A DNA stretch of 64,000 nucleotides from Alphaproteobacteria bacterium (lineage in GTDB: Bacteria > Pseudomonadota > Alphaproteobacteria > Sphingomonadales > Sphingomonadaceae): contig JAUHWC010000002.1 in NCBI GenBank assembly GCA_030424845.1, positions 1 through 64,000 on the forward strand, given 5' to 3'. The translations under genes were made by a program, and so were the position numbers. Under the pieces are notes generated by a model. It searched no databases and was not told the DNA's origin. It was given only the letters and a program-made list of their open reading frames with translations. Position 1 is the stretch's first letter. Each line of letters begins with the position of its first letter. Shown here piece after piece: positions 1-64,000 of this stretch.

Positions 1-1495
1 GCCAGCGATCCATGATGACCGCGGCGATCTGCCGTCCTTTGCCCGCTCCGGTTCCGTCGCCGAGGAAGAAGCCTTGGCGGTAGGAGTGTCCGTCCTCGGA
101 GAGTTCCAGCGAGGTGCCTTCCTGGCTTACCTTGAACTGGCCCGGAAGATCGCGCGCAAATGCCTGGGCAGCGTAGACCAGTGTCTCGCATTGCGCTTCG
201 GACAGAAGGCCATCCGCCTGCCAGCCTGCGGGTAGGCGCGGGCTAACGTCCGGCTGCGGCGCCGCGACCGAACCCATTGCGACCGATTCCACGAGTGGGG
301 TGGGATGGACCGGTGCATCTTCGAAGGCGATGCGACTGGGCCGGTAAGGCAGGTAGATGCCTGTCTGTTCAGGCACCGGCGCGGGGTCGGCCAAGACCGA
401 ATAGGCCAGGTCGATCGCGCTCGCCGTGACTGCTCGTGTCGCAGCGAATGGCGCCACCGGCCGGACCGACGCGCGATGTGTTGAGGTCTTGCCAACGAGG
501 CAGACTGGCTTCCCGATTGGCAGGCGATGGATGTTGGTGGAGGTCTCTACGCGTGGCGGAAGCTCGGTGACAAGTTCATGGAGCGCCATCAGGTCGCAGG
601 TATCTCCGCTGATCGCTGGCTCCGGCGCAGTAGGCACTTTATCGATGACGACGAGGCGAACGGCGATCCCCGTCCCTGTCCGGCGAAACATCTGCTGCAG
701 GCGAACATCGAGGAGCAGCGACGCTTCGTCCAGTGCCCTTGCGAATTTGGAAGCATCGAAGCCTTCGGGCATGATCGCGACAATCCTCGCCCCACTGGCG
801 GCGGCCCGGATCGCGCTGCGTAGGTGGCGCTGCGCCGTCTCGCCATCCTTGCCGCGTTCCTGGCTGCGGGCGAACGGCGGGTTCATCAACACGACCGACG
901 GAACAGGGCCGCGAAGCAGGTCGGCGGTCAGTTCACCGTCATGCGCAGTGATTGTGGCCGTGGGAAAGATATGGCCGAGGCTGTCTCGTCTTGCCGGATC
1001 GATCTCGTTGAGGACCAGCGAAGCGTTCTCGGCGCTGCCCCAAAGAGCAAGGGCACCATTGCCTGCGGACGGTTCGAGTAGGTTGTCTTGCGAAGAGACA
1101 GCTGCAGCCTTCGCCATAAGCCAGGCCAGCGTCGGCGGGGTCGAGAACTGCTGGAGATCAACCTGTGCTTCGCTGCGCACGTGCCGGGGCGGCAAGGCTG
1201 CTTCGAGCCAGTCAAACCGCGCTTCGGCTTCGTGTACGTTCGTCGCCAGATCGATGCGCGAAGACTCTCGCAACCAGAGCAGTGCGCCGATCTCGACCGC
1301 GTTGTTGTAGTCGTCGATTGTCCAGGCGCTTCCCCAGTCCAGTGCGCCGGTTTCCGCGGCGAACAGGTCGTAAATGTCGGCACGGGTAAGGTGACGACCC
1401 GAGGCGAGAAGCGCGGCAATCCTGGCCCCAATGGCGTAGGCCAGGGGCACTGTCGGCAACTGCTCGCCGGCGGGAAACAGGTCTGATTGAAACAT
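1..1495 (-). CDS. strawberry notch-like methylase/helicase, N-terminal part (continues beyond left edge)
   Basis: Open minus frame from ATG at 1495 (MFQSDLFPAGEQLPTVPLAYAIGARIAALL...) to the edge; contains LEPSAGNGALALW (SAM site) and VVLMNPPFARS (NPPF motif), then QGFFLGDGTGAGKGRQIAAVIMDRW (Walker A-like) at the edge. Not in the ORF track because it is open at the window edge. Confidence 0.85.
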   Translation of the reverse strand, partial: MFQSDLFPAGEQLPTVPLAYAIGARIAALLASGRHLTRADIYDLFAAETGALDWGSAWTIDDYNNAVEIGALLWLRESSRIDLATNVHEAEARFDWLEAALPPRHVRSEAQVDLQQFSTPPTLAWLMAKAAAVSSQDNLLEPSAGNGALALWGSAENASLVLNEIDPARRDSLGHIFPTATITAHDGELTADLLRGPVPSVVLMNPPFARSQERGKDGETAQRHLRSAIRAAASGARIVAIMPEGFDASKFARALDEASLLLDVRLQQMFRRTGTGIAVRLVVIDKVPTAPEPAISGDTCDLMALHELVTELPPRVETSTNIHRLPIGKPVCLVGKTSTHRASVRPVAPFAATRAVTASAIDLAYSVLADPAPVPEQTGIYLPYRPSRIAFEDAPVHPTPLVESVAMGSVAAPQPDVSPRLPAGWQADGLLSEAQCETLVYAAQAFARDLPGQFKVSQEGTSLELSEDGHSYRQGFFLGDGTGAGKGRQIAAVIMDRW

Positions 1496-1570
1496 GGCAA
1501 TTCGTCCTCCTGATGAAGGCATCGGGACACGCCCTCTGCCGGATCAGGAATTCGAGAAGCGCTCTCTCCT

Positions 1571-2470
1571 CTACGGCGCCGCCTTGCGGCGCAGCCATGC
1601 TGTAAGTTCATCGTTCCAGTCTGTGTCGCTTGAGGATGGCTTGCGAACGTGGATCTTCCGCCCATCGCGGGCATAAGCTGCCATGCCACGCGACGCGGCC
1701 AGCTCACCGCCAGCATCGTGATCTACGAAGAGATGAAGCTCGGTCGCGCTCTCGGGCACGCTGACGAGGCCGAAGCGCTCATTGCCCAGGGTCGCCCAGA
1801 CGGGAATACCAGTAAGAGCATAGGCCGACATCGCGCTCTCGATACCCTCGGCGAGGCCGAGCTTGCCGGAGGCCGGAGCGAAGAGGCGAACAGCAGCTTC
1901 ACCGAGCGCGCCGAGCGCGCGCTTGGGTTTCTCGAAATCGGCCTTGGCATTGCCCGAAAGAAACGTGCGATGGATGGCGATCGGCCCCTCGTCGAGGCTG
2001 ACCGCCGCAATCATGGCCGGCAAAAAGCGGGTGCGTCCCTTCGGACCAAGCGGCGTTTGTGGATGAAAGCGAAGCGCTGAAGATGCGGCGAGGATGCCGC
2101 GGTTCTCTAGATAGGCCTTTGCCGGACTCGCACTCAGTGGCCGTGCATCGCGCCAGATGCGCAAGGCAGCGGCCGAAGGCTTCGCTGCAGCACCAGTCTC
2201 CATCGTGGGCTCGATTGCGCCTCCCGAGAACAAGGCGGACGTCTGCACGCCTTCACGCGCCAGGGCTGCAAGCACGGACTCCTGATCGCATCCGGCGAAG
2301 CAATGGAGGAGGATGGCTCCATGCCCGAGGGATACGCCGAGCGAGGGCGTGCGGTCGTCATGTGCGGGGCAACGAGCCATGCCCTTGGTGCCGGACCATT
2401 TGCCGCCGCGGCTTTCACAGATACGTCTCGCCGTCTCGGCGAGTGGATGGCTGGTCGTGGCAACGGGCAT
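1571..2470 (-). CDS. CHC2-type zinc finger / toprim domain protein (plasmid/ICE primase-like)
   Basis: MARCPAHDDRTPSLGVS...LLHCFAGCDQESVLAAL and toprim-like LGLAEGIESAMSAYALTGIPVWATLG...LHLFVDHDAGG. Confidence 0.85.
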   Translation of the reverse strand: MPVATTSHPLAETARRICESRGGKWSGTKGMARCPAHDDRTPSLGVSLGHGAILLHCFAGCDQESVLAALAREGVQTSALFSGGAIEPTMETGAAAKPSAAALRIWRDARPLSASPAKAYLENRGILAASSALRFHPQTPLGPKGRTRFLPAMIAAVSLDEGPIAIHRTFLSGNAKADFEKPKRALGALGEAAVRLFAPASGKLGLAEGIESAMSAYALTGIPVWATLGNERFGLVSVPESATELHLFVDHDAGGELAASRGMAAYARDGRKIHVRKPSSSDTDWNDELTAWLRRKAAP

Positions 2471-2604
2471 AAGGGCTCCTTCGCAGGCTCGGGTCCCCCA
2501 TGACCGCTATCCTCCCCTCTCACTGTCGGGACGGACAATCTGTTTTCCTACATGTTCTATTTATGTTCTATTCCGATTCGCTGCAAGCGGCGGGAGTATG
2601 AAGG

Positions 2605-3171
2605 ATGAAATTGGCTTTGATGATCGGCATGATGGCGAGCGCCAGTATCATGGTGCCTTGCGCACAAGCGCGGGAGTTCGCCCTTCTGGAACATCGCTAT
2701 GAGCAGCCTGCTACCGCTGGTGATCAAGAGCTCTGGACCAGCGAGGAAGCGCGGTCGAGGGTACTGCTCCCTGCATCCTATCGCGAAGCACTTTACGAGC
2801 CGCTGATCAGGGAGGCTGAGGTTCGGTATCGTCTCCCGCCTGGACTGATGCAGGCCTTGGTGTGGGCCGAGTCTCGTTTCAATCCGATGGCGATCAGCCC
2901 GGCTGGCGCTGCCGGACTTGCGCAACTAATGCCGGCAACCGCCCGCGAGCTTGGCGTTCGGAACCGGCATGATCCCGCCCAGAACATCGATGGTGGTGCG
3001 CGCTATCTGCGGCAAATGTTGGACCGCTTTGGCGACGTCCATCTGGCGCTTGCCGCTTACAATGCTGGTCCGGGCGCAGTTGCTCGCGCTGGTGGCATCC
3101 CGAGAAATCGGGAAACGCCAGCATATGTCAGAAGCGTTTTGCAGCGTTGGATGGCATACAGGCCGTCATGA
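2605..3171 (+). CDS. lytic transglycosylase (SLT domain)
   Basis: GLMQALVWAESRFNPMAISPAGAAGLAQLMPATARELGVRN...GGARYLRQML...ALAAYNAGPGAV. Confidence 0.92.
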   Translation: MKLALMIGMMASASIMVPCAQAREFALLEHRYEQPATAGDQELWTSEEARSRVLLPASYREALYEPLIREAEVRYRLPPGLMQALVWAESRFNPMAISPAGAAGLAQLMPATARELGVRNRHDPAQNIDGGARYLRQMLDRFGDVHLALAAYNAGPGAVARAGGIPRNRETPAYVRSVLQRWMAYRPS

Positions 3172-3371
3172 ATTCGAATCGAAAACGTATCAGCGGACGG
3201 CTCGAGCAACTGCCACGCGGCTTCGCCATCGTAACCGAGGCGGGCGATCATTGGGTGCTCGAAGACGTCGAGCCGGCAAACGACCATTTCGGCAACGAAG
3301 TGACAGTGGAAGGCGAAGTCGTCGGTCTCGATCGCTTGCGCGTCGATTGGCTAGGCGAAATCGCCAACTGA
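3147..3371 (+). CDS. small DUF5818-like protein
   Basis: 74 aa, overlaps the end of the transglycosylase ORF; RISGRLEQLPRGFAIVTEAGDHWVLE. Confidence 0.6.
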   Translation: MDGIQAVMNSNRKRISGRLEQLPRGFAIVTEAGDHWVLEDVEPANDHFGNEVTVEGEVVGLDRLRVDWLGEIAN

Positions 3372-3506
3372 ATGGCATCGCATCTCTCCTCAATTTGTCG
3401 TCAAACTTGGTCCTAGCCAAGCGAAAGTGTGGGCCTGACTGTGGGTCTGAAAATCTCGAGGACTCAGAATTTTCCTTTATCTCCGCTGGTTATTGGAAAT
3501 GTCGGT

Positions 3507-3524
3507 CGGACTCCGTCTCCGCCA
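3507..3524. repeat. 18-bp direct repeat CGGACTCCGTCTCCGCCA, copy 1 (candidate att site)
   Basis: Identical to 11289-11306; brackets the accessory genes. Confidence 0.6.
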
Positions 3525-3606
3525 CCTTATTAATAATAACAGATGCTTATGGGTGCATATGTCATGCTACCCACCATCTTACCCACCTTTAAAACGGTGC
3601 TATCTA

Positions 3607-3624
3607 ACCAGCCACCGTCTGGTC
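3607..3624. repeat. 18-bp stem-loop repeat ACCAGCCACCGTCTGGTC, copy 1
   Basis: Identical to 4267-4284; ACCAG...CTGGT forms a short stem. Confidence 0.6.
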
Positions 3625-3794
3625 GGCTCCCTGATTTGACACCCCCACCCCCTGTGAAATCCTGACCAGCGGCACCCCACTGGGACGGCACCCCCCGATC
3701 CGTCAGATGGGACCCACGGGTTGTGTATACATACTAATCTGCGCGTTCGGTGTTCACCCTTGGAGCGAGTCGTTCGGTGACTAGTTCCAAGCTA

Positions 3795-4229
3795 TCAATC
3801 GCAGCGATGATCACCCCAATAGCGCTCCCAACGCAACGCCCACCCACCAGCAACCATGGCGCAGGACAGGTCGCCACCTATCGGTGAGACACACCAAGCA
3901 GCCGTGCGGCTTCCGACACCGTTACCAAGAGACGTGCAGGTCATTGTCGGACCCTCAACGAGAACATGTCCCTGCCCGCTACGACCAGTGGGTCTACCAA
4001 CCAGTCTCACAAGTGCATCTCTAGCTTCCTCAGCGCTTGCATCAGGGCAGGGCTGGTTACTGCGGCAGGTCCCGTCCATTTCACGCGCAGCAATACCGGA
4101 CAGCCTGATCCTAGGTCCCTCTTCGCACCAGATAGGGCCATCACCGTCCCAGACTCTAATGGGAGTGCAGGTGAACACCTGACCAGTTGGAACTACCGCT
4201 GTGGCGGCGAGGATGAGTAGGGATATCAT
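3795..4229 (-). CDS. thermonuclease (SNase-like) family protein, exported
   Basis: Signal peptide then PIRVWDGDGPIWCEEGPRIRLSGIAAREMDG...CPDASAEEARDALVRLVG. Confidence 0.8.
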   Translation of the reverse strand: MISLLILAATAVVPTGQVFTCTPIRVWDGDGPIWCEEGPRIRLSGIAAREMDGTCRSNQPCPDASAEEARDALVRLVGRPTGRSGQGHVLVEGPTMTCTSLGNGVGSRTAAWCVSPIGGDLSCAMVAGGWALRWERYWGDHRCD

Positions 4230-4266
4230 CGGGCAATAAAGGAACCACGGTGAAGCCTACCGCCCG

Positions 4267-4284
4267 ACCAGCCACCGTCTGGTC
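4267..4284. repeat. 18-bp stem-loop repeat ACCAGCCACCGTCTGGTC, copy 2
   Basis: Identical to 3607-3624. Confidence 0.6.
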
Positions 4285-4296
4285 TGCTCATGATGA

Positions 4297-4701
4297 TCAA
4301 CGCATCCGTGCTCGACAAACAGCACGGTGCAAGGCTCCTGAGGGGTCGTAGTCCCTCCCCCAGTCAATAATACTCTTCCAAGTCTCGACGCCCTCAACTT
4401 CCTGTACCCGTCCGTTGCGCAGATAGGTCAGGCTCTGGACGAGCCTGATAGCCGGTTCGGCACAATCAACTTCATAGAGCGCCCTGACTTCCCGAACATC
4501 ACGGTTCTCGTCGCCGTAACGATCACGTGCCCAGACTTGCCTGTTATCTCCCTCAGTGCGGACCGAACCGGCATCGTAAGAAGACACCACTCCAGCTTCG
4601 CTATCGCGACCAAACTCCACCCACTGTTCAACATCGTCAGCTGCCTGTGCAGCAACAGAAGCAAGGAAGGCGCATAGTGGAAGGATAGTCTTGAGTATCA
4701 C
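4297..4701 (-). CDS. small exported protein, surface-adhesin E-like
   Basis: Signal peptide MILKTILPLCAFLASVAAQA; SSYDAGSVRTEGDNRQVWARDRYGDE...ALYEVDCAEPAIRLVQSLTY. Confidence 0.55.
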   Translation of the reverse strand: MILKTILPLCAFLASVAAQAADDVEQWVEFGRDSEAGVVSSYDAGSVRTEGDNRQVWARDRYGDENRDVREVRALYEVDCAEPAIRLVQSLTYLRNGRVQEVEGVETWKSIIDWGRDYDPSGALHRAVCRARMR

Positions 4702-5021
4702 GCGCCTGCTCTCCCCTTCGGTTTCCTACCCCGCCATCGCGGCGTTCCTTTGGGCACCAGCCCGTATGCGAATGATAGTGCCTCAAGCTCGTGCAGTTCT
4801 GCAAGCCTCTTGCTCCGCTCGGCCTTGGCTTCGAGCGTCTCCTGCCCATGCTGGCAGTTCCAGTGGTCCTTGCCCCGCTTAATAGCTTCAGGCTTCTTGG
4901 CACCGTGGTATCTGCACACGGCCATACCGTAGGCGGCTGGGTTGCGGCACTGGTCACCCCATGCCTTGCACTGAGCCTTGCACCGAGGTGCATTACCAGA
5001 GATGATGTTGGGCAGCGGCAT
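4698..5021 (-). CDS. HGGxSTG-type small cysteine-containing protein
   Basis: MPLPNIISGNAPRCKAQCKAWGDQCRNPAAYGMAVCRYHGAKKPEAIKRGKDHWNCQHGQETLEAKAER. Confidence 0.65.
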   Translation of the reverse strand: MPLPNIISGNAPRCKAQCKAWGDQCRNPAAYGMAVCRYHGAKKPEAIKRGKDHWNCQHGQETLEAKAERSKRLAELHELEALSFAYGLVPKGTPRWRGRKPKGRAGA

Positions 5022-5084
5022 GCAGCATTATAGCATGCCACCGGGTGGTGCTGGAGCTTATCTGCCGTTATCCACGAGGAGCGG
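4941..5084. repeat. ~144-bp imperfect direct repeat, copy 1 (5' end of HGGxSTG gene plus its divergent promoter)
   Basis: Aligns to 8475-8619 at constant offset 3534; e.g. ACCAGAGATGATGTTGG(G/A)CAGCGGCATGCAGCATTATAGCATGCC and GTGGTGCTGGAG(C/T)TTATCTGCCGTTATCCAC. Confidence 0.9.
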
Positions 5085-5125
5085 AGTCCACATCTGCAAA
5101 CTAAACTAATAAAGGCGATACTCAA

Positions 5126-8100
5126 ATGCATCGGTCGTTGACTGCATCAGATCTGGATCTCATTGCAAAGACTATTTCGATCCTTCCGGAAGCAGTAGAA
5201 AATTGCGGCGTTGAGATCCGCGAATATGACGCTAACGCTGTCGTACTCCCTGAAGGAGGGGTTGAAGACATAGCCTGCCTCATCCTTTTGGGATCGGTAC
5301 GCACAGCGCTTCAAGCGGATCACGGTGGATTGATCACCCTTGAACGGCACGAACGCGGCGCACTGCTTGACAAAGCGATGTTCAGCCAAAGGCTTTGGTC
5401 TCGGCAGGCCCGCGTCTTGGCTGCCACCCGATCTTTGGTCGCCCTGATCCCTAGCTCCCTCTTACATGCCCGCGAGGACGCTAGCGCAGAATACGGGGAG
5501 CAAAAGGCGATTGAGAGCGATGGTGTAATAGACCATTTAAATGATCTTTCCGAAACGGGCGCGCGTATGGCCGCCTTACTTCAAGAGGAAGGCAAGTTCG
5601 AGGCCTTAGAGATCAAAGCGGGAGACGTCCTTTTTGAAGAGGGCGATGCGGCAGATTTTGCCTGCCTTGTTCTGACCGGTCGCCTCGAGGCACTTCAATG
5701 GGACCAAGGCGTGCAAAAGGTAATTGGCTCCAGTGGGCCGGGAACCTTGGTTGGCGAGTTGGGCGTTCTTGACCATCAGCCGCGCGCGGCCACGGTACGC
5801 GCGCTTGAGAAGTCGACCGTGGTGTTTCTGTCAGCCGACCTAACACGAAGACTATGTAGTACCGCCGGTTTGTCGAGCTTGACCTCTGCGCTGCGCGCAG
5901 CCTACGCACTTTCGGGCTGGGGCATTGCCTATAGCGTTTTGACGCCAGGCGCTGACGAGGATGAAATCCTCACCACTATACAGCTGGAAGATAATCGGGT
6001 CGTTTCGGTCACCCGCGGGTTGAAATCCCGCATGGTAGTTGCGCGAGCCACGACGCTCCCTGACAAGATCCTACGATCTCAGAATGGTCGGCTTAAGATC
6101 GGCATCGCTGACGACAGACTAGTGCTCGTGGAAGGACCTGAAGGGTGGGCTGATCTTCCGAAGCTGATGGAATATCTGTTGGCCGGACGTATTCTGGAGT
6201 CCTGGCGTCAGTCGGCATTCGAGACGAACGAAACCTTCCTCTTTACCAACGAAACGGAACTGCTGCCTGATTCCGTTGCTTGCGCATGCACGGGCGCGAG
6301 TGTTGCTAAAATCCGTGGGCACGCCGCCGGCGGAGCAACCACACTTAGGGATATTGAACAAGCGTGCGGTGCTGGCGGCGTTTGTGGCGGCTGCCGCAGT
6401 CGCATTTCGACGCTCCTTGGAAGGGAAAATTTTACACTCTGCCAAGCAAAAGTGAGCTCCCTGTGTTCAGGAGCTGTTCGTTTGCTTCTTGAACCGATCG
6501 GTAGCACATTCCCAACTATATCTCCCGGCCAACATGTGGCGGTCGACGGCTTAGTCGACGGGGCATGGTTAACGCGCAGCTACACCGTCGTGCATTGCAA
6601 CGCGCAAACACTCGAGCTCGGCGTGAAAATCGAACAGTATGGTGAATTTTCAAGATGGCTAGCTACTCAGACAGAGCCGACGCTCATGCGGGTGTCTCAG
6701 CCCCAAGGCGACCCAATCACAGCCGGCGGTCCGCCGCTCATGTTTCTAGTTGCTGGTATTGGTGTCACCCCAGCCATAGCCGCTCTTCGCGCGGTCTCCG
6801 ACCAGAGGCGCCTCGATATAACCTATATTTACCGCAGCCGGGACGTTGCAGCTTATCTCACCGAGCTTGAAGACGCAGCCAAAGATGGGCTCATCGAGTT
6901 TCGCGGCATTTGCACCACAGAAACGGACAGACCCGATCTCAAGTCACTGATCGAGAGCGCGTTGACGGCATCTGGCTCGGAGGAAGCCTTTGTTTGTGGG
7001 CCGCCCGAGTGGGCCGAAACTATCACCGGCTTGCTGAAGGAAAAAGGGATCACGGTTCGCACTGAAGCTTTCACCCACTCTGGCACCTCTGGCGGACCTG
7101 CATTGGTCTGCCCTGGATCTTGGCGAGACGCTGCAAAACCACACACCTCCCCAAACTGGACTCAATACACTTTAGACAATCCAGGGACCCAGCTCGACGA
7201 ATCACGTTCTTTCATCGAGCAATTCTTCAGTGAACACGATGGCATGGGCGGCTTTGAAAGCCGTTGGCGTGAAGTTGAAGGAGAAATCCAAAGCACTGGC
7301 AGTTACCATCAGACAATTGAAGAAATGTCCTTTGGAGCAAAAGTTGCTTGGCGCAACTCAACTAAATGTATTGGGCGTCTTTACTGGTCAGGCTTAAAGG
7401 TTCGTGATTGTCGACATATCAAACACCCTGATGATGTGGCAACAGAACTCTTCAAGCACCTCGATTTAGCCTACAATAATGGGAATCTCAAACCAGTTAT
7501 GACGGTTTTTGATCCAGGCTCGATTGACCAACCTGCTGTACGCATCTGGAACCCTCAACTAATGCGTTACGCTGGATATCAAAATGGTCAGGAAAAGCCT
7601 GTTGGTGATCCTGCACAGTTGGAATTAACTAGAGCCATACAAAAATTAGGCTGGCGGGGTGTGGGATCTGACTTCGACTTATTGCCAATTGTCGTGGAAG
7701 TTGCGGGACACAAGCCCCAAGTCTACGAAATTCCGGCCGAACAACGGTATGAAGTGGACATTCGCCATCCGGATTATCCGCGCCTACACGAACTTGGCTT
7801 GAAATGGTACGCAGTTCCCGCAGTCTCAGACATGGCCCTAGACTGTGGGGGCATCCTGTATCGCTGCGCACCGTTTAATGGGTGGTACATGGCCACTGAG
7901 ATTGGCGCGCGGAACTTCACTGATGTGGAACGATATAATCTAGCGCTCGAGGTTGCACAGAAACTTGGTCTTGATACGAGCCGTGAGAGCAACCTCTGGC
8001 GTGACAAAGTCCTCATAGCAATGACTGAAGCTGTGCTTTGGAGTTTTGAGGCTGACGGCGTTAAGATCGCAGACCACTTCAGTGCTTCTCTTGAGTTTCT

Positions 8101-8269
8101 GCAGTTCTGCAAAAATGAACAAGAGCAAGGGCGGGATGTGCAAGGACACTGGCCTTGGCTGGTGCCTCCGATCGGCGGGTCTGCGACACCGCTTTTTCTA
8201 GATCAATGGAATGATTTGGACATCAAGCCCGCTCTTAGACCGCAAGATCCCTGCAGCTGGGAAGGGTGA
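5126..8269 (+). CDS. self-contained nitric oxide synthase: tandem cNMP-binding-like domains, BFD-like [2Fe-2S], FAD/NAD(P) reductase, NOS oxygenase
   Basis: 1047 aa. cNMP PBC motif GELGVLDHQPRAATVRA (aa 210-226); CxC-x31-CxxC (C386, C388, C420, C423); FAD RSYT (aa 484-487), GIGVTP, CGP; NOSox WRNSTKCIGRLYWSGL (heme Cys748), FNGWYMATEIGARNF, HWPWLVPPIGGSATPLF. Confidence 0.95.
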   Translation: MHRSLTASDLDLIAKTISILPEAVENCGVEIREYDANAVVLPEGGVEDIACLILLGSVRTALQADHGGLITLERHERGALLDKAMFSQRLWSRQARVLAATRSLVALIPSSLLHAREDASAEYGEQKAIESDGVIDHLNDLSETGARMAALLQEEGKFEALEIKAGDVLFEEGDAADFACLVLTGRLEALQWDQGVQKVIGSSGPGTLVGELGVLDHQPRAATVRALEKSTVVFLSADLTRRLCSTAGLSSLTSALRAAYALSGWGIAYSVLTPGADEDEILTTIQLEDNRVVSVTRGLKSRMVVARATTLPDKILRSQNGRLKIGIADDRLVLVEGPEGWADLPKLMEYLLAGRILESWRQSAFETNETFLFTNETELLPDSVACACTGASVAKIRGHAAGGATTLRDIEQACGAGGVCGGCRSRISTLLGRENFTLCQAKVSSLCSGAVRLLLEPIGSTFPTISPGQHVAVDGLVDGAWLTRSYTVVHCNAQTLELGVKIEQYGEFSRWLATQTEPTLMRVSQPQGDPITAGGPPLMFLVAGIGVTPAIAALRAVSDQRRLDITYIYRSRDVAAYLTELEDAAKDGLIEFRGICTTETDRPDLKSLIESALTASGSEEAFVCGPPEWAETITGLLKEKGITVRTEAFTHSGTSGGPALVCPGSWRDAAKPHTSPNWTQYTLDNPGTQLDESRSFIEQFFSEHDGMGGFESRWREVEGEIQSTGSYHQTIEEMSFGAKVAWRNSTKCIGRLYWSGLKVRDCRHIKHPDDVATELFKHLDLAYNNGNLKPVMTVFDPGSIDQPAVRIWNPQLMRYAGYQNGQEKPVGDPAQLELTRAIQKLGWRGVGSDFDLLPIVVEVAGHKPQVYEIPAEQRYEVDIRHPDYPRLHELGLKWYAVPAVSDMALDCGGILYRCAPFNGWYMATEIGARNFTDVERYNLALEVAQKLGLDTSRESNLWRDKVLIAMTEAVLWSFEADGVKIADHFSASLEFLQFCKNEQEQGRDVQGHWPWLVPPIGGSATPLFLDQWNDLDIKPALRPQDPCSWEG

Positions 8270-8286
8270 GATGGAATGTATATGGA

Positions 8287-8484
8287 TTACCCTCCGACTT
8301 GCACATTCCCATTCTGCCCTTTTGCCGCTTCCACTTGGACTATCATCGCTCTGGCCTGACCCCGCTGGCGGTGTAGTTCAGCCAAGGCAGTATCCATCTG
8401 GGTTGCATCTACGTAGGACGCAGCGTCTGCCGCTAGTATCTCAGTTTCGTTCAATAAGCGCTCTGCAAGGTGCAGTTGTGGCAC
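8287..8484 (-). CDS. hypothetical 65-aa protein
   Basis: ORF MPQLHLAERLLNETEILAADAASYVDATQMDTALAELHRQRGQARAMIVQVEAAKGQ; amphipathic composition, starts inside repeat copy 2. Confidence 0.3.
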   Translation of the reverse strand: MPQLHLAERLLNETEILAADAASYVDATQMDTALAELHRQRGQARAMIVQVEAAKGQNGNVQVGG

Positions 8485-8555
8485 TGCTCGCCCCTTGCCT
8501 TACACTGAGCCTTGCACTGGGGTGTATTACCAGAGATGATGTTGGACAGCGGCAT
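8451..8555 (-). pseudogene. truncated second copy of the HGGxSTG gene
   Basis: MPLSNIISGNTPQCKAQCKARGEQCHNCTLQSAY* versus MPLPNIISGNAPRCKAQCKAWGDQCRNPAAYG... of 4698-5021; homology ends near 8475. Confidence 0.8.
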
Positions 8556-8619
8556 GCAGCATTATAGCATGCCCCAAGGTGGTGCTGGAGTTTATCTGCC
8601 GTTATCCACCGGGGAGCGA
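8475..8619. repeat. ~144-bp imperfect direct repeat, copy 2
   Basis: Pairs with 4941-5084; one indel near the right end. Confidence 0.9.
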
Positions 8620-8639
8620 ACTGGAAGGGGCATGTAAGA

Positions 8640-9083
8640 ATGACCAAACTAAGAGCTGTTGGCGCAGCGTGCGTTCTCTCGGTCACATCGAATGGTCACC
8701 TTAGTTATGGCGTGGCACAGACAATTGAAGATGCTTGGGAGAAACTTCCATCCTCTGCGTTTGACCCCAACGGCATAGCTGAGATCAATCTCAGTTCAGT
8801 GCAGCGTGATGGCAATTTCGTATTTGTGCAAATCAGATATCGCACACCGCCGCTGACCGAAACAAATGCTCAAGAAATTGATGCCGCTGGTCTGGAAGGT
8901 TTTCCTGCCAGCATAACTATGACGCAGGGATACGACTGCGAGAATGAAAAATTCACCACGCTGCGAATGAGCATCATCACCTTCGATGGCCAACAAGATG
9001 AGATGCCCGCTCCCCCTGAAGCGGATTACGAAAAACCGCTAGAAGGTTCGATAAATGAATACCTGATTGAAACCCTGTGTTGA
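8640..9083 (+). CDS. small exported hypothetical protein (possibly surface-adhesin E-like)
   Basis: 147 aa; N-terminal hydrophobic segment, INLSSVQRDGNFVFVQIRYRTPP...QGYDCENEKFTTLRMSI...INEYLIETLC. Confidence 0.5.
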   Translation: MTKLRAVGAACVLSVTSNGHLSYGVAQTIEDAWEKLPSSAFDPNGIAEINLSSVQRDGNFVFVQIRYRTPPLTETNAQEIDAAGLEGFPASITMTQGYDCENEKFTTLRMSIITFDGQQDEMPAPPEADYEKPLEGSINEYLIETLC

Positions 9084-9142
9084 GCACGCTGCTGAGCTTG
9101 CAAGTGTAAGTCTGCGGCCGTAACGCAATGAACATTCATCTA

Positions 9143-10027
9143 CTAAAAAGATAGGTATTGCCGTAATTCTCGCTCACGGTTGCGATTGTAACGCTCTTCA
9201 CATTGCGCCGCGATTGCCTGCTGGCCTACGACTTCGATCGTCGCAGAAGCCCCTTCAAGCTGGCACTCTGCTGTCTTACGACGGATCCAGGCTCTTTGGA
9301 CCTGCAGAAGATCTTCCCGTACTTTTTCGGGTAACGCACGCCAGACTGCATTTATTGACTGCTCAGACAGCGTTTTCTGCGCATTTGCCTCAGAAAGCCT
9401 CGCAGCAGCAGCTGCCTCTTGAGCCTCGGTCAATTCGCGCTCCCGTCGCTCGGCTTCAGCTGTTTCTATTGCCTCGCGCGAACGAACCTCAGGCAACACG
9501 AGGTGAGAAGCTGTAACATAAGCCATCAGCAAATTTGATGGTGCAACATCTAATATCTCTACGTAAAGCCCCTCATCGCTGTCGGTTGGCTGCATTTCAA
9601 ATTCTAGCTCGTTCGTGAAAGCGCGGCCCCTGGAACGAAAACCAGCCACCTCAGCCAATGCATCCACATCAGAATAACTAATGTAAGCGAGTGCTTCATC
9701 AGCATCGTCGAGAACATTCTGTGGGAAGCTTATTTCAAGTTCTGCTGCACAGGACCTAATGCCCAAATCCTTGTCAAAGCTGATAGTGCGGACGCTCTTG
9801 AGGCCGATTTCTATGCTACCTATAGCGCTCATTATAGTTTCAGTTGTAGCTGCTGAATATCCAGCCTCACCCAGGACCTTGCGCACCTGGCTCGCAACAT
9901 CGTCTTTTAGCAATTCTTCCACAAGAACCAACGCATCACCGTCAGCGCAGTCGACAGCCTGTATCTGATCGCATCCTAGCAATGAGAAGCACGCCATTAG
10001 GGCTAAGCCGGGCCTTTTCCAACTCAT
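9143..10027 (-). CDS. lipoprotein with C-terminal LprI/DUF1311-like region
   Basis: Lipobox MSWKRPGLALMACFSLLGCDQ (ATG at 10027; track ORF starts at 10048); C-term DLLQVQRAWIRRKTAECQLEGA...AAQCEERYNRNRERELRQYL. Confidence 0.6.
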   Translation of the reverse strand: MSWKRPGLALMACFSLLGCDQIQAVDCADGDALVLVEELLKDDVASQVRKVLGEAGYSAATTETIMSAIGSIEIGLKSVRTISFDKDLGIRSCAAELEISFPQNVLDDADEALAYISYSDVDALAEVAGFRSRGRAFTNELEFEMQPTDSDEGLYVEILDVAPSNLLMAYVTASHLVLPEVRSREAIETAEAERRERELTEAQEAAAAARLSEANAQKTLSEQSINAVWRALPEKVREDLLQVQRAWIRRKTAECQLEGASATIEVVGQQAIAAQCEERYNRNRERELRQYLSF

Positions 10028-10208
10028 GATCATCTCCAAACGCCACACTGCTAGTTCAAGTCGTAGTCGAGAATCGTTGCCCCCTTTGACTTTTTGCTAG
10101 AGCAAGACACACAATCTTGAAACCCTATCCCAATGGTCGTGGCGGCCACTGTCAGCATTCCTCACTCGTGCTCTTGTGCGGTAGATTTAGGAGGCTAGCC
10201 TTATGCAG

Positions 10209-10787
10209 CTATTGCAGTTGGCTAGTCTCACGGATCAAAGACCAATCGTAACCAAGGCCTTCAACGCGATGTCTAAGCTCGGTGCGGCTCTCTTCATCTA
10301 GTACGGCTTCGCGGGACAAAACCCACAGGTATGTGCCAGACGGCTCGCCCACGATTGACCATTGGTAGTCCGTATCGTGATCTAAAATCCAATAATCGCC
10401 TGAGAACGGCCAGAAGAAGGTAACCCGCAGCTTGGCATTGGTAACAGTGTCTACCACTCTTGCCGTACCGTTCGCAGTCGTCAGCGGGCCATCCACGCCA
10501 CCTTTGCGGCAGCTGTTTATGACGTCTATCCTGCCGTCGTCTCTGAGCGTGTAATCAGCTGTGACCGCCTCGCAGTCCTTTTGGAACGGTGCCTCATAGC
10601 GGTAAATTTCGTACCACCTGCCCAGATAGCGTTCGACCTCTACAGATCTAGCAGGTTCAGGTACCGCTGCATTTCCTACTGGCCGTGATGCCATCATTGC
10701 GCAGCCCGGCAAGGCTAAGGTCAGCACCGCAGCAAAAGCTAAAAGCGCGAATTTGGCACCAGCGTATTTCATGTCCTGCTTGCTCAC
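10209..10787 (-). CDS. lipocalin family lipoprotein (Blc-like)
   Basis: LPGCAMM lipobox; VERYLGRWYEIYRYEAPFQKDCEAVTADYTLRDDGRIDVINSC...FWPFSGDYWILDHDTDYQWSIVGEPSGTYLWVLSR. Confidence 0.9.
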   Translation of the reverse strand: MSKQDMKYAGAKFALLAFAAVLTLALPGCAMMASRPVGNAAVPEPARSVEVERYLGRWYEIYRYEAPFQKDCEAVTADYTLRDDGRIDVINSCRKGGVDGPLTTANGTARVVDTVTNAKLRVTFFWPFSGDYWILDHDTDYQWSIVGEPSGTYLWVLSREAVLDEESRTELRHRVEGLGYDWSLIRETSQLQ

Positions 10788-11059
10788 CGCCTACCACCGG
10801 GGAACGGTATCACGTTGTCGTCGTCGAGGAATATCCGCATGCCTTCTTCTTCTACCGTTAGCTGGAACGCTGCGTAGGCCTCGTCGTCGGTATCAAACAG
10901 GTCGCCCCAGACGGTTGAGGTGCCCTCTTCATTGACCACTTCCAGCGCCCACTGCGGGTCGTCTTCCAGCCGGTAAATCTTCACGTCCACGGTCACACCG
11001 TCGATGCTCAACCCACGCCCGAGGCTAGAGTAGATGATGTTGGGGTCACGGTCGCGCAT
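10784..11059 (-). CDS. hypothetical 91-aa protein
   Basis: ATG ORF overlapping the lipocalin start; IIYSSLGRGLSIDGVTVDVKIYRLEDDPQWALEVVNEEGTSTVW. Confidence 0.55.
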   Translation of the reverse strand: MRDRDPNIIYSSLGRGLSIDGVTVDVKIYRLEDDPQWALEVVNEEGTSTVWGDLFDTDDEAYAAFQLTVEEEGMRIFLDDDNVIPFPGGRR

Positions 11060-11288
11060 GGTGGTCGGTCCTTGGGTTACGCATCAGCCGTGTAACCCAC
11101 CGTTGTCGATGTTGTTGCCTGTCGTGCAGTCAGTGCGGAGGCAGATACTCTACCCACCTTTATACCCTCCTTTCGGTACAAGATTGTAGTGGGGCGCATT
11201 GTACTTTACAAGAGCTCGAAACCAATAATTACAGTAGTTTGACAGTGTCTACATAGCACTTGAAAGAGCCTATTGGAGCCTAGTTGGG

Positions 11289-11306
11289 CGGACTCCGTCT
11301 CCGCCA
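11289..11306. repeat. 18-bp direct repeat CGGACTCCGTCTCCGCCA, copy 2 (candidate att site)
   Basis: Identical to 3507-3524; ~120 bp before msrB. Confidence 0.6.
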
Positions 11307-11426
11307 TTTCCTTCCATTTCAGACGCGGGCTGAAAGCTGGCCGATGTGACATCGTCAGGTCACGGTAGCCTATCGGGCTAAGGCCATGTATCCTGCGCGC
11401 GGTTGGGTCGCGAAAGGACATGGATC

Positions 11427-11882
11427 ATGGACTGGTCAGACGTGCTGCGCTTTGCCACCAATGGCAACCCCGCTCCGCCACGCCGGGTGGAAAAACCGGA
11501 AAACGAATGGCGCGCAGAAATGGACGAGGCGCAGTTCATCGTAACTCGCCTCAAGGGCACCGAACGCCCCTTCAGCAGCGAAATGTGCAGCCTGTTCGAG
11601 CCGGGCCTCTACGCCTGCAGCTGTTGCGAGACCCAATTGTTCGATTCGGCCACCAAGTTCGAAAGCGGCACCGGCTGGCCCAGTTTCGGCGAACCCGCGG
11701 CGCCTAACGTGATGGCCTATCACCGCGATGGAAGCCACGGGATGGAACGCATCGAAGTCACCTGCAATGTCTGCGATTCCCATCTCGGCCATGTGTTTCC
11801 CGATGGCCCGCCACCCAGCGGCTTGCGCTTCTGCATCAATGCGCTGTCGCTGAAGAAAGTGGGCGAGGCAGACCAGGACTGA
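11427..11882 (+). CDS. msrB: peptide-methionine (R)-S-oxide reductase
   Basis: FEPGLYACSCCETQLFDSATKFESGTGWPSF...VTCNVCDSHLGHVFPDGPPPSGLRFCINALSL; AAAGGA RBS before ATG at 11427. Confidence 0.95.
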   Translation: MDWSDVLRFATNGNPAPPRRVEKPENEWRAEMDEAQFIVTRLKGTERPFSSEMCSLFEPGLYACSCCETQLFDSATKFESGTGWPSFGEPAAPNVMAYHRDGSHGMERIEVTCNVCDSHLGHVFPDGPPPSGLRFCINALSLKKVGEADQD

Positions 11883-11884
11883 CC

Positions 11885-13348
11885 TTGAGCTGGAATTTCG
11901 ACAACAGCTATGCCCGCGAATTGGAGGGCCTGTACGCCCCGTGGCAGCTGGACCCGCCAGAGGATCCGCAGCTTCTCGCTTTCAACCGGGCGCTGGCCGA
12001 TCGACTTGGTCTGCCGCTGGGCGAGGCAAGCGATGATGAGCGCGCCAGGCTACTCTCCGGCGCGGCCCTTCCGCCCGGGGCCGAGCCGATTGCGCTGGCT
12101 TATTCCGGCCACCAGTTCGGACATTTTTCGCCGCAGCTCGGCGATGGACGGGCCCTGCTGCTCGGTGAAGTCATTGCCCCCGATGGCCAGCGCTTCGACC
12201 TGCAGCTGAAGGGATCGGGCCGCACGCCCTTTTCACGCAATGGCGATGGCAAGCTGGTGCTGGGCCCGGCCTTGCGCGAATACCTGGTTTCCGAGGCGAT
12301 GGCCGCGCTCGGCATCCGCACGACGCGGGCGCTCTCGGTCGTCACCACAGGTGAGCGTGTATTCCGCCAGGGCTTTCATCCCGGCGCGGTCTTGCTGCGC
12401 GTGGGGGCGAGCCACCTGCGCGTGGGATCCTTCGAATATGCGGTGGCCCACCACGGGGCAGAGCAGGTCCGCAAGCTGGCCGATTATGCCATTGCCCGGC
12501 ATTACCCGGCGGCGGCAGAGGCCCCCAATCCCTATCTCGCCCTGCTCGAATCGGTGATGGACGCGCAGATCGCGCTGGTGGCATCGTGGATGCATGTCGG
12601 CTTCATCCACGGCGTGATGAATACCGACAACGTCACCATTTCCGGCGAGACGATCGATTTTGGCCCCTGCGCCTTCATGGATCGCTATTCGGCCGAAACC
12701 GTCTACAGCTCCATCGATGAAGGCGGCCGCTATGCCTATGCCAACCAGCCCAACATCTGCCGCTGGAACATGGCACGGCTGGGTTCGGCGCTGGCCCCGG
12801 TCATCGTGGAAGAGGACAAGGACGGCATCGATGCCGCCAATGCCCTGCTGGGCGCATTTCCGAGCAGGTATCATGCCGCTTGGCTGGCCGGAATGCGGCG
12901 CAAGCTGGGCCTGGCCGGCGAGCAGGAGGGCGACCTTGACCTTGCCGCGCAGCTGTTGATGGCGATGGAAGGCCAGCAGGTCGATTTCACCCTGTTCTTC
13001 CGCAACCTCGCCCGGGTGCCGGATGGCGGCAGGCAGGAGATCGCCGCCATGTTCGGCGATCCGGCGCGGATCGCCGCGTGGCTGGACCATTGGCTGGAAC
13101 GCATCGCCACCGACGAGATGCCGGCCAGCAAGCGCGAGGCCGCGATGAATGCGGCAAACCCGCTCTATGTCTCGCGTAACCAAAAGGTGGAGGAAGCGCT
13201 CAAAGCTGCCGAGGAAGGCGACATGGCGCCCTTCGAGAAGCTGCTGGACATCGTGCGCAATCCCTTCGAGGAACGTGCCGGGCTGTATGACTACACCCTC
13301 CCCGCCCCGGCAGGTTCCCCGGCCTACGTGACCTATTGCGGGACGTAG
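11885..13348 (+). CDS. selO: protein adenylyltransferase SelO (YdiU family), TTG start
   Basis: AYSGHQFGHFSPQLGDGRALLLGEV...LQLKGSGRTPFSRNGDGKLVLGPALREYLVSEAM...VMNTDNVTISGETIDFGPCAFMD. Confidence 0.95.
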   Translation: MSWNFDNSYARELEGLYAPWQLDPPEDPQLLAFNRALADRLGLPLGEASDDERARLLSGAALPPGAEPIALAYSGHQFGHFSPQLGDGRALLLGEVIAPDGQRFDLQLKGSGRTPFSRNGDGKLVLGPALREYLVSEAMAALGIRTTRALSVVTTGERVFRQGFHPGAVLLRVGASHLRVGSFEYAVAHHGAEQVRKLADYAIARHYPAAAEAPNPYLALLESVMDAQIALVASWMHVGFIHGVMNTDNVTISGETIDFGPCAFMDRYSAETVYSSIDEGGRYAYANQPNICRWNMARLGSALAPVIVEEDKDGIDAANALLGAFPSRYHAAWLAGMRRKLGLAGEQEGDLDLAAQLLMAMEGQQVDFTLFFRNLARVPDGGRQEIAAMFGDPARIAAWLDHWLERIATDEMPASKREAAMNAANPLYVSRNQKVEEALKAAEEGDMAPFEKLLDIVRNPFEERAGLYDYTLPAPAGSPAYVTYCGT

Positions 13349-13637
13349 GCCCCGCCTGCCATGCCTATGGCGTTACCCGCAAAGTCTCTCGCGTCCAGTC
13401 TTGCCATCTCCCTGTCCGGATGACCCGGCACAGGGAGATTAATAGAGTGCGGGAGAACACCCACAAAGAAGAAATTCCTAGCCAGTGCGGCCAGCGCAGC
13501 ACTGGCCCTTTGCTTCAACGCGACCACACCCGTCAGCGCCTCGGCGACCACAAGTCATGCCATAATCATGGTGTGACCCTGCCCTTGCCGCGCGCCTTCG
13601 CCAAGCGACCTGCATGTGCCGAGAAAGGCAATGCCAA

Positions 13638-13656
13638 CCGTCATAAACGAGTCACA
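13638..13656 (+). promoter_or_regulatory. PHO-box-like site CCGTCATAAACGAGTCACA
   Basis: 15/19 by eye to CTGTCATAAAACTGTCACA, 11-bp half-site period; 43 bp upstream of the OmpR/PhoB-like gene. Confidence 0.45.
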
Positions 13657-13698
13657 TCACGGTGGCAGTCCCGCCCGGAACAGGCAGGGATTGTGCAC

Positions 13699-14373
13699 AT
13701 GAACCGCGTCAGCATCGTCACCACGGACGAAGTGGCATCGCGATTTGACCCGTTCTGCAATGGCGAGACGGAGTTCACCTTCGGCCTGCTCACACCGGCA
13801 GGGCCGCAGAAGCTGGTCGAAGGCCCGGTGTGGGCCTTTGTCGACTGGGTGATGGATGACCTGTCCGGCCTCGAGATGTGTCGCCGGCTGCGGGCAGACA
13901 AGCGCCTCAGCGATGCCCATGTCACCATCGTGCTTGAGGCAGACGATGCGGAAGACCGCCGCCGCGCCCTGAAAGCGGGCGCGGATGATTACGCCATTGG
14001 CCCGCTGGACAGGCAGTCCTTGCTGGACCGGGTGCTGGCGTTGCACGCCGCAGGCACGCGGCCGCCGGGCATGCAACTGATCGATGCAGGCGATCTGCAG
14101 ATCAACATCGCGGGCGAGCAGGCGCGCTGGAAAGGCGCGCTGATTGCGTTGCGCCCCAACGAGTTCCGCGTGCTACGTTTCATGACGGAAAATGCCAACC
14201 GCATCCTCACCCGGCAGGAGCTGGTCGATGCGCTGGGCAAGGATGGTGATCCGGAGTACCTGCGCACCGTCGATGTGTGGATCAAGCGCCTGCGCTTCGG
14301 CCTGCGCGAAGTGGGCGCAGGCAATCTGCTGCGCACGGTGCATGGCAAGGGCTACGTGCTCGACCTTCCCTGA
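13699..14373 (+). CDS. OmpR/PhoB-type winged-helix response regulator with degenerate receiver
   Basis: LSGLEMCRRLRADKRLSDAHVTIVLEADDAEDRRRALKAGADDYAIGPLD; RPNEFRVLRFMTENANRILTRQELVDALG...LRTVDVWIKRLRFGLRE...VHGKGYVLDLP; start chosen at MNRVSIVTTDE. Confidence 0.85.
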   Translation: MNRVSIVTTDEVASRFDPFCNGETEFTFGLLTPAGPQKLVEGPVWAFVDWVMDDLSGLEMCRRLRADKRLSDAHVTIVLEADDAEDRRRALKAGADDYAIGPLDRQSLLDRVLALHAAGTRPPGMQLIDAGDLQINIAGEQARWKGALIALRPNEFRVLRFMTENANRILTRQELVDALGKDGDPEYLRTVDVWIKRLRFGLREVGAGNLLRTVHGKGYVLDLP

Positions 14374-14397
14374 GGGCATTTTTCCGCATCATATGCA

Positions 14398-14437
14398 TGA
14401 AAAAGGGGGCCCGCCTGATCGCTCAGGCGAGCCCCTC
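14398..14437 (-). terminator. Rho-independent terminator (minus-strand T-tract)
   Basis: Minus strand GGGGCTCGCCTGAGCGATCAGGCGGGCCCCCTTTTT. Confidence 0.7.
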
Positions 14438-14453
14438 CAGTTGCAGGGTCGCT

Positions 14454-14480
14454 GGCCGGTCCGGAAATGCCGGACCGGCC
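14454..14480. terminator. hairpin GGCCGGTCCGG-AAATG-CCGGACCGGCC downstream of the TonB receptor
   Basis: Perfect 11-bp stem between converging genes; no T-tract of its own. Confidence 0.55.
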
Positions 14481-14489
14481 GGTTGCCAA

Positions 14490-17180
14490 TCAGAAGGTGA
14501 AGGACAGCGATGCGGCCAGTTCGGTGCCGACATCGTAGCTGTTGATCTCCACGCGGTTTGTGCCGTCGGTCTGGTATTCGCGGTTCGGACGGCCGAAGAT
14601 GTTGCGCGCTTCGAGCGAAAGCTCCACCTCGCTGCCGAACAGCTCCAGCCCCTGGCGATAGACGAGATCCACCGTAAGGCCGGGATTCTCGACGATATCG
14701 GGCAGGCCGGCCGTGCCGCGGCTGGTCACGCGCTCGCTGGCATAGTTCACCAGCACGGTGAACTGCTGCAGCTGGTCGATATCTTCCAGGCTCAGCTGGA
14801 AGTTCACCAGGTGATCGCTCTGCCCGGTCAGCGGACGGCCGTCGATGAACAGGTTGGTCGCTGCCGTCGGACCACCCGGAAACAGCTGGGTGATGTCACC
14901 CGCCTGCACCGAGATTTCCGACTGGGTGTAGGTATAGTTGGCGAAGACCAGCAGCTCCTTGCTTTCGAGTAAGCCGCCCATGTCATACAGTTCGAAGGTA
15001 TACTGCAGGTCAGCCTCGACACCCCACAAGGTGGCGCTCGGGGCATTGGCGAAGCTGGTCAACTGGCTGTTGTCCGAGAAGGTCGAGAAGGCTTCGATCG
15101 GGTTCTTGATGTCCTTGTAGAAGCCGGCCATAGATACCCGGTCGCTACCGCCGAGATAGTATTCCCCGCGCAGTTCCAGGTTGGTCAGTTCGCTGTCCGT
15201 CAACAACGGGTTGCCATTGAACTGGCGGTTGGTTTCCGGATCGTAATAGGTCTGGAAGATCAGCTCGCGGAACTGCGGGCGGGCGATGGTGCGGCTGGCG
15301 CTGGCGCGGACCTGCAGCCCGTCGGCCGGTTCGACCGTTACGGTCGCACCCGGCAACCAGTAGCTGTTGCTGAGCGCGGTGGCGCTGGTGGAATTGAGCG
15401 GGGTCGCAAAGACTTCCACCGGGGTCACCGACTGTTCGGCATCTTCATAGCGAACGCCGACATCGACGGTGACGCCAAGCACAGGCTCCGCGCTGATCTT
15501 GCCGTAGGCGCCGTGGATCAGCAGTTCGGCCTGGAACGCCGGGTCGCTCTCGGTGGATTCGATCAGGCCGATGTTGAAGGCATCGATCACCGCATCGCCC
15601 AGCAGCAGGTCAGGCCGCAGAAGGCCCACCGCATCGGGGAAATCGGTGGAGGCATTGAACAGGAATTCACGCCGTTCGGAGTAGCGATCGGTATCGCTGT
15701 AGGCATAGCCTACCGTCAGCGTGGCCCAGTCCAGCACCGGATAGCTGAAATCGATCCCGCCGTACCACAACTCTTCCTTCAGGTCGGAGAACACGACGCT
15801 GGCATCGCCGGTCTGGCGGTCCAGCACGTTGATGAAGAAGTCCGACAAGGGGCCCTGTGCATTGTCGCGCACATAGGTGAAGGTGTATTCGAACGGGGCC
15901 TCGCGCTGCGTCTGGGCAAAGCCGCCGCGCAGGTCCACGCCGAGGTCGCCGAACTCCAGCTCGGCAACCAGCTGGCTGTCGATCAGCTGGCGTTCGTACC
16001 AGGCGGTCTTCTGCTGCTGGATGCTGTCATCATCCTGGAAATCCTCGCCTTGGGAAAGCGTGGTCTGCTTCACCGTGTCGCGGATGAACAGGTTGGTGAA
16101 GCGGAAGACATGGTCCCCCAGCTCCAGCCCGAAGCCGAGCATGGCATTGGCAAGGATGCGGTTGTCCGTCACCACATCGCGGAAATCGCTATCGAGCGAG
16201 AAGTCGGCGAGCACGGATTGCGAGGTGATGTCGCGCGTGCGCCACTTGTTGCTGATCGACATGGTCGCAACCACGCCCAGGCGGCCGTCGTCCCCGACAT
16301 CGGTAGCTGTGCCGCCGGTCAGGCTGGCAGACCAGTTGGCCGGGACATCACCCAGCTTCTGCACCAGCAAGAGGTTGGGATTGCCAAGGTCGCGGGCGAT
16401 CGCCTGCTGGTCCACAGCGAGGTCATCCATGCGCAGGCCGCTGTCGAGGAAGGCCTGCAGCGCGGGTGCCGTCTTGGCCGGGTCACGCGTGCCATCGTCG
16501 AAGCCGAACCAGTCGAAATCGGAACCGTAGTAGGACAGGCCTTCGTGGAAGGTCGTCTCGGTATTGCCCGAAATGCTGCCGCCCACGGTCAGGAAGCTCT
16601 CGTCCGGAATGGCGCGGGTCGTCAGGTTGATCACGCCGCCGCCGAATTCGCCGGGGAAGTTGGCGGAATAGGTCTTCTGCACCAGCGAGCTGGCCACGAC
16701 ATTGGTCGGGAAGATGTCCAGCGGCACCACGCGGCTCAGCGGTTGCGGTGAAGGAAGCGGCAGCCCGTTCAGCAGCGCCAGCGAATAACGATCGCCGAGG
16801 CCGCGGACATAGACGAAACCCTGTCCCTGGACGGACAGGCCGGTGACGCGGCCCAGCGCGCCGGCGATGTCGCCTTCGCCCGTGCGCGCGATCTGCTCTG
16901 TGGACAGCACGCTGACAACCTGGGTTGACGAGCGCACCGGATCGCGGTTACGCCGGCCGGTAACGATGATCCGGTCCCCGCCGGGAATGGAGATATCGGG
17001 GGCATCCAGCTCCTCCTCGGGAGCGGCCATGGTGTCATTCTCGTCGAGGATTTCTGCAGCAGCTTCTGCATCAGCGCCTGCATCCTGTGCGAAAGCCGCG
17101 CCAGGAAAGGTGAGCGCGGTGGTGAGCAGAAGCAGCCCCGCCAGCTGCTTGCCAGTTTTCATGATGTCAGATTCCCTCAT
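14490..17180 (-). CDS. TonB-dependent receptor
   Basis: Signal peptide; DRIIVTGRRNRDPVRSSTQVVSVLSTEQIARTGEGDIAGALGRVTGLSV plug; C-terminal ELAASLSFTF. Confidence 0.93.
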   Translation of the reverse strand: MRESDIMKTGKQLAGLLLLTTALTFPGAAFAQDAGADAEAAAEILDENDTMAAPEEELDAPDISIPGGDRIIVTGRRNRDPVRSSTQVVSVLSTEQIARTGEGDIAGALGRVTGLSVQGQGFVYVRGLGDRYSLALLNGLPLPSPQPLSRVVPLDIFPTNVVASSLVQKTYSANFPGEFGGGVINLTTRAIPDESFLTVGGSISGNTETTFHEGLSYYGSDFDWFGFDDGTRDPAKTAPALQAFLDSGLRMDDLAVDQQAIARDLGNPNLLLVQKLGDVPANWSASLTGGTATDVGDDGRLGVVATMSISNKWRTRDITSQSVLADFSLDSDFRDVVTDNRILANAMLGFGLELGDHVFRFTNLFIRDTVKQTTLSQGEDFQDDDSIQQQKTAWYERQLIDSQLVAELEFGDLGVDLRGGFAQTQREAPFEYTFTYVRDNAQGPLSDFFINVLDRQTGDASVVFSDLKEELWYGGIDFSYPVLDWATLTVGYAYSDTDRYSERREFLFNASTDFPDAVGLLRPDLLLGDAVIDAFNIGLIESTESDPAFQAELLIHGAYGKISAEPVLGVTVDVGVRYEDAEQSVTPVEVFATPLNSTSATALSNSYWLPGATVTVEPADGLQVRASASRTIARPQFRELIFQTYYDPETNRQFNGNPLLTDSELTNLELRGEYYLGGSDRVSMAGFYKDIKNPIEAFSTFSDNSQLTSFANAPSATLWGVEADLQYTFELYDMGGLLESKELLVFANYTYTQSEISVQAGDITQLFPGGPTAATNLFIDGRPLTGQSDHLVNFQLSLEDIDQLQQFTVLVNYASERVTSRGTAGLPDIVENPGLTVDLVYRQGLELFGSEVELSLEARNIFGRPNREYQTDGTNRVEINSYDVGTELAASLSFTF

Positions 17181-17288
17181 GAGACGATCCGGAAAATGTG
17201 GTCGGGCAAGGAACGCCCGATGAGAAATGGGAGAGGGGAGGCGAACACCGGCCGGGCTGGCCGAGGTGCGCCTCCCCTTTCGATCGGC

Positions 17289-18875
17289 TTAGTTGAAGAC
17301 CGGGATCGCCGTGCAGGCGCCGGTGTTGTTGCCGAAGGTGATGGCCGCGGAATCGCAGGTCCAGCCCTGGGTCCAGTCATTGGCGGCAGAGACTGCGCCG
17401 ATGAAGGTGACCGCATCGAAGAAGCTGGAAAGGGCCGTCACGTCGAAGATGGTGGCGAAACCGTCTTCGCTGGCACCGTTCAGGTAACCGGCGACCAACG
17501 TGTTGGCAAAGGCCTTGTTGTTGCCTGCGCCGGCATCGAAGATCGCCTCGGCGTCGGCGGCGGTCACGCCGTCGCTGCCGTTGCGGAAGTTCGTTGCACA
17601 CTCCAGGGCGACCGAGTTGAAGCGCGGTGCGCCGACGTCGTCGAGGCCGGCATTCGCATCACGCACGGTTTCCTGGTCATCGATGCGGATACAGGGCGTG
17701 GTGGCGGAGGAGGCATCGACGATCACACCGTTGTACAGGCCATAGTCGGCACCGCCACGAATGCGAACCACCTGGTCATCGTTCTTGCGCTGGATGAAGG
17801 TGAAGTTCGAGATGGTGGTGTTCTGGCGCGGGGTTTCGTCTTCCTTGCCGTTGCTGGAGTCCGCTTCGATGATCGTGTCACCGATGCCGGGACGCTGGGC
17901 AGCGATCACATACTGCATGTTTGCCTTCACGCCGGTGTCGGTATCCAGCGAATCGTCTTCGGCGCCGGCGACGATCAGGTTCTTGATGTTCACGAAGCCA
18001 CCGAAGAATTCGACACCGTCATCCGAGGAGTTGACCGACTGGATGAAGCTCAGCTTCGTATCCGGGCCGGTGCCGCCGGTGGTCAGCGATTGCAGTTCGC
18101 TGTCGCCCGATAGCACGAAACCCGAGTACCGGATCTGGACATATGCCATCTCGCCCGAACCGCCGGTGGTTTCCGCACCGCCGAAGAAGTTCGGCTGGGC
18201 CGCGCCTTCCACCTGGCGTTCGCAATCCACCGTACCCGGGGTTGCCAGCGCTTCGAAGCAGTCGGTGACCGGCGAACGGCCGGACAGCACCACACCGCCC
18301 CACTGGCCGGAGGAATTGTCACCATTCAGGCCGAGGATGTTGTCACGGCTGGTGAAGATGATCGGCTGGTTGGCAGTGCCGACGGCGTTGATGGTGTTGC
18401 CGCGGGTCACGTTCAGGAAGGACGAACCCGAAGCGTAGATGATCACGCCGGGTTCGATGGTCAGTTCGACATTGGTGTCGGAAAGGCCGTCCGAGTTGTC
18501 CGCAGCCGGGCCGCCGTCGGTGCCGACCGAGACCTGGCCGGGCAGGCGGTAGAGCAGGCCGGGAACCCGGGTCAGCGTGGAGGACGCGTTGAAGCGCAGC
18601 GGCGTTGCGCAAACGCGCCATTCGCCTTCAGGGCCGGTGATCGTGCCTTCATCGGTCAGGCCCTGCGGGTCGTTGATGGTGGGGCAGCCATTGGCCGGGG
18701 TGACCAGCGCCTGGGTCGGCGTGGGGGTTGGCGTGGGGGTGGGCGCCGGGTTGTTGGTGGTATTGTTGATGGTCACATTGCCACCGGTACCGGGCGAGGC
18801 GATTTCTTCAGGGCCGCAGGCGGAAAGTGCCAGGATGGAGCAGCCAAGAACAAGAGTACGGGTAAGGTTGGTCAC
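17289..18875 (-). CDS. secreted lipoprotein, probable parallel beta-helix
   Basis: GTG start at 18875 VTNLTRTLVLGCSILALSACGPEE lipobox; repetitive GTANQPIIFTSRDNILGLNGDNSSGQWGGVVLSGRSPV; track ORF extends to 18983. Confidence 0.65.
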   Translation of the reverse strand: MTNLTRTLVLGCSILALSACGPEEIASPGTGGNVTINNTTNNPAPTPTPTPTPTQALVTPANGCPTINDPQGLTDEGTITGPEGEWRVCATPLRFNASSTLTRVPGLLYRLPGQVSVGTDGGPAADNSDGLSDTNVELTIEPGVIIYASGSSFLNVTRGNTINAVGTANQPIIFTSRDNILGLNGDNSSGQWGGVVLSGRSPVTDCFEALATPGTVDCERQVEGAAQPNFFGGAETTGGSGEMAYVQIRYSGFVLSGDSELQSLTTGGTGPDTKLSFIQSVNSSDDGVEFFGGFVNIKNLIVAGAEDDSLDTDTGVKANMQYVIAAQRPGIGDTIIEADSSNGKEDETPRQNTTISNFTFIQRKNDDQVVRIRGGADYGLYNGVIVDASSATTPCIRIDDQETVRDANAGLDDVGAPRFNSVALECATNFRNGSDGVTAADAEAIFDAGAGNNKAFANTLVAGYLNGASEDGFATIFDVTALSSFFDAVTFIGAVSAANDWTQGWTCDSAAITFGNNTGACTAIPVFN

Positions 18876-18952
18876 AGCGAGCGGTCCCCTCAAAAAACCG
18901 AGAATCGAAAAGGATGCGATTTCGTGTCGCGACTCGCCAGCTAGGGACCGGG

Positions 18953-18971
18953 TGTGACAGTTTGCGGACTG
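18953..18971 (-). promoter_or_regulatory. PHO-box-like site (minus strand CAGTCCGCAAACTGTCACA)
   Basis: 14/19 by eye to the PHO-box consensus; ~80 bp upstream of the lipoprotein GTG. Confidence 0.35.
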
Positions 18972-19085
18972 TGTGACAGCCATCTTGCACTATCCACAGC
19001 AACCGCCGTGGCCATCGGATGTCCGCCCGGAGACAGGGATGAGTCCCGCCCGATTTTCCTGCGGAAGCACCTCTCCGAACCCGAC

Positions 19086-19104
19086 TATTGCAGTTTTGTG
19101 ACAT
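19086..19104 (-). promoter_or_regulatory. PHO-box-like site (minus strand ATGTCACAAAACTGCAATA)
   Basis: 14/19 by eye; in the divergent lipoprotein/TPR intergenic region. Confidence 0.3.
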
Positions 19105-19176
19105 TGTGACGGTTTTGTTGCGAAACCGCCGTGGTGGACGCATGGTGAGTCCGGTTTTGGGAAAAGGAGTGATGCC

Positions 19177-19551
19177 ATGATTGCCAATCTGGTGATGGGA
19201 ACGCTGTTCCTTGCACAGGCTGGATCGCTGGCGGCCGTGGGCGAGATGGAAAAGACCGAAACCCACGAGGTCGCTTATGAAACACTGGCCGCAGGCGAAG
19301 CCCGCCAGGCCATCGCAAACCTGGAGGCCCTGCGCGAACAGAACCCGGGCGATCCCGCCCTGCTGATCAACCTTGGCAGTGCCTATGCCGAGCTGGGCGA
19401 TACCGAAGCCGCCGCACGCTATTACCGCGCGGCTGCCGAAAGCGAGATCCGCTACCAGCTGGAACTGGCAGACGGCACCTGGGTCGATTCCCGCCGCGCG
19501 GCGCGCACCGCGCTGCTGCGCCTGGAAGAATCGCGAGTGGCCATGAACTGA
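19177..19551 (+). CDS. TPR-repeat protein
   Basis: ALREQNPGDPALLINLGSAYAELGDTEAAARYYRAAAES. Confidence 0.75.
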   Translation: MIANLVMGTLFLAQAGSLAAVGEMEKTETHEVAYETLAAGEARQAIANLEALREQNPGDPALLINLGSAYAELGDTEAAARYYRAAAESEIRYQLELADGTWVDSRRAARTALLRLEESRVAMN

Positions 19552-19626
19552 AGCCCTTCGGCCTTCCATTTGGTAGCGACGTGATAGAGCCCTTCCCCGG
19601 CCACCCGGGAAACGGGATCGCAAGAA

Positions 19627-19659
19627 GGCCCGGCGGTCCGCGCCGCCGGGCCTTTTTTT
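19627..19659 (+). terminator. Rho-independent terminator
   Basis: GGCCCGGCGGTCCGCGCCGCCGGGCC followed by TTTTTTT. Confidence 0.9.
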
Positions 19660-19667
19660 GTGCCGCA

Positions 19668-19686
19668 CTGTCACGCACGTGTCATT
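19668..19686 (+). promoter_or_regulatory. PHO-box-like site CTGTCACGCACGTGTCATT upstream of the T4SS operon
   Basis: CTGTCAC-4-GTGTCAT, 11-bp period; 58 bp before the VirB1-like GTG start. Confidence 0.35.
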
Positions 19687-19725
19687 TGTTGTAAGCAAAG
19701 AGCCGCGATTGGAGGCTATGCCCAA

Positions 19726-20355
19726 GTGATTCTGACACGTTCCCTCGCTGCCATCGCGCTGGCCGTGCCCGCGGCATTTGCCGTGCCTGCACAGGCCGAT
19801 GTGCTGGAAGTGGGCGATAGCGGCGAAGCGCGCTGGGTGTCAGGAGCCGGCGCTCTGGTGGTTCAGGCCGGAAGCACAAGCGAGCTGGCAGAAGTACCGG
19901 GCACCGCACAAGCCGTGCCGGAGGCCGCCGTGGCCGATACACGCCGCCATGCCGGGGGCATTCCTGAACGCTATGCCCCGCTGGTGGAGCAACTTTCCGC
20001 GAAATACGACCTCTCGCCCGCGCTGATCGAGGCGGTGGTTTGGCAGGAAAGCCGTTGGCGCGAGAATGCCGTGTCGCCTGCCGGTGCACGCGGGCTTGCC
20101 CAGCTTATGCCCGGCACCGCACGCGAGCTTGGCGTGAACGCGGACGATCCTGCCGCCAACCTTGAAGGCGGCGCCCGCTACCTGCGCGAACAGCTCGACC
20201 GTTTCGACGGCGACCTCGAACGCGCGCTTGCGGCCTACAACGCCGGGCCAGGCCGCGTGATCCGCGCCAATGGCATCCCGCGCATTCGCGAAACACAGAA
20301 TTATGTCAGCTCCATCATGGGCCGACTGTCGAACCATTCCCGGAGTACTGAATAG
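19726..20355 (+). CDS. VirB1-like lytic transglycosylase
   Basis: LIEAVVWQESRWRENAVSPAGARGLAQLMPGTARELGVNADDPAANLEGGARYLREQLDRF; GTG start with GGAGG RBS and signal peptide; track ORF begins 19660. Confidence 0.9.
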   Translation: MILTRSLAAIALAVPAAFAVPAQADVLEVGDSGEARWVSGAGALVVQAGSTSELAEVPGTAQAVPEAAVADTRRHAGGIPERYAPLVEQLSAKYDLSPALIEAVVWQESRWRENAVSPAGARGLAQLMPGTARELGVNADDPAANLEGGARYLREQLDRFDGDLERALAAYNAGPGRVIRANGIPRIRETQNYVSSIMGRLSNHSRSTE

Positions 20356-20357
20356 AA

Positions 20358-20669
20358 ATGTCGTTCAAAGCCCGCCTGACCGCTCCCCTTGCAGCCCTCG
20401 CCGCGCTTCTTGCGCCGGTTGCCGCGCATGCGCAGTCCACCGCCGGCGCCGGCCCGATCGAGGCTGCCTTTGCCTGGATGCAGGCAACGCTGCTGGGCCA
20501 GATCGCCACCATGGTTGCCGTGATGGCCGTTGCTGCCGTGGGCTTCATGATGCTGACCGGCCGCATGAACTGGCGCTTCGGCGCCACCGTGATCATCGGC
20601 TGCTTCATCATCTTCGGCGCGGCCACCATCGTCGGCGGCATCCAGTCTGCCGCAGGCGGCGCGGGCTGA
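20358..20669 (+). CDS. virB2: TrbC/VirB2 family pilin-like protein
   Basis: Signal peptide plus two hydrophobic segments, first of the virB run. Confidence 0.8.
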   Translation: MSFKARLTAPLAALAALLAPVAAHAQSTAGAGPIEAAFAWMQATLLGQIATMVAVMAVAAVGFMMLTGRMNWRFGATVIIGCFIIFGAATIVGGIQSAAGGAG

Positions 20670-20673
20670 TCCG

Positions 20674-20955
20674 ATGCAGTTGACCCGCCACCCCGTGCAC
20701 CGTGCGCTCACGCGTCCACAGATGTTCGCCGGGGTTACCTACAACTACTTCATCATCAATGCGCTGGTGACGACCGAGGCCTTCCTTATCCTGAAGAGCC
20801 TGTGGATCATCCCCATTCCCTTCGTGTTGCATGCGATCGGATACTTCGCCTGCCTTCGCGAACCGCGCTTCTTCGACCTGTGGATCACCAAGGTCAGCAA
20901 ATGCCCGCGCGTGAAGAACTACAAGCGCTGGGGCTGCAACAGCTACGCCCCGTAA
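20674..20955 (+). CDS. virB3: VirB3 family protein
   Basis: HRALTRPQMFAGVTYNYFIINALVTTEAFLI...REPRFFDLWITKVSKCPR; between virB2 and virB4. Confidence 0.85.
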   Translation: MQLTRHPVHRALTRPQMFAGVTYNYFIINALVTTEAFLILKSLWIIPIPFVLHAIGYFACLREPRFFDLWITKVSKCPRVKNYKRWGCNSYAP

Positions 20956-20977
20956 AGGCGCGCAAAGGAAACTGATT

Positions 20978-23404
20978 ATGGCCAAATGGCTTGGAGCCGC
21001 AGCGTGGAGCGCGAAGGAAGCGCAAGCCGGCGATCGCCTGCCCTATGCGCAGCTGGTCGATTCCGATGTCGTGCTGCTGCGTGACGGATCGCTGATGGGC
21101 GCGCTGCAGGTTCCCGGCCTGCTATTCGAGACCGAGGATACCGATGCGCTCAACGCCCACGCCGCCACGCGCGAGGTAATGCTGCGTTCCAATCTCGACG
21201 GGCGCTTCGTGCTCTATCACCACGTCATCCGCCGCCGCGTCTCGGTGGAACTGGAAGCCAGTTTCGATGATCCGCTGTCCGCGCATATCGATGCCAGTTG
21301 GCGCAGGAAGCTATCCTCCGGATCGCTGTTCGTGAATGACCAGTTCATCACCCTGGTGCGCCGCCCGGCGCGCGGCAAGGCGGGCTGGGGCGAAAAGCTG
21401 GCCCGCATGTTCGGCGGCAAGGCGAGCGAGGCAGAGGAAGTCGATCCCAAGGACCTGCGCTCCCTTCGCGCAGCCTTGCAGGCGCTGGCTGCATCGCTGG
21501 GTGACTATGGCGCGCAGCCGCTCACTGACTACACCGGTCCCAGCGGCCATGTGAACAACGAGCTGCTGGAGCTGCTTTCCGCGCTCTACAATGGCGAGAT
21601 GCGCCCGGTACGCCGCCCGGATGACGCGACCGATATCGGCAATATGCTGCCCTATCGCCGCGCCAGCTTCGGGATCGACGCCATGGAACTGCGCGGTGCC
21701 GGCGGTGCCGATTTCGCCAGCATCCTGAGCCTCAAGGATTACCCCGACGCCACCAGCCCCGGCTTGCTGGATGCCATGCTGCGCCTGCCGCACGAGATGG
21801 TGGTGACGGAGAGTTTCGCCCCCGAGGAACGCCAGACCGCCCGCGAGAAGATCGACCTGGCCTTGCGCCGCCTGCGTTCGGCTGACGAGGAAGCGCAGGC
21901 CGAACGTGCGGACATGATGGCCGCGCGCGACGAGCTGGGTGCCGGCTCGGTCGCATTCGGGGACCACCACCTGTCCGTGCTGGTCCGCGATGCCACGCTT
22001 GACGGGCTGGACGATGCCACCGCCCGCGTTGCCGCCGCTTTGGCTGATACGGGCGCGATTGCCGTGCGCGAGGATACCAACCTTGAACCGGCCTTCTGGG
22101 GCCAGTTCCCCGGCAACGAGCAATACCTTGTCCGCCGCGCGCTGATCTCCACCGCCAACATGGCTGGCTTCGGGTCGTTGCACGGCTTTGCGCTGGGGCA
22201 GGCGGAAGGCAATCACTGGGGACAAGCCGTCACGCTGCTGCAAACGACCAGCTCGACACCGTTCTTCTTCAATTTCCACCACGGCGACCTGGGCAATTTC
22301 AGCATCATCGGTCCGTCCGGTTCGGGCAAGACGGTGGTGATGAACTTCCTTGCAGCCCAAGCGCAGAAGTTTTCCCCGCGCACCATCCTGTTCGACAAGG
22401 ATCGCGGCGCGGAACTGTTCATTCGCGGGATCGGCGGCAGCTATGACCGCGTGCGTTCGGGCGAGCCATCGGGTTTCAACCCTCTCGCCTTGCCTGACAC
22501 GCCCGTAAACCGCGCCTTCCTGCGCGATTGGCTGGGCGTGCTGCTTTCCGCCCAAGGTCCGGAGGAACTGCAAACCATCGCGCAGGCGGTGGATGCAGCC
22601 TATGCCAACGATCCGGCTCTGCGCCGCCTGCGCCATTTCAAGGAACTGGTGTCCGGCAGCCGCCGCCCGCAGGCGGGCGACCTTGCCGATCGCCTGTCCG
22701 CATGGATCGAGGACGGCGAGCATGGCTGGCTGTTCGACAACGCCACCGACAAGCTGGACCTGTCCACCCGCGTCATGGGTTTTGACATGACCGCGCTACT
22801 GGAAAACCCCAAGCTGCGCACGCCGGTGATGATGTACCTGTTCCACCGCATTGACGAGCGGCTGGACGGCGAGCCGACGATGATCCTGATCGACGAGGGC
22901 TGGAAGGCGCTGGACGACGAGGTGTTCGCCGCCCGCATCCGCGACTGGCTGAAGACCCTGAGGAAGCGCAACGCGCTGGTCGGATTTGCCACCCAGTCTG
23001 CCCGCGATGCGCTGGACAGCCGCATTTCCACCGCGCTGGTGGAACAGACCGCGACGATGATCTTCATGCCCAATGCCCGCGCCCGGGCAGAGGATTACTG
23101 CGAAGGCTTCGGCCTGACCGAACATGAGTTCCACCTGATCAAGTCGCTGCCCGCGCACAGCCGCTGCTTCCTGGTTCGCCAGCCCGATGCCAGCGTGGTC
23201 GTGCGGCTGGACCTTTCTGGCGCACCCGAGGTTCTTACCATCCTTTCCGGGCGGGAAAGCTCCGTTCGCCGGCTTGACCTGCTGCGCGAAGCGGTGGGTG
23301 ATGATCCGGCTCAATGGTATCCTGCACTCACCAACCGCCGATGGCCCGGCACGCCGGGCGGTGTGGATGGCGAGATCGACAGTGACTGGGAGGCTGCCGA
23401 GTGA
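20978..23404 (+). CDS. virB4: VirB4 family T4SS ATPase
   Basis: Walker A GPSGSGKTVVMNF, Walker B MILIDEGWKALDDEVF, FATQSARDAL. Confidence 0.95.
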   Translation: MAKWLGAAAWSAKEAQAGDRLPYAQLVDSDVVLLRDGSLMGALQVPGLLFETEDTDALNAHAATREVMLRSNLDGRFVLYHHVIRRRVSVELEASFDDPLSAHIDASWRRKLSSGSLFVNDQFITLVRRPARGKAGWGEKLARMFGGKASEAEEVDPKDLRSLRAALQALAASLGDYGAQPLTDYTGPSGHVNNELLELLSALYNGEMRPVRRPDDATDIGNMLPYRRASFGIDAMELRGAGGADFASILSLKDYPDATSPGLLDAMLRLPHEMVVTESFAPEERQTAREKIDLALRRLRSADEEAQAERADMMAARDELGAGSVAFGDHHLSVLVRDATLDGLDDATARVAAALADTGAIAVREDTNLEPAFWGQFPGNEQYLVRRALISTANMAGFGSLHGFALGQAEGNHWGQAVTLLQTTSSTPFFFNFHHGDLGNFSIIGPSGSGKTVVMNFLAAQAQKFSPRTILFDKDRGAELFIRGIGGSYDRVRSGEPSGFNPLALPDTPVNRAFLRDWLGVLLSAQGPEELQTIAQAVDAAYANDPALRRLRHFKELVSGSRRPQAGDLADRLSAWIEDGEHGWLFDNATDKLDLSTRVMGFDMTALLENPKLRTPVMMYLFHRIDERLDGEPTMILIDEGWKALDDEVFAARIRDWLKTLRKRNALVGFATQSARDALDSRISTALVEQTATMIFMPNARARAEDYCEGFGLTEHEFHLIKSLPAHSRCFLVRQPDASVVVRLDLSGAPEVLTILSGRESSVRRLDLLREAVGDDPAQWYPALTNRRWPGTPGGVDGEIDSDWEAAE

Positions 23405-24597
23405 CACCGGCACAGGCCACTTCTGTCCAATGCGCCAATGCGCTGGAAGGCGTGGGTGCCGGCATCGGCGCATCCTTGCGTGCCATCGATTGCGCGGCGG
23501 GCGAGATGTCTCAGGCCGCATTCAGCCGCATCTTCGGGGCCGAAGGCGCATTCCAGTTGCCGCTGCAGATCCTGCTCACCATCTTCGTCGCCCTGCTCGG
23601 CTTCGGCCTTGTCACGGGGCGCCTGAGGATCGGCCTCTCCTCGCTCGTCCCGCGCCTTGTCACGCTGGGCGTCGTGCTGACCTTTGCCACCAGCTGGATC
23701 GCCTTCCAGTCCGTGTTCTGGAACCTGCTGGTTCTGGGGCCGGACGAGATTGCCGGCGGGCTGATGGGCGGCGATGGTTCTGCGACCACCATCTTCGCCG
23801 ACAAGCTCGACGTGGTGATGTATTCGCTGATGGAGGTTTCCGGCGGCGATGGCATGGCCGAAACCACCTCGATCTTCTCGCCACCCGGTCTCTTGTGGAG
23901 CGGCGGCACCATGCTGTTGCTGGGCACGGTGGGTGTGCTGGCCACCTGCAAGATCGCGCTTGCCGTGCTGATGGCGCTGGGGCCGATCTTCATTGTCACC
24001 GCCCTGTTCAAGGCGACCCGCGGGCTGTTTGCAGGATGGCTCAAGGCCGCCGTGCTGATGTCGCTCGCCCCGCTGTTCGCCGTGCTTGCCGGATCGCTGA
24101 TGCTGGAACTGGCAACGCCCGTCCTTTCTGCGCTAATGGCCACGCCCGGCCGGATCGACGTGCGCCCGGCCATGGCCTTCTTCATGATCGGCGCGGTGCA
24201 CCTGGCGCTGATGTTCATGGTCATGAAGATCACCACCACGATGGTGAACGGCTGGAACGTGTTCGGCTTTGCCGGATCGAGTGACCGCACCGATACCGGC
24301 GGCAGCCGCCCGGCCGCGGATCGCTCGCCTTCGCAGGTCATGCTCAACACCACGGTGGCCGACCGGCAGGCCCAGGCCGCCAGTGCCCCGGCATCGCGTG
24401 ATATCCGCATCAGCCAGGCTGCCCCGCTCGCCGCCAACGATACCGGCGGCGCATCGCGCGAAACGGTCCGCGAAACCCGCGTCATCACCCAAGGCGCTTC
24501 AATGTCCGGCCAGCAAGGTCCATCCACACAATCGCGTGCCCGCGGCATTGGCAGCCGCTTCAAGTCCGCACCCGTTCGTTCCACGGAGAAGAAGTAA
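23401..24597 (+). CDS. virB6: TrbL/VirB6 family T4SS membrane protein
   Basis: Polytopic; ALGPIFIVTALFKATRGLFAGWLKAAVLMSLAPLFAVLAG; between virB4 and virB9. Confidence 0.85.
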   Translation: MTPAQATSVQCANALEGVGAGIGASLRAIDCAAGEMSQAAFSRIFGAEGAFQLPLQILLTIFVALLGFGLVTGRLRIGLSSLVPRLVTLGVVLTFATSWIAFQSVFWNLLVLGPDEIAGGLMGGDGSATTIFADKLDVVMYSLMEVSGGDGMAETTSIFSPPGLLWSGGTMLLLGTVGVLATCKIALAVLMALGPIFIVTALFKATRGLFAGWLKAAVLMSLAPLFAVLAGSLMLELATPVLSALMATPGRIDVRPAMAFFMIGAVHLALMFMVMKITTTMVNGWNVFGFAGSSDRTDTGGSRPAADRSPSQVMLNTTVADRQAQAASAPASRDIRISQAAPLAANDTGGASRETVRETRVITQGASMSGQQGPSTQSRARGIGSRFKSAPVRSTEKK

Positions 24598-25404
24598 ATG
24601 ACCCGCACGCTCCTGTTTGCGGCCCTGATTGCCACAAGCGCCATCGCCGTGCCCGCTGCGGCGCAGGCCGATCCGCGCCTTGTCACACGCGAATACAGCG
24701 ATGCCGAGGTGGTCCGTGTGGAAGGCCGGGTGAACGTGCAGGCCACCATCCGTTTCGGCGAAGGCGAAGCAATCCAGAACGTCGCCATCGGCGATTCCCA
24801 GAAATGGCAGGTCACGCCAAGTCGCAGTGCCAACCTGCTGTTCGTGAAGCCGCTGGCGGAACGAGCGACCACGAACATGACCGTGGTGACTGATCGCCGC
24901 GTGTACCTGTTCGACCTGGTAGCCAGCCCCAATCACCGCACTCCGCTTTATGTCCTCAGCTTCACTTATCCAGAGGAAGAAGCCGCTGCGGCAGCTGCAC
25001 TGGCCGCTGCCGAGGAAGAAGCGGAAGCCAATCCGCGCCAGAGCGCCAATGCCACCGAAATGGCCGCCGCTACTGACGACCTGGCCGTGCTCGATCCCGC
25101 CGCACTCAATTTCGCATGGGCCGGCGAAGGCGCAAGCAAGCTTCTGCCCGAACAGGTCTATGACAATGGCGAAGCGACCTTCCTGGCGTGGCCGGAAGGC
25201 GAAGCCATGCCCGCCATCCTGGTAAAGGACGAGGCTGGCGTGGAAGGCCCGGTCAACTTTGCCGTGCGCGGGGACGTGATCGTGCTCGACCTCGTGCCGG
25301 GGGAAATCATCCTGCGTTCGGGTGACGACATGGCCCGACTGGTAAACAATGGCCCGCAGCAGCGCGCCGCATCGGGTGAGCGCGTGTCGCTCGCCGGGGC
25401 CTGA
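24598..25404 (+). CDS. virB9: TrbG/VirB9 family protein
   Basis: ADPRLVTREYSDAEVVRVEGRVNVQATIRFGEGEAIQNVAIGDSQKWQV...LFVKPLAERATTNMTVVTDRRVYLFDL. Confidence 0.9.
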   Translation: MTRTLLFAALIATSAIAVPAAAQADPRLVTREYSDAEVVRVEGRVNVQATIRFGEGEAIQNVAIGDSQKWQVTPSRSANLLFVKPLAERATTNMTVVTDRRVYLFDLVASPNHRTPLYVLSFTYPEEEAAAAAALAAAEEEAEANPRQSANATEMAAATDDLAVLDPAALNFAWAGEGASKLLPEQVYDNGEATFLAWPEGEAMPAILVKDEAGVEGPVNFAVRGDVIVLDLVPGEIILRSGDDMARLVNNGPQQRAASGERVSLAGA

Positions 25405-25427
25405 AGGCCCGGACTGGAGGAAACGCG

Positions 25428-26564
25428 ATGAAACTTGCCATGCGCCTTCCCGAGAAGAACGCCAAATCAGGGGCGGACCATGACCCGCGCGAGGATGCGA
25501 CAACCGAGGTGATCGACCTTGCCAGCCGCACGTCCTATCCCGCCGTTGCCAATCGCAAGGGCAAGTCGGACGCACTGGGCCTTGTCGCAGGCGTCGCTTT
25601 CGTTGCCCTTGTAGGTGCAGCAACGCTCTATGGCCTCAACGCCGGGCAGACGGCAGAGGAAGCCACCGCGCCCGCGCCGGCAGCGGTCCCGCCGGAACAG
25701 TCTGCCGTGGCAACGCCGCCGCCATCGCTCGATGGCCTGCCCAGCGCCAATGCAGGGGCCGTGCAACCTGCCGTCGGCCCTGCCCCGGTGCTGGCCCAAC
25801 CGCCGCAGCAGGAAGGCTATTCGCCCAGCCTCAACCCCTATTCCTCGCCCGCGCTTGTCTTCGATGCCGGTATCGCGCCTGCCACCGCCGCTGCCAATGC
25901 GGCAGCCGCAGCCGATGTTGCCGCTGCAGCGCAAGGCGGAACGATCCCCGGATCGGGCTCCGCAGGGGACTTCGCTGCCCGCATCGGCGGTGTCGGTGGG
26001 GGCCCGGCACTTGCCCAGCAGACCTTCGATCCGGCGTCGACGGTAACCCAAGGCACGATGATCCCCGCCGTGCTCGAAACCGCCATCGATACCGATGTAC
26101 CCGGCTTCGTGCGCGCCGTGGTGAGCCAGGACGTGCGCAGCTATGACGGCAGCCGCATCCTTGTTCCCCGTTCCAGCCGACTTGTCGGGCAGTACCAATC
26201 GGGCCTGCAGGCTGGCCAGACGCGCGCCTATGTCATCTGGACCACGCTAATCAGGCCCGATGGTGTTTCGGTGAACATTTCCAGCCCGGCGACCACCTTC
26301 GATGGTCGCACCGGCCTTGACGGCGAAGTCGACGGTCACTTCTTCCAGCGCTTCGGCTCGGCCATGCTGCTGTCGGTGATTGGTGGCCTGACCACCATTG
26401 CCAGCGGCGGCACCTCGGTCATCCTTGGCGGCGGGCAGTCTGCCGCGCAGACCGCGCTGGAGCAGGACGGTCAGCGCCCGCCGACGATCCGCGTGCGCCA
26501 GGGCGAGCCGATCCGCGTGTTCACCTCCCGCCATCTCGATTTCAGCCAGGCCCCGCGGCTCTAG
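25428..26564 (+). CDS. virB10: TrbI/VirB10 family protein
   Basis: Single TM then Pro/Ala-rich linker; VTQGTMIPAVLETAIDTDVPGFVRAVVSQDVRSYDGSRILVPRSSRLVGQY. Confidence 0.93.
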   Translation: MKLAMRLPEKNAKSGADHDPREDATTEVIDLASRTSYPAVANRKGKSDALGLVAGVAFVALVGAATLYGLNAGQTAEEATAPAPAAVPPEQSAVATPPPSLDGLPSANAGAVQPAVGPAPVLAQPPQQEGYSPSLNPYSSPALVFDAGIAPATAAANAAAAADVAAAAQGGTIPGSGSAGDFAARIGGVGGGPALAQQTFDPASTVTQGTMIPAVLETAIDTDVPGFVRAVVSQDVRSYDGSRILVPRSSRLVGQYQSGLQAGQTRAYVIWTTLIRPDGVSVNISSPATTFDGRTGLDGEVDGHFFQRFGSAMLLSVIGGLTTIASGGTSVILGGGQSAAQTALEQDGQRPPTIRVRQGEPIRVFTSRHLDFSQAPRL

Positions 26565-26574
26565 GGTTTCGCCA

Positions 26575-27621
26575 ATGGCTGCAGAGATACACAGGCTGGG
26601 TGACGAGCAGGCACCTGCAAAGGACGCGGACCAGGCCGCCAGCCCGGCGCAGACAGAAGCCCTGCCGCTGGCCAGCGGATCGGTCTATCTCGATGCCTAT
26701 CTGGCGCCGTTCCGGCGCTGGCTGGACAAGGACACGGTCACCGAGATCCTCGTCAACCGCCCGGGAGAGATCTGGGTGGAGGATGCCTCGCAGCCCGGAA
26801 TGCAGCGCATCGAAGTTGCCGAAGTGGACGACAAGCTGGTGCAGCGCCTGGCAGAACAGGTTGCCCGTGTCAGCCACCAGGGCATCAACCGCGAACATCC
26901 GCTGCTGGGTGCAACCTTGCCCGATGGCGGGCGCATCCAGCTTTGCGGCCCGCCTGCCACGCGCAAGCACTGGGCCATGGCGATCCGCCGCCACCGCCGG
27001 CTGGACCTGCCGCTGGATGCCTATGATGCAGGACCGCTGGCACCTCCGTCCGAACCGGAGATGCCTGATCCGGTCACGCAACCGATCGATTTCCTGCGCG
27101 CCGCGATCAGGGCCCGCAAGACCGTGCTCGTTTCCGGCGGCACCAGCACCGGCAAGACCACCTTCCTCAATGCCATGCTGGGCGAGATCCCGCGCGAGGA
27201 GCGCGTGGTGCTGGTGGAGGACACGCCCGAACTCAAGCTGCCCGGCGCCAACGGCGTGGGACTTGTCGCGGTGAAGGGCGAGCTTGGCGAAGCGAAGGTC
27301 ACCGCCAACGAGTTGCTGCAATCGGCGCTGCGCCTGCGGCCAGACCGGATCGTGCTGGGCGAATTGCGGGGTGCGGAAAGCGTATCCTTCCTGCGCGCCA
27401 TCAACACCGGCCACCCCGGCAGCTTCTCCACCATCCACGCGAATTCCCTTCGCGGCGCACTCGAACAACTGAGCCTGATGGTGATGCAGACGGGCATCGG
27501 CCTGACCCGCAGCGATACCATTGCCTATGCTGCCAGCGTGATCGACGTGATCGTGCAGCTGGACCGCAACGAAGGCAGGCGAGGCATTTCCGCCATCGCC
27601 CGGGCCAAGGACCTGATCTGA
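26575..27621 (+). CDS. virB11: VirB11 family ATPase
   Basis: VSGGTSTGKTTFLNAMLGEIPREERVVLVEDTPEL...LRPDRIVLGELRGAESVSFLRAINTGHPGSFSTIHAN. Confidence 0.95.
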   Translation: MAAEIHRLGDEQAPAKDADQAASPAQTEALPLASGSVYLDAYLAPFRRWLDKDTVTEILVNRPGEIWVEDASQPGMQRIEVAEVDDKLVQRLAEQVARVSHQGINREHPLLGATLPDGGRIQLCGPPATRKHWAMAIRRHRRLDLPLDAYDAGPLAPPSEPEMPDPVTQPIDFLRAAIRARKTVLVSGGTSTGKTTFLNAMLGEIPREERVVLVEDTPELKLPGANGVGLVAVKGELGEAKVTANELLQSALRLRPDRIVLGELRGAESVSFLRAINTGHPGSFSTIHANSLRGALEQLSLMVMQTGIGLTRSDTIAYAASVIDVIVQLDRNEGRRGISAIARAKDLI

Positions 27622-27736
27622 GCCTTTAGCGCGCCGGCGTGTGACACATCCGCGATTGCCCTTGCGCAGGGTCAGTGAAATCTCCACATTTCACATGCAC
27701 ATTGACAGCCACGCAGCAGGAAACCGACCACAGGCG

Positions 27737-29884
27737 ATGGATACCGCCACAAGCACCGACGCGCCCGATCGCACCAGCCCGGAGAGCCGTTACTTCAACC
27801 GCGAGTTGAGCTGGCTTTCCTTCAACGAGCGGGTCCTGGCCGAGGCGCGCAACCCGGCCTATCCGCTGCTGGAACGGCTGCGTTTCCTGTCCATCAGCGG
27901 CAGCAACCTCGATGAATTCATGATGATCCGCGTGGCCGGGCTCGCCGGACAGGTCCGCTCTGGCGTCGGGCGCGTGTCGATCGATGGCAAGACGCCAAGC
28001 CAGCAACTGGCCGCCATCACGGCCAAGGTGCGCGAGCTGGAACAGAAGCAGCAGGCCGCCTTGACCGAATTGCGCCCGCTGCTCGCCGCGAAGGGCATCG
28101 ATATCAGGGGCGAGGACAGGATCACGCCCGAAATCGACGAATGGCTGCGCTCCTACTTCCTCGACCACATCATGCCGGTGATCACCCCGCAGGCGATCGA
28201 CCCGGCGCACCCCTTTCCCTTTGTGGCCAACGGCGGGATCGGCGCACTGTTCAACCTCGTGCGGGAAGAGGACGGCAGCCGCCTTGTGGAGATGGTGCTG
28301 ATCCCTTCTGCCTTGCCGCGCTTCATCCGCGTACCGGGCGAGGAGGCGACCTTTGTTGCCATCGAGCGGCTGATCTGCCGCTTTGCCCAACTCATGTTCC
28401 CCGGCTTCCGCATCGATGGTGACGGTGTGTTCCGCGTGCTGCGCGACAGCGATATCGAGGTGGAGGAAGAAGCCGAGGACCTCGTCCGCTATTTCCGCAG
28501 CGCGATCCAGCGTCGCCGGCGCGGCCAGGTCATCATGCTGGAGATCGACGAGAGCTTCGATCCCGCGGCCGAGGAATTGCTGCGTGACAAGCTGGGGCTG
28601 GAACAGGCCATCATCACCAAGACCGAGGGGATGATCGGCATTTCGGGACTGGCCGACGTGGTCAGCGAAGACAGACCGGAGCTGAAGTTCACCCCCTACA
28701 GCCCGCGCTATCCCGAACGCGTGATGGAGCATGACGGCGATGTCTTTGCCTCCATCCGAGAAAAGGACATCGTGATCCACCACCCTTACGAGAGCTTCGA
28801 AGTGGTGGTGGATTTCCTGCGCCAGGCAGCGGCCGATCCAGCTGTCGTGTCGATCAAGCAGGCGCTCTATCGCGCGGGGCAGCAATCACCGGTGATCAAT
28901 GCGCTGTGTGCAGCAGCCGAGGCCGGCAAATCGGTCACCGCCGTGGTCGAGCTGAAGGCCCGCTTCGACGAGGAGCAGAACCTCAAATGGGCGGCCGAGC
29001 TGGAACGTGCGGGCGTGCAGGTCATCTACGGCTTCATCGACTGGAAGACGCACGCCAAGATCTCGATGGTCGTGCGCGAGGAGGAAGGCGGCTACCGCAC
29101 CTACTGCCATTTCGGCACCGGCAATTATCACCCCGTCACCACCAAGATCTACACTGACCTCAGCTATTTCACGGCCAACCCGGCATTCGGGCGGGATGCC
29201 GCGCGGCTGTTCAATTTCATCACCGGCTATGTCGAGCCGCAGCAGACCGAACGGATCGCCATTTCCCCGCTCAACCTGCGCGAAACCCTTTACGAGTGCA
29301 TCGACCGGGAGATCGCCAACGCCCAGGCCGGAAAGCCTGCGGCGATCTGGGCCAAGGCCAATTCGGTCACCGAGAAGGGGATCATTGACCGACTCTACGA
29401 GGCGAGCCAGGCCGGCGTGAAGATCGTTCTGGTTGTGCGCGGCATCTGCTGCCTGCGCCCCGGTGTTCCCGGCCTGTCCGACAACATCGTGGTCAAGTCG
29501 ATCATCGGGCGCTTCCTCGAACACAGCCGCATCTGGGCCTTTGCCAATGGCGAGCCGCTGCCCAGCGACCAGGCAAAGGTCTTCATCTCCAGTGCCGATG
29601 CGATGAGCCGCAACCTCAACCGCCGGGTGGAAACGCTGGTCCCCATCACCAATGACACCGTGCATGACCAGGTGCTGGAACAGGTTCTGCTGGCCAACCT
29701 GCTGGATACCGAACAAAGCTGGCTGCTGGATGGGGAAACCGGGGAATATGAGCGGGTGGAGGATGACGGAGAGCCGTTCAACTGCCACGAGTATTTCATG
29801 ACGAATCCCTCGCTCTCCGGTCGTGGCGGCGCATTGAAGGACAGCCGTGTCCCGCGCCTGACGCTGCGCAAGGGCGGGGTCTGA
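27737..29884 (+). CDS. ppk1: polyphosphate kinase 1
   Basis: RYFNRELSWLSFNERVLAEA...SGSNLDEFMMIRVAGL...DIVIHHPYESFEVVVDFLRQAAADPAVVSIKQALYR; track ORF from 27641. Confidence 0.97.
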   Translation: MDTATSTDAPDRTSPESRYFNRELSWLSFNERVLAEARNPAYPLLERLRFLSISGSNLDEFMMIRVAGLAGQVRSGVGRVSIDGKTPSQQLAAITAKVRELEQKQQAALTELRPLLAAKGIDIRGEDRITPEIDEWLRSYFLDHIMPVITPQAIDPAHPFPFVANGGIGALFNLVREEDGSRLVEMVLIPSALPRFIRVPGEEATFVAIERLICRFAQLMFPGFRIDGDGVFRVLRDSDIEVEEEAEDLVRYFRSAIQRRRRGQVIMLEIDESFDPAAEELLRDKLGLEQAIITKTEGMIGISGLADVVSEDRPELKFTPYSPRYPERVMEHDGDVFASIREKDIVIHHPYESFEVVVDFLRQAAADPAVVSIKQALYRAGQQSPVINALCAAAEAGKSVTAVVELKARFDEEQNLKWAAELERAGVQVIYGFIDWKTHAKISMVVREEEGGYRTYCHFGTGNYHPVTTKIYTDLSYFTANPAFGRDAARLFNFITGYVEPQQTERIAISPLNLRETLYECIDREIANAQAGKPAAIWAKANSVTEKGIIDRLYEASQAGVKIVLVVRGICCLRPGVPGLSDNIVVKSIIGRFLEHSRIWAFANGEPLPSDQAKVFISSADAMSRNLNRRVETLVPITNDTVHDQVLEQVLLANLLDTEQSWLLDGETGEYERVEDDGEPFNCHEYFMTNPSLSGRGGALKDSRVPRLTLRKGGV

Positions 29885-29897
29885 GAAGGATCGGCGG

Positions 29898-31403
29898 GTG
29901 ACGCGCAAGGGGCCGCGGCGCAATGGGACCATACAGCCCGACAGGGCAGACCGCGCCGTCATCGATATCGGATCCAACACGGTCCGCCTGGTCGTCTATT
30001 CCGGTTCCCGGCGCACGCCCTCCGTCTGGCTGAACGAAAAGGTCACTGCCAAGCTTGGGCGCGACCTGGCTGAAACGGGCAGGCTGCCGGACAAGTCGAT
30101 GGCCCTCGCGTTGAGCGGGCTGGCGCGCTTCGCTGCAATCCTTCGTGACCTCGAGATCGGCGATGTCCAATGCGTGGCAACCGCTGCCGTGCGCGATGCG
30201 AAGAACGGACCCGAATTCCTCGATGAAGTGCGGGCGCTGGGCCTCGAACCGCGCCTGCTTTCGGGCGAGGAGGAAGCCAATATCTCCGCCATGGGCGTGA
30301 TCGGCGCCTTCCCCGGCGCGCGCGGCGTGGTGGCAGACCTTGGCGGTGGCAGCCTTGAACTGGTGGCGATTGCCGACGGCACCTGTCACGACGGGACCAG
30401 CACGCCGTTGGGAACCTTGCGCCTGCCGGCCCTTCGCGAGGCAGGCGAGCGCGCCTTCCGCAAGGCCATCAACAAGGAACTGAAGGCCGCCGGATGGGCG
30501 AAGGACCATGACGGCCCGCTTTACCTCGTCGGCGGAACATGGCGTGCCTTTGCCGCCTATGCGATGCATCGCGCGAAGTATCCGCTGACCGATCCGCACG
30601 CTTTCAAGATGTCCAATGCCGAGGCGGAGAAGGTGGCCAAGAAGCTGTCCCGGATGCAGCCGTCGCAGCTCGAATCGATCGGCGGCATCTCGTCTTCGCG
30701 AGCGCCAGGCCTGCCCGATGCGGCAGCCATGCTGCGCGTGATCATCTCCACCCTCAAGCCGGATGGCCTTGTCGTCTCCAGCTGGGGCCTTCGCGAAGGG
30801 CTGTTGTTCGAACGGCTGGAACCGGCCGCACGCGAACAGGATCCGCTGCTCGCCGCGGTGACCCATTTCACCGCACCTCGTGGTGCTTCGCTGAGCCATG
30901 CCACGATGATCGCCGGCTGGACCAGCGGTGTCGTGGCTCCCAACGGGCGCGGCACCGAAAGGCTGCGGCTGGCGGCCATCATGCTCGCCCTCGCGCAGGT
31001 CCGGCTGGAACCGAACATGCGCCTCAAGCACAGTTTCGACTGGGCGATGGACAAGCGCTGGCTGGGGCTGGACCACCGTGGCCGAGCGCTGATCGGTGCT
31101 GCCCTACGCGGTGCCTGCAGCAAGCCCGAAGCCACGCCCGAATTGCTGCAACTGGCCAGCGAGCAGGACCTGCGCGAGGCAGCGGGCTGGGGCCTTGCCT
31201 TCCGGTTGTGTCGCCGCATCGGGGCCGGCTCCCGCGCTTCGATGCTGACCAGCCGCCTCTCGCGAGAGGACGGCAAGCTGGTGCTGTGGCTTGATGAAAG
31301 CCGCGCGCAGCTCGCATCAGAACACGTGACGGCTGACCTCGCCGCACTTGCCGATTGGCTGGGCTGCGAGCCCGACCTGCGCATTGGCGGGGATGGCCGC
31401 TGA
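29898..31403 (+). CDS. ppx: Ppx/GppA exopolyphosphatase family protein
   Basis: AVIDIGSNTVRLVVYSG...CVATAAVRDAKNGPEFLDEVRALGLEPRLLSGEEEANISAMGVI...VVADLGGGSLELVAI. Confidence 0.95.
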   Translation: MTRKGPRRNGTIQPDRADRAVIDIGSNTVRLVVYSGSRRTPSVWLNEKVTAKLGRDLAETGRLPDKSMALALSGLARFAAILRDLEIGDVQCVATAAVRDAKNGPEFLDEVRALGLEPRLLSGEEEANISAMGVIGAFPGARGVVADLGGGSLELVAIADGTCHDGTSTPLGTLRLPALREAGERAFRKAINKELKAAGWAKDHDGPLYLVGGTWRAFAAYAMHRAKYPLTDPHAFKMSNAEAEKVAKKLSRMQPSQLESIGGISSSRAPGLPDAAAMLRVIISTLKPDGLVVSSWGLREGLLFERLEPAAREQDPLLAAVTHFTAPRGASLSHATMIAGWTSGVVAPNGRGTERLRLAAIMLALAQVRLEPNMRLKHSFDWAMDKRWLGLDHRGRALIGAALRGACSKPEATPELLQLASEQDLREAAGWGLAFRLCRRIGAGSRASMLTSRLSREDGKLVLWLDESRAQLASEHVTADLAALADWLGCEPDLRIGGDGR

Positions 31404-31426
31404 GGCACACCGGGCACCGCGTCCTG

Positions 31427-31445
31427 TTTGACATTTTTGTGACAA
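31427..31445 (-). promoter_or_regulatory. PHO-box-like site (minus strand TTGTCACAAAAATGTCAAA)
   Basis: 15/19 by eye to the PHO-box consensus; plus strand also reads TTGACA (possible -35). Confidence 0.35.
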
Positions 31446-31516
31446 TCCCGCGCCATGCTTGCAGTGCGCAGCGGATTTGCTTTGCTGCCACCGGCAATAC
31501 GAGAAAGTGACAATTC

Positions 31517-31762
31517 ATGGCTGACAGCAGCAAGGGCAAGGAAACGGCAGCGACAGACCAGGATGCGCTGTCGACCAGCGACCTCGCAAAGGGAGTGCTG
31601 GCCCGCGATTTCCGCCCGCGCGCAGCTTCCGTCAGGCGGCTGGCGGAAGCCGTGCTGGCCGCCGAACGGGCCGCCCGGAAGAAGAAAAAGAAGAAGTCCG
31701 GCAAGAAACGTCGGCTGGCCAGGATCCCCGGCCAGAAAGGCAAGAAACCGGGCAAGGCCTGA
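31517..31762 (+). CDS. small lysine-rich protein adjacent to ppx
   Basis: 81 aa; C-term RAARKKKKKKSGKKRRLARIPGQKGKKPGKA. Confidence 0.65.
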   Translation: MADSSKGKETAATDQDALSTSDLAKGVLARDFRPRAASVRRLAEAVLAAERAARKKKKKKSGKKRRLARIPGQKGKKPGKA

Positions 31763-31783
31763 TCGCCCGCCCGGAGCTTGCCG

Positions 31784-32338
31784 TCAGAACGGGTCCTTCG
31801 TCTGCTCGTCGAACGGGCGGGTGTCGGCAGGCGGCACCTTGTAGGGCGGGCGCTGCGGCAACGTGCGCTCGCCTTTCCACGGCACCTGGTCGACATCGGT
31901 CCAGGCATTCACATGCAGCCGGAAGAACTTCCAGCGCCCGTCTTCCTTGATAAGCCTGTCATCGCGCGTGCCGATGCCGAAGACGAAATTGGTCCGGTAA
32001 TCGGCGTTCCACTGGATGATCTGGAAGAAACAGCGCACCCGCGCGCCTTCCTCCATCGGGTCCATGATGAAATGGTTCATGATGTGCTGGCGACCGTACC
32101 ACCAGTGCTGGCGATCATACCAAAGGCTGCGCAGGTTCTCCCGAATGGCATCGTGGCCGCGCACCTTGCCTTGCCACAGGTGGTCGAACTCCGCATCGCG
32201 CGCGAAGGTGGCAATGGCCTGTTCCTCGTCGGCAAGGTCGATCCCCCAGGCATAGCGGGCATAGAGTTCCTCGATCTCGCCGCGATCGTCAGCCGGCATC
32301 ACCGCAGGCACGCCATCCGGCCAGCAAGCTTCGCTCAT
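31784..32338 (-). CDS. NTF2/SnoaL-like family protein
   Basis: EIEELYARYAWGIDLADEEQAIATFARDAEFDHLWQGKVRGHDAIRENL. Confidence 0.85.
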   Translation of the reverse strand: MSEACWPDGVPAVMPADDRGEIEELYARYAWGIDLADEEQAIATFARDAEFDHLWQGKVRGHDAIRENLRSLWYDRQHWWYGRQHIMNHFIMDPMEEGARVRCFFQIIQWNADYRTNFVFGIGTRDDRLIKEDGRWKFFRLHVNAWTDVDQVPWKGERTLPQRPPYKVPPADTRPFDEQTKDPF

Positions 32339-32419
32339 TTCCCTTGTCTCCCGTCAAATGCGCGCTTGATTTGCGCCGCTAATATCCGTTGAAGTGACCC
32401 TATCAAAAGGGAGAGAGCA

Positions 32420-33829
32420 ATGCCGGAAGTATTTCAACCCTTCGACAGTTTCGGCCTGCAGAAGCGCATGCCGATGCGGTTCGAGGCCGATGTCTTCGAA
32501 TGCGAGGTCGAGGGTGAAATTCCCGATGCACTGCGCAATGGCGCCTATTTCCGCACCGGAGGTGACCGGCTGTATCCGACGATGGAGAACGACATCATCC
32601 TCAACGGGGATGGCATGTTCTCTGCCTTCCATTTCGAGGACGGTCACGTTTCCTATCGCAGCCGCTACGTGAAGACGGAAAGGCTCAAGGCGGAGATGGA
32701 CGCGCGCCGCCGCCTGTATGGCAAGTATCGCAACAAATACACCGACGACGAGAGCGTCTCCAACCTGCCCAACCGCGACAATACCGGCAACACCTATGCC
32801 TTCGCCCATCATGGCGAGCTTTATGCCCTGCGCGAGGATTCGCGCCCCTATCGGCTCGATCCCGAAACACTGGAAACGCTGGGCGTGGGCGATTTCGGGG
32901 ACCTGAAGTCCACCGCGCTCACGGCGCACCCCAAGATCGACCCGGTCACCGGCGAATGGTGGAGCTATGCCGTCTTTGCCGGCGGGGAACCGACCACCGA
33001 TGCCAGCCTGCACGTGTTCGACATGGACGGGAAGCTGGTGCGCGAACAATGGTTCCACACCCCCTATCCCGGCCTCAGCCACGACTGGGGGATCACCCGC
33101 GAACACATCGTGTTGCCGATCATGCCGCTGACAGCAGACGAGGCGCGGCTGCGCGCCGGCGGCGACTACTACGAATATGACCCGGACCTGCCGAGCAAGT
33201 GGGGCGTGATGCCGCGCGATGGCGGTCCGGCAACCGACATGCGCTGGTTCGATATTCCCGGCATCGTGATGGGCCACGTGATGAACGCCTATACCGATGG
33301 CGACAAGGTGATCATCGATACGCCCTGTTCCCCCGGCAATTGCTTCAGCTTCTTCAAGGACAAGCACGGCAACCAGCCCACCCCGCCCGAAACCGTAACG
33401 CAGATCACCCGCATCACCTTCGACCTGTCGAAGCCCGATGCCGAGGCTGTTTCGCTGGCACCGTTGAACGGCGCCTTGGGGGACATGCCCAAGATCGATG
33501 ATCGCTATGCCATGCAGAAATACCGTGTCGGCTATTTCGCGCTGCGCGATTTTCCGCAGATGGGCATCGGCCAGATCGACTGGGAAACCGGCGAGCTGAA
33601 AGTCCACGAACTGGAAGGCGCTGCCAGCCAGGAACCGGTCTTCGTGCCGCGCACCGCCGATAGCCCGGAAGGCGATGGCTACATCCTCGTCGCGGTGGAC
33701 CGGATGGCGGAAAAGCGCATGGACCTTCTGATCCTCGACGGGAACGATGTTTCGCGCCCGCCGCTCGCAACAATCAAACTGCCCTTTGCCCAGCCGATGT
33801 GTTTCCACGGCTGCTGGGTGCCGGCTTAA
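32420..33829 (+). CDS. carotenoid/lignostilbene oxygenase family protein (copy 1)
   Basis: Four His motifs: TAHPKIDPVTGE, SHDWGITREHIV, GHVMNAYTDGD, FHGCWV; YRSRYVKTERL, YGKYRNKYTDD. Confidence 0.93.
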   Translation: MPEVFQPFDSFGLQKRMPMRFEADVFECEVEGEIPDALRNGAYFRTGGDRLYPTMENDIILNGDGMFSAFHFEDGHVSYRSRYVKTERLKAEMDARRRLYGKYRNKYTDDESVSNLPNRDNTGNTYAFAHHGELYALREDSRPYRLDPETLETLGVGDFGDLKSTALTAHPKIDPVTGEWWSYAVFAGGEPTTDASLHVFDMDGKLVREQWFHTPYPGLSHDWGITREHIVLPIMPLTADEARLRAGGDYYEYDPDLPSKWGVMPRDGGPATDMRWFDIPGIVMGHVMNAYTDGDKVIIDTPCSPGNCFSFFKDKHGNQPTPPETVTQITRITFDLSKPDAEAVSLAPLNGALGDMPKIDDRYAMQKYRVGYFALRDFPQMGIGQIDWETGELKVHELEGAASQEPVFVPRTADSPEGDGYILVAVDRMAEKRMDLLILDGNDVSRPPLATIKLPFAQPMCFHGCWVPA

Positions 33830-33841
33830 GGAGAAAGAACA

Positions 33842-34165
33842 ATGGCCGATCTTGCCAAGGCGAAACAGCTGCTGGAATCCCAGCTTGCCGAATTGAAGGC
33901 GCGGCTCGAACATATCGAGGCAGACCTTGCCGAACCGATGGACTCCGATAGCGGCGAACGCGCCGTGCAGATGGAGGATGACGAGAGCCTGGAAGGCCAG
34001 GCCGCCGTGATTGAGAGCCGTATCACTGCCACCCAGCGGGCGCTGCTGCGCGTCGAGAACGGCAGCTATGGCGAATGCATGCAATGCGGCAAGGACATTC
34101 CCCAGGGCAGGCTCGATGCCCGGCCCGAAAGCGTGCTGTGCGTGACATGCAAGGCTGCCGGCTGA
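33842..34165 (+). CDS. TraR/DksA family zinc finger protein
   Basis: RVENGSYGECMQCGKDIPQGRLDARPESVLCVTCKAA. Confidence 0.9.
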   Translation: MADLAKAKQLLESQLAELKARLEHIEADLAEPMDSDSGERAVQMEDDESLEGQAAVIESRITATQRALLRVENGSYGECMQCGKDIPQGRLDARPESVLCVTCKAAG

Positions 34166-34255
34166 CACATACATTGCATGCCGGCTGGAACAGCTAGCCG
34201 CCTGTAGGAAAGCGAAAACCCGCGGGGCGGACTTGGCCTTGTGCCGATCCGCCCC

Positions 34256-35119
34256 TCAGCCCGTGACCCGCCCCACGAAGCCGGCGATCATGCGCTCGGT
34301 TTCGACAATATCGCTGCCGATACACAGTGCCGGGGTGAGGTGGTTGTGGCCGCTGAGATAGTGCATCTCGGGCAAGCGCCCCCTGGTTTCAGTCCACTGC
34401 GCCACCACTTGCGCGGCCTGCCTGTGGAAGTCGTCCGGATCGAATTCGGCAACCGAGAACTGGATCGGCACCTCGCTGGCCAGCAAGCCCGCCATGCAGC
34501 TGGCAGGCCCCCATCCGCGACGGTCCTCGCCATAATAGGCTTCGGCAAAGGAATTGGGTTCGCAGGTGGTGGTGTCATAGATGCCGCTCATCAGCACGGC
34601 CCCGGCAAGGCCGGCCGCATGATCGCGGCGATGGGCCAGGTAGCCAGCGAGATGGGTCGCACCGGCGGATTGGCCTGACATCACGATCCGGTCCGGATCG
34701 CCACCGTATCCGGCGATGTTGTCACGCAGCCACTGCACGGCCGCCTGCATGTCATCCGGCCCTGAAGGGAAGCGGTTGGCAGGGGCCAGGCGATAGGTCA
34801 GCGTCACGCCCACCCAGCCCTGGCGTGCGGCAAAGTCCCCCATGTTGGAATAGAAGGGGCTGCCTTCGTTGTGCTTGTCCCCCATCACGAAACCGCCGCC
34901 GTGCACATAGATGAATACGGGTGCGCCTTCCGGATTGCCTTGCGTGAAGATGTCCAGCCGGTTGCGCTCATCCGGGCCATAGGAAATGTCGCGCACCACC
35001 GCGGTATCCGGCGACATTCCATTGTTGATTCCGGCCATCAGCTGCTGCGTGCCGCCCAGAATGTCCGGTGTCAGGTCATTGCCCAGCGCAGCCAGTTTTT
35101 CGCGAAGTGCGGGGGTCAT
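34256..35119 (-). CDS. alpha/beta hydrolase (HSL/esterase-like)
   Basis: [20 protein letters not shown]...[20 protein letters not shown]. Confidence 0.9.
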
Positions 35120-36231
35120 GCGTTTTCTCCCATCAGCAATACGGGTTTGATCGCCTTTCCCGAATGCGCATCGGCAAAGGCGCGTTCGATTTCGGCAAAG
35201 GGGTAGAAGCTCAGCATACGGTCAAACGGCAGCTTTCCCTGCCGCCAGTATTCCGCGAGTTGCGGCAGGAAGGTCTGCGGGTTGGCATCGCCGCCAAGGA
35301 TGCCGCGCAACTGCCTGCCACCGGCCAGCATCGCGAACATCTGTGGCGCCCATGGCCCGTCCTTGCCCGGCAGGGGAGCCGCCACGAAACCGGCTGTGCC
35401 GTTCATCGCCAGGACGTCCAGCGCCAGCGTGTGCACCGATCCGGCATTGGTGGTGTTGAAGCTGAAATCCACGCCGCGCCCAGTCACGCCGCGGATCTTG
35501 GGGGCGATATCGTCCTCATCGCCCTTGATGCAGTCGGTCGCGCCGAATTCGCGGGCCATTTCGAGGCGCTGCTCGTCAAGGTCCACCGCCACGATCCGCT
35601 TCGCACCAACCAGTTTCGCCGCCATAACCGCTGACAGGCCCACGCCGCCGGTACCGAACACGGCGATGGTATCGCCAAAGCCCACTTTCAGCGCCTCGAT
35701 CACGCCGCCAGCGCCCGTCACCACGCCGCAGCCCAGCGGGCCGAGCTTTTCCAGCGGCAGGTCCTTCGCCATCTTCACCGCGGTGCGCACCGGCACGATC
35801 GAATGGCTGGCAAAACTCGACTGGCCGAAGAAGTGCGAATGCACCGCGTCGCCACTGGTCCCGCATAGGGCGGTGGAGCCATCCAGCCGCTTGCCGCCGA
35901 AGCACAATGGCATGGCGAGGTCGCAATAGGTGGGGCGGCCCGCCAGGCAACTGGGGCAGCGCCCGCAACTATTGCCGGACAGGATCACGTGGTCACCCAC
36001 CTCGAAACCGGTCACTCCCTCGCCGAGTTTTTCGACCACGCCTGCACCTTCATGGCCCAGCACGATCGGCTGCGGCGAATGGCGGCCCGGATGTTCGTGG
36101 AGGTCGGTGTGACAGATGCCGGTGGCGACAAGGCGGATGCGCATCTCGCCCGCGCGCGGCTCTTCCTGCTCCAGCTCGACAAGCTGCGGTGCGGGGCCGC
36201 CCTTCCCGCTCAAGGCTGCGGTGATTCTCAT
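35116..36231 (-). CDS. zinc-dependent alcohol dehydrogenase (aryl-alcohol dehydrogenase-like)
   Basis: [36 protein letters not shown]...[18 protein letters not shown]...[27 protein letters not shown]; track ORF to 36279. Confidence 0.92.
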
Positions 36232-36402
36232 GACAATTGCCCCTCGACTGGTCTCAGCTGCTGCACGCTTGGAACGCATGGAACAGGGTTATGAAGCGAA
36301 AATTCCCTAGCCGCGAAATGGCCGACCAGGCGGCAGACGGACAGGCAGGATCGCGGCATCATCATGCCCTCCGCATGCCGGAATCCGCCGTTGTAGGACA
36401 TA

Positions 36403-37854
36403 TCACTTGGGCGCCCCCAGGTGATGGTCGTCCTGGATATCGGCGACATCGCCGGTCTGGGTCAGCAGGCTCTTGCGGCGCAGGAACCGGCGCAGGCTCT
36501 CAAGCCCCATGCGCGGCGCGCCATAGCCCGACCAGCCGAAGCTGTCTGTACCGAAGGTGCGCGACTTGGCGAAGGTGAGGAAGGTGTCCTGCAGGAAGAT
36601 GCCGCCTGCATTGAGCTGCTTGCCGATGGCCTTGGCCTCCTGCGCATCACCTGCGATCACGCTGGCGGTGAGGCCGAAATTGGTATCGTTCGCCAGCCGG
36701 ATGGCTTCTTGCGTGGTGGAATAGGCCATCACCGGGATGCAGGGGCCGAAGGTCTCGTCCTGCATGATCTCCATGTCGTGGTTGACGCCGGTGAGCACGG
36801 TGGGGCGCAGGTACAGTCCGCCATCGATATTCTCGATCTCGCCGCCGGTCAGCACGCTGGCACCCTTGGCCCGTGCATCGGCGATATGGCGGGCGACGAT
36901 CTCTGCCTGCGGGGCGAAGGTGAAGGGGCCGATGTGGCCGGCGCGCGGGTTCTCGTTGTTGAGGCGCACGGCTTTCGCCTTGTCCACCAGCTGCGCCACG
37001 AATTCGTCGTGGATGCTTTCGTGCACATAGACCCGCTCGATCGAGTAGCAGACCTGCCCCGTGGCATAGACCGCCCCGCGCAGCACCGAGGTGGTGGCAC
37101 GGTCTATATCGGCGCTTGCGGTGACGATGCAGGGGTCCTTGCCGCCCAGTTCGAGGTTGCAGGGGATGAGCCGCTCGGCACAGGCCACCGCCACCTTGCG
37201 GCCCGTGGGAACCGAGCCGGTGAAGCAGATCGTATCGCTTTCGGCGATCACCGCCTGGCCCACTTCGCCGGGGCCGGTCACGTAATCGAACACGGCGGCC
37301 AGTTCGGGCACCTTGCGCACTGTCTCGAACAGCGCCTCGATCACGCGCGGGGTGACTTCGCTCGGCTTCAGGAGCACGGCGGAACCGGCGAACAGCGCAG
37401 GCACCGCATCGAGCAGCGCCAGCATCAGCGGCGCATTCCACGGGCTGATCACGCCGGTCACGGGGTAGGCCACCACCTGCGATTCCACGCTGACAGTGGG
37501 CATGGCGCTGCTCATGCCTTCCCACTCCAGGGCGGCAAAGGCCTTGGGCGCATCTTCCAGCCAGCCGCCGATGTTTCCGCAAGTGATGAAGCCTTGCAGG
37601 TAGCTGGTGTGGCAGCCGCCGGTATCGACCGCATCCGCCTCGCCGATGGCCAGCGCGCTTTCCTTCACCACGCCCAGCCAGCGCGCCATCACGCCGCAGC
37701 GCCCCGCGACCCCCATGGCTTCCCAGCCGCGCTGGTTCTCGCGCAAGGCTGCGGCCTTTTCGGCCACCTCTTCGCGGCTGGAAACGGTGATGGAATGGTC
37801 GGCAGTGCCGGTGCGCGGATTGCGCACGTCCAGCACGGCGGCAGTGGCTGTCAT
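36403..37854 (-). CDS. aldehyde dehydrogenase (copy 1)
   Basis: GVISPWNAPLMLALLDAVPALFAGSAVLLKPSE; NLELGGKDPCIV; YATGQVCYSIERVYV catalytic Cys. Confidence 0.95.
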   Translation of the reverse strand: MTATAAVLDVRNPRTGTADHSITVSSREEVAEKAAALRENQRGWEAMGVAGRCGVMARWLGVVKESALAIGEADAVDTGGCHTSYLQGFITCGNIGGWLEDAPKAFAALEWEGMSSAMPTVSVESQVVAYPVTGVISPWNAPLMLALLDAVPALFAGSAVLLKPSEVTPRVIEALFETVRKVPELAAVFDYVTGPGEVGQAVIAESDTICFTGSVPTGRKVAVACAERLIPCNLELGGKDPCIVTASADIDRATTSVLRGAVYATGQVCYSIERVYVHESIHDEFVAQLVDKAKAVRLNNENPRAGHIGPFTFAPQAEIVARHIADARAKGASVLTGGEIENIDGGLYLRPTVLTGVNHDMEIMQDETFGPCIPVMAYSTTQEAIRLANDTNFGLTASVIAGDAQEAKAIGKQLNAGGIFLQDTFLTFAKSRTFGTDSFGWSGYGAPRMGLESLRRFLRRKSLLTQTGDVADIQDDHHLGAPK

Positions 37855-37918
37855 GGTTCTCTCCCTCTGGCAGGACAGTGCCTAAAGCCTGTTCCCGCCA
37901 GAGGGTAGAGGGAATTGG

Positions 37919-39943
37919 TCAGAAACCGTAACGCAGGCCCAGCCAGATCGTCTGCGGCACGCCATAGTCCATCGATCCACCCTGGTTGCGGGTGACGATG
38001 ATCTCGTCGAACAGGTTCTCCACCCGGGCCACGGCCGAGAGCTTTCCGGCAATCGGCACTTCGGCAAACAGGTCAACCGTGGTGGCCGCAGGCAGCACGT
38101 CCGTCTCCTGGTCGCTTTCGAACTGGGCGGAACCGTGGCGCAGCGTCGCGGCAAAGCGCATGCCGTTGCCCGCGGTATAGCTGGCGGTGGCGCTGGCGGA
38201 GAATTTCGGCACCTGTGGCGGGCGGTTGCCGTCAAGGGGTGCCGCAGCGCCCGTGCCGACCACTTCCGCATCGGTCAGCGCCAGCGAGCCCTGGAAGCCC
38301 CAAGGCCCGCGCTGGATGGCGGAGGAAAACTCGACACCGAAAGCATCCACCGCATCAAGGTTGCGGCGCTGGCGCAGGTTCGGAGCCAGAGTGACATTCG
38401 CGATGGCGTTCTTCAGCGTGTTGTCGAACACGGTGATGGCGAACTGCGTGCCGGAATCGACATCGAAATCGACACCCACTTCATAGCCTTCCAGCTTTTC
38501 GGGCATCAGCGCCTCGTTGGCGTTGGTGACCACGGGGAAGACCACGAAGGGACGATAGAGCTCGTTCAGCGTGGGCAGGCGGATGCCGGTATAGGCAGCG
38601 GCACGCAGCCGCACCACCTCACTGGCCTGCACCATGGCACCGGCGCGCCATGTCACTTCCCAGTCCGAACGGTCGGGATAGCTGTCATCGCGCACGACCG
38701 CACCGGACCCGTCGAAGGCCTGGTAGTAGCCGTTGCGGATCGTGTAGCGGTCTGCCCTGAGGCCGCCGGTCAGCGTTACCGGGCCCAGCTCGATATCGTT
38801 CTCCGCATAGAAGCCGAGGTTGGTATTCACCCCGCCGGCAAAGCGTTCCTCGGTAAGGTTGCCGGAGAAGGCGGAATAAGCATCCTCGAACAAGCGGCCC
38901 TTGCCGCGGCGATAATCGGCACCCAGGCGCAGGAGCATGTCCTCGCCCACGGGAGGACGCACCTCGATCTTGCCGCCCTGCCCCTGGGCGGGCGTGTCCT
39001 TCTGGTCCAGCACGCGCACGAAGCGGGTGGAGGAAATCACCACGCTGGAGAAATTGCGCCACTGGGCATAGGCCAGCGCATCCACCTGCCACGGCCCGCG
39101 GCTGACGACCCGCAGGCTCAGGTCCTCGCCCCGGATCATGTTGTCGGCGCCATCAAAGCGCAGCGTGCGGTTGTCTTCATAGGCCAGGCCGCGCAGCTGG
39201 ACTTCCAGCGGGCCAAGCTGCTGCACCAACCGGCCACCGACTGACCAGGCATCGTAACTGGCGCGGCTGGTTGCCGGAACCCGCTGGCTTTCGGGCGTGG
39301 TGAAGAAGCCGGCTCCACGCTCCCACCGGCCGGACACGACGGCAAAGCCATTGCCGATTTGCGGCGCGATGCTGGCGGACATCTCGGTATCCTCGCGCTG
39401 GTTGGCCAGCACCTGCCCGGTGACCAGGCCCAGTTCCGATGCCCCGGCACTGGTCAGCTCGATCGTGCCGGCCAGCGCACCCGAGCCGAACGGACCGGAG
39501 CCGCCGCCGCGCGTCACGCGCACGGAGGACAGGCGATCAGGCGCGATCGCGCTGAAGGGGATATAGCCGAAGAAGGGATCGTTCATCGGCACGCCGTCAA
39601 GCAGCACCAGCGCCCGGCTCGACGCATTGCCGCCCAGCGCGCGCAGGGTGGCACCTTGCGCGGAAGGGTTGGAGGAACGGCTGTCCGAACGGCGGAACTG
39701 CTGGAATCCGGCCACGTTGGCCAGGGCATCCTCCAACCGGCCCGAGGCGGCGATAGTGATCAGCTCGCGATCGATGTCGACAGTGGAATAGGCACCGGGC
39801 GATGCCAGCGTATCGCCAAGGCCTTCACCCAGCACGACGATGGTGGTTTCCTTGTCCCCGCCTGCGTCGCTCGCATCATCCTGGGCGAAGGCGGGAGCGG
39901 AGATCAGGGCGGCACATGTGCTGGCCAGCAGCAGCTTCTTCAT
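37919..39943 (-). CDS. TonB-dependent receptor
   Basis: ANVAGFQQFRRSDSRSSNPSAQGATLRALGGNASSRALVLLDGVPMNDPFFGYIPFSAI; C-term TIWLGLRYGF. Confidence 0.95.
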   Translation of the reverse strand: MKKLLLASTCAALISAPAFAQDDASDAGGDKETTIVVLGEGLGDTLASPGAYSTVDIDRELITIAASGRLEDALANVAGFQQFRRSDSRSSNPSAQGATLRALGGNASSRALVLLDGVPMNDPFFGYIPFSAIAPDRLSSVRVTRGGGSGPFGSGALAGTIELTSAGASELGLVTGQVLANQREDTEMSASIAPQIGNGFAVVSGRWERGAGFFTTPESQRVPATSRASYDAWSVGGRLVQQLGPLEVQLRGLAYEDNRTLRFDGADNMIRGEDLSLRVVSRGPWQVDALAYAQWRNFSSVVISSTRFVRVLDQKDTPAQGQGGKIEVRPPVGEDMLLRLGADYRRGKGRLFEDAYSAFSGNLTEERFAGGVNTNLGFYAENDIELGPVTLTGGLRADRYTIRNGYYQAFDGSGAVVRDDSYPDRSDWEVTWRAGAMVQASEVVRLRAAAYTGIRLPTLNELYRPFVVFPVVTNANEALMPEKLEGYEVGVDFDVDSGTQFAITVFDNTLKNAIANVTLAPNLRQRRNLDAVDAFGVEFSSAIQRGPWGFQGSLALTDAEVVGTGAAAPLDGNRPPQVPKFSASATASYTAGNGMRFAATLRHGSAQFESDQETDVLPAATTVDLFAEVPIAGKLSAVARVENLFDEIIVTRNQGGSMDYGVPQTIWLGLRYGF

Positions 39944-40046
39944 GGGTATTCTCTTGGCAAATTGATTTTGTCCGGAACGCCCTTAGCGACTGAATCTTGC
40001 CGCGTCACCATGGGAATGGCAGTAAGGGACCGGAAAGGGGAATTTC

Positions 40047-40625
40047 ATGCGATTTCTGACAATTTCGGTTGCCGCCGCGCTTGTTGCAGGCTGCGCTGAC
40101 ACCACGCTGACAGACGAGGAAAACGAATTGAGCGAAGAACCTGCCGCCGTCGGCGAGAATGTCCTGTCCGGCACCGCGCCCGCCATCGCCACGGATCACG
40201 AGGCGCTGCTCGCCAGCGAGGACCCGCAGCTCGCCGCGAACAAGCGGCTGGTCTATGACATGTATCGCATCGTGCTGCAGGCAGGCCTGGCCGACCGCGC
40301 CGGCGAATTCATTCGCGAGGATTACATCCAGCACAACCCGATGGCCGCCCAGGGCCTGGCCGGGGTCCAGGATTATATCCGCGCCACCCGCCCCGAGCGC
40401 GAGATCAAGGACGTGATCGACATGCCCATGATCAACATCATGGCCGAGCGTGACATCGTGGTGATCGCCTTCGTGCGGCCCGAAAAGGATGCCGCCGGGC
40501 AAACCTATTATTCGACCTGGTTCGACATGTTCCGGATAGAGGACGGCAAGATTGCCGAGCATTGGGACCCGATGCTCAAGACCGATACGCCGATCGATCC
40601 GAACGAGAAGCAGATCGAGCAATAA
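40047..40625 (+). CDS. SnoaL-like (NTF2) lipoprotein
   Basis: MRFLTISVAAALVAGCAD lipobox; FIREDYIQHNPMAAQGLAGVQDYI...WFDMFRIEDGKIAEHWD. Confidence 0.85.
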   Translation: MRFLTISVAAALVAGCADTTLTDEENELSEEPAAVGENVLSGTAPAIATDHEALLASEDPQLAANKRLVYDMYRIVLQAGLADRAGEFIREDYIQHNPMAAQGLAGVQDYIRATRPEREIKDVIDMPMINIMAERDIVVIAFVRPEKDAAGQTYYSTWFDMFRIEDGKIAEHWDPMLKTDTPIDPNEKQIEQ

Positions 40626-40657
40626 ACACCAGCAAGACGGGAACAGGGGAGAGGATC

Positions 40658-42844
40658 ATGGCGGGCAAGGCAATTGCCGCAAGGGCTGCGCTGGGCGCCG
40701 CGCTTGCCGCGCTGGCACTGGCGCAGGCGTATGGACAGTCGGCGCAAGGCGATTTCGTTCCCGTCACCGATGCCGAAATCCAGAACCCAGACCCGGCGGA
40801 CTGGCTGAGCTGGCGGCGCACGCTGGACAGCTGGGGCTATTCCCCGCTCGACCAGATCAACCGCGAGAACGTGGGCTCGCTGCGCATGGTGTGGGTCCGT
40901 CCGCTGCCGCCGGGGCACCAGGAAGGCACGCCGCTGGTGCATGACGGGGTCATGTACTTTCCCGGCCCTGCGGATGTGATCGAGGCGATCGATGCGAAAT
41001 CGGGCCAGCTGCTGTGGCAATATCGCCGCCAGCTGCCCGAGGATATCGGCAACTACCTGCCGGTCTATGACACCAACCGCAATCTCGCCATCTATGGCAA
41101 CAACATCATCGGCCAGGCGGCGGACAATTACCTTTATGCGCTGGATGCCCGGACGGGCGAACTCGTGTGGGAAACGCAGATCGACGAGTATACCTCGGGC
41201 GCGAAGATCAGCTCGGGCCCGATCATTGCCGATGGCCTTGCCATTACGGGACGGTCCTGCGAGCCGGAAGGCGGGCCGGATGCCTGCGTGATCGTGGCCC
41301 ACGATGCCACCACCGGCGAGGAGGTGTGGCGAACCTCCACCATCGCCCGCGGGGACGATCCCAATGATGCGTCCTGGGGCGGCCTGCCGCTGGAAGACCG
41401 CCAGCAGGTGGGCGCATGGATGATCGCCAGCTACGATCCGGAACTCAAGCTCGTCTACATGGGCACGTCAGTCACCGCGCCTGCGCCCAAGATGAGCCTT
41501 GCCGGCAGCAAGTATGACTACCTCTACCACAATTCCACGCTGGCGCTGGATGTGGAGACGGGCGAGATCCGCTGGCACTACCAGCACTTGGTCGACCACT
41601 GGGACCTCGACCATCCCTTCCCCCGCATGCTGGTGGACACCGAGCAGGCACCCGATCCCGATGCGGTGGCGTGGATCAATCCCGACATCGATCGCGGCAA
41701 GACCTATCGCGTGCTCACCGGCGTTCCGGGCAAGCCGGGCGTGATCTACACGCTGGACCGCGAGACGGGCGAATTCCTGTGGGCGCGGCCGACCGTCCAC
41801 CAGAACCTGATTTCCGGCATCGACGGGACAACCGGCCGCGTCACGCTGAACCCGGAGAACGTGCCGAGCGAATATGGCCGGATGCACACAGTCTGCCCTT
41901 CCCCGGCAGGCGGGGCGAATTATCCCTCCGGTGCGTTCAGCCCGCTGACCGGGATCATGTATCTCACCGCCAACAACACGTGTTCGGAAATGTCGGCGCT
42001 GGACCCGGCGACCAACCCCGGGGTCTATGCCATGTCCAGCCGCCAGCACATCGCGCCTGGCGCTGGCGACAATGTCGGCGTGATCCATGCCGTCAGCGCC
42101 CGCACCGGCACCACCGCATGGGAATTCGCGACCCGGCCCGGCATGCAAAGCCTGATGACCACAGGCGGCGGGCTGCTGTTCGCAGGCGATGCCGGCGGCT
42201 GGCTGCGGGCGATGGACCAGTGGACGGGCGAGGTGCTGTGGCAGGTCAACCTCGGCTCCTCCATCACCGGATATCCCGCCACCTTCGCCGTGGACGGACA
42301 GCAATATGTGGCCGTGTCGACCGGGCGATGGCTGAATGACACCTTCACCCCGGAACTGACGCACGGCACGCAGAACACGCTCTTTGTCTTCGCCCTGCCC
42401 CAGGCCGGGATCGGCCATGCCGGGCCCTATCGCGCGCCGGTGAACAGCGCGAGCCGGATTTCCATCGTCGATCCGGCGCAAGCCGAAGGGCCGGCTTCGC
42501 CTGCCACGCGCAGCACCCGCGACGGAGTCTATTCCGCGGCCCAGGCGCGGGCGGGTGAAGCGCTCTATCGCCAGCGTTGCGCGGCATGCCACGGGAGCGA
42601 TTTCCAGCCCGCCCCGGGCTCACCCACTGTGCGCGGCGGAGCCTTCATGGCCAACTGGCGCGGCAGCAGCGTGGCGGACCTCTACAGCTATACGCGCACC
42701 AACATGCCGGTGGGCATGGGCGGCTCGCTGTCCGATGCGCAATACCTGGCGCTGGTGGCCTACATGCTGGAAGTGAACGGCTATCCCCATGGACAGGCGC
42801 TGGACGGGGATGAAGCGATCATGGCTGCCATCGCCATCGAATAG
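40658..42844 (+). CDS. PQQ-dependent quinohemoprotein alcohol dehydrogenase-type protein (copy A)
   Basis: Beta-propeller motifs GVMYFPGPADVIEAIDAKSGQLLWQY; C-terminal heme-c QRCAACHGSDF; signal peptide from ATG 40658. Confidence 0.9.
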   Translation: MAGKAIAARAALGAALAALALAQAYGQSAQGDFVPVTDAEIQNPDPADWLSWRRTLDSWGYSPLDQINRENVGSLRMVWVRPLPPGHQEGTPLVHDGVMYFPGPADVIEAIDAKSGQLLWQYRRQLPEDIGNYLPVYDTNRNLAIYGNNIIGQAADNYLYALDARTGELVWETQIDEYTSGAKISSGPIIADGLAITGRSCEPEGGPDACVIVAHDATTGEEVWRTSTIARGDDPNDASWGGLPLEDRQQVGAWMIASYDPELKLVYMGTSVTAPAPKMSLAGSKYDYLYHNSTLALDVETGEIRWHYQHLVDHWDLDHPFPRMLVDTEQAPDPDAVAWINPDIDRGKTYRVLTGVPGKPGVIYTLDRETGEFLWARPTVHQNLISGIDGTTGRVTLNPENVPSEYGRMHTVCPSPAGGANYPSGAFSPLTGIMYLTANNTCSEMSALDPATNPGVYAMSSRQHIAPGAGDNVGVIHAVSARTGTTAWEFATRPGMQSLMTTGGGLLFAGDAGGWLRAMDQWTGEVLWQVNLGSSITGYPATFAVDGQQYVAVSTGRWLNDTFTPELTHGTQNTLFVFALPQAGIGHAGPYRAPVNSASRISIVDPAQAEGPASPATRSTRDGVYSAAQARAGEALYRQRCAACHGSDFQPAPGSPTVRGGAFMANWRGSSVADLYSYTRTNMPVGMGGSLSDAQYLALVAYMLEVNGYPHGQALDGDEAIMAAIAIE

Positions 42845-42854
42845 GCAAGAGGGT

Positions 42855-42888
42855 GGCCCGCCCCCGCGACAAGCGCGGACGGCGGGCC
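42855..42888. terminator. hairpin between converging genes
   Basis: GGCCCGCC...GGCGGGCC stem containing an inner CCGCG...CGCGG stem. Confidence 0.6.
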
Positions 42889-42910
42889 CTTCCGTTATCT
42901 CCGGACCCGA

Positions 42911-44374
42911 TCAGGCCGGGGCAGCATCCAGCAGGATGGTCTTGGTCTCGACATAGGCATGGATCCCTTCATCGCCGCCTTCGCGGCCGATGCCGGACTG
43001 CTTGAAGCCGCCGAAGGGCGCGGTCCATTCCATGCGCATGCCGTTCTGGCCGACAACGCCGGTGCGCACCTTGCGGGCGATGTCATAGGCGGCCTGCGCA
43101 TCATTGGTGAAGACGCTGCCGTTGAGGCCGAAATTGCTCTCGTTGGCGATGCGGATGGCATCGTCCTCGTCTTCCGCCGGGATCAGGCAGAGCACCGGAC
43201 CGAATATCTCTTCCTGCGCAATGCGGCTGGTGTTGTCGACATTCGCGAACAGCGTGGGCTCGATGTAGTAGCCCTTGTTCATGTGCGCCGGGCGCTGGCC
43301 ACCGGTGACGAGATCGGCTGTCTTCCTGCCTTCCTCGATATACATTTCCACGCGGTCGCGCTGGCGGCGCATGGCGAGCGGGCCAAGCTGGGTTTGCGGA
43401 TCATTGGGATGGCCGATCTTCACGCCCTTCATCACCCCGGCGATGGCTTCTGCCAGCTCGTCATGGCGGGCCTTGGGCACGATGGCACGGCTGAGCATGG
43501 CGCAGACCTGCCCGCTCATCACGGTGATGGTATTGCCGAGGATCCCTGCGGCCGCCTCGATGGGGAAATCGTCGCGGATGATCGCGGCCGACTTGCCGCC
43601 CAGCTCGAAGGTGGCGCGGGTCATGTTGCCACCGCACACAGAGGCGATGTGCATCCCCGCCGCGGAGGAACCGGTGAAGGTGACCTTGTCGATCCGCCTG
43701 GAATGGACGAGGTGGTCCGCCGCCTCGCGATCGGACGGGACAAGGTTCACCGTGCCTGCCGGAATGCCTACCGCATCAGCGGCTTCGGCAATGATGTAGG
43801 CTTCCAGCGGGGTTTCCGGGGAAGGCTTCATGATCACGGTGCAGCCCGCGATCAGCGAATAGAACACCTTGTTTGCCATGATGGCGAAAGGTCCGTTCCA
43901 CGGTGCGATGGCAGCGACGACGCCGACGGGTTCGCGCACCACGCACACGGTATCCACCGCCATTCCGGGGCGGCGTTCTTCCCATGCGAAACGCTCACCC
44001 AGCGAAGCGATGCCGCGCAGGCCCGCCACACCGCCTGCATGCATCGGACCCGACGCGCTGGCGAGGCCGCCAATCTGCGCCGTCCACGCTGCGGCGAGTT
44101 CCGGCACGCGGGTTTCCAGGTGGTCCACCATCTCCATCAGCTTGGCCTGTCGCTCGAGCGGGGACAGCCGCGGCCAGGGGCCATTGTCGAACGCCTCGCG
44201 TGCGGCATCCACCGCCCGGTCCATGTCGACATTGTCGGCATGGGCCACGCGGGCAACGATCTCCTCGTCGGCAGGGTTCTCGATCTCGAGCACGCCGGTG
44301 CCGTGGGGCTGGACCCAGGCACCTGCGATATAGAGCTTGTCGGGATGCTGGACGTTCACGCCTTCGGGGGTCAT
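42911..44374 (-). CDS. aldehyde dehydrogenase (copy 2)
   Basis: AAIAPWNGPFAIMANKVFYSLIAGCTVIMKPSPETPL; FELGGKSAAII; MSGQVCAMLSR; start at MTPEGVNVQ 44374. Confidence 0.95.
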   Translation of the reverse strand: MTPEGVNVQHPDKLYIAGAWVQPHGTGVLEIENPADEEIVARVAHADNVDMDRAVDAAREAFDNGPWPRLSPLERQAKLMEMVDHLETRVPELAAAWTAQIGGLASASGPMHAGGVAGLRGIASLGERFAWEERRPGMAVDTVCVVREPVGVVAAIAPWNGPFAIMANKVFYSLIAGCTVIMKPSPETPLEAYIIAEAADAVGIPAGTVNLVPSDREAADHLVHSRRIDKVTFTGSSAAGMHIASVCGGNMTRATFELGGKSAAIIRDDFPIEAAAGILGNTITVMSGQVCAMLSRAIVPKARHDELAEAIAGVMKGVKIGHPNDPQTQLGPLAMRRQRDRVEMYIEEGRKTADLVTGGQRPAHMNKGYYIEPTLFANVDNTSRIAQEEIFGPVLCLIPAEDEDDAIRIANESNFGLNGSVFTNDAQAAYDIARKVRTGVVGQNGMRMEWTAPFGGFKQSGIGREGGDEGIHAYVETKTILLDAAPA

Positions 44375-44399
44375 CGGGTCTCTCCTCTCAACGACCGGA

Positions 44400-46631
44400 T
44401 CAGAAATTCGACAGGATGGTGAGGGACTGCGTATCGAGCGGCAAGCCGCGCCGTTGCAGTTCCAGTTCGCGGGCACGCAGGGTGGTTTGCGCATCGATCA
44501 GGAAGGCGTGGATGGCCTTGACCTGATCCTCGCTCAACCGGTCATCCCATTGCGGCATGCCGTTGGGCTTGAGCAGGCCTTCCAACACGATCTGGTTGAA
44601 GGCGGCATGCACGCCGGCATTCATCCGCCGCAGGTCCGGCAGGGGTGCGCGCGGCTGGTTGGAATGGCAGATGCTGCAGTTCTCGGTGAACAGCCCGCCG
44701 CCCATGGCGATCATCTCCGGCGTCGCATCCGGATATTGCGCGGGCGGTTCGTCCGCCGGTTGCAGCGGCGGCAGGTCATCGGGGATCGGCACCTCGCCGC
44801 CGCCCAGCCTGAAGACGAGCAAGCGGTTGCGATTGCCCTTGGAATATGCCGCGGCATAGCCTGGCACGAAGCCCCAGCCACCACCGCCCCAACCGGTTGC
44901 GACGGCGACATATTGCACGCCGTCCACGGAATAGGTCATGGGCGCGGCCATGATGGTGGAACCGGTGTCCACGCTCCACAATTCCTCACCCGTTTCCGCA
45001 TCGCGGGCAAACAGCCTGCCTGCCGCATTGCCGTGGAAGACGAGCCCGCTCTTGGTGGCAAGCGCGCCTTGCCGGTCCTGCCAGCCAAGCGATTCCACCG
45101 CCCACTTCGTCTCGCCCGTCAGCGGGTCGATGGCGCGGAACTGGCTGGTATAGGGCTGTTCCTTGACCCATTGCCAATGCGGATGGGCCTCCACCGCGGC
45201 GCGCACGGGCGGCGGCAGGGTAGCCGCAGCAGCCTCGAGGTCGGGCGTGAAGATGATCGCGGCACCGGCGTTGAGGAAGCCTTCCTGCCGCTCCACATTA
45301 TCGACAGGGCCAGGCAGGAACAGCAGGTTCCCCATGTCCAGCACATGCGCGAAATAGGTGTTGCGGTCCGGGTCATAGGCAGCCGGATACCAGTTGCGCG
45401 CGCCCGGCGATCCGGGGAACACGATCTGCGGGCCCTTGCTGTAATCGGCCCAGTCCATGCGGATGTTCGGACGACCGGCCTCGTAGTCCCAGCCATCGGC
45501 CCAGTTGGTGCGCACGATGGGATTGGCGGCCAGCGCCTCGCCCGTTTCGCGGTCCACCACGAAGAAGAAGCCGTTCTTGGGCGTATGCATGATGACGGGG
45601 CGGGTTTCGCCGTTCACCTCGAGATCCGCCAGCAGCATCGGCTGGGTGGCAGTGAGGTCCCAATTGTCCTGCGGCGTTTCCTGCAGGTACCAGTTCATCT
45701 CGCCGCTTTCCCGGTCCACCGCGATCAGCGAGTTGAGGTAGAGGTTGTCCCCGCCGCCGGGCGAGCGGATGGCCTGCGGGTAAGGCCCGCCATTGCCGCT
45801 GCCGATGATGACCTGGTCGAATTGCGGGTCATAGGTGATGGCATCCCACGCGGTGCCACCGCCGCCGATGTCCCAGCGTGTCTCCTCGCTCCAGGTGTCC
45901 AGCGCGGCATGAAGCTCGGCATGTTCCTGCGGCCCTTCAGCCGGATCATGCGGTACGGTGAAGAAGCGCCAAGCCTGCTTGCCATCATCGACGTGATAGG
46001 CGGTGACATAGCCGCGCGCGTCATATTCGCTGCCGGCATTGCCGATCACCACCAGGTCGCCGGCAAGTTCGGGCGCGCCGGTGGAGGTATAGCCACGGGT
46101 CTTGTCGATGATGGTATCGACCGACCATTCCACCGCACCGGTTTGCGCGTTGAGTGCATAAAGCACCCCGTCAGCCGCGCCCACGATCACCTTTTCGACG
46201 CCATCGGGCCCCTGGCTGACCGCAACACCGCGGTTGGCCCAGTCACAGCAGATCGCGCGGGCGATCTGCATGTCCATCTCGGGCGTGAAGGTCCACAGCT
46301 CCTCGCCCGTGACGGCATTGAGCGCATAGACACGGCCCAGCACGCCGGAGGTATACATCACCCCGTCGATCACGACAGGCGTTGCTTCCTGCACGCGGGC
46401 GCTGCCCAGGTCATATTCCCAGGCGAGCCCCAGTTCGGCGACGTTGGACGGGTTGATATCCTCCAGCCGCGAGAAATGGCTTTCCGCCCAGTCACCGCCG
46501 GGATTGTCCCAGTTCTCGCCCGCACCATAGGTGCCGGTATCGATGCTGGCGGGATCGAAACTGTCGCCGCAAGCCGCAAGCGCGAGCGCCGCGACTGCCG
46601 TGATGGCAATGCGCTTGATCATTTGGGCCAC
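44400..46631 (-). CDS. PQQ-dependent quinohemoprotein dehydrogenase lipoprotein (copy B)
   Basis: AALALAACGDS lipobox; GVMYTSGVLGRVYALNAVTGEELWTF; ARAICCDWANRGVAV vicinal Cys; C-term heme-c ENCSICHSNQ. Confidence 0.9.
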   Translation of the reverse strand: MAQMIKRIAITAVAALALAACGDSFDPASIDTGTYGAGENWDNPGGDWAESHFSRLEDINPSNVAELGLAWEYDLGSARVQEATPVVIDGVMYTSGVLGRVYALNAVTGEELWTFTPEMDMQIARAICCDWANRGVAVSQGPDGVEKVIVGAADGVLYALNAQTGAVEWSVDTIIDKTRGYTSTGAPELAGDLVVIGNAGSEYDARGYVTAYHVDDGKQAWRFFTVPHDPAEGPQEHAELHAALDTWSEETRWDIGGGGTAWDAITYDPQFDQVIIGSGNGGPYPQAIRSPGGGDNLYLNSLIAVDRESGEMNWYLQETPQDNWDLTATQPMLLADLEVNGETRPVIMHTPKNGFFFVVDRETGEALAANPIVRTNWADGWDYEAGRPNIRMDWADYSKGPQIVFPGSPGARNWYPAAYDPDRNTYFAHVLDMGNLLFLPGPVDNVERQEGFLNAGAAIIFTPDLEAAAATLPPPVRAAVEAHPHWQWVKEQPYTSQFRAIDPLTGETKWAVESLGWQDRQGALATKSGLVFHGNAAGRLFARDAETGEELWSVDTGSTIMAAPMTYSVDGVQYVAVATGWGGGGWGFVPGYAAAYSKGNRNRLLVFRLGGGEVPIPDDLPPLQPADEPPAQYPDATPEMIAMGGGLFTENCSICHSNQPRAPLPDLRRMNAGVHAAFNQIVLEGLLKPNGMPQWDDRLSEDQVKAIHAFLIDAQTTLRARELELQRRGLPLDTQSLTILSNF

Positions 46632-47527
46632 TGGTCCTGGTACTGTTCCATTACACTGCGCAGGCTGCGCGGCTTCTTGCCGGTGATGCGTTCCACGTCA
46701 TCGGATTCGATATCCATGAAGCCTTCGCGGATGGATTGGCCGAAGGTGACCATCCCCTCGCTGGCCCACGGAATCGGCGTATTGGGTGTCAGGTCCTCGG
46801 ACTTGCGCACCGCGCCGATGGAATCGAAATATTGGTACATGCCCTCTTCGTCCACGATCTGGACCGCGATCGGCTTGCCGGACATTTCCGACACCAGCGC
46901 CATCGCATCGGGCAGCGTCCACAGGTCAGGCCCCGTCACATCATAGGCCTTGTTCTCGTGCCCCTGCTGCGTCAGCACGCCAACGGCAATCGCCACGCAG
47001 TCATCGCGGCTGACGATCGGCACGCGGCCATCAGCGGCATTTTCCATCTTGGATCCGGCCATCAGCGCCGGGATCGCCATCGCCGTGGCAACCGCTTCGG
47101 CATAGAGGCTGTTGCGCAGGAAGGTGTAGGCCACCCCGCATTGCTCGAGCATCTCCTCGGTCGCGATGTGATCGAACCCCTCGACCGAGGGATTGCCCGG
47201 TTTGCGCGCTCCCAGCAGCGAGGTGTAGACGATATGCTTCACCCCGGCGGCCTTCGCCGCATTGATGGCATTGCCGTGCTGGCGCGGACGCTGCCCGACC
47301 ATGGTGGTGGAGATCAGCAGCAGCTTCTCGCCGCCGGCCATCGCTTCTTCCAGCCCGTCAGGCGAATCGAAATCGGCGGCGCGCACCTCTGCCCCGCGCG
47401 CGGCGAGGTCTGCCAGCTTGTCAGTCGAACGCGACAGGGCGATCACCTCGCACCCCATGTCCAGAAGCTGCGAAGCGGCGGCATGGCCGAACTGGCCGGA
47501 GGCCCCGGAAACGATAATCTTGCCCAT
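46619..47527 (-). CDS. NmrA-family NAD(P)-binding protein
   Basis: MGKIIVSGASGQFGHAAASQLLDMGCEVIALSRSTDKL...VKHIVYTSLLGARKPGNPSVEGF. Confidence 0.9.
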   Translation of the reverse strand: MGKIIVSGASGQFGHAAASQLLDMGCEVIALSRSTDKLADLAARGAEVRAADFDSPDGLEEAMAGGEKLLLISTTMVGQRPRQHGNAINAAKAAGVKHIVYTSLLGARKPGNPSVEGFDHIATEEMLEQCGVAYTFLRNSLYAEAVATAMAIPALMAGSKMENAADGRVPIVSRDDCVAIAVGVLTQQGHENKAYDVTGPDLWTLPDAMALVSEMSGKPIAVQIVDEEGMYQYFDSIGAVRKSEDLTPNTPIPWASEGMVTFGQSIREGFMDIESDDVERITGKKPRSLRSVMEQYQDQWPK

Positions 47528-47558
47528 CGAAAGTCCTCTCCTTCTTGGCAGGCGATAT

Positions 47559-47570
47559 TAACGAGTGTTA
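47559..47570. promoter_or_regulatory. palindrome TAACGAGTGTTA (candidate MarR operator 1)
   Basis: TAACnnnnGTTA shared with 53108-53119 and 56437-56448; between divergent genes. Confidence 0.6.
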
Positions 47571-47585
47571 CGGTTGTGGCAACAC

Positions 47586-48101
47586 ATGAGGAAGAGAGAA
47601 TCCGTGACCAAACTATCCATCGAGGACCGCCTGGGCCTGCAGGACCTGATCGCTGACTACAGCTGGGCGCTGGATACCGGTGATGCCGAGGCGCTGGTGG
47701 CGTGCTTCACCGAAGACTGCCTGATGAGCGAGGAAGTGTTCGAGGACCCGGATATCTGGGAAGGCCACGATGGCATCCGCGGGCTGATGAAGCATTATGC
47801 CAATGCCCCCGGCTTTCCCGGGCGCCAGCATCACGTGACGCAGGTGAAATACCTCCCGCAGGATGATGCCAGCGTAAAGATGAAGAGCTTTGCCTTCGTC
47901 ACCGAATGCCACGACGAACCGCCCTACGAGCTGCGCTTCTGCGGCTGGTATGACGATCACGCCGTGAAGGGAGCGGACGGCAAGTGGCGTTTCCAGCGCC
48001 GCATCGTGCGCCTGTGGGATGGCGAGGTGCTGAAGAACTTCCCCGGTCGCGGCCACTGGGTGCCGCGCAAGCGCCCTGCCTCGCTGATCATCCGGAAGTG
48101 A
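47586..48101 (+). CDS. NTF2/SnoaL-like family protein
   Basis: LQDLIADYSWALDTGDAEALVACFTEDCLMSEEVFEDPDIWEGHDGIRGLM; MRKRESVTKLS start, GTG 47604 also possible. Confidence 0.85.
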   Translation: MRKRESVTKLSIEDRLGLQDLIADYSWALDTGDAEALVACFTEDCLMSEEVFEDPDIWEGHDGIRGLMKHYANAPGFPGRQHHVTQVKYLPQDDASVKMKSFAFVTECHDEPPYELRFCGWYDDHAVKGADGKWRFQRRIVRLWDGEVLKNFPGRGHWVPRKRPASLIIRK

Positions 48102-48163
48102 CCGCAATCCGTCTGGCATGGATGCAGCACCTGCGTTAGGCTGATCCGAGAGAGGGAGACATC

Positions 48164-49732
48164 ATGACTTTCAAGACCTTGCTGGCCGCAACCGGATCGC
48201 TTGCCGCGCTGGCGCTTTCCGCCCCCGCCCACGCCGCTTGTGCGGACCTTGCGGACATGGACCTTGCCGGCGGCACCATCACCTCTGCCGAGATCGTCGC
48301 CGCCGGCGCGTTCGAGGCACCGCCCAGCGCCTTCGGCCCGCCACCGGGCATCGCCGCATCGCCCTTTGCCGACGTGCCGCAGTTCTGCCGCGTGCGCATG
48401 ACGCTGACCCCGAGCGATGATTCCGACATCAGGAGCGAGGTCTGGCTGCCGCTGTCCGGCTGGAACGGAAAGTATGTTGGCGTGGGCAACGGCATCTGGG
48501 CCGGCTCCATTTCCTATACCGAAATGGGCCGCAACGTGGCGCGCAACTATGCCACCGCCGCCACCGACACCGGCCATGTCGGCAACGGGCTGACCGCCGA
48601 ATGGGCCATCGGCCATCCGGAAAAGCTGGTCGATTTCGGGCACCGCGCGGTGCACGTCACCACCGTGGCGGCGAAGGCCGTGGTCGAGGCATTCTATGGC
48701 CGCGCACCCTCGCTCTCGATCTGGAATTCCTGCTCCACCGGCGGCAGGCAGGGGCTGATGGCGGCGCATCGTTACCCGCAAGATTTCGACGCTATATCCT
48801 CCATGGCGCCTGCCAACCCGATGACCGACCTGATGACGCAGAGCATGTGGCAAGGCTTCCAGCCCCAGCGTTTCGGCGTGCAGATCACCCCGGCCGAACT
48901 GGGCCTGGTGCGCAGCGAAATCCTGCGCAGCTGTGACGGGCTGGACGGCGTGGAGGACGGCATCGTTGGCCGGCCGCTGCAATGCCGCCCCGATTTTGCC
49001 CGGCTGCAATGCACGCCCGGCCAGCAAGGCGGCTGCCTGAGCGACGGGCAGTTGCAGGCGGTCTACAACCTGTTCGGCGGCACGCGCGCCAATGACGGCA
49101 CGCTGTTGCTGCCCGGCTGGCCCTATGGCTCGGAAATGCAGATGGCGGCGCTGGTGATGGGTGCCGAACCCTTCCCCGTGGCGATGAGCTATTTCCGGGA
49201 CCTGGTGTTCCACGGCCAGTCCGGCTGGGACTGGAAGACGATGGATTACCGCACCTACACCGACGCGGGCCGGGCCTATGGCGCGGATATCCTGAACGTT
49301 CCGGCAGACGGGCTTTCCGCGTTCTTCGCCCGCGGCGGCAAGCTGTTGCTGTCCCACGGCTGGGCGGACGGTCTGATCCCGGCCACCAACACGCTGCAGT
49401 TCTATCACGGGCTCTACAACGCCCTGCCGCGCGAACAGGCGCAGCAGCAGACGCGGCTGTTCATGGCACCGGGCATGGATCACTGTTCCGGCGGTGTCGG
49501 GCCGAGCGAGTTCGACACGCTGGGCGTGGTCGATGCCTGGGCGACAACGGGCGTGGCACCTGACCGGATCCTCGCCACTCGCCCGGTGCAGGCTTCCGGC
49601 GGTTTCGGCGGACCTCCCCCGCCCCCGCGCGAGCCGATGGAGCGGCCGCTCTGCGCATGGCCGATGGTCGCCATCCATGACGGCAGCGGCGATCCCGCCG
49701 TGGCCAGCAGCTTCAGCTGCGGACTGGAATAA
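48164..49732 (+). CDS. tannase/feruloyl esterase family protein, exported
   Basis: Signal peptide; SLSIWNSCSTGGRQGLMAAHRYPQDFDAISSMAPANP; GWADGLIPATNTLQFY; APGMDHCSGG. Confidence 0.92.
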   Translation: MTFKTLLAATGSLAALALSAPAHAACADLADMDLAGGTITSAEIVAAGAFEAPPSAFGPPPGIAASPFADVPQFCRVRMTLTPSDDSDIRSEVWLPLSGWNGKYVGVGNGIWAGSISYTEMGRNVARNYATAATDTGHVGNGLTAEWAIGHPEKLVDFGHRAVHVTTVAAKAVVEAFYGRAPSLSIWNSCSTGGRQGLMAAHRYPQDFDAISSMAPANPMTDLMTQSMWQGFQPQRFGVQITPAELGLVRSEILRSCDGLDGVEDGIVGRPLQCRPDFARLQCTPGQQGGCLSDGQLQAVYNLFGGTRANDGTLLLPGWPYGSEMQMAALVMGAEPFPVAMSYFRDLVFHGQSGWDWKTMDYRTYTDAGRAYGADILNVPADGLSAFFARGGKLLLSHGWADGLIPATNTLQFYHGLYNALPREQAQQQTRLFMAPGMDHCSGGVGPSEFDTLGVVDAWATTGVAPDRILATRPVQASGGFGGPPPPPREPMERPLCAWPMVAIHDGSGDPAVASSFSCGLE

Positions 49733-49750
49733 CAGGCGTGCCTGCCGCGC

Positions 49751-50281
49751 CTAGGCGCGCGGCACCAGCACCCAGCCCAGCACCGTGCCCGGATCGCCGG
49801 CAACCGCGAAACGGGGGACTTGCGGCAGTTCGCTCGCTTGCGGGTTGGCCGCCCATGCAGCGAGCAGTTCCACCCATTTCTCCCCCGCCCCGGCGGCCAT
49901 GCGGTTCAAGGCGTTCCAGCCGGGCGACAGGGTGAACCCTTCGCAAGCACCATTGCAGCCGCGCAGTTCGGTGGCGAGGACATAGCCTTCCTCCATCGCG
50001 ACTTCGCCGATCAGCAGCGCTTCGGCATGGCGGCTGACCCCGGCGACCAGCGCGGGCTTGCTTGCAAGCACCTCGCGCCCGAAGCGCACCGGATCGCCGG
50101 CAATGGCGCGCGTGGTGGCACCTGCGGCCCTGCCCGCATCGCCAAAGCGGCGCCCGGCATTGAGGCTGTCATCATGCAGCAGCAGCGACTTGCCACCCGT
50201 CTTCCATTGCCAGCTGGCAAGGCCGGCAACCGTGGGCACGGCCAGCGCGCCCAGCATCATTCCGCGGCGCGAGAGTTTCAT
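49751..50281 (-). CDS. exported protein of unknown function, Tat-like signal
   Basis: MKLSRRGMMLGALAVPTVAGLAS; overlaps the cytochrome c gene end. Confidence 0.7.
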   Translation of the reverse strand: MKLSRRGMMLGALAVPTVAGLASWQWKTGGKSLLLHDDSLNAGRRFGDAGRAAGATTRAIAGDPVRFGREVLASKPALVAGVSRHAEALLIGEVAMEEGYVLATELRGCNGACEGFTLSPGWNALNRMAAGAGEKWVELLAAWAANPQASELPQVPRFAVAGDPGTVLGWVLVPRA

Positions 50282-50706
50282 TGCGGGCCTCCTGCCGGTG
50301 CCTCGATGTGCGGACCTGCCGCAAGGTAGTCTGCAATCGCCTGCAGGTCCTCGTCCGACACCTCGCCACGCGGGATGGCGGGCATGTTGCCGATCCCCAT
50401 GCGGGCAGCGGTGATGACGTATTCAGCGGTGAGATTGTCCCGGGCTTCCAGCAGCGAGACTTCCATCCGGCGGCCGAGAAGCCCCGTGCCCATGCCGTTG
50501 GGGCCGTGGCACATGATGCAGTATTCGACATATTTCGCCTCGCCGCCCGTGGCATCGGGACGCTGCGCCATGGTGATCGGCTGGGGCATCGGCGGCGGGC
50601 CGCCAGCGGCGGCTTCGTCCCCGCCAGCGCCGTCTCCACCGGCGCAAGAAGCGAGCGAAAATGCTGCAGCAAGAAGTGCAGCATGAGATGCAGCAAATTT
50701 CCTCAT
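50278..50706 (-). CDS. c-type cytochrome lipoprotein
   Basis: SLASCAGG lipobox; YVEYCIMCHGPNGMGTGLLGRR; EDLQAIADYLAAGP; start at ATG 50706. Confidence 0.88.
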   Translation of the reverse strand: MRKFAASHAALLAAAFSLASCAGGDGAGGDEAAAGGPPPMPQPITMAQRPDATGGEAKYVEYCIMCHGPNGMGTGLLGRRMEVSLLEARDNLTAEYVITAARMGIGNMPAIPRGEVSDEDLQAIADYLAAGPHIEAPAGGPQ

Positions 50707-52265
50707 TGTCCGCGCTCCCCGGCAAAGTTTCGTGGCCATATGCCGCTCTTGCCCGGGGCGATGATGCCATTGGGATCAAGGGCGTTCTTCACCTTCTCGT
50801 TGAGGCGCAGCAAAGCCTTGTTATTGAAGTCATAAGTGCCCGCAACAAGATCCATGTAGTCAAGGTGCGTGCGATATTCGCCGTAACCCTGTTCCTTGGC
50901 ATCGGCCACCAACGTTCGGAAGAACGGATCGATCTTCGCCATCATCGCCGGATCATCCTTGTTGAACACCATGGCGTTGACATTGGTCAGGTGCCGTTCG
51001 CCGAAGGCGAAGCTGCCCTGGTAGTCCATCCCCCATTCCTGGTAGCGGGCGTAGGTGCGCTGGAATTGCGCCAGCGCCTTGTCGCCATCCTGCTCGATGA
51101 TGGGGCTGAAACCGATGTGGCCGCCGCGCCCGCCATACCAATTGACGTTCTGCATCGGGAAGGTCAGCGGCGTGCCTGTCCAGCCGGTATATTCCAGCGG
51201 TTGGCCGCGAACCCAGCTGGTCGGCTTGATCGCCATCGGCCCGGCATTGCCCATCGCTTCCTCGAGGATCTTGTAGGCGGCCTTGTTCACTTCCTCGCGG
51301 CCATAGAGGCGCAAGGAAACGCCCCACCAGCCGATGTTGAACTGCTTGCGGATCGCATCGATCACGCTGTCGGACAAAGCGCCCGGCTCGTCGGTCCAGT
51401 CAGTCCGGCGGGTGAGCACGGCAGCTGCGCGCATCCAGTTGCCGATCGACGGGCTTTGCGTCAGCACGCGCTCGCGCCGCAAGGGGGCGATGGTATCGAC
51501 CATCACCTTGAGGTCCTCCGGCTTGTCGAATTCGACATCCATGCCTATCAGGCTTTCGGGTTCGGGCATCATCCACATGCCCATCTTCGTCACGATGCCG
51601 AAATTGGACTGGACGAACATCTGGTCCCAGCCGGGACCGAAGCCGAAGGGATAGGCGCTCCATGTCGGCGCGTTGGAGAATGCGCCCATGCCGGTGCGCA
51701 CCAAATCGCCATCGGGCAGGACAACTTCCAGGCCGCAGATGTTCTTGGTGTGCTCGCCATAGGGCGTGTAGCCCACGCCGCGATCGAGCGCATTGCCCAT
51801 GACCGAACCCCAGCTGTTGCCGGGGGTGGAAAGCCAGTAGGGCAGGTTGTTGCGCTGGACGTAGTCATACAGGTCATAGAAGCCGACGCCCGGCTCCAGG
51901 ATCACCGTGCCCAGCTCCTCGTCGAACTCGATCTTCTTCATCCGCGACAGGTCGAGCACCACGGAGCCTTCCAGCACCGGAGCGGTGCCGCCGTAGCCCA
52001 GGTTCTTGCCGCGCGCGATCGGGAACAGCGGCAGGCGGTACTGGTTGGCGATGCGCACCACGGCCTGCACTTCCTCCACGCTTTCGCAAGCGACTGCGCC
52101 GGAAGGATGGTGCGCCTCGTCATCCACGGCGAACTTGTCGAGATAGGACGTGCGGTCCAGTTCCTCGAAGAAGACCTTGTTCGCGCCCAGCACGCTTTCG
52201 AAGGCGCGCTGCGCCTGGGTCAGCTTCTGCAGGGTGAAATCGGGGGGAAGGCGAAGTTCGGCCAT
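50703..52265 (-). CDS. VAO/p-cresol methylhydroxylase-type FAD oxidoreductase
   Basis: STPGNSWGSVMGNALDRGVGYTPYGEH; GYGEYRTHLDYMDLVAGTYDFNNKALLRLNEKVKNALDPNGIIAPGKSGIWP. Confidence 0.93.
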   Translation of the reverse strand: MAELRLPPDFTLQKLTQAQRAFESVLGANKVFFEELDRTSYLDKFAVDDEAHHPSGAVACESVEEVQAVVRIANQYRLPLFPIARGKNLGYGGTAPVLEGSVVLDLSRMKKIEFDEELGTVILEPGVGFYDLYDYVQRNNLPYWLSTPGNSWGSVMGNALDRGVGYTPYGEHTKNICGLEVVLPDGDLVRTGMGAFSNAPTWSAYPFGFGPGWDQMFVQSNFGIVTKMGMWMMPEPESLIGMDVEFDKPEDLKVMVDTIAPLRRERVLTQSPSIGNWMRAAAVLTRRTDWTDEPGALSDSVIDAIRKQFNIGWWGVSLRLYGREEVNKAAYKILEEAMGNAGPMAIKPTSWVRGQPLEYTGWTGTPLTFPMQNVNWYGGRGGHIGFSPIIEQDGDKALAQFQRTYARYQEWGMDYQGSFAFGERHLTNVNAMVFNKDDPAMMAKIDPFFRTLVADAKEQGYGEYRTHLDYMDLVAGTYDFNNKALLRLNEKVKNALDPNGIIAPGKSGIWPRNFAGERGQ

Positions 52266-52294
52266 AAGTGGTTACCTTGTCAGCTTGCCGGCCC

Positions 52295-53059
52295 TCACGA
52301 GGCCGACCATTGCGTGCGGGCAGGCGGGCGCGTCCCGGCGTCCAGCCGGATCGCCTCGCCATTGATAAGCGGATTTTCGACGATGAACAAAACCGTGCTG
52401 GCGAATTCTTCCGGTCGCCCGGCGCGCTTGGGAAATTCGCAGTCCTTGAGCAGTTCGGCCACGAAATCCTCGGGCAGGAAGGCGACCATCGGCGTTGCCA
52501 TGAAACCTGGGGCCACGCCGGCGCAGCGCACGTTGTGCTTTGCCATGTCGCGCGTCCAGACCAGCGTCAGCCCGGCAAGCCCGGCCTTGGCGGCGGTATA
52601 GGCCGTCATCCCTTCCTGGCCTTCGAAGCTGGCAATGGAACAGGCATTGATGATCACGCCGCGTTCGGCATCCAGCCCGCAAACCTCGTTCGCCGTCATG
52701 CGATGGGCCACTTCGGCGGTGACATTGATCGCGCCCATCAGGTTCACGTCGATCACCTTGCGGATCGCGCCGACATCGCCCGGGCCATCGGCATCGGCAA
52801 TGGGGCCGATCCCGCCGATGCCGGCAGAGTTCACGAGGATGTGGATGTCGCCGAAGCGGCTCGCCACCTGCTCCACCGCGCCCTTCACTTGCGCAGCATC
52901 GGAGACATCGCAGGCGATGAAGTTTGCGCCCTCGGGGGCTTCGCCACCCAGGTCCAGGCTCACCACCCGGCAGCCGCGCGCCATCAGCGCGATGGCCGTT
53001 GCCTCGCCCAGACCGGAATTGCCGCCGGTGATGACGGCCAGCTTGCCGCTCGGATCCAT
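52295..53059 (-). CDS. SDR family oxidoreductase
   Basis: LAVITGGNSGLGEATAIALMARGCRVVSLDL...YTAAKAGLAGLTLVWTRDMA. Confidence 0.93.
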   Translation of the reverse strand: MDPSGKLAVITGGNSGLGEATAIALMARGCRVVSLDLGGEAPEGANFIACDVSDAAQVKGAVEQVASRFGDIHILVNSAGIGGIGPIADADGPGDVGAIRKVIDVNLMGAINVTAEVAHRMTANEVCGLDAERGVIINACSIASFEGQEGMTAYTAAKAGLAGLTLVWTRDMAKHNVRCAGVAPGFMATPMVAFLPEDFVAELLKDCEFPKRAGRPEEFASTVLFIVENPLINGEAIRLDAGTRPPARTQWSAS

Positions 53060-53107
53060 TCATTCTCCCCCTAAGCCGCTATGCGGAAAATGATTCCCGC
53101 GCGACTT

Positions 53108-53119
53108 TAACGAACGTTA
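53108..53119. promoter_or_regulatory. palindrome TAACGAACGTTA (candidate MarR operator 2)
   Basis: Midway between divergent 53059(-) and 53167(+). Confidence 0.6.
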
Positions 53120-53166
53120 CTTTTGAGGTAGAAAGTCGGCAAGTCAAGCGATTGGGGGAGTAGATC

Positions 53167-54027
53167 TTGGCATCCCGTGATGAACTCTACGGCGTGATGG
53201 ATGCCTATCTGGCTGCGCTTGGCGCACGCACGATAGGCGCCGCACCGCTGGCAGCAGAGGTTTTCAACACCGAAAACAACGTGCTGCTGGAGCCGGGCGA
53301 TGGCTGCTGGAACACGGTCACTGCGCTGCACAACTACCGCCTCTACATGGCCGATCCCCACGCCGGGCAAGTGGCCGTCTTCACCGCCATCGAGGAGACC
53401 GATGCCCTGAACCCGTGCTGCATCCGGCTGGAGGTTGACGGAAACGGGCTCGCCTCAGGCGCGGAAACAGTGGTGGCGCGCAACAAGGACGAGGGCTTTC
53501 CCTTCGGCCCGCAATTCTTCGTGGACAAACCGGCCATGCTCGCGCCCGTACCGCAAGCAGCACGCACGAGCCGCGAGGAGCTGGTGCGCATCGCCAATGG
53601 CTATTTCGAGACCATCGAGCGCAACGACGGCACGATCAACACCGTCTTCTCAGCCGATTGCAACCGGGTGGAAAACGGCGTGCAGACAACCAACAACAAG
53701 GACTTTCCCCTGCCCATCGCAAAGCTGGGTTGCGAGGAGCAGTTCGCGCTCGGCTGGTATCGTTATGACGATGACCTGCGCGCCCGCCGCTTCCCGCTGG
53801 TGGACGTGGAGCAGGGCATCGTCCTCGCCTATGGTTTCATCGACCATTCCGGCGCGCTCGGCGAGTATGAACTGACGGATGGAACGCTGGCCAACAGCCC
53901 GGTCCGCCGACCGCACTCCTATTACCTCGCCGAAGCCTTCAAGATCGTCGATGGCGCGATCACCCAGGTGGAAGCCGATTTCCTGACGGTACCCTATCGG
54001 ATGCCATCCCCCTGGGACGCGCGCTAG
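53167..54027 (+). CDS. hypothetical protein, paralog-like to 59680-60660
   Basis: 286 aa; shared plan with 59680-60660: VARNKDEG / VARNLSEG, DCNRVENGVQT / DCVRHENGFQT, LGCEEQF / LGCAAQM. Confidence 0.7.
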   Translation: MASRDELYGVMDAYLAALGARTIGAAPLAAEVFNTENNVLLEPGDGCWNTVTALHNYRLYMADPHAGQVAVFTAIEETDALNPCCIRLEVDGNGLASGAETVVARNKDEGFPFGPQFFVDKPAMLAPVPQAARTSREELVRIANGYFETIERNDGTINTVFSADCNRVENGVQTTNNKDFPLPIAKLGCEEQFALGWYRYDDDLRARRFPLVDVEQGIVLAYGFIDHSGALGEYELTDGTLANSPVRRPHSYYLAEAFKIVDGAITQVEADFLTVPYRMPSPWDAR

Positions 54028-54118
54028 ATCGAGCGCCCCTTTTTCCTTTGACCGGTACGAAAAAAACAAGAACGATGCATCGACAAGCCCGGCCTGACCG
54101 GTGCTGGTGGGAGAGAAA

Positions 54119-55363
54119 ATGATCAGTCCGCGCAACCTTGTCGCGCTTGCCTTGCTGGCTGGCGTCTTCATCATGGAGGGCTTCGATATCGCCGCCATGG
54201 GCATCGCCGTGCCGCGATTGGAAGCGGCGCTCGGACTTGAAGCGGCCAGCTTCGGCTGGGTGCTGACCGGCATCCTCGTGGGTATCGGCGTGGGCGGCGC
54301 CACGCTCGCTCCGCTGGGGGACCGTTTCGGCAGGCGCGCGCTGATCGTTGCGGGTTGCCTTGCAACCGGCCTGTTCACCCTCGCCACTTCGACGGCAACC
54401 ACCACCACCGGCTTCCTGGCCTGGCGCTTCCTGACAGGTTTCGCGCTGGGTGCGTGCCTTCCCAATGTCAGCGCCTTGTCGAGCGAGATCGCGCCGGCAA
54501 AGCTGCGCGCCACGGTGATGGCTGTCGTCTCCTCGGGCATACCGCTGGGACTCTTCATGGCAGGCGTGACGGCTCCGGCGATCATCGAGGCATGGCAATG
54601 GCAGGGGCTGTTCTACGTCTGCGGAGGTTTTGCCGTTGTGCTGGCCGCGATCCTGTTGTTCGTCCTCGAAGGCGGACCGCCCAAGGGCAGCAAGCCGGTG
54701 GAGGCGAAGGCTGACGACAGCCCGAAGCTGCCGCAGCTGACGCTGTTCAAGACCCCCTGGTTGCTGCCGTTCGGCGTCTTTGCGGTGATCCTGGGCCTGA
54801 ACGCGCTCAATCTCTACCTGCTCAATTCATGGCTGCCCACGGTGCTGCCGCAAGCCGGGCTGACGCTGGATGTTGCTGCACAAGTGACGGGCGTTGCCAA
54901 CCTTGCCGGCCTTGCCATCGGCATCGGGGCCAGCTTCCTTGTCGACAACTGGAAGAAGGGCCCCGCGCTGATGTTGCTGTTCGGCTCCATGGCGCTGAGC
55001 TTCATCACCATCTGGCTGACCGCGCCTGACCAGACCCGCTGGACCATGCTGCTGATGGTCGGAGTGGGCGGCGCGAATGCTGGCGGCATGGTGTTGCCCG
55101 GCCTCGCCGCACACCTGTTCCCGGCGCGGCTCTTGTCCTCTGCTGTCGGCATGGGCGTGCTGGTTGCGCGCATCGGCGCTTTTGCCGGTCCACCGCTGGG
55201 TGCCGCCATGCTCGCTGCAAACGTCCCGCCGCAGGTCTTCCTGGGCGTCGCGGCCATCCCGGCCACGGCATGCGTGCTGATGGCGTTGCTGGTTGGCCGG
55301 GCCTTGCTGGTCCGTCCGCGCGAGGAGGCGAAGGAACAGGCCGCCGAGGCCGCCGTCGCCTAG
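54119..55363 (+). CDS. MFS transporter, aromatic acid:H+ symporter (AAHS)-like
   Basis: FIMEGFDIAAMGIAVPRL; GGATLAPLGDRFGRRALIVAG; GFALGACLPNVSALSSEIAPAKLRATVMAV. Confidence 0.9.
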   Translation: MISPRNLVALALLAGVFIMEGFDIAAMGIAVPRLEAALGLEAASFGWVLTGILVGIGVGGATLAPLGDRFGRRALIVAGCLATGLFTLATSTATTTTGFLAWRFLTGFALGACLPNVSALSSEIAPAKLRATVMAVVSSGIPLGLFMAGVTAPAIIEAWQWQGLFYVCGGFAVVLAAILLFVLEGGPPKGSKPVEAKADDSPKLPQLTLFKTPWLLPFGVFAVILGLNALNLYLLNSWLPTVLPQAGLTLDVAAQVTGVANLAGLAIGIGASFLVDNWKKGPALMLLFGSMALSFITIWLTAPDQTRWTMLLMVGVGGANAGGMVLPGLAAHLFPARLLSSAVGMGVLVARIGAFAGPPLGAAMLAANVPPQVFLGVAAIPATACVLMALLVGRALLVRPREEAKEQAAEAAVA

Positions 55364-55809
55364 GGCCGGAAGTCCAGCGCGCCGACGCGCTCCTTGAAGC
55401 GCCAGCCCTGCGGGGTCAGCACGCACAGGTCCGTGAAGGTGCCGATCAGCGGACTCTTCGGATCCTGCACCGGCAGGCCGCCGTCCTCCGGCACATCGCC
55501 CATGTAGAGCACGATCACGCTCTTGGCTCGCGCCGTGGCGGGGCCTTCGACATCGACCAGGATGTTGGCGATGGCGTGGCGCTGGGCACGCGCTGGACGG
55601 GCAAGGAAGCTGTCTAGGATCGCCTGCCGTCCCATGATCGCATCGCCGCCGCTGGGCCGCCGGAACACGGCATCCTCGGTGTAGAGCGAGGCGCATTTGT
55701 GCCAGTCCTGCGCATCGTTCGCCCAAGTGTATTCGTGGATCAGCCGGGCAACATCGTCCTCGACCGCGCGGCGATCATCCTCGCCCATTCCGTAAGGTGT
55801 GTGGCTCAT
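55360..55809 (-). CDS. NTF2/SnoaL-like family protein
   Basis: DVARLIHEYTWANDAQDWHKCASLYTEDAVFRRPSGGDAIMGRQAIL. Confidence 0.85.
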   Translation of the reverse strand: MSHTPYGMGEDDRRAVEDDVARLIHEYTWANDAQDWHKCASLYTEDAVFRRPSGGDAIMGRQAILDSFLARPARAQRHAIANILVDVEGPATARAKSVIVLYMGDVPEDGGLPVQDPKSPLIGTFTDLCVLTPQGWRFKERVGALDFRP

Positions 55810-55867
55810 GGGCTCGTCCTCTACGCGTCCTGCTGCCCCGGGTCCATGATGGCCTGCAGCCCGCCCC

Positions 55868-56401
55868 CTATTCCTCGTCGGGCTTGGTCGCTTCAAGGAA
55901 GACCGAGCGGCCATCCTCGTCTGTCGCCTCCAGCTTGGCGATCATGCGGGTGATCACGTCTCCCAGCGCCTCGAGTTCGGCATCGTCCATGCCGGAGAAG
56001 AGGTAATCGGCCACCTTCTCGCTCTGCGGGCGCATGGCCTTGTACAGCCGCTCGCCCTCCTCGGTCAGTGTCAGCCACTTGCGGCGGCGGTTGGCACTGT
56101 CGCGCTCGACATGCACGCGGCCATCGCGCTGCAAGGTGGCAACCGCGCGGCTGACGCTCATCACGTTCACGCCGGTCAGTTCGGCCACCTCGTGGCTGGC
56201 GGTGCGCCCCAGCGCGCCGATGCTCATCAGCAGGCGGAATTCATTGAGCGAGATGCGATAGCGATGGGCAAGATGGGTGCTGAAAGGTGCCATCAGCCGG
56301 TTCTGCAGTTTCAGGAGGTCATGCAGCAACCCTCCCTTGAAGGTCATGGCCGGACCGGGCCGCCCGTCTTTCCGTTTTGCTGCGCTGTCCTGCACTTCCA
56401 C
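55868..56401 (-). CDS. MarR family transcriptional regulator
   Basis: ISLNEFRLLMSIGALGRTASHEVAELTGVNVMSVSRAVATLQRDGRVHVERDSANRRRKWLTLTEEGE. Confidence 0.93.
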   Translation of the reverse strand: MEVQDSAAKRKDGRPGPAMTFKGGLLHDLLKLQNRLMAPFSTHLAHRYRISLNEFRLLMSIGALGRTASHEVAELTGVNVMSVSRAVATLQRDGRVHVERDSANRRRKWLTLTEEGERLYKAMRPQSEKVADYLFSGMDDAELEALGDVITRMIAKLEATDEDGRSVFLEATKPDEE

Positions 56402-56436
56402 CCCCGTTATGCCGCAATGGCTGGTTGCGCCAACCG

Positions 56437-56448
56437 TAACACCTGTTA
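56437..56448. promoter_or_regulatory. palindrome TAACACCTGTTA (candidate MarR operator 3)
   Basis: Between divergent MarR gene and 56487(+); flank GTGTTACGGTTG (minus strand) matches the site at 47559. Confidence 0.6.
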
Positions 56449-56486
56449 GCGTTATGTCGAGGAATCACATGGGAGGACAAGAAGGC

Positions 56487-57983
56487 ATGAGCGCCTTTCC
56501 GCAGACAATTCACTTCATAGGCACCAATACGCCCCGCCGCGTGGAGATGTCCGTCCGCAACCTGGAAATCGAGGGCGAGATCCCGGCAGAGGTGAACGGC
56601 GCCTTCTTCCGCGCAGTGCCGGACAATGCCCATGCGCCGATGTTCGATGATGACATTGCCCTCAACCACGATGGCATGATCGCCCGCTTCGACATCACCG
56701 ACGGCCCCAACGGCAAGTCCGTGGATTTCGACATCAGATATGTCGAAACCGAACGCTACCTGCTTGAAAAGGAGGCCCGCCGGGCGCTGTTCGGCCGATA
56801 TCGCAATCCCTTCACCGATGATCCCAGCGTCGAAGGCAAGGACCGTACCGTCGCCAATACCACGCCGGTGTGGCACGGCGGCCGCCTGTTCATGACCAAG
56901 GAAGACGGGCGCGGTTACGAGGTCAACCCGCACACGCTGGAAACGGTCGGCCGCTGGGATTACGAAGGCAAGCTGAAGAGCCAGACCTTCACCGCCCACC
57001 CCCGCATCGATGCGGAAACCGGCGAGATGTTCTTCTTCGGCTATGAGGCGGGCGGCCTGTGCGATCCCCATGTCGCCTATTGCATCGCCGACAAGGACGG
57101 CAAGCTGACCCGCGAGCATTGGTTCGAGCAGCCCTATCTCTCCACGATCCACGATTTCGTGATTACCGAGAAATACGCGATCTTCCCGATCTTCCCCACG
57201 CTCGCCAGCCTCGAGCGCCTGAAGGAAGGCGGAGCGCACTGGGCGCATCACCAGGACCTGCCCAGCTACATCGGCATCATGCCGCGCTATGGCGACGTGT
57301 CGGAAATGAAGTGGATCGAAGGCCCCATCGGAGTCTCCTGCTTCCACGAAGTGAACGGCTTCGACGATGGCGACCTTGTCCATATCGACCTGTGCCTCAC
57401 GGACACCAACGCCTTCGGCTTCATGCGCGAGGCCGGCGGCATCCATCGCGACCAGCGGGACATCAAGGGCGCGCTCACCCGCTGGACGCTGGACATGAGC
57501 AAGGACCAGCCGACGCTGGAGAGCCGCGACATCGGCCCGACGGGGGACCTGTGCCGGGTTGCCGATGTCGACCAGGGCCGCTCCTACAACCGCGCCTGGT
57601 ATCTTTCGATGAACCCGCAGGCCAAGGGTCCGCCCATGCTCGGCGGGCCGGTCGGGGCCAATTTCAACTGCCTGCTCCGGATCGAGCCGGGCAATGGCCG
57701 GATCACGATGATGGAAACCCCGCCCGGCGCGGCCATCAGCGAGCCGGCGCATGTCGCCAGTTCCGATCCCGATCACGGCGGCTGGCTGCTAACCGTGATC
57801 GATGTTCCCAACGGCCCGCCCGGCGGCAATCCGGCCGATTATTCGAGCGAGCTGTGGGTGATTGAGGCGGACGCGGTGGAAAAAGGCCCCGTCGCCAAGG
57901 TCAAGACCGGCCTTGCCCTGCGCAGCCAGGTGCATGGCACGTGGGTCAGCCGCGCCAAGCTGGATGCCAGCAAGGTGAAATAA
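56487..57983 (+). CDS. carotenoid/lignostilbene oxygenase family protein (copy 2)
   Basis: TAHPRIDAETGE, IHDFVITEKYAIF, CFHEVNGFDDGD, VHGTWV; RYVETERYLLEKEARRALFGRYRNPFTDDP. Confidence 0.95.
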   Translation: MSAFPQTIHFIGTNTPRRVEMSVRNLEIEGEIPAEVNGAFFRAVPDNAHAPMFDDDIALNHDGMIARFDITDGPNGKSVDFDIRYVETERYLLEKEARRALFGRYRNPFTDDPSVEGKDRTVANTTPVWHGGRLFMTKEDGRGYEVNPHTLETVGRWDYEGKLKSQTFTAHPRIDAETGEMFFFGYEAGGLCDPHVAYCIADKDGKLTREHWFEQPYLSTIHDFVITEKYAIFPIFPTLASLERLKEGGAHWAHHQDLPSYIGIMPRYGDVSEMKWIEGPIGVSCFHEVNGFDDGDLVHIDLCLTDTNAFGFMREAGGIHRDQRDIKGALTRWTLDMSKDQPTLESRDIGPTGDLCRVADVDQGRSYNRAWYLSMNPQAKGPPMLGGPVGANFNCLLRIEPGNGRITMMETPPGAAISEPAHVASSDPDHGGWLLTVIDVPNGPPGGNPADYSSELWVIEADAVEKGPVAKVKTGLALRSQVHGTWVSRAKLDASKVK

Positions 57984-58059
57984 GCACATGGTCATTCGTC
58001 GCAGCCCTTGCCACGCGGCGGGGCTGCGGCATACTCTTTGGATCAGAGGGAGAGGGCTG

Positions 58060-59118
58060 ATGAAAAGAGGATTGCTGACAGCCGCAATGGGCCTAGCCCT
58101 TTGTGCGGGCACCGCCCTGGCGCCGGCATCGGCGCAGGAAGGCGAAGACTATAGCGAACAGATGCAGGCACGCTTTGCCGCGCCGCCCGAAGGTTGGGAG
58201 GTGCCGCGCACCGAATGGGGCGATCCTGACCTGCGCGGCATGTGGCCGCTCGATTACCTGTCCGCCACGCCGCGCGTGCGGCCCGGCCAGTTCGGCACCC
58301 GCGCCTTCATGACGGACGCGGAATATGCCCGCGCCTTCGAGCGCGCCGAGGCCGACATGGAGCGCTACGAGGAGGAGGAGCAGGCCAACATGATGGCGAT
58401 GGGCCACTGGAACGAGCGGCAATTGCCGCTGCGCCAGACATCGCTGATCGTGGAACCGGCCAATGGCCAGTACCCGCCACTGACCGACCTCGGCCGCGAA
58501 TATGCCGCGAACGAGAAGACCAGCTGGAACACCTATGTGTTCGAGGACATGGACGATTTCGGCATTTTCGATCGCTGCCTGACGCGCGGCATGCCCGGAT
58601 CGATGCTGCCGGCAGTCTACAACATGGGCATCCGCGTGGCGCAAAGCCCCGGGCTGGTGGCGATCACCGTGGAGATGATCCACGAAACGCGCCTCGTCTA
58701 CCTTGACGGGCGCGATCCGCCGCCGCCCGAAGTGCAGTTCGACCTGGGATATTCGGTCGGCCACTGGAAGGGCGATACGCTGGTGATCGAAACCACCAAT
58801 TTCCGGCCCGGCCGGTCAGCGGGTCCCGCCCCCAATTCCGACCAGTTGAAGATGACCGAACGCCTGACCATCATGAACCCCGACCAGGTCCATTACGAGG
58901 CATGGATCGAGGACCCGCTGGTCATGGAGGGCAGCTACAAGGTCGATTTCCCGTGGGAGCGCGACGAGGATTACGAGATGTTCGAATACGCCTGCCACGA
59001 GGGTAATGTGCAGATCCGCGGATATATCACGGCGACATCGCCGCGCTTTGCAGAGGAGCGCGCCGCAGCCTGGCGTGAACGCGGCGAGGAACCGGAATCG
59101 GGAGTGCCTGTCAGGTGA
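58060..59118 (+). CDS. exported hypothetical protein
   Basis: Signal peptide MKRGLLTAAMGLALCAGTALAPASAQ; GHWKGDTLVIETTNFRPG; MFEYACHEGNVQIRGYITATSPRFAEE. Confidence 0.8.
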   Translation: MKRGLLTAAMGLALCAGTALAPASAQEGEDYSEQMQARFAAPPEGWEVPRTEWGDPDLRGMWPLDYLSATPRVRPGQFGTRAFMTDAEYARAFERAEADMERYEEEEQANMMAMGHWNERQLPLRQTSLIVEPANGQYPPLTDLGREYAANEKTSWNTYVFEDMDDFGIFDRCLTRGMPGSMLPAVYNMGIRVAQSPGLVAITVEMIHETRLVYLDGRDPPPPEVQFDLGYSVGHWKGDTLVIETTNFRPGRSAGPAPNSDQLKMTERLTIMNPDQVHYEAWIEDPLVMEGSYKVDFPWERDEDYEMFEYACHEGNVQIRGYITATSPRFAEERAAAWRERGEEPESGVPVR

Positions 59119-59597
59119 GCGGCGATACATCCCAGGCAGCCGAGCAGATGCCTGACGAGTTGCCCGGCCCCACGATCAAGTGGATCTACCACCTCAGCCG
59201 GCTGATCTTCGGCGGCTGGTGGCTCTATTCAGGGGCCATGCCCTTCATCGATCCGGCATGGCAACCGCTGGGACAGGAACAGGCGGCCATCGATTTCTCG
59301 CTCGCCATGATCGACAGCGGGCTGATGACCTGGGTGAAGGTGGCGGAAATCGTGCTGGGCATCCTGATCCTGGCAAACCGCATGATGCCTTTCGCGGCGA
59401 TCGCCGTGGTGCCGATCAATTTCGTGATCATCTACTGGAACTTCGTGCTGGATGAAGGCACGATCGAATACACGTTCGGCGCGCTTACCGTGCTGTTCAA
59501 CATCATCCTGATCTGGCCCTGGCGGCGCTATTACTGGCGCTTGCTGACCTGGCGCGGCAAACCCGATTTCTCGACCGCGCCGGGCATCCAGGACTGA
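59115..59597 (+). CDS. DoxX-like small integral membrane protein
   Basis: IYHLSRLIFGGWWLYSGAMPFIDPAWQPLG; four hydrophobic segments; overlaps upstream stop. Confidence 0.6.
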   Translation: MSGDTSQAAEQMPDELPGPTIKWIYHLSRLIFGGWWLYSGAMPFIDPAWQPLGQEQAAIDFSLAMIDSGLMTWVKVAEIVLGILILANRMMPFAAIAVVPINFVIIYWNFVLDEGTIEYTFGALTVLFNIILIWPWRRYYWRLLTWRGKPDFSTAPGIQD

Positions 59598-59679
59598 CGG
59601 CAGGGGAGCGGAAGAGAAACGGGATCGCATAACCGGGACGCGCCTCTGCACGTCCCAATCGTTGGAGGAGAGACTGGCG

Positions 59680-60660
59680 ATGAAGCAATTGACGGGACTG
59701 ATGCTGGCCGGCAGCGCGGCCATGGCGCTGGCCACGCCGGCATCGGCAGACAATCACGCAGGTTCCTGCGACAGGCAGTGCCTGATCGATCTTGCCGATG
59801 CCTATGCCGGTGCCCTGGTGGCCGACAATGCCCCCGGGTTGCGCTGGGCCGATGGCGCAGTGGTGATGGAGAACCTGGCGCCGGTCGCCGCGGGCGATGG
59901 TGCATTCGACACCATCACCGGCGATGGCAATGACGATTACGCCATCCATGTTGCCGATCCCGTCAGCCAGCAGGTCGGCCTGTTGAAGATGATGGTGGAA
60001 GGCGATGCACCGGTGCTGGTCGGCATCCGCCTGAAGCTGGACGAAAGCGGCGCGATCAGCGAGGCCGAGCATCTCGTGGCGCGCAACCTTTCCGAAGGCC
60101 AGCTGGCCAACCTGCAGGCTCCGAGGGCGCAGATCCTCAAGCCGGTCCCGGCAGCCTATGTCGATTCCCGCGAGCGCATGCTCTGGATTGGCGAATCCTA
60201 TTACGACGCGCTCGACAACAACAACTCGCGGCAATCCCCGATGGCCGATGATTGCGTGCGCCATGAAAACGGTTTCCAGACCGCGCGCAATTCCTTCACC
60301 CGCCCCGGCATGGCGTTCGATGACAACGAGTTCGCCTATCTCGGCGGGCTGGGCTGCGCGGCCCAGATGGATACCAACATGTGGGAATACATCGACAGGA
60401 TCGAGAACCGCCGGGTGGAGATTGCCGACCCGGTGACCGGCCTGGTCTGGGGCATGAGCCATTTCCACCACGACATGGCAGAGGATCGCACCGACCTGAT
60501 CGGCGTGCCCTGGTTCGAATATCGCGACATGAGCCGGTTCAATCCCTTCGATATGCCGGCCATCCATGTCTACAAGGTCTGGGGTGGCGCGATCCACGAG
60601 ATCGAGGCGCTGGGCATCGTGATGCCTTACCAGTCACCGCACAGCTTCGCTTCCGAATAG
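59680..60660 (+). CDS. exported hypothetical protein, paralog-like to 53167-54027
   Basis: Signal peptide MKQLTGLMLAGSAAMALATPASA; SPMADDCVRHENGFQTARNSF; LGGLGCAAQMDTNMWEYIDRIENRRVEIADPVTGLVWGM. Confidence 0.75.
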   Translation: MKQLTGLMLAGSAAMALATPASADNHAGSCDRQCLIDLADAYAGALVADNAPGLRWADGAVVMENLAPVAAGDGAFDTITGDGNDDYAIHVADPVSQQVGLLKMMVEGDAPVLVGIRLKLDESGAISEAEHLVARNLSEGQLANLQAPRAQILKPVPAAYVDSRERMLWIGESYYDALDNNNSRQSPMADDCVRHENGFQTARNSFTRPGMAFDDNEFAYLGGLGCAAQMDTNMWEYIDRIENRRVEIADPVTGLVWGMSHFHHDMAEDRTDLIGVPWFEYRDMSRFNPFDMPAIHVYKVWGGAIHEIEALGIVMPYQSPHSFASE

Positions 60661-60692
60661 GGCAGCGCCATGCTCGCGTACTGCGCAGCAAG

Positions 60693-60728
60693 AGAGGCCG
60701 GGAAGCACTGCGCTTCCCGGCCTCTTTT
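60693..60728. terminator. Rho-independent terminator
   Basis: AGAGGCCGGGAAG-loop-CTTCCCGGCCTCT followed by TTT. Confidence 0.85.
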
Positions 60729-60768
60729 CCTTGCACCCTGAAGGTGCCGGCCCGAAGGTGGTGGAAGG

Positions 60769-61272
60769 TCAGCCTTCCTTGGTGGTCAGCACCCCGGCGA
60801 GCTTTTCCGACACGATGCCGAAGACCGCACCGATGATCACCGAGATGATCGTGGGCAGCAAGGCACCGACCGGGTCCATCTCTTCACCCGCCATCAGGAA
60901 GGTGGCACCAGCCACCGAGGCAAAGCCATAGACGCTGGCAGGAATGGTGCTGAGCAGGTTCACGGCACTGGCAAGACAGATCACGAATGCACCGAGGCCA
61001 ACGGCCACCGGTCCGGCCCAGTCACCCAGCGAAGCCAGCGGGCCCATGAGGCCCATGATCGCCGCCATGCCGACCACGGCACCAAAGCTCATGCCCACGA
61101 TGGCCGTGGTCATGCCTTTCACGCCAGCTCCCGAATGGAAGTGGCAGCCCCAGGCCACGAATGAAATCCAGACAAGGCCCGGCAGCATGGTGGCCAGCGG
61201 AACGCCGAACAGCCAGGTATCCAGTACGGCCAGCACGCCAACCGACACTGCAAGCGCAAGATATGCAGTCAT
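60769..61272 (-). CDS. DUF1097-like membrane protein
   Basis: PGLVWISFVAWGCHFHSGAGVKGMTTAIVGMSFGAVVGMAAIM. Confidence 0.75.
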   Translation of the reverse strand: MTAYLALAVSVGVLAVLDTWLFGVPLATMLPGLVWISFVAWGCHFHSGAGVKGMTTAIVGMSFGAVVGMAAIMGLMGPLASLGDWAGPVAVGLGAFVICLASAVNLLSTIPASVYGFASVAGATFLMAGEEMDPVGALLPTIISVIIGAVFGIVSEKLAGVLTTKEG

Positions 61273-61436
61273 ACAAACTCCCTCCCGAACGGATATTATC
61301 TATCCCGATCCGCCCCGGTTCCCCCCGGGTGCAGAAGGCGGAAGGTAAGCGAAGCCGCGCATAGGGTAAATCCCCCAGGTGGATAACCTGCGATGCTGCA
61401 CAAGAAGTGCGGTAAATTACTGTTTTACAGGTATTT

Positions 61437-62282
61437 CTAGTAAGGCTTGTCGCCGTTTATGGTTACCCGGTGCATCACCCGGCGGTGACCGTGGTAGTCA
61501 TTGAGGGCGTAATGCAGGGTGCAGCGGTTGTCCCAGAAGGCCACATCGCCCGCCTCCCACCGCCAGCGACAGGTAAAGGGCTCGCGCGTGGCCTGGGCCA
61601 TCAGGAAGTCCAGCAGGGGGGCGCTCTCCTCTTCCGTCATGTCCTTCAGGCGCGGCGTGAACAGGCCGCTGACGGCAAGGCATTTGCGCCCGGTTTCGGG
61701 ATGGGTGCGAATGAGCGGATGCTCGGTTTCATACTCCGCCGTTTCGTTGGGGGATGTCTTGACCGAGGAATCCTTGCTCCAGTCCTGCGATTGCAGGCCG
61801 TAGATCTTGGCCGGCGTATGGATCACGGTGAGGCCATCCAGCATGGCGCGCATGCCATCGGACAGTTCCTCGTAAGCGAGGTACTGGTTGGCCCACAGCG
61901 TATCCCCGCCCACTGGTGGCACTTCCTTGGCATAGAGGATGGAGCCGAGCGGCGGTTCCTCCATATAGGTGACATCGCCATGCCAGGCGCCGCCGAAGTT
62001 GCGCTCGTCCTGCGGTTCCTTGCGCACTTCGATGATCTCGGGATGATCCTCCATCCCCTTCACCTGGTCATGCAGGTTCAAGGTGCCGAAGCGCCGGGCA
62101 AAGGCGAGGTGCTGTTCGGGCGTCATCTCCTGCCTGCGAAAGAAGATCACGAGGTGATCGAGCAGCGCCTGCCTGATTTCGGCGATCACGTCATCGGGAA
62201 GGTCCTGCGACAGGTCCGCCCCTTCGACCAGGGCTCCCATCGCGCCTGCCCAAGGCGTCACCGTGATATGCTGCTGCTTCAT
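61437..62282 (-). CDS. TauD/TfdA family Fe(II)/2-oxoglutarate dioxygenase
   Basis: WHGDVTYMEEPPLGSILYAKEVPPVGGDTLWANQYLAYEEL; WDNRCTLHYALNDYHGHRRVMHRVTINGD. Confidence 0.95.
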   Translation of the reverse strand: MKQQHITVTPWAGAMGALVEGADLSQDLPDDVIAEIRQALLDHLVIFFRRQEMTPEQHLAFARRFGTLNLHDQVKGMEDHPEIIEVRKEPQDERNFGGAWHGDVTYMEEPPLGSILYAKEVPPVGGDTLWANQYLAYEELSDGMRAMLDGLTVIHTPAKIYGLQSQDWSKDSSVKTSPNETAEYETEHPLIRTHPETGRKCLAVSGLFTPRLKDMTEEESAPLLDFLMAQATREPFTCRWRWEAGDVAFWDNRCTLHYALNDYHGHRRVMHRVTINGDKPY

Positions 62283-62437
62283 TGCTCCCGATCTCCCCTT
62301 TTTGCGCCGATTGTGCCTGCGCGAACGAGCCCGTCAAGTGCTCCTCCTGTTGCATCGGGGAACTGATCGGACAGAGCCTCTTGCCAAGCCCGCAGTGCAT
62401 GCCATGATCCGTCCCGAGGGAGAGGGAGAGAACCATC

Positions 62438-63004
62438 ATGAAGACCACCGCCAAAATCATCGCAGCCGCCAGCGTGCTGTCCCTGACCGCGTGCAACAAC
62501 GTGGAGGTCGAGATCGACAGCGAGATGCAGGAGACGATCGACCGCATCGCCATCGAGGACATGGTCACCGAGTATTATGTCCACCTGGGCGGCGGCGATG
62601 CCAGCGCCTTCGACGAATATTTCACCGAGGATGCAATCTTCGACGTGAACGGCATCGTTGCCACCGGGCGCGAGGAGATCGAGGCGATCTATGCCGGCAT
62701 CGGCGAGGACGAGACCAGCGCATCCAACCAGGGCGGCCCGTTCCACATGATCTTGTCCAACCCGGTGATCGAGGTCAACGGTGACACGGCCACCGCGCAA
62801 TTCATCTGGACCGGCATCGGCAACCCCGAGATCGGCGAGCCGCCGGTGCTCATCGAACAGGGCCGCGAGTATGACAAGCTGGTGAAGGTCGACGGGAGCT
62901 GGAAGTTCGCGCACCGCGTCGTGATTGCCGAAAGCGGCCTGCCGATGAACCAGTATCCGACGTGGGAACCGCGCCTCGACTTCAGCTTTGACGATATGGA
63001 ATAA
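62438..63004 (+). CDS. SnoaL-like (NTF2) lipoprotein
   Basis: AASVLSLTACNN lipobox; DMVTEYYVHLGGGDASAFDEYFTEDAIFDVNGIVATGREEIEAIYAG. Confidence 0.85.
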   Translation: MKTTAKIIAAASVLSLTACNNVEVEIDSEMQETIDRIAIEDMVTEYYVHLGGGDASAFDEYFTEDAIFDVNGIVATGREEIEAIYAGIGEDETSASNQGGPFHMILSNPVIEVNGDTATAQFIWTGIGNPEIGEPPVLIEQGREYDKLVKVDGSWKFAHRVVIAESGLPMNQYPTWEPRLDFSFDDME

Positions 63005-63006
63005 GG

Positions 63007-63636
63007 TCAGGCCAGCTTTGCCGGTCTCACCGGCTGCCTGAGCACGGTGCGCAACTTCTCCGGCACGCTGCGGCGCGGATCGGACAGGTACACCTCGTGG
63101 TGATGGCCGTTGAAGGTCAGCCCGCGCGCGGGCAGCACCTCGTCGTGCAGTGCGGCCAGCTTGGGACCTTCATCCGCGAAGGGGCCGAGGTGCAAATGCT
63201 GCAGGCAGCGCCCTTCCTCCAGCACATCCATCCGCACCTTGGAAAAATCGAGAGCGGGTTTCTTTTTTGCCTGCCGATCCAGCGCCTGTGAAACATGGTC
63301 CTGCGTGATCCAGTCAGGCAGCATCAGCATCATGGTCCAGCGCCACTCCTCGCGTCGGTCCGGCTGGGTATAGGCGTTGAAGTCGTCAGCCCACAACAGC
63401 CCTTCCAGCGGCGGCACCGCATAATCGCGCTCCAGTTCGATCTTGCTGAAGAACTTTGTGCCGTATGCTGCGGGGTAGAGTACTTCGAGAGCGGCGACAT
63501 ATTCCGCCCCGCCCGGCGCGCCCTGGCCATCCACCATAAGGTATCCGAACGCAGGGAAGCAGGCCTCCTCCCAATCCTTCTTCGATGCCGTGAAATAGCT
63601 TTTCAGTTCGCGCTTGAGGTCCAGTTTGCCGGCCAT
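63007..63636 (-). CDS. GyrI-like small-molecule-binding domain protein
   Basis: FGYLMVDGQGAPGGAEYVAALEVLYPAAYGTKFFSK...HLHLGPFADEGPKLAALHDEVLPARGLTFNGHHHEVYLSDPRR. Confidence 0.85.
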   Translation of the reverse strand: MAGKLDLKRELKSYFTASKKDWEEACFPAFGYLMVDGQGAPGGAEYVAALEVLYPAAYGTKFFSKIELERDYAVPPLEGLLWADDFNAYTQPDRREEWRWTMMLMLPDWITQDHVSQALDRQAKKKPALDFSKVRMDVLEEGRCLQHLHLGPFADEGPKLAALHDEVLPARGLTFNGHHHEVYLSDPRRSVPEKLRTVLRQPVRPAKLA

Positions 63637-63745
63637 TCGATCCCCTTCCGTCTGACCTGCGCGAGGCTATGCCCGCAAAGCTGAGCAGGAAGGAGGGACC
63701 GACAAACCGCGATCAACTTACGGCAAACGGACGAGGCCGGGTCCG

Positions 63746-63775
63746 CAGGCCCAGGCCCAGGCCCAGGCCCAGGCC
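63746..63775. repeat. hexanucleotide microsatellite (CAGGCC)x5
   Basis: Five perfect tandem copies followed by CGGGCA. Confidence 0.95.
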
Positions 63776-63784
63776 CGGGCAGGA

Positions 63785-64000
63785 CTAGGTCAGCGCGAAA
63801 TAACGCAGGCGGTTGCCTTCGGTCCGCCGTTCACCCACGCCGATGAACACGTGCTTGGTCAGCCAGTCATGCTTGCCGGCCACGCATTCGAAAGTGGTCT
63901 GGCTGCGCAGGTAATATTCCTCGTGCGGCACGGGAGGGCCACCGTTGAAGGCCCACTCCCGAATGCGGTCCATCGTGTCGGGCTGGCGCCCCCATAGGAA
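63785..64000 (-). CDS. DUF3237-like protein, C-terminal part (continues beyond right edge)
   Basis: FLWGRQPDTMDRIREWAFNGGPPVPHEEYYLRSQTTFECVAGKHDWLTKHVFIGVGERRTEGNRLRYFALT*. Confidence 0.75.
   Translation of the reverse strand, partial: FLWGRQPDTMDRIREWAFNGGPPVPHEEYYLRSQTTFECVAGKHDWLTKHVFIGVGERRTEGNRLRYFALT

Follow-up and report, generated by a model that had tools for sequence, protein, structure and literature searches.

A fused nitric oxide synthase with tandem cyclic nucleotide-binding-type domains as cargo of a tRNA-Ser(GCT) island in a sphingomonad

Results

A single reading frame encodes a reductase and a complete NOS oxygenase

The DNA that we analyzed (the window) is a 64,000-nt stretch from a genome of the Sphingomonadaceae, and its features are listed in Table 1. 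As the initial annotation had proposed, it contains one open ATG-initiated reading frame in which a reductase is followed by a nitric oxide synthase (NOS) oxygenase domain, hereafter NOSox. All the motifs quoted at that stage could be located in the translation of this protein, P0001, namely RSYT (residues 484-487), GIGVTP (544-549) and CGP (624-626) in the reductase, and WRNSTKCIGRLYW (742-754), FNGWYMATEIG (917-927) and HWPWLVPPIGGSATPLF (1008-1024) in the oxygenase. P0001 is not the product of a chance ORF, since fused homologs are 57-63% identical to it and codon position 3 is far less conserved in the gene than positions 1 and 2. A purine-rich stretch, AAAGG, lies ahead of the ATG at 5126, and P0001 is the sole NOS in its own 2.83-Mb genome. 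Its modules are arranged in the order cNMP1-cNMP2-X-BFD[2Fe-2S]-FNR(FAD/NAD(P))-NOSox.

Table 1. Features of the NOS locus and of the island that carries it
Feature	Window position	Strand	Details
Island, right-hand part in window	1..11306	.	remainder on contig C8, at least 19.4 kb
144-bp direct repeat, left copy	4941..5083	.	flanks NOS gene, 89.6% identity
Fused NOS ORF (P0001)	5126..8269	+	1047 aa, ATG start, open throughout
cNMP-like domain 1, aa 30-115	5213..5470	+	AF2 beta-roll; cassette (aa 78-100) degenerate
cNMP-binding domain 2, aa 158-246	5597..5863	+	cassette GELGVLDHQPRAATVRA, aa 210-226, window 5753-5803
Linker domain X, all-beta, aa ~259-368	5900..6229	+	AF2 model of aa 252-440, pLDDT 87.8
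BFD-type [2Fe-2S] domain, aa 384-432	6275..6421	+	Cys 386, 388, 420, 423
FNR/PaaE-like FAD and NAD(P) reductase, aa 440-650	6443..7075	+	motifs RSYT, GIGVTP, CGP
NOS oxygenase domain, aa 690-1041	7193..8248	+	Pfam, conserved residues, AF2
144-bp direct repeat, right copy	8475..8618	.	flanks NOS gene, 89.6% identity
attR-like copy of tRNA-Ser(GCT) 3' end, CTCCGTCTCCGCCA	11293..11306	+	island right end

The oxygenase, which had been described as complete, is matched by the Pfam profile NO_synthase (PF02898) at residues 690-1041 with an E value of 5.1e-140, that is, with 466.9 bits against a cut-off of 22.7 and over profile positions 6-358 of 362. All the active-site residues that we checked are present: the heme ligand Cys748, the Arg-binding Glu925, Val900, and the pterin-site residues Arg929, Trp1009 and Trp1011. 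A full-length domain with heme Cys, Arg-binding Glu and pterin-site Arg/Trp places P0001 in the PF02898 family. The domain aligns with Bacillus subtilis NOS along its entire length, is 43-45% identical to oxygenase-only bacterial NOSs (B. subtilis and others), and its AF2 model superposes on B. subtilis NOS with a TM score of 0.91. The full-length AF2 model is of moderate quality (pLDDT 76.8, pTM 0.64), and the domain arrangement in it is not secure.

Of the profiles that the initial annotation had put forward for verification, NO_synthase, Fer2_BFD (residues 386-431, E 3.9e-7, above cut-off) and cNMP_binding (two stretches, E 2.4e-23) were all found, while FAD_binding_6 gave a weak match (E 0.0017) that remains under its curated cut-off. 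As the FAD and NAD(P) Pfam scores both lie below these cut-offs, the assignment of this module rests on its motifs and its relatives. The best NCBIfam matches to this middle part of the protein are PaaE-like reductases. No flavodoxin/FMN domain was detected by Pfam among matches up to E 0.1, nor did Pfam reveal EF-hand, globin or diflavin reductase domains. We ruled out a flavohemoglobin because the profile match is confined to the reductase part of that protein. The unnamed linker domain X, common to nearly all fused NOSs, has no PDB match in Foldseek at E≤0.001, and a BphA4/AIF-like identity (E 1.4) was discarded as noise.

The N terminus is a tandem pair of cNMP-binding-type domains

The initial annotation had named cNMP_binding merely as a profile to check. 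Our analysis reveals that the first 250 residues of P0001 form a tandem pair of such domains. Domain 2 scores 69.2 bits against PF00027 and its cassette, GELGVLDHQPRAATVRA, is consensus-like, with the G-E-...-R-[AST]-A pattern by which we recognized cassettes, a pattern that the cassette of domain 1 does not show. When compared with the nearest relatives, domain 2 is 62% identical, versus 37-38% for domain 1. Domain 2 is conserved to the same degree as the reductase.

Two cNMP domains are found in P0001, L009, L010, L012-L015, L023 and L029. Which of the two cassettes is preserved varies within this group: L009 and L010 resemble P0001, with GELGVLDHQPRAATVRA or a near version of it in domain 2 and a degenerate domain 1; L014 and L015 have an intact-looking cassette in domain 1 and a degenerate one in domain 2; L012, L013 and L029 keep domain 1 and at least part of the domain 2 cassette intact-looking; and L023 combines an intact-looking domain 1 cassette with a variant in domain 2. 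At least one intact-looking cassette per full-length cNMP member argues for retained ligand binding. Other fused NOSs, from Sorangium, Waterburya and two delta metagenome-assembled genomes (MAGs), carry an EF-hand pair at the N terminus, with canonical loops such as DTNQDGSIDFDE. The Lichenifustis protein L022 retains the core with no cNMP or EF-hand sensor that we could recognize.

The EF-hands of the Sorangium and Microcoleus NOSs have already been noted (PMC7400543). No report of a cNMP form of NOS was found in the literature that we searched, in which subscription papers are mostly not included. It is the cNMP sensor variant of this rare class that is previously undescribed in this literature, and not the kind of enzyme.

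Fused NOSs of the scNOS type extend beyond two or three bacteria

A scan of genome contigs uncovered at least 16 fused-NOS loci (L009-L023 and L029) in Myxococcota, Cyanobacteriota, Sericytochromatia, Rokubacteria and Proteobacteria. Closest to P0001 among the matches listed are L009, L010 and L011, identical at 57-63% of positions over most of its length, which come from gamma- and alphaproteobacterial MAGs with short contigs and possible binning errors. More distant fused NOSs among the matches listed belong to Sericytochromatia, Reyranella, Pseudomonadales, Rokubacteria, Polyangium, Sorangium (three strains), other Myxococcota-like MAGs, the cyanobacterium Waterburya (L017) and Lichenifustis. 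In the phylum of Sorangium, 4 of the 331 genomes sampled have a NOS, in three of them as a long fused frame, one with an in-frame TAG. A single in-frame stop inside the oxygenase part occurs in the EF-hand fused NOS at L016:2098-5652 (and L139). Samples of the family, order and class of the window's genome yielded three oxygenase-only NOSs and no other fused NOS. A whole-protein search of plasmids returned matches to the oxygenase or reductase parts alone and no fused copy, and the viral contigs searched also held no fused copy and one oxygenase-only NOS (L142:5905-7092), on a 134-kb IMG/VR contig that may be a plasmid because helix-turn-helix/excisionase-like and ParB-like genes are among its neighbors. 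The gene context of the oxygenase-only NOSs L002, L003, L004 and L005 looks like a biosynthetic operon that uses a NOS.

In an alignment of 16 fused proteins (P0001 and 15 relatives), the following residues are invariant in all 16: the BFD cysteines 386, 388, 420 and 423; R484-x-Y486-T487, G544-I545-G546-x-T548-P549 and C624-G625 in the reductase; and heme C748, E925, V900, W1009 and W1011 in the oxygenase. At the position of V900, bacterial NOSs usually have Ile and mammalian NOSs Val, the latter being linked to efficient NO release (PMC9500659).

In the NOSox tree, the fused proteins, Sorangium NOS included, form one clade (99/95) together with L007; on this tree and on the reductase tree described below, P0001 and Sorangium scNOS belong to one fused-NOS lineage. 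Within it, the cNMP proteins form a clade of their own (96/91), to which L011 was assigned by its place in the tree since a contig end cuts off its N terminus, while L022 and L007 fall together with the EF-hand proteins (96/96). L007:4977-6185 encodes an oxygenase-only NOS and belongs to a plasmid of Rhizobium rhizoryzae. The AU test rejects a grouping of the fused proteins from which it is left out (p 0.0016), and its nested position suggests secondary loss of its reductase. A tree of the reductase only, with the same proteins, likewise sets the cNMP and EF-hand types apart, and the split in both trees indicates that core and sensor were inherited together. A single sensor switch would be the simplest reading of these trees, which fit either direction.

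Comparison with characterized NOS systems

The module order that the initial annotation had likened to that of scNOS (Agapie et al. 2009, known to us through PMC3701330 and PMC9311577) is indeed the same: in both proteins a single chain carries an N-terminal [2Fe-2S]-FAD-NAD(P) reductase and a C-terminal NOSox, without an FMN domain, an inverted order that is reviewed in PMC3701330. They also share the linker domain region as well as the clade described above, and are about 30% identical overall. Where P0001 has the tandem cNMP domains, scNOS has an EF-hand pair that comes after another N-terminal region. As we regard the EF-hand pair as a variable sensor rather than as a defining feature, P0001 would qualify as scNOS-type by its N-terminal [2Fe-2S], FAD and NAD(P) modules on one flavodoxin-free chain. 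The cyanobacterial NOSs of Microcoleus (PMC7400543) and Waterburya have the same reductase-oxygenase order and core as P0001 but an EF-hand sensor instead of a cNMP sensor. SyNOS from Synechococcus PCC 7335 (PMC6104048, PMC12922734) is, like P0001, a multidomain protein with its own reductase, but it differs by a globin domain, a mammalian-like diflavin (FMN/FAD) reductase, C2-domain control and the lack of a BFD cluster; a SyNOS type was ruled out for P0001 because its globin and FMN domains are both missing. Finally, oxygenase-only bacterial NOSs share the NOSox fold and catalytic residues with P0001, but have no reductase and usually an Ile in place of Val900 (PMC9500659).

The NOS gene is cargo of an island in tRNA-Ser(GCT)

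That the gene lies on mobile DNA, as had been suspected from the sequence, is borne out by the ends of an island, at least 30 kb long, that is integrated in tRNA-Ser(GCT). The attL site and a tyrosine integrase gene (L136:8078-8169, L137:319-1461) are on contig C8, where the integrase, which has an arm-binding, a central and a catalytic domain, comes after tRNA-Ser(GCT) and is followed to the contig end by at least 19.4 kb of 55% GC with sugar-acid-type catabolic genes. The attR site is on contig C9, and a contig gap interrupts the middle of the island. The repeated tRNA 3' end, CTCCGTCTCCGCCA, is 14 bp long, and the sequence past the window copy matches the flank in the sister genome G855. 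This makes the NOS gene cargo, and from its stop codon it is another 3.0 kb downstream to the island's right end. G855 is syntenic with the window from 11426 onward; upstream of this point, that genome shows the empty site, with tRNA-Ser(GCT) followed directly by an MsrB gene. The locus thus combines an integrase beside the tRNA with a 3' repeat at the far end, and the site is empty in a relative. GC content is 54% at 2.5-11.3 kb versus 64% beyond.

Within the island, the NOS gene has small secreted or lipocalin genes as neighbors and lies between direct repeats of 144 bp. A small Cys-rich ORF (4698-5021, minus strand) has its 5' end inside this repeat, which also covers the sequence upstream of NOS and upstream of the following gene (8640); neither the repeat nor the ORF has a match in the plasmids searched. 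No neighbor gene was seen to be shared among L009, L010, L011 and the window, and the NOS of L010 is surrounded by transposase-like genes, a setting that suits a gene able to function by itself.

The window past attR, outside the island, contains VirB-type secretion genes at 19660-27621 (lytic transglycosylase, VirB4-, TrbL-, VirB9-, VirB10- and VirB11-like) and, at 32420-62300, a cluster resembling aromatic catabolism, with carotenoid-cleavage-type oxygenases, PQQ-type dehydrogenases, a tannase-like esterase, aldehyde dehydrogenases and a TauD-like dioxygenase.

Cyclic-nucleotide supply in the host

A profile search of the window's own genome, covering class III (PF00211) and class I (PF01295) adenylate cyclases, returned no match, versus class III cyclases in 13 of the 13 relative genomes searched. 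The sensor may thus have no cAMP in this host, where the cyclic-nucleotide gating that we infer would perhaps be orphaned. The same genome holds no H-NOX partner. It does encode, on contig C3 (L093:8788-11274, minus strand), an 829-aa chain that joins a flavoprotein resembling pyridine-nucleotide reductases, two cNMP domains with intact-looking cassettes and a 4Fe-4S ferredoxin, the gene adjoining multiheme cytochrome-like genes.

Discussion

Three points had escaped the initial annotation, namely the tandem cNMP sensor, the breadth of the class and the integration in tRNA-Ser. Taking these into account, we think it likely that P0001 is a self-sufficient scNOS-type NOS with the cNMP pair as allosteric input, carried as stand-alone island cargo. 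Judging from its family (scNOS) and its conserved cofactor residues, NAD(P)H would reduce FAD in the FNR-like module, and electrons would travel singly via the BFD-type [2Fe-2S] cluster to the thiolate heme of the oxygenase. This C-terminal part, as a dimer, would use a tetrahydropterin (tetrahydrofolate or BH4) to convert L-Arg to citrulline and NO. The tandem cNMP module would serve as an allosteric input, either gate or brake, in place of the EF-hand pair of scNOS, with domain 2 and its consensus-like cassette as the likely ligand site and domain 1 having degenerated. Transfer of the gene by an integrative island, as stand-alone cargo, would fit an enzyme that can do without a dedicated partner.

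The role of the cNMP module is where a different reading deserves most attention. P0001 could be a working self-sufficient NOS in which this module is a structural or dimerization element, or binds another ligand, the enzyme being constitutive or controlled by expression in a host without cAMP. The lack of PF00211 and PF01295 matches in the host, the degenerate cassette of domain 1 and the existence in Lichenifustis of a core with no recognized sensor would all agree with this. We nevertheless regard it as rather unlikely, because the cassette of domain 2 is consensus-like and this domain is as conserved as the reductase, because the second host protein with two intact-looking cassettes makes an unrecognized ligand possible, and because the cyclase search took in two classes.

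As for the product and fate of the enzyme, two further readings seem improbable to us. The chemistry might serve a biosynthetic step, in which a metabolite is nitrated, nitrosated or N-hydroxylated, and not signaling or protection by free NO, seeing that the family's oxygenase-only NOSs (L002-L005) adjoin a radical SAM-like gene, in the Novosphingobium plasmid case (L005) also a glycosyltransferase gene, and that the NOS of a Nostoc plasmid has SDR, desaturase and aminotransferase genes around it. However, the NOS of the window is not part of a biosynthetic operon, its small secreted and lipocalin neighbors do not recur in L009-L011, and the sphingomonad oxygenase-only NOSs fall in another clade. 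Slightly more improbable still is that the gene is silent cargo, unexpressed or decaying in its host. Its foreign composition (GC3 of 54%, versus 79-82% in the host genes SelO and ppk), the degenerate domain 1 and our failure to find a promoter-like match upstream point that way, but the frame is full-length, its catalytic residues are all kept and AAAGG precedes the start codon. The degeneration of domain 1 is shared by relatives and thus no sign of recent decay.

Animal NOSs are under calcium control through calmodulin. To our knowledge, the control of bacterial NO synthesis is largely unknown. We tentatively raise the possibility, to which we give not quite even chances, that a single ancestral [2Fe-2S]-reductase-NOS core was fitted with alternative second-messenger inputs, calcium-type EF-hands in one branch and tandem cNMP domains in the other, giving rise to island-mobile cyclic-nucleotide-gated NO synthases. 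If true, bacteria would couple cAMP or cGMP directly to NO output, and islands could carry such genes into hosts that may supply a different ligand or none. The finding enlarges a class that is often described by one characterized enzyme, and the fused family offers compact NOSs that would need no partner protein. With a calcium-type or a cyclic-nucleotide-type sensor placed before the same core, second-messenger control of bacterial NO would become a direct biochemical question.
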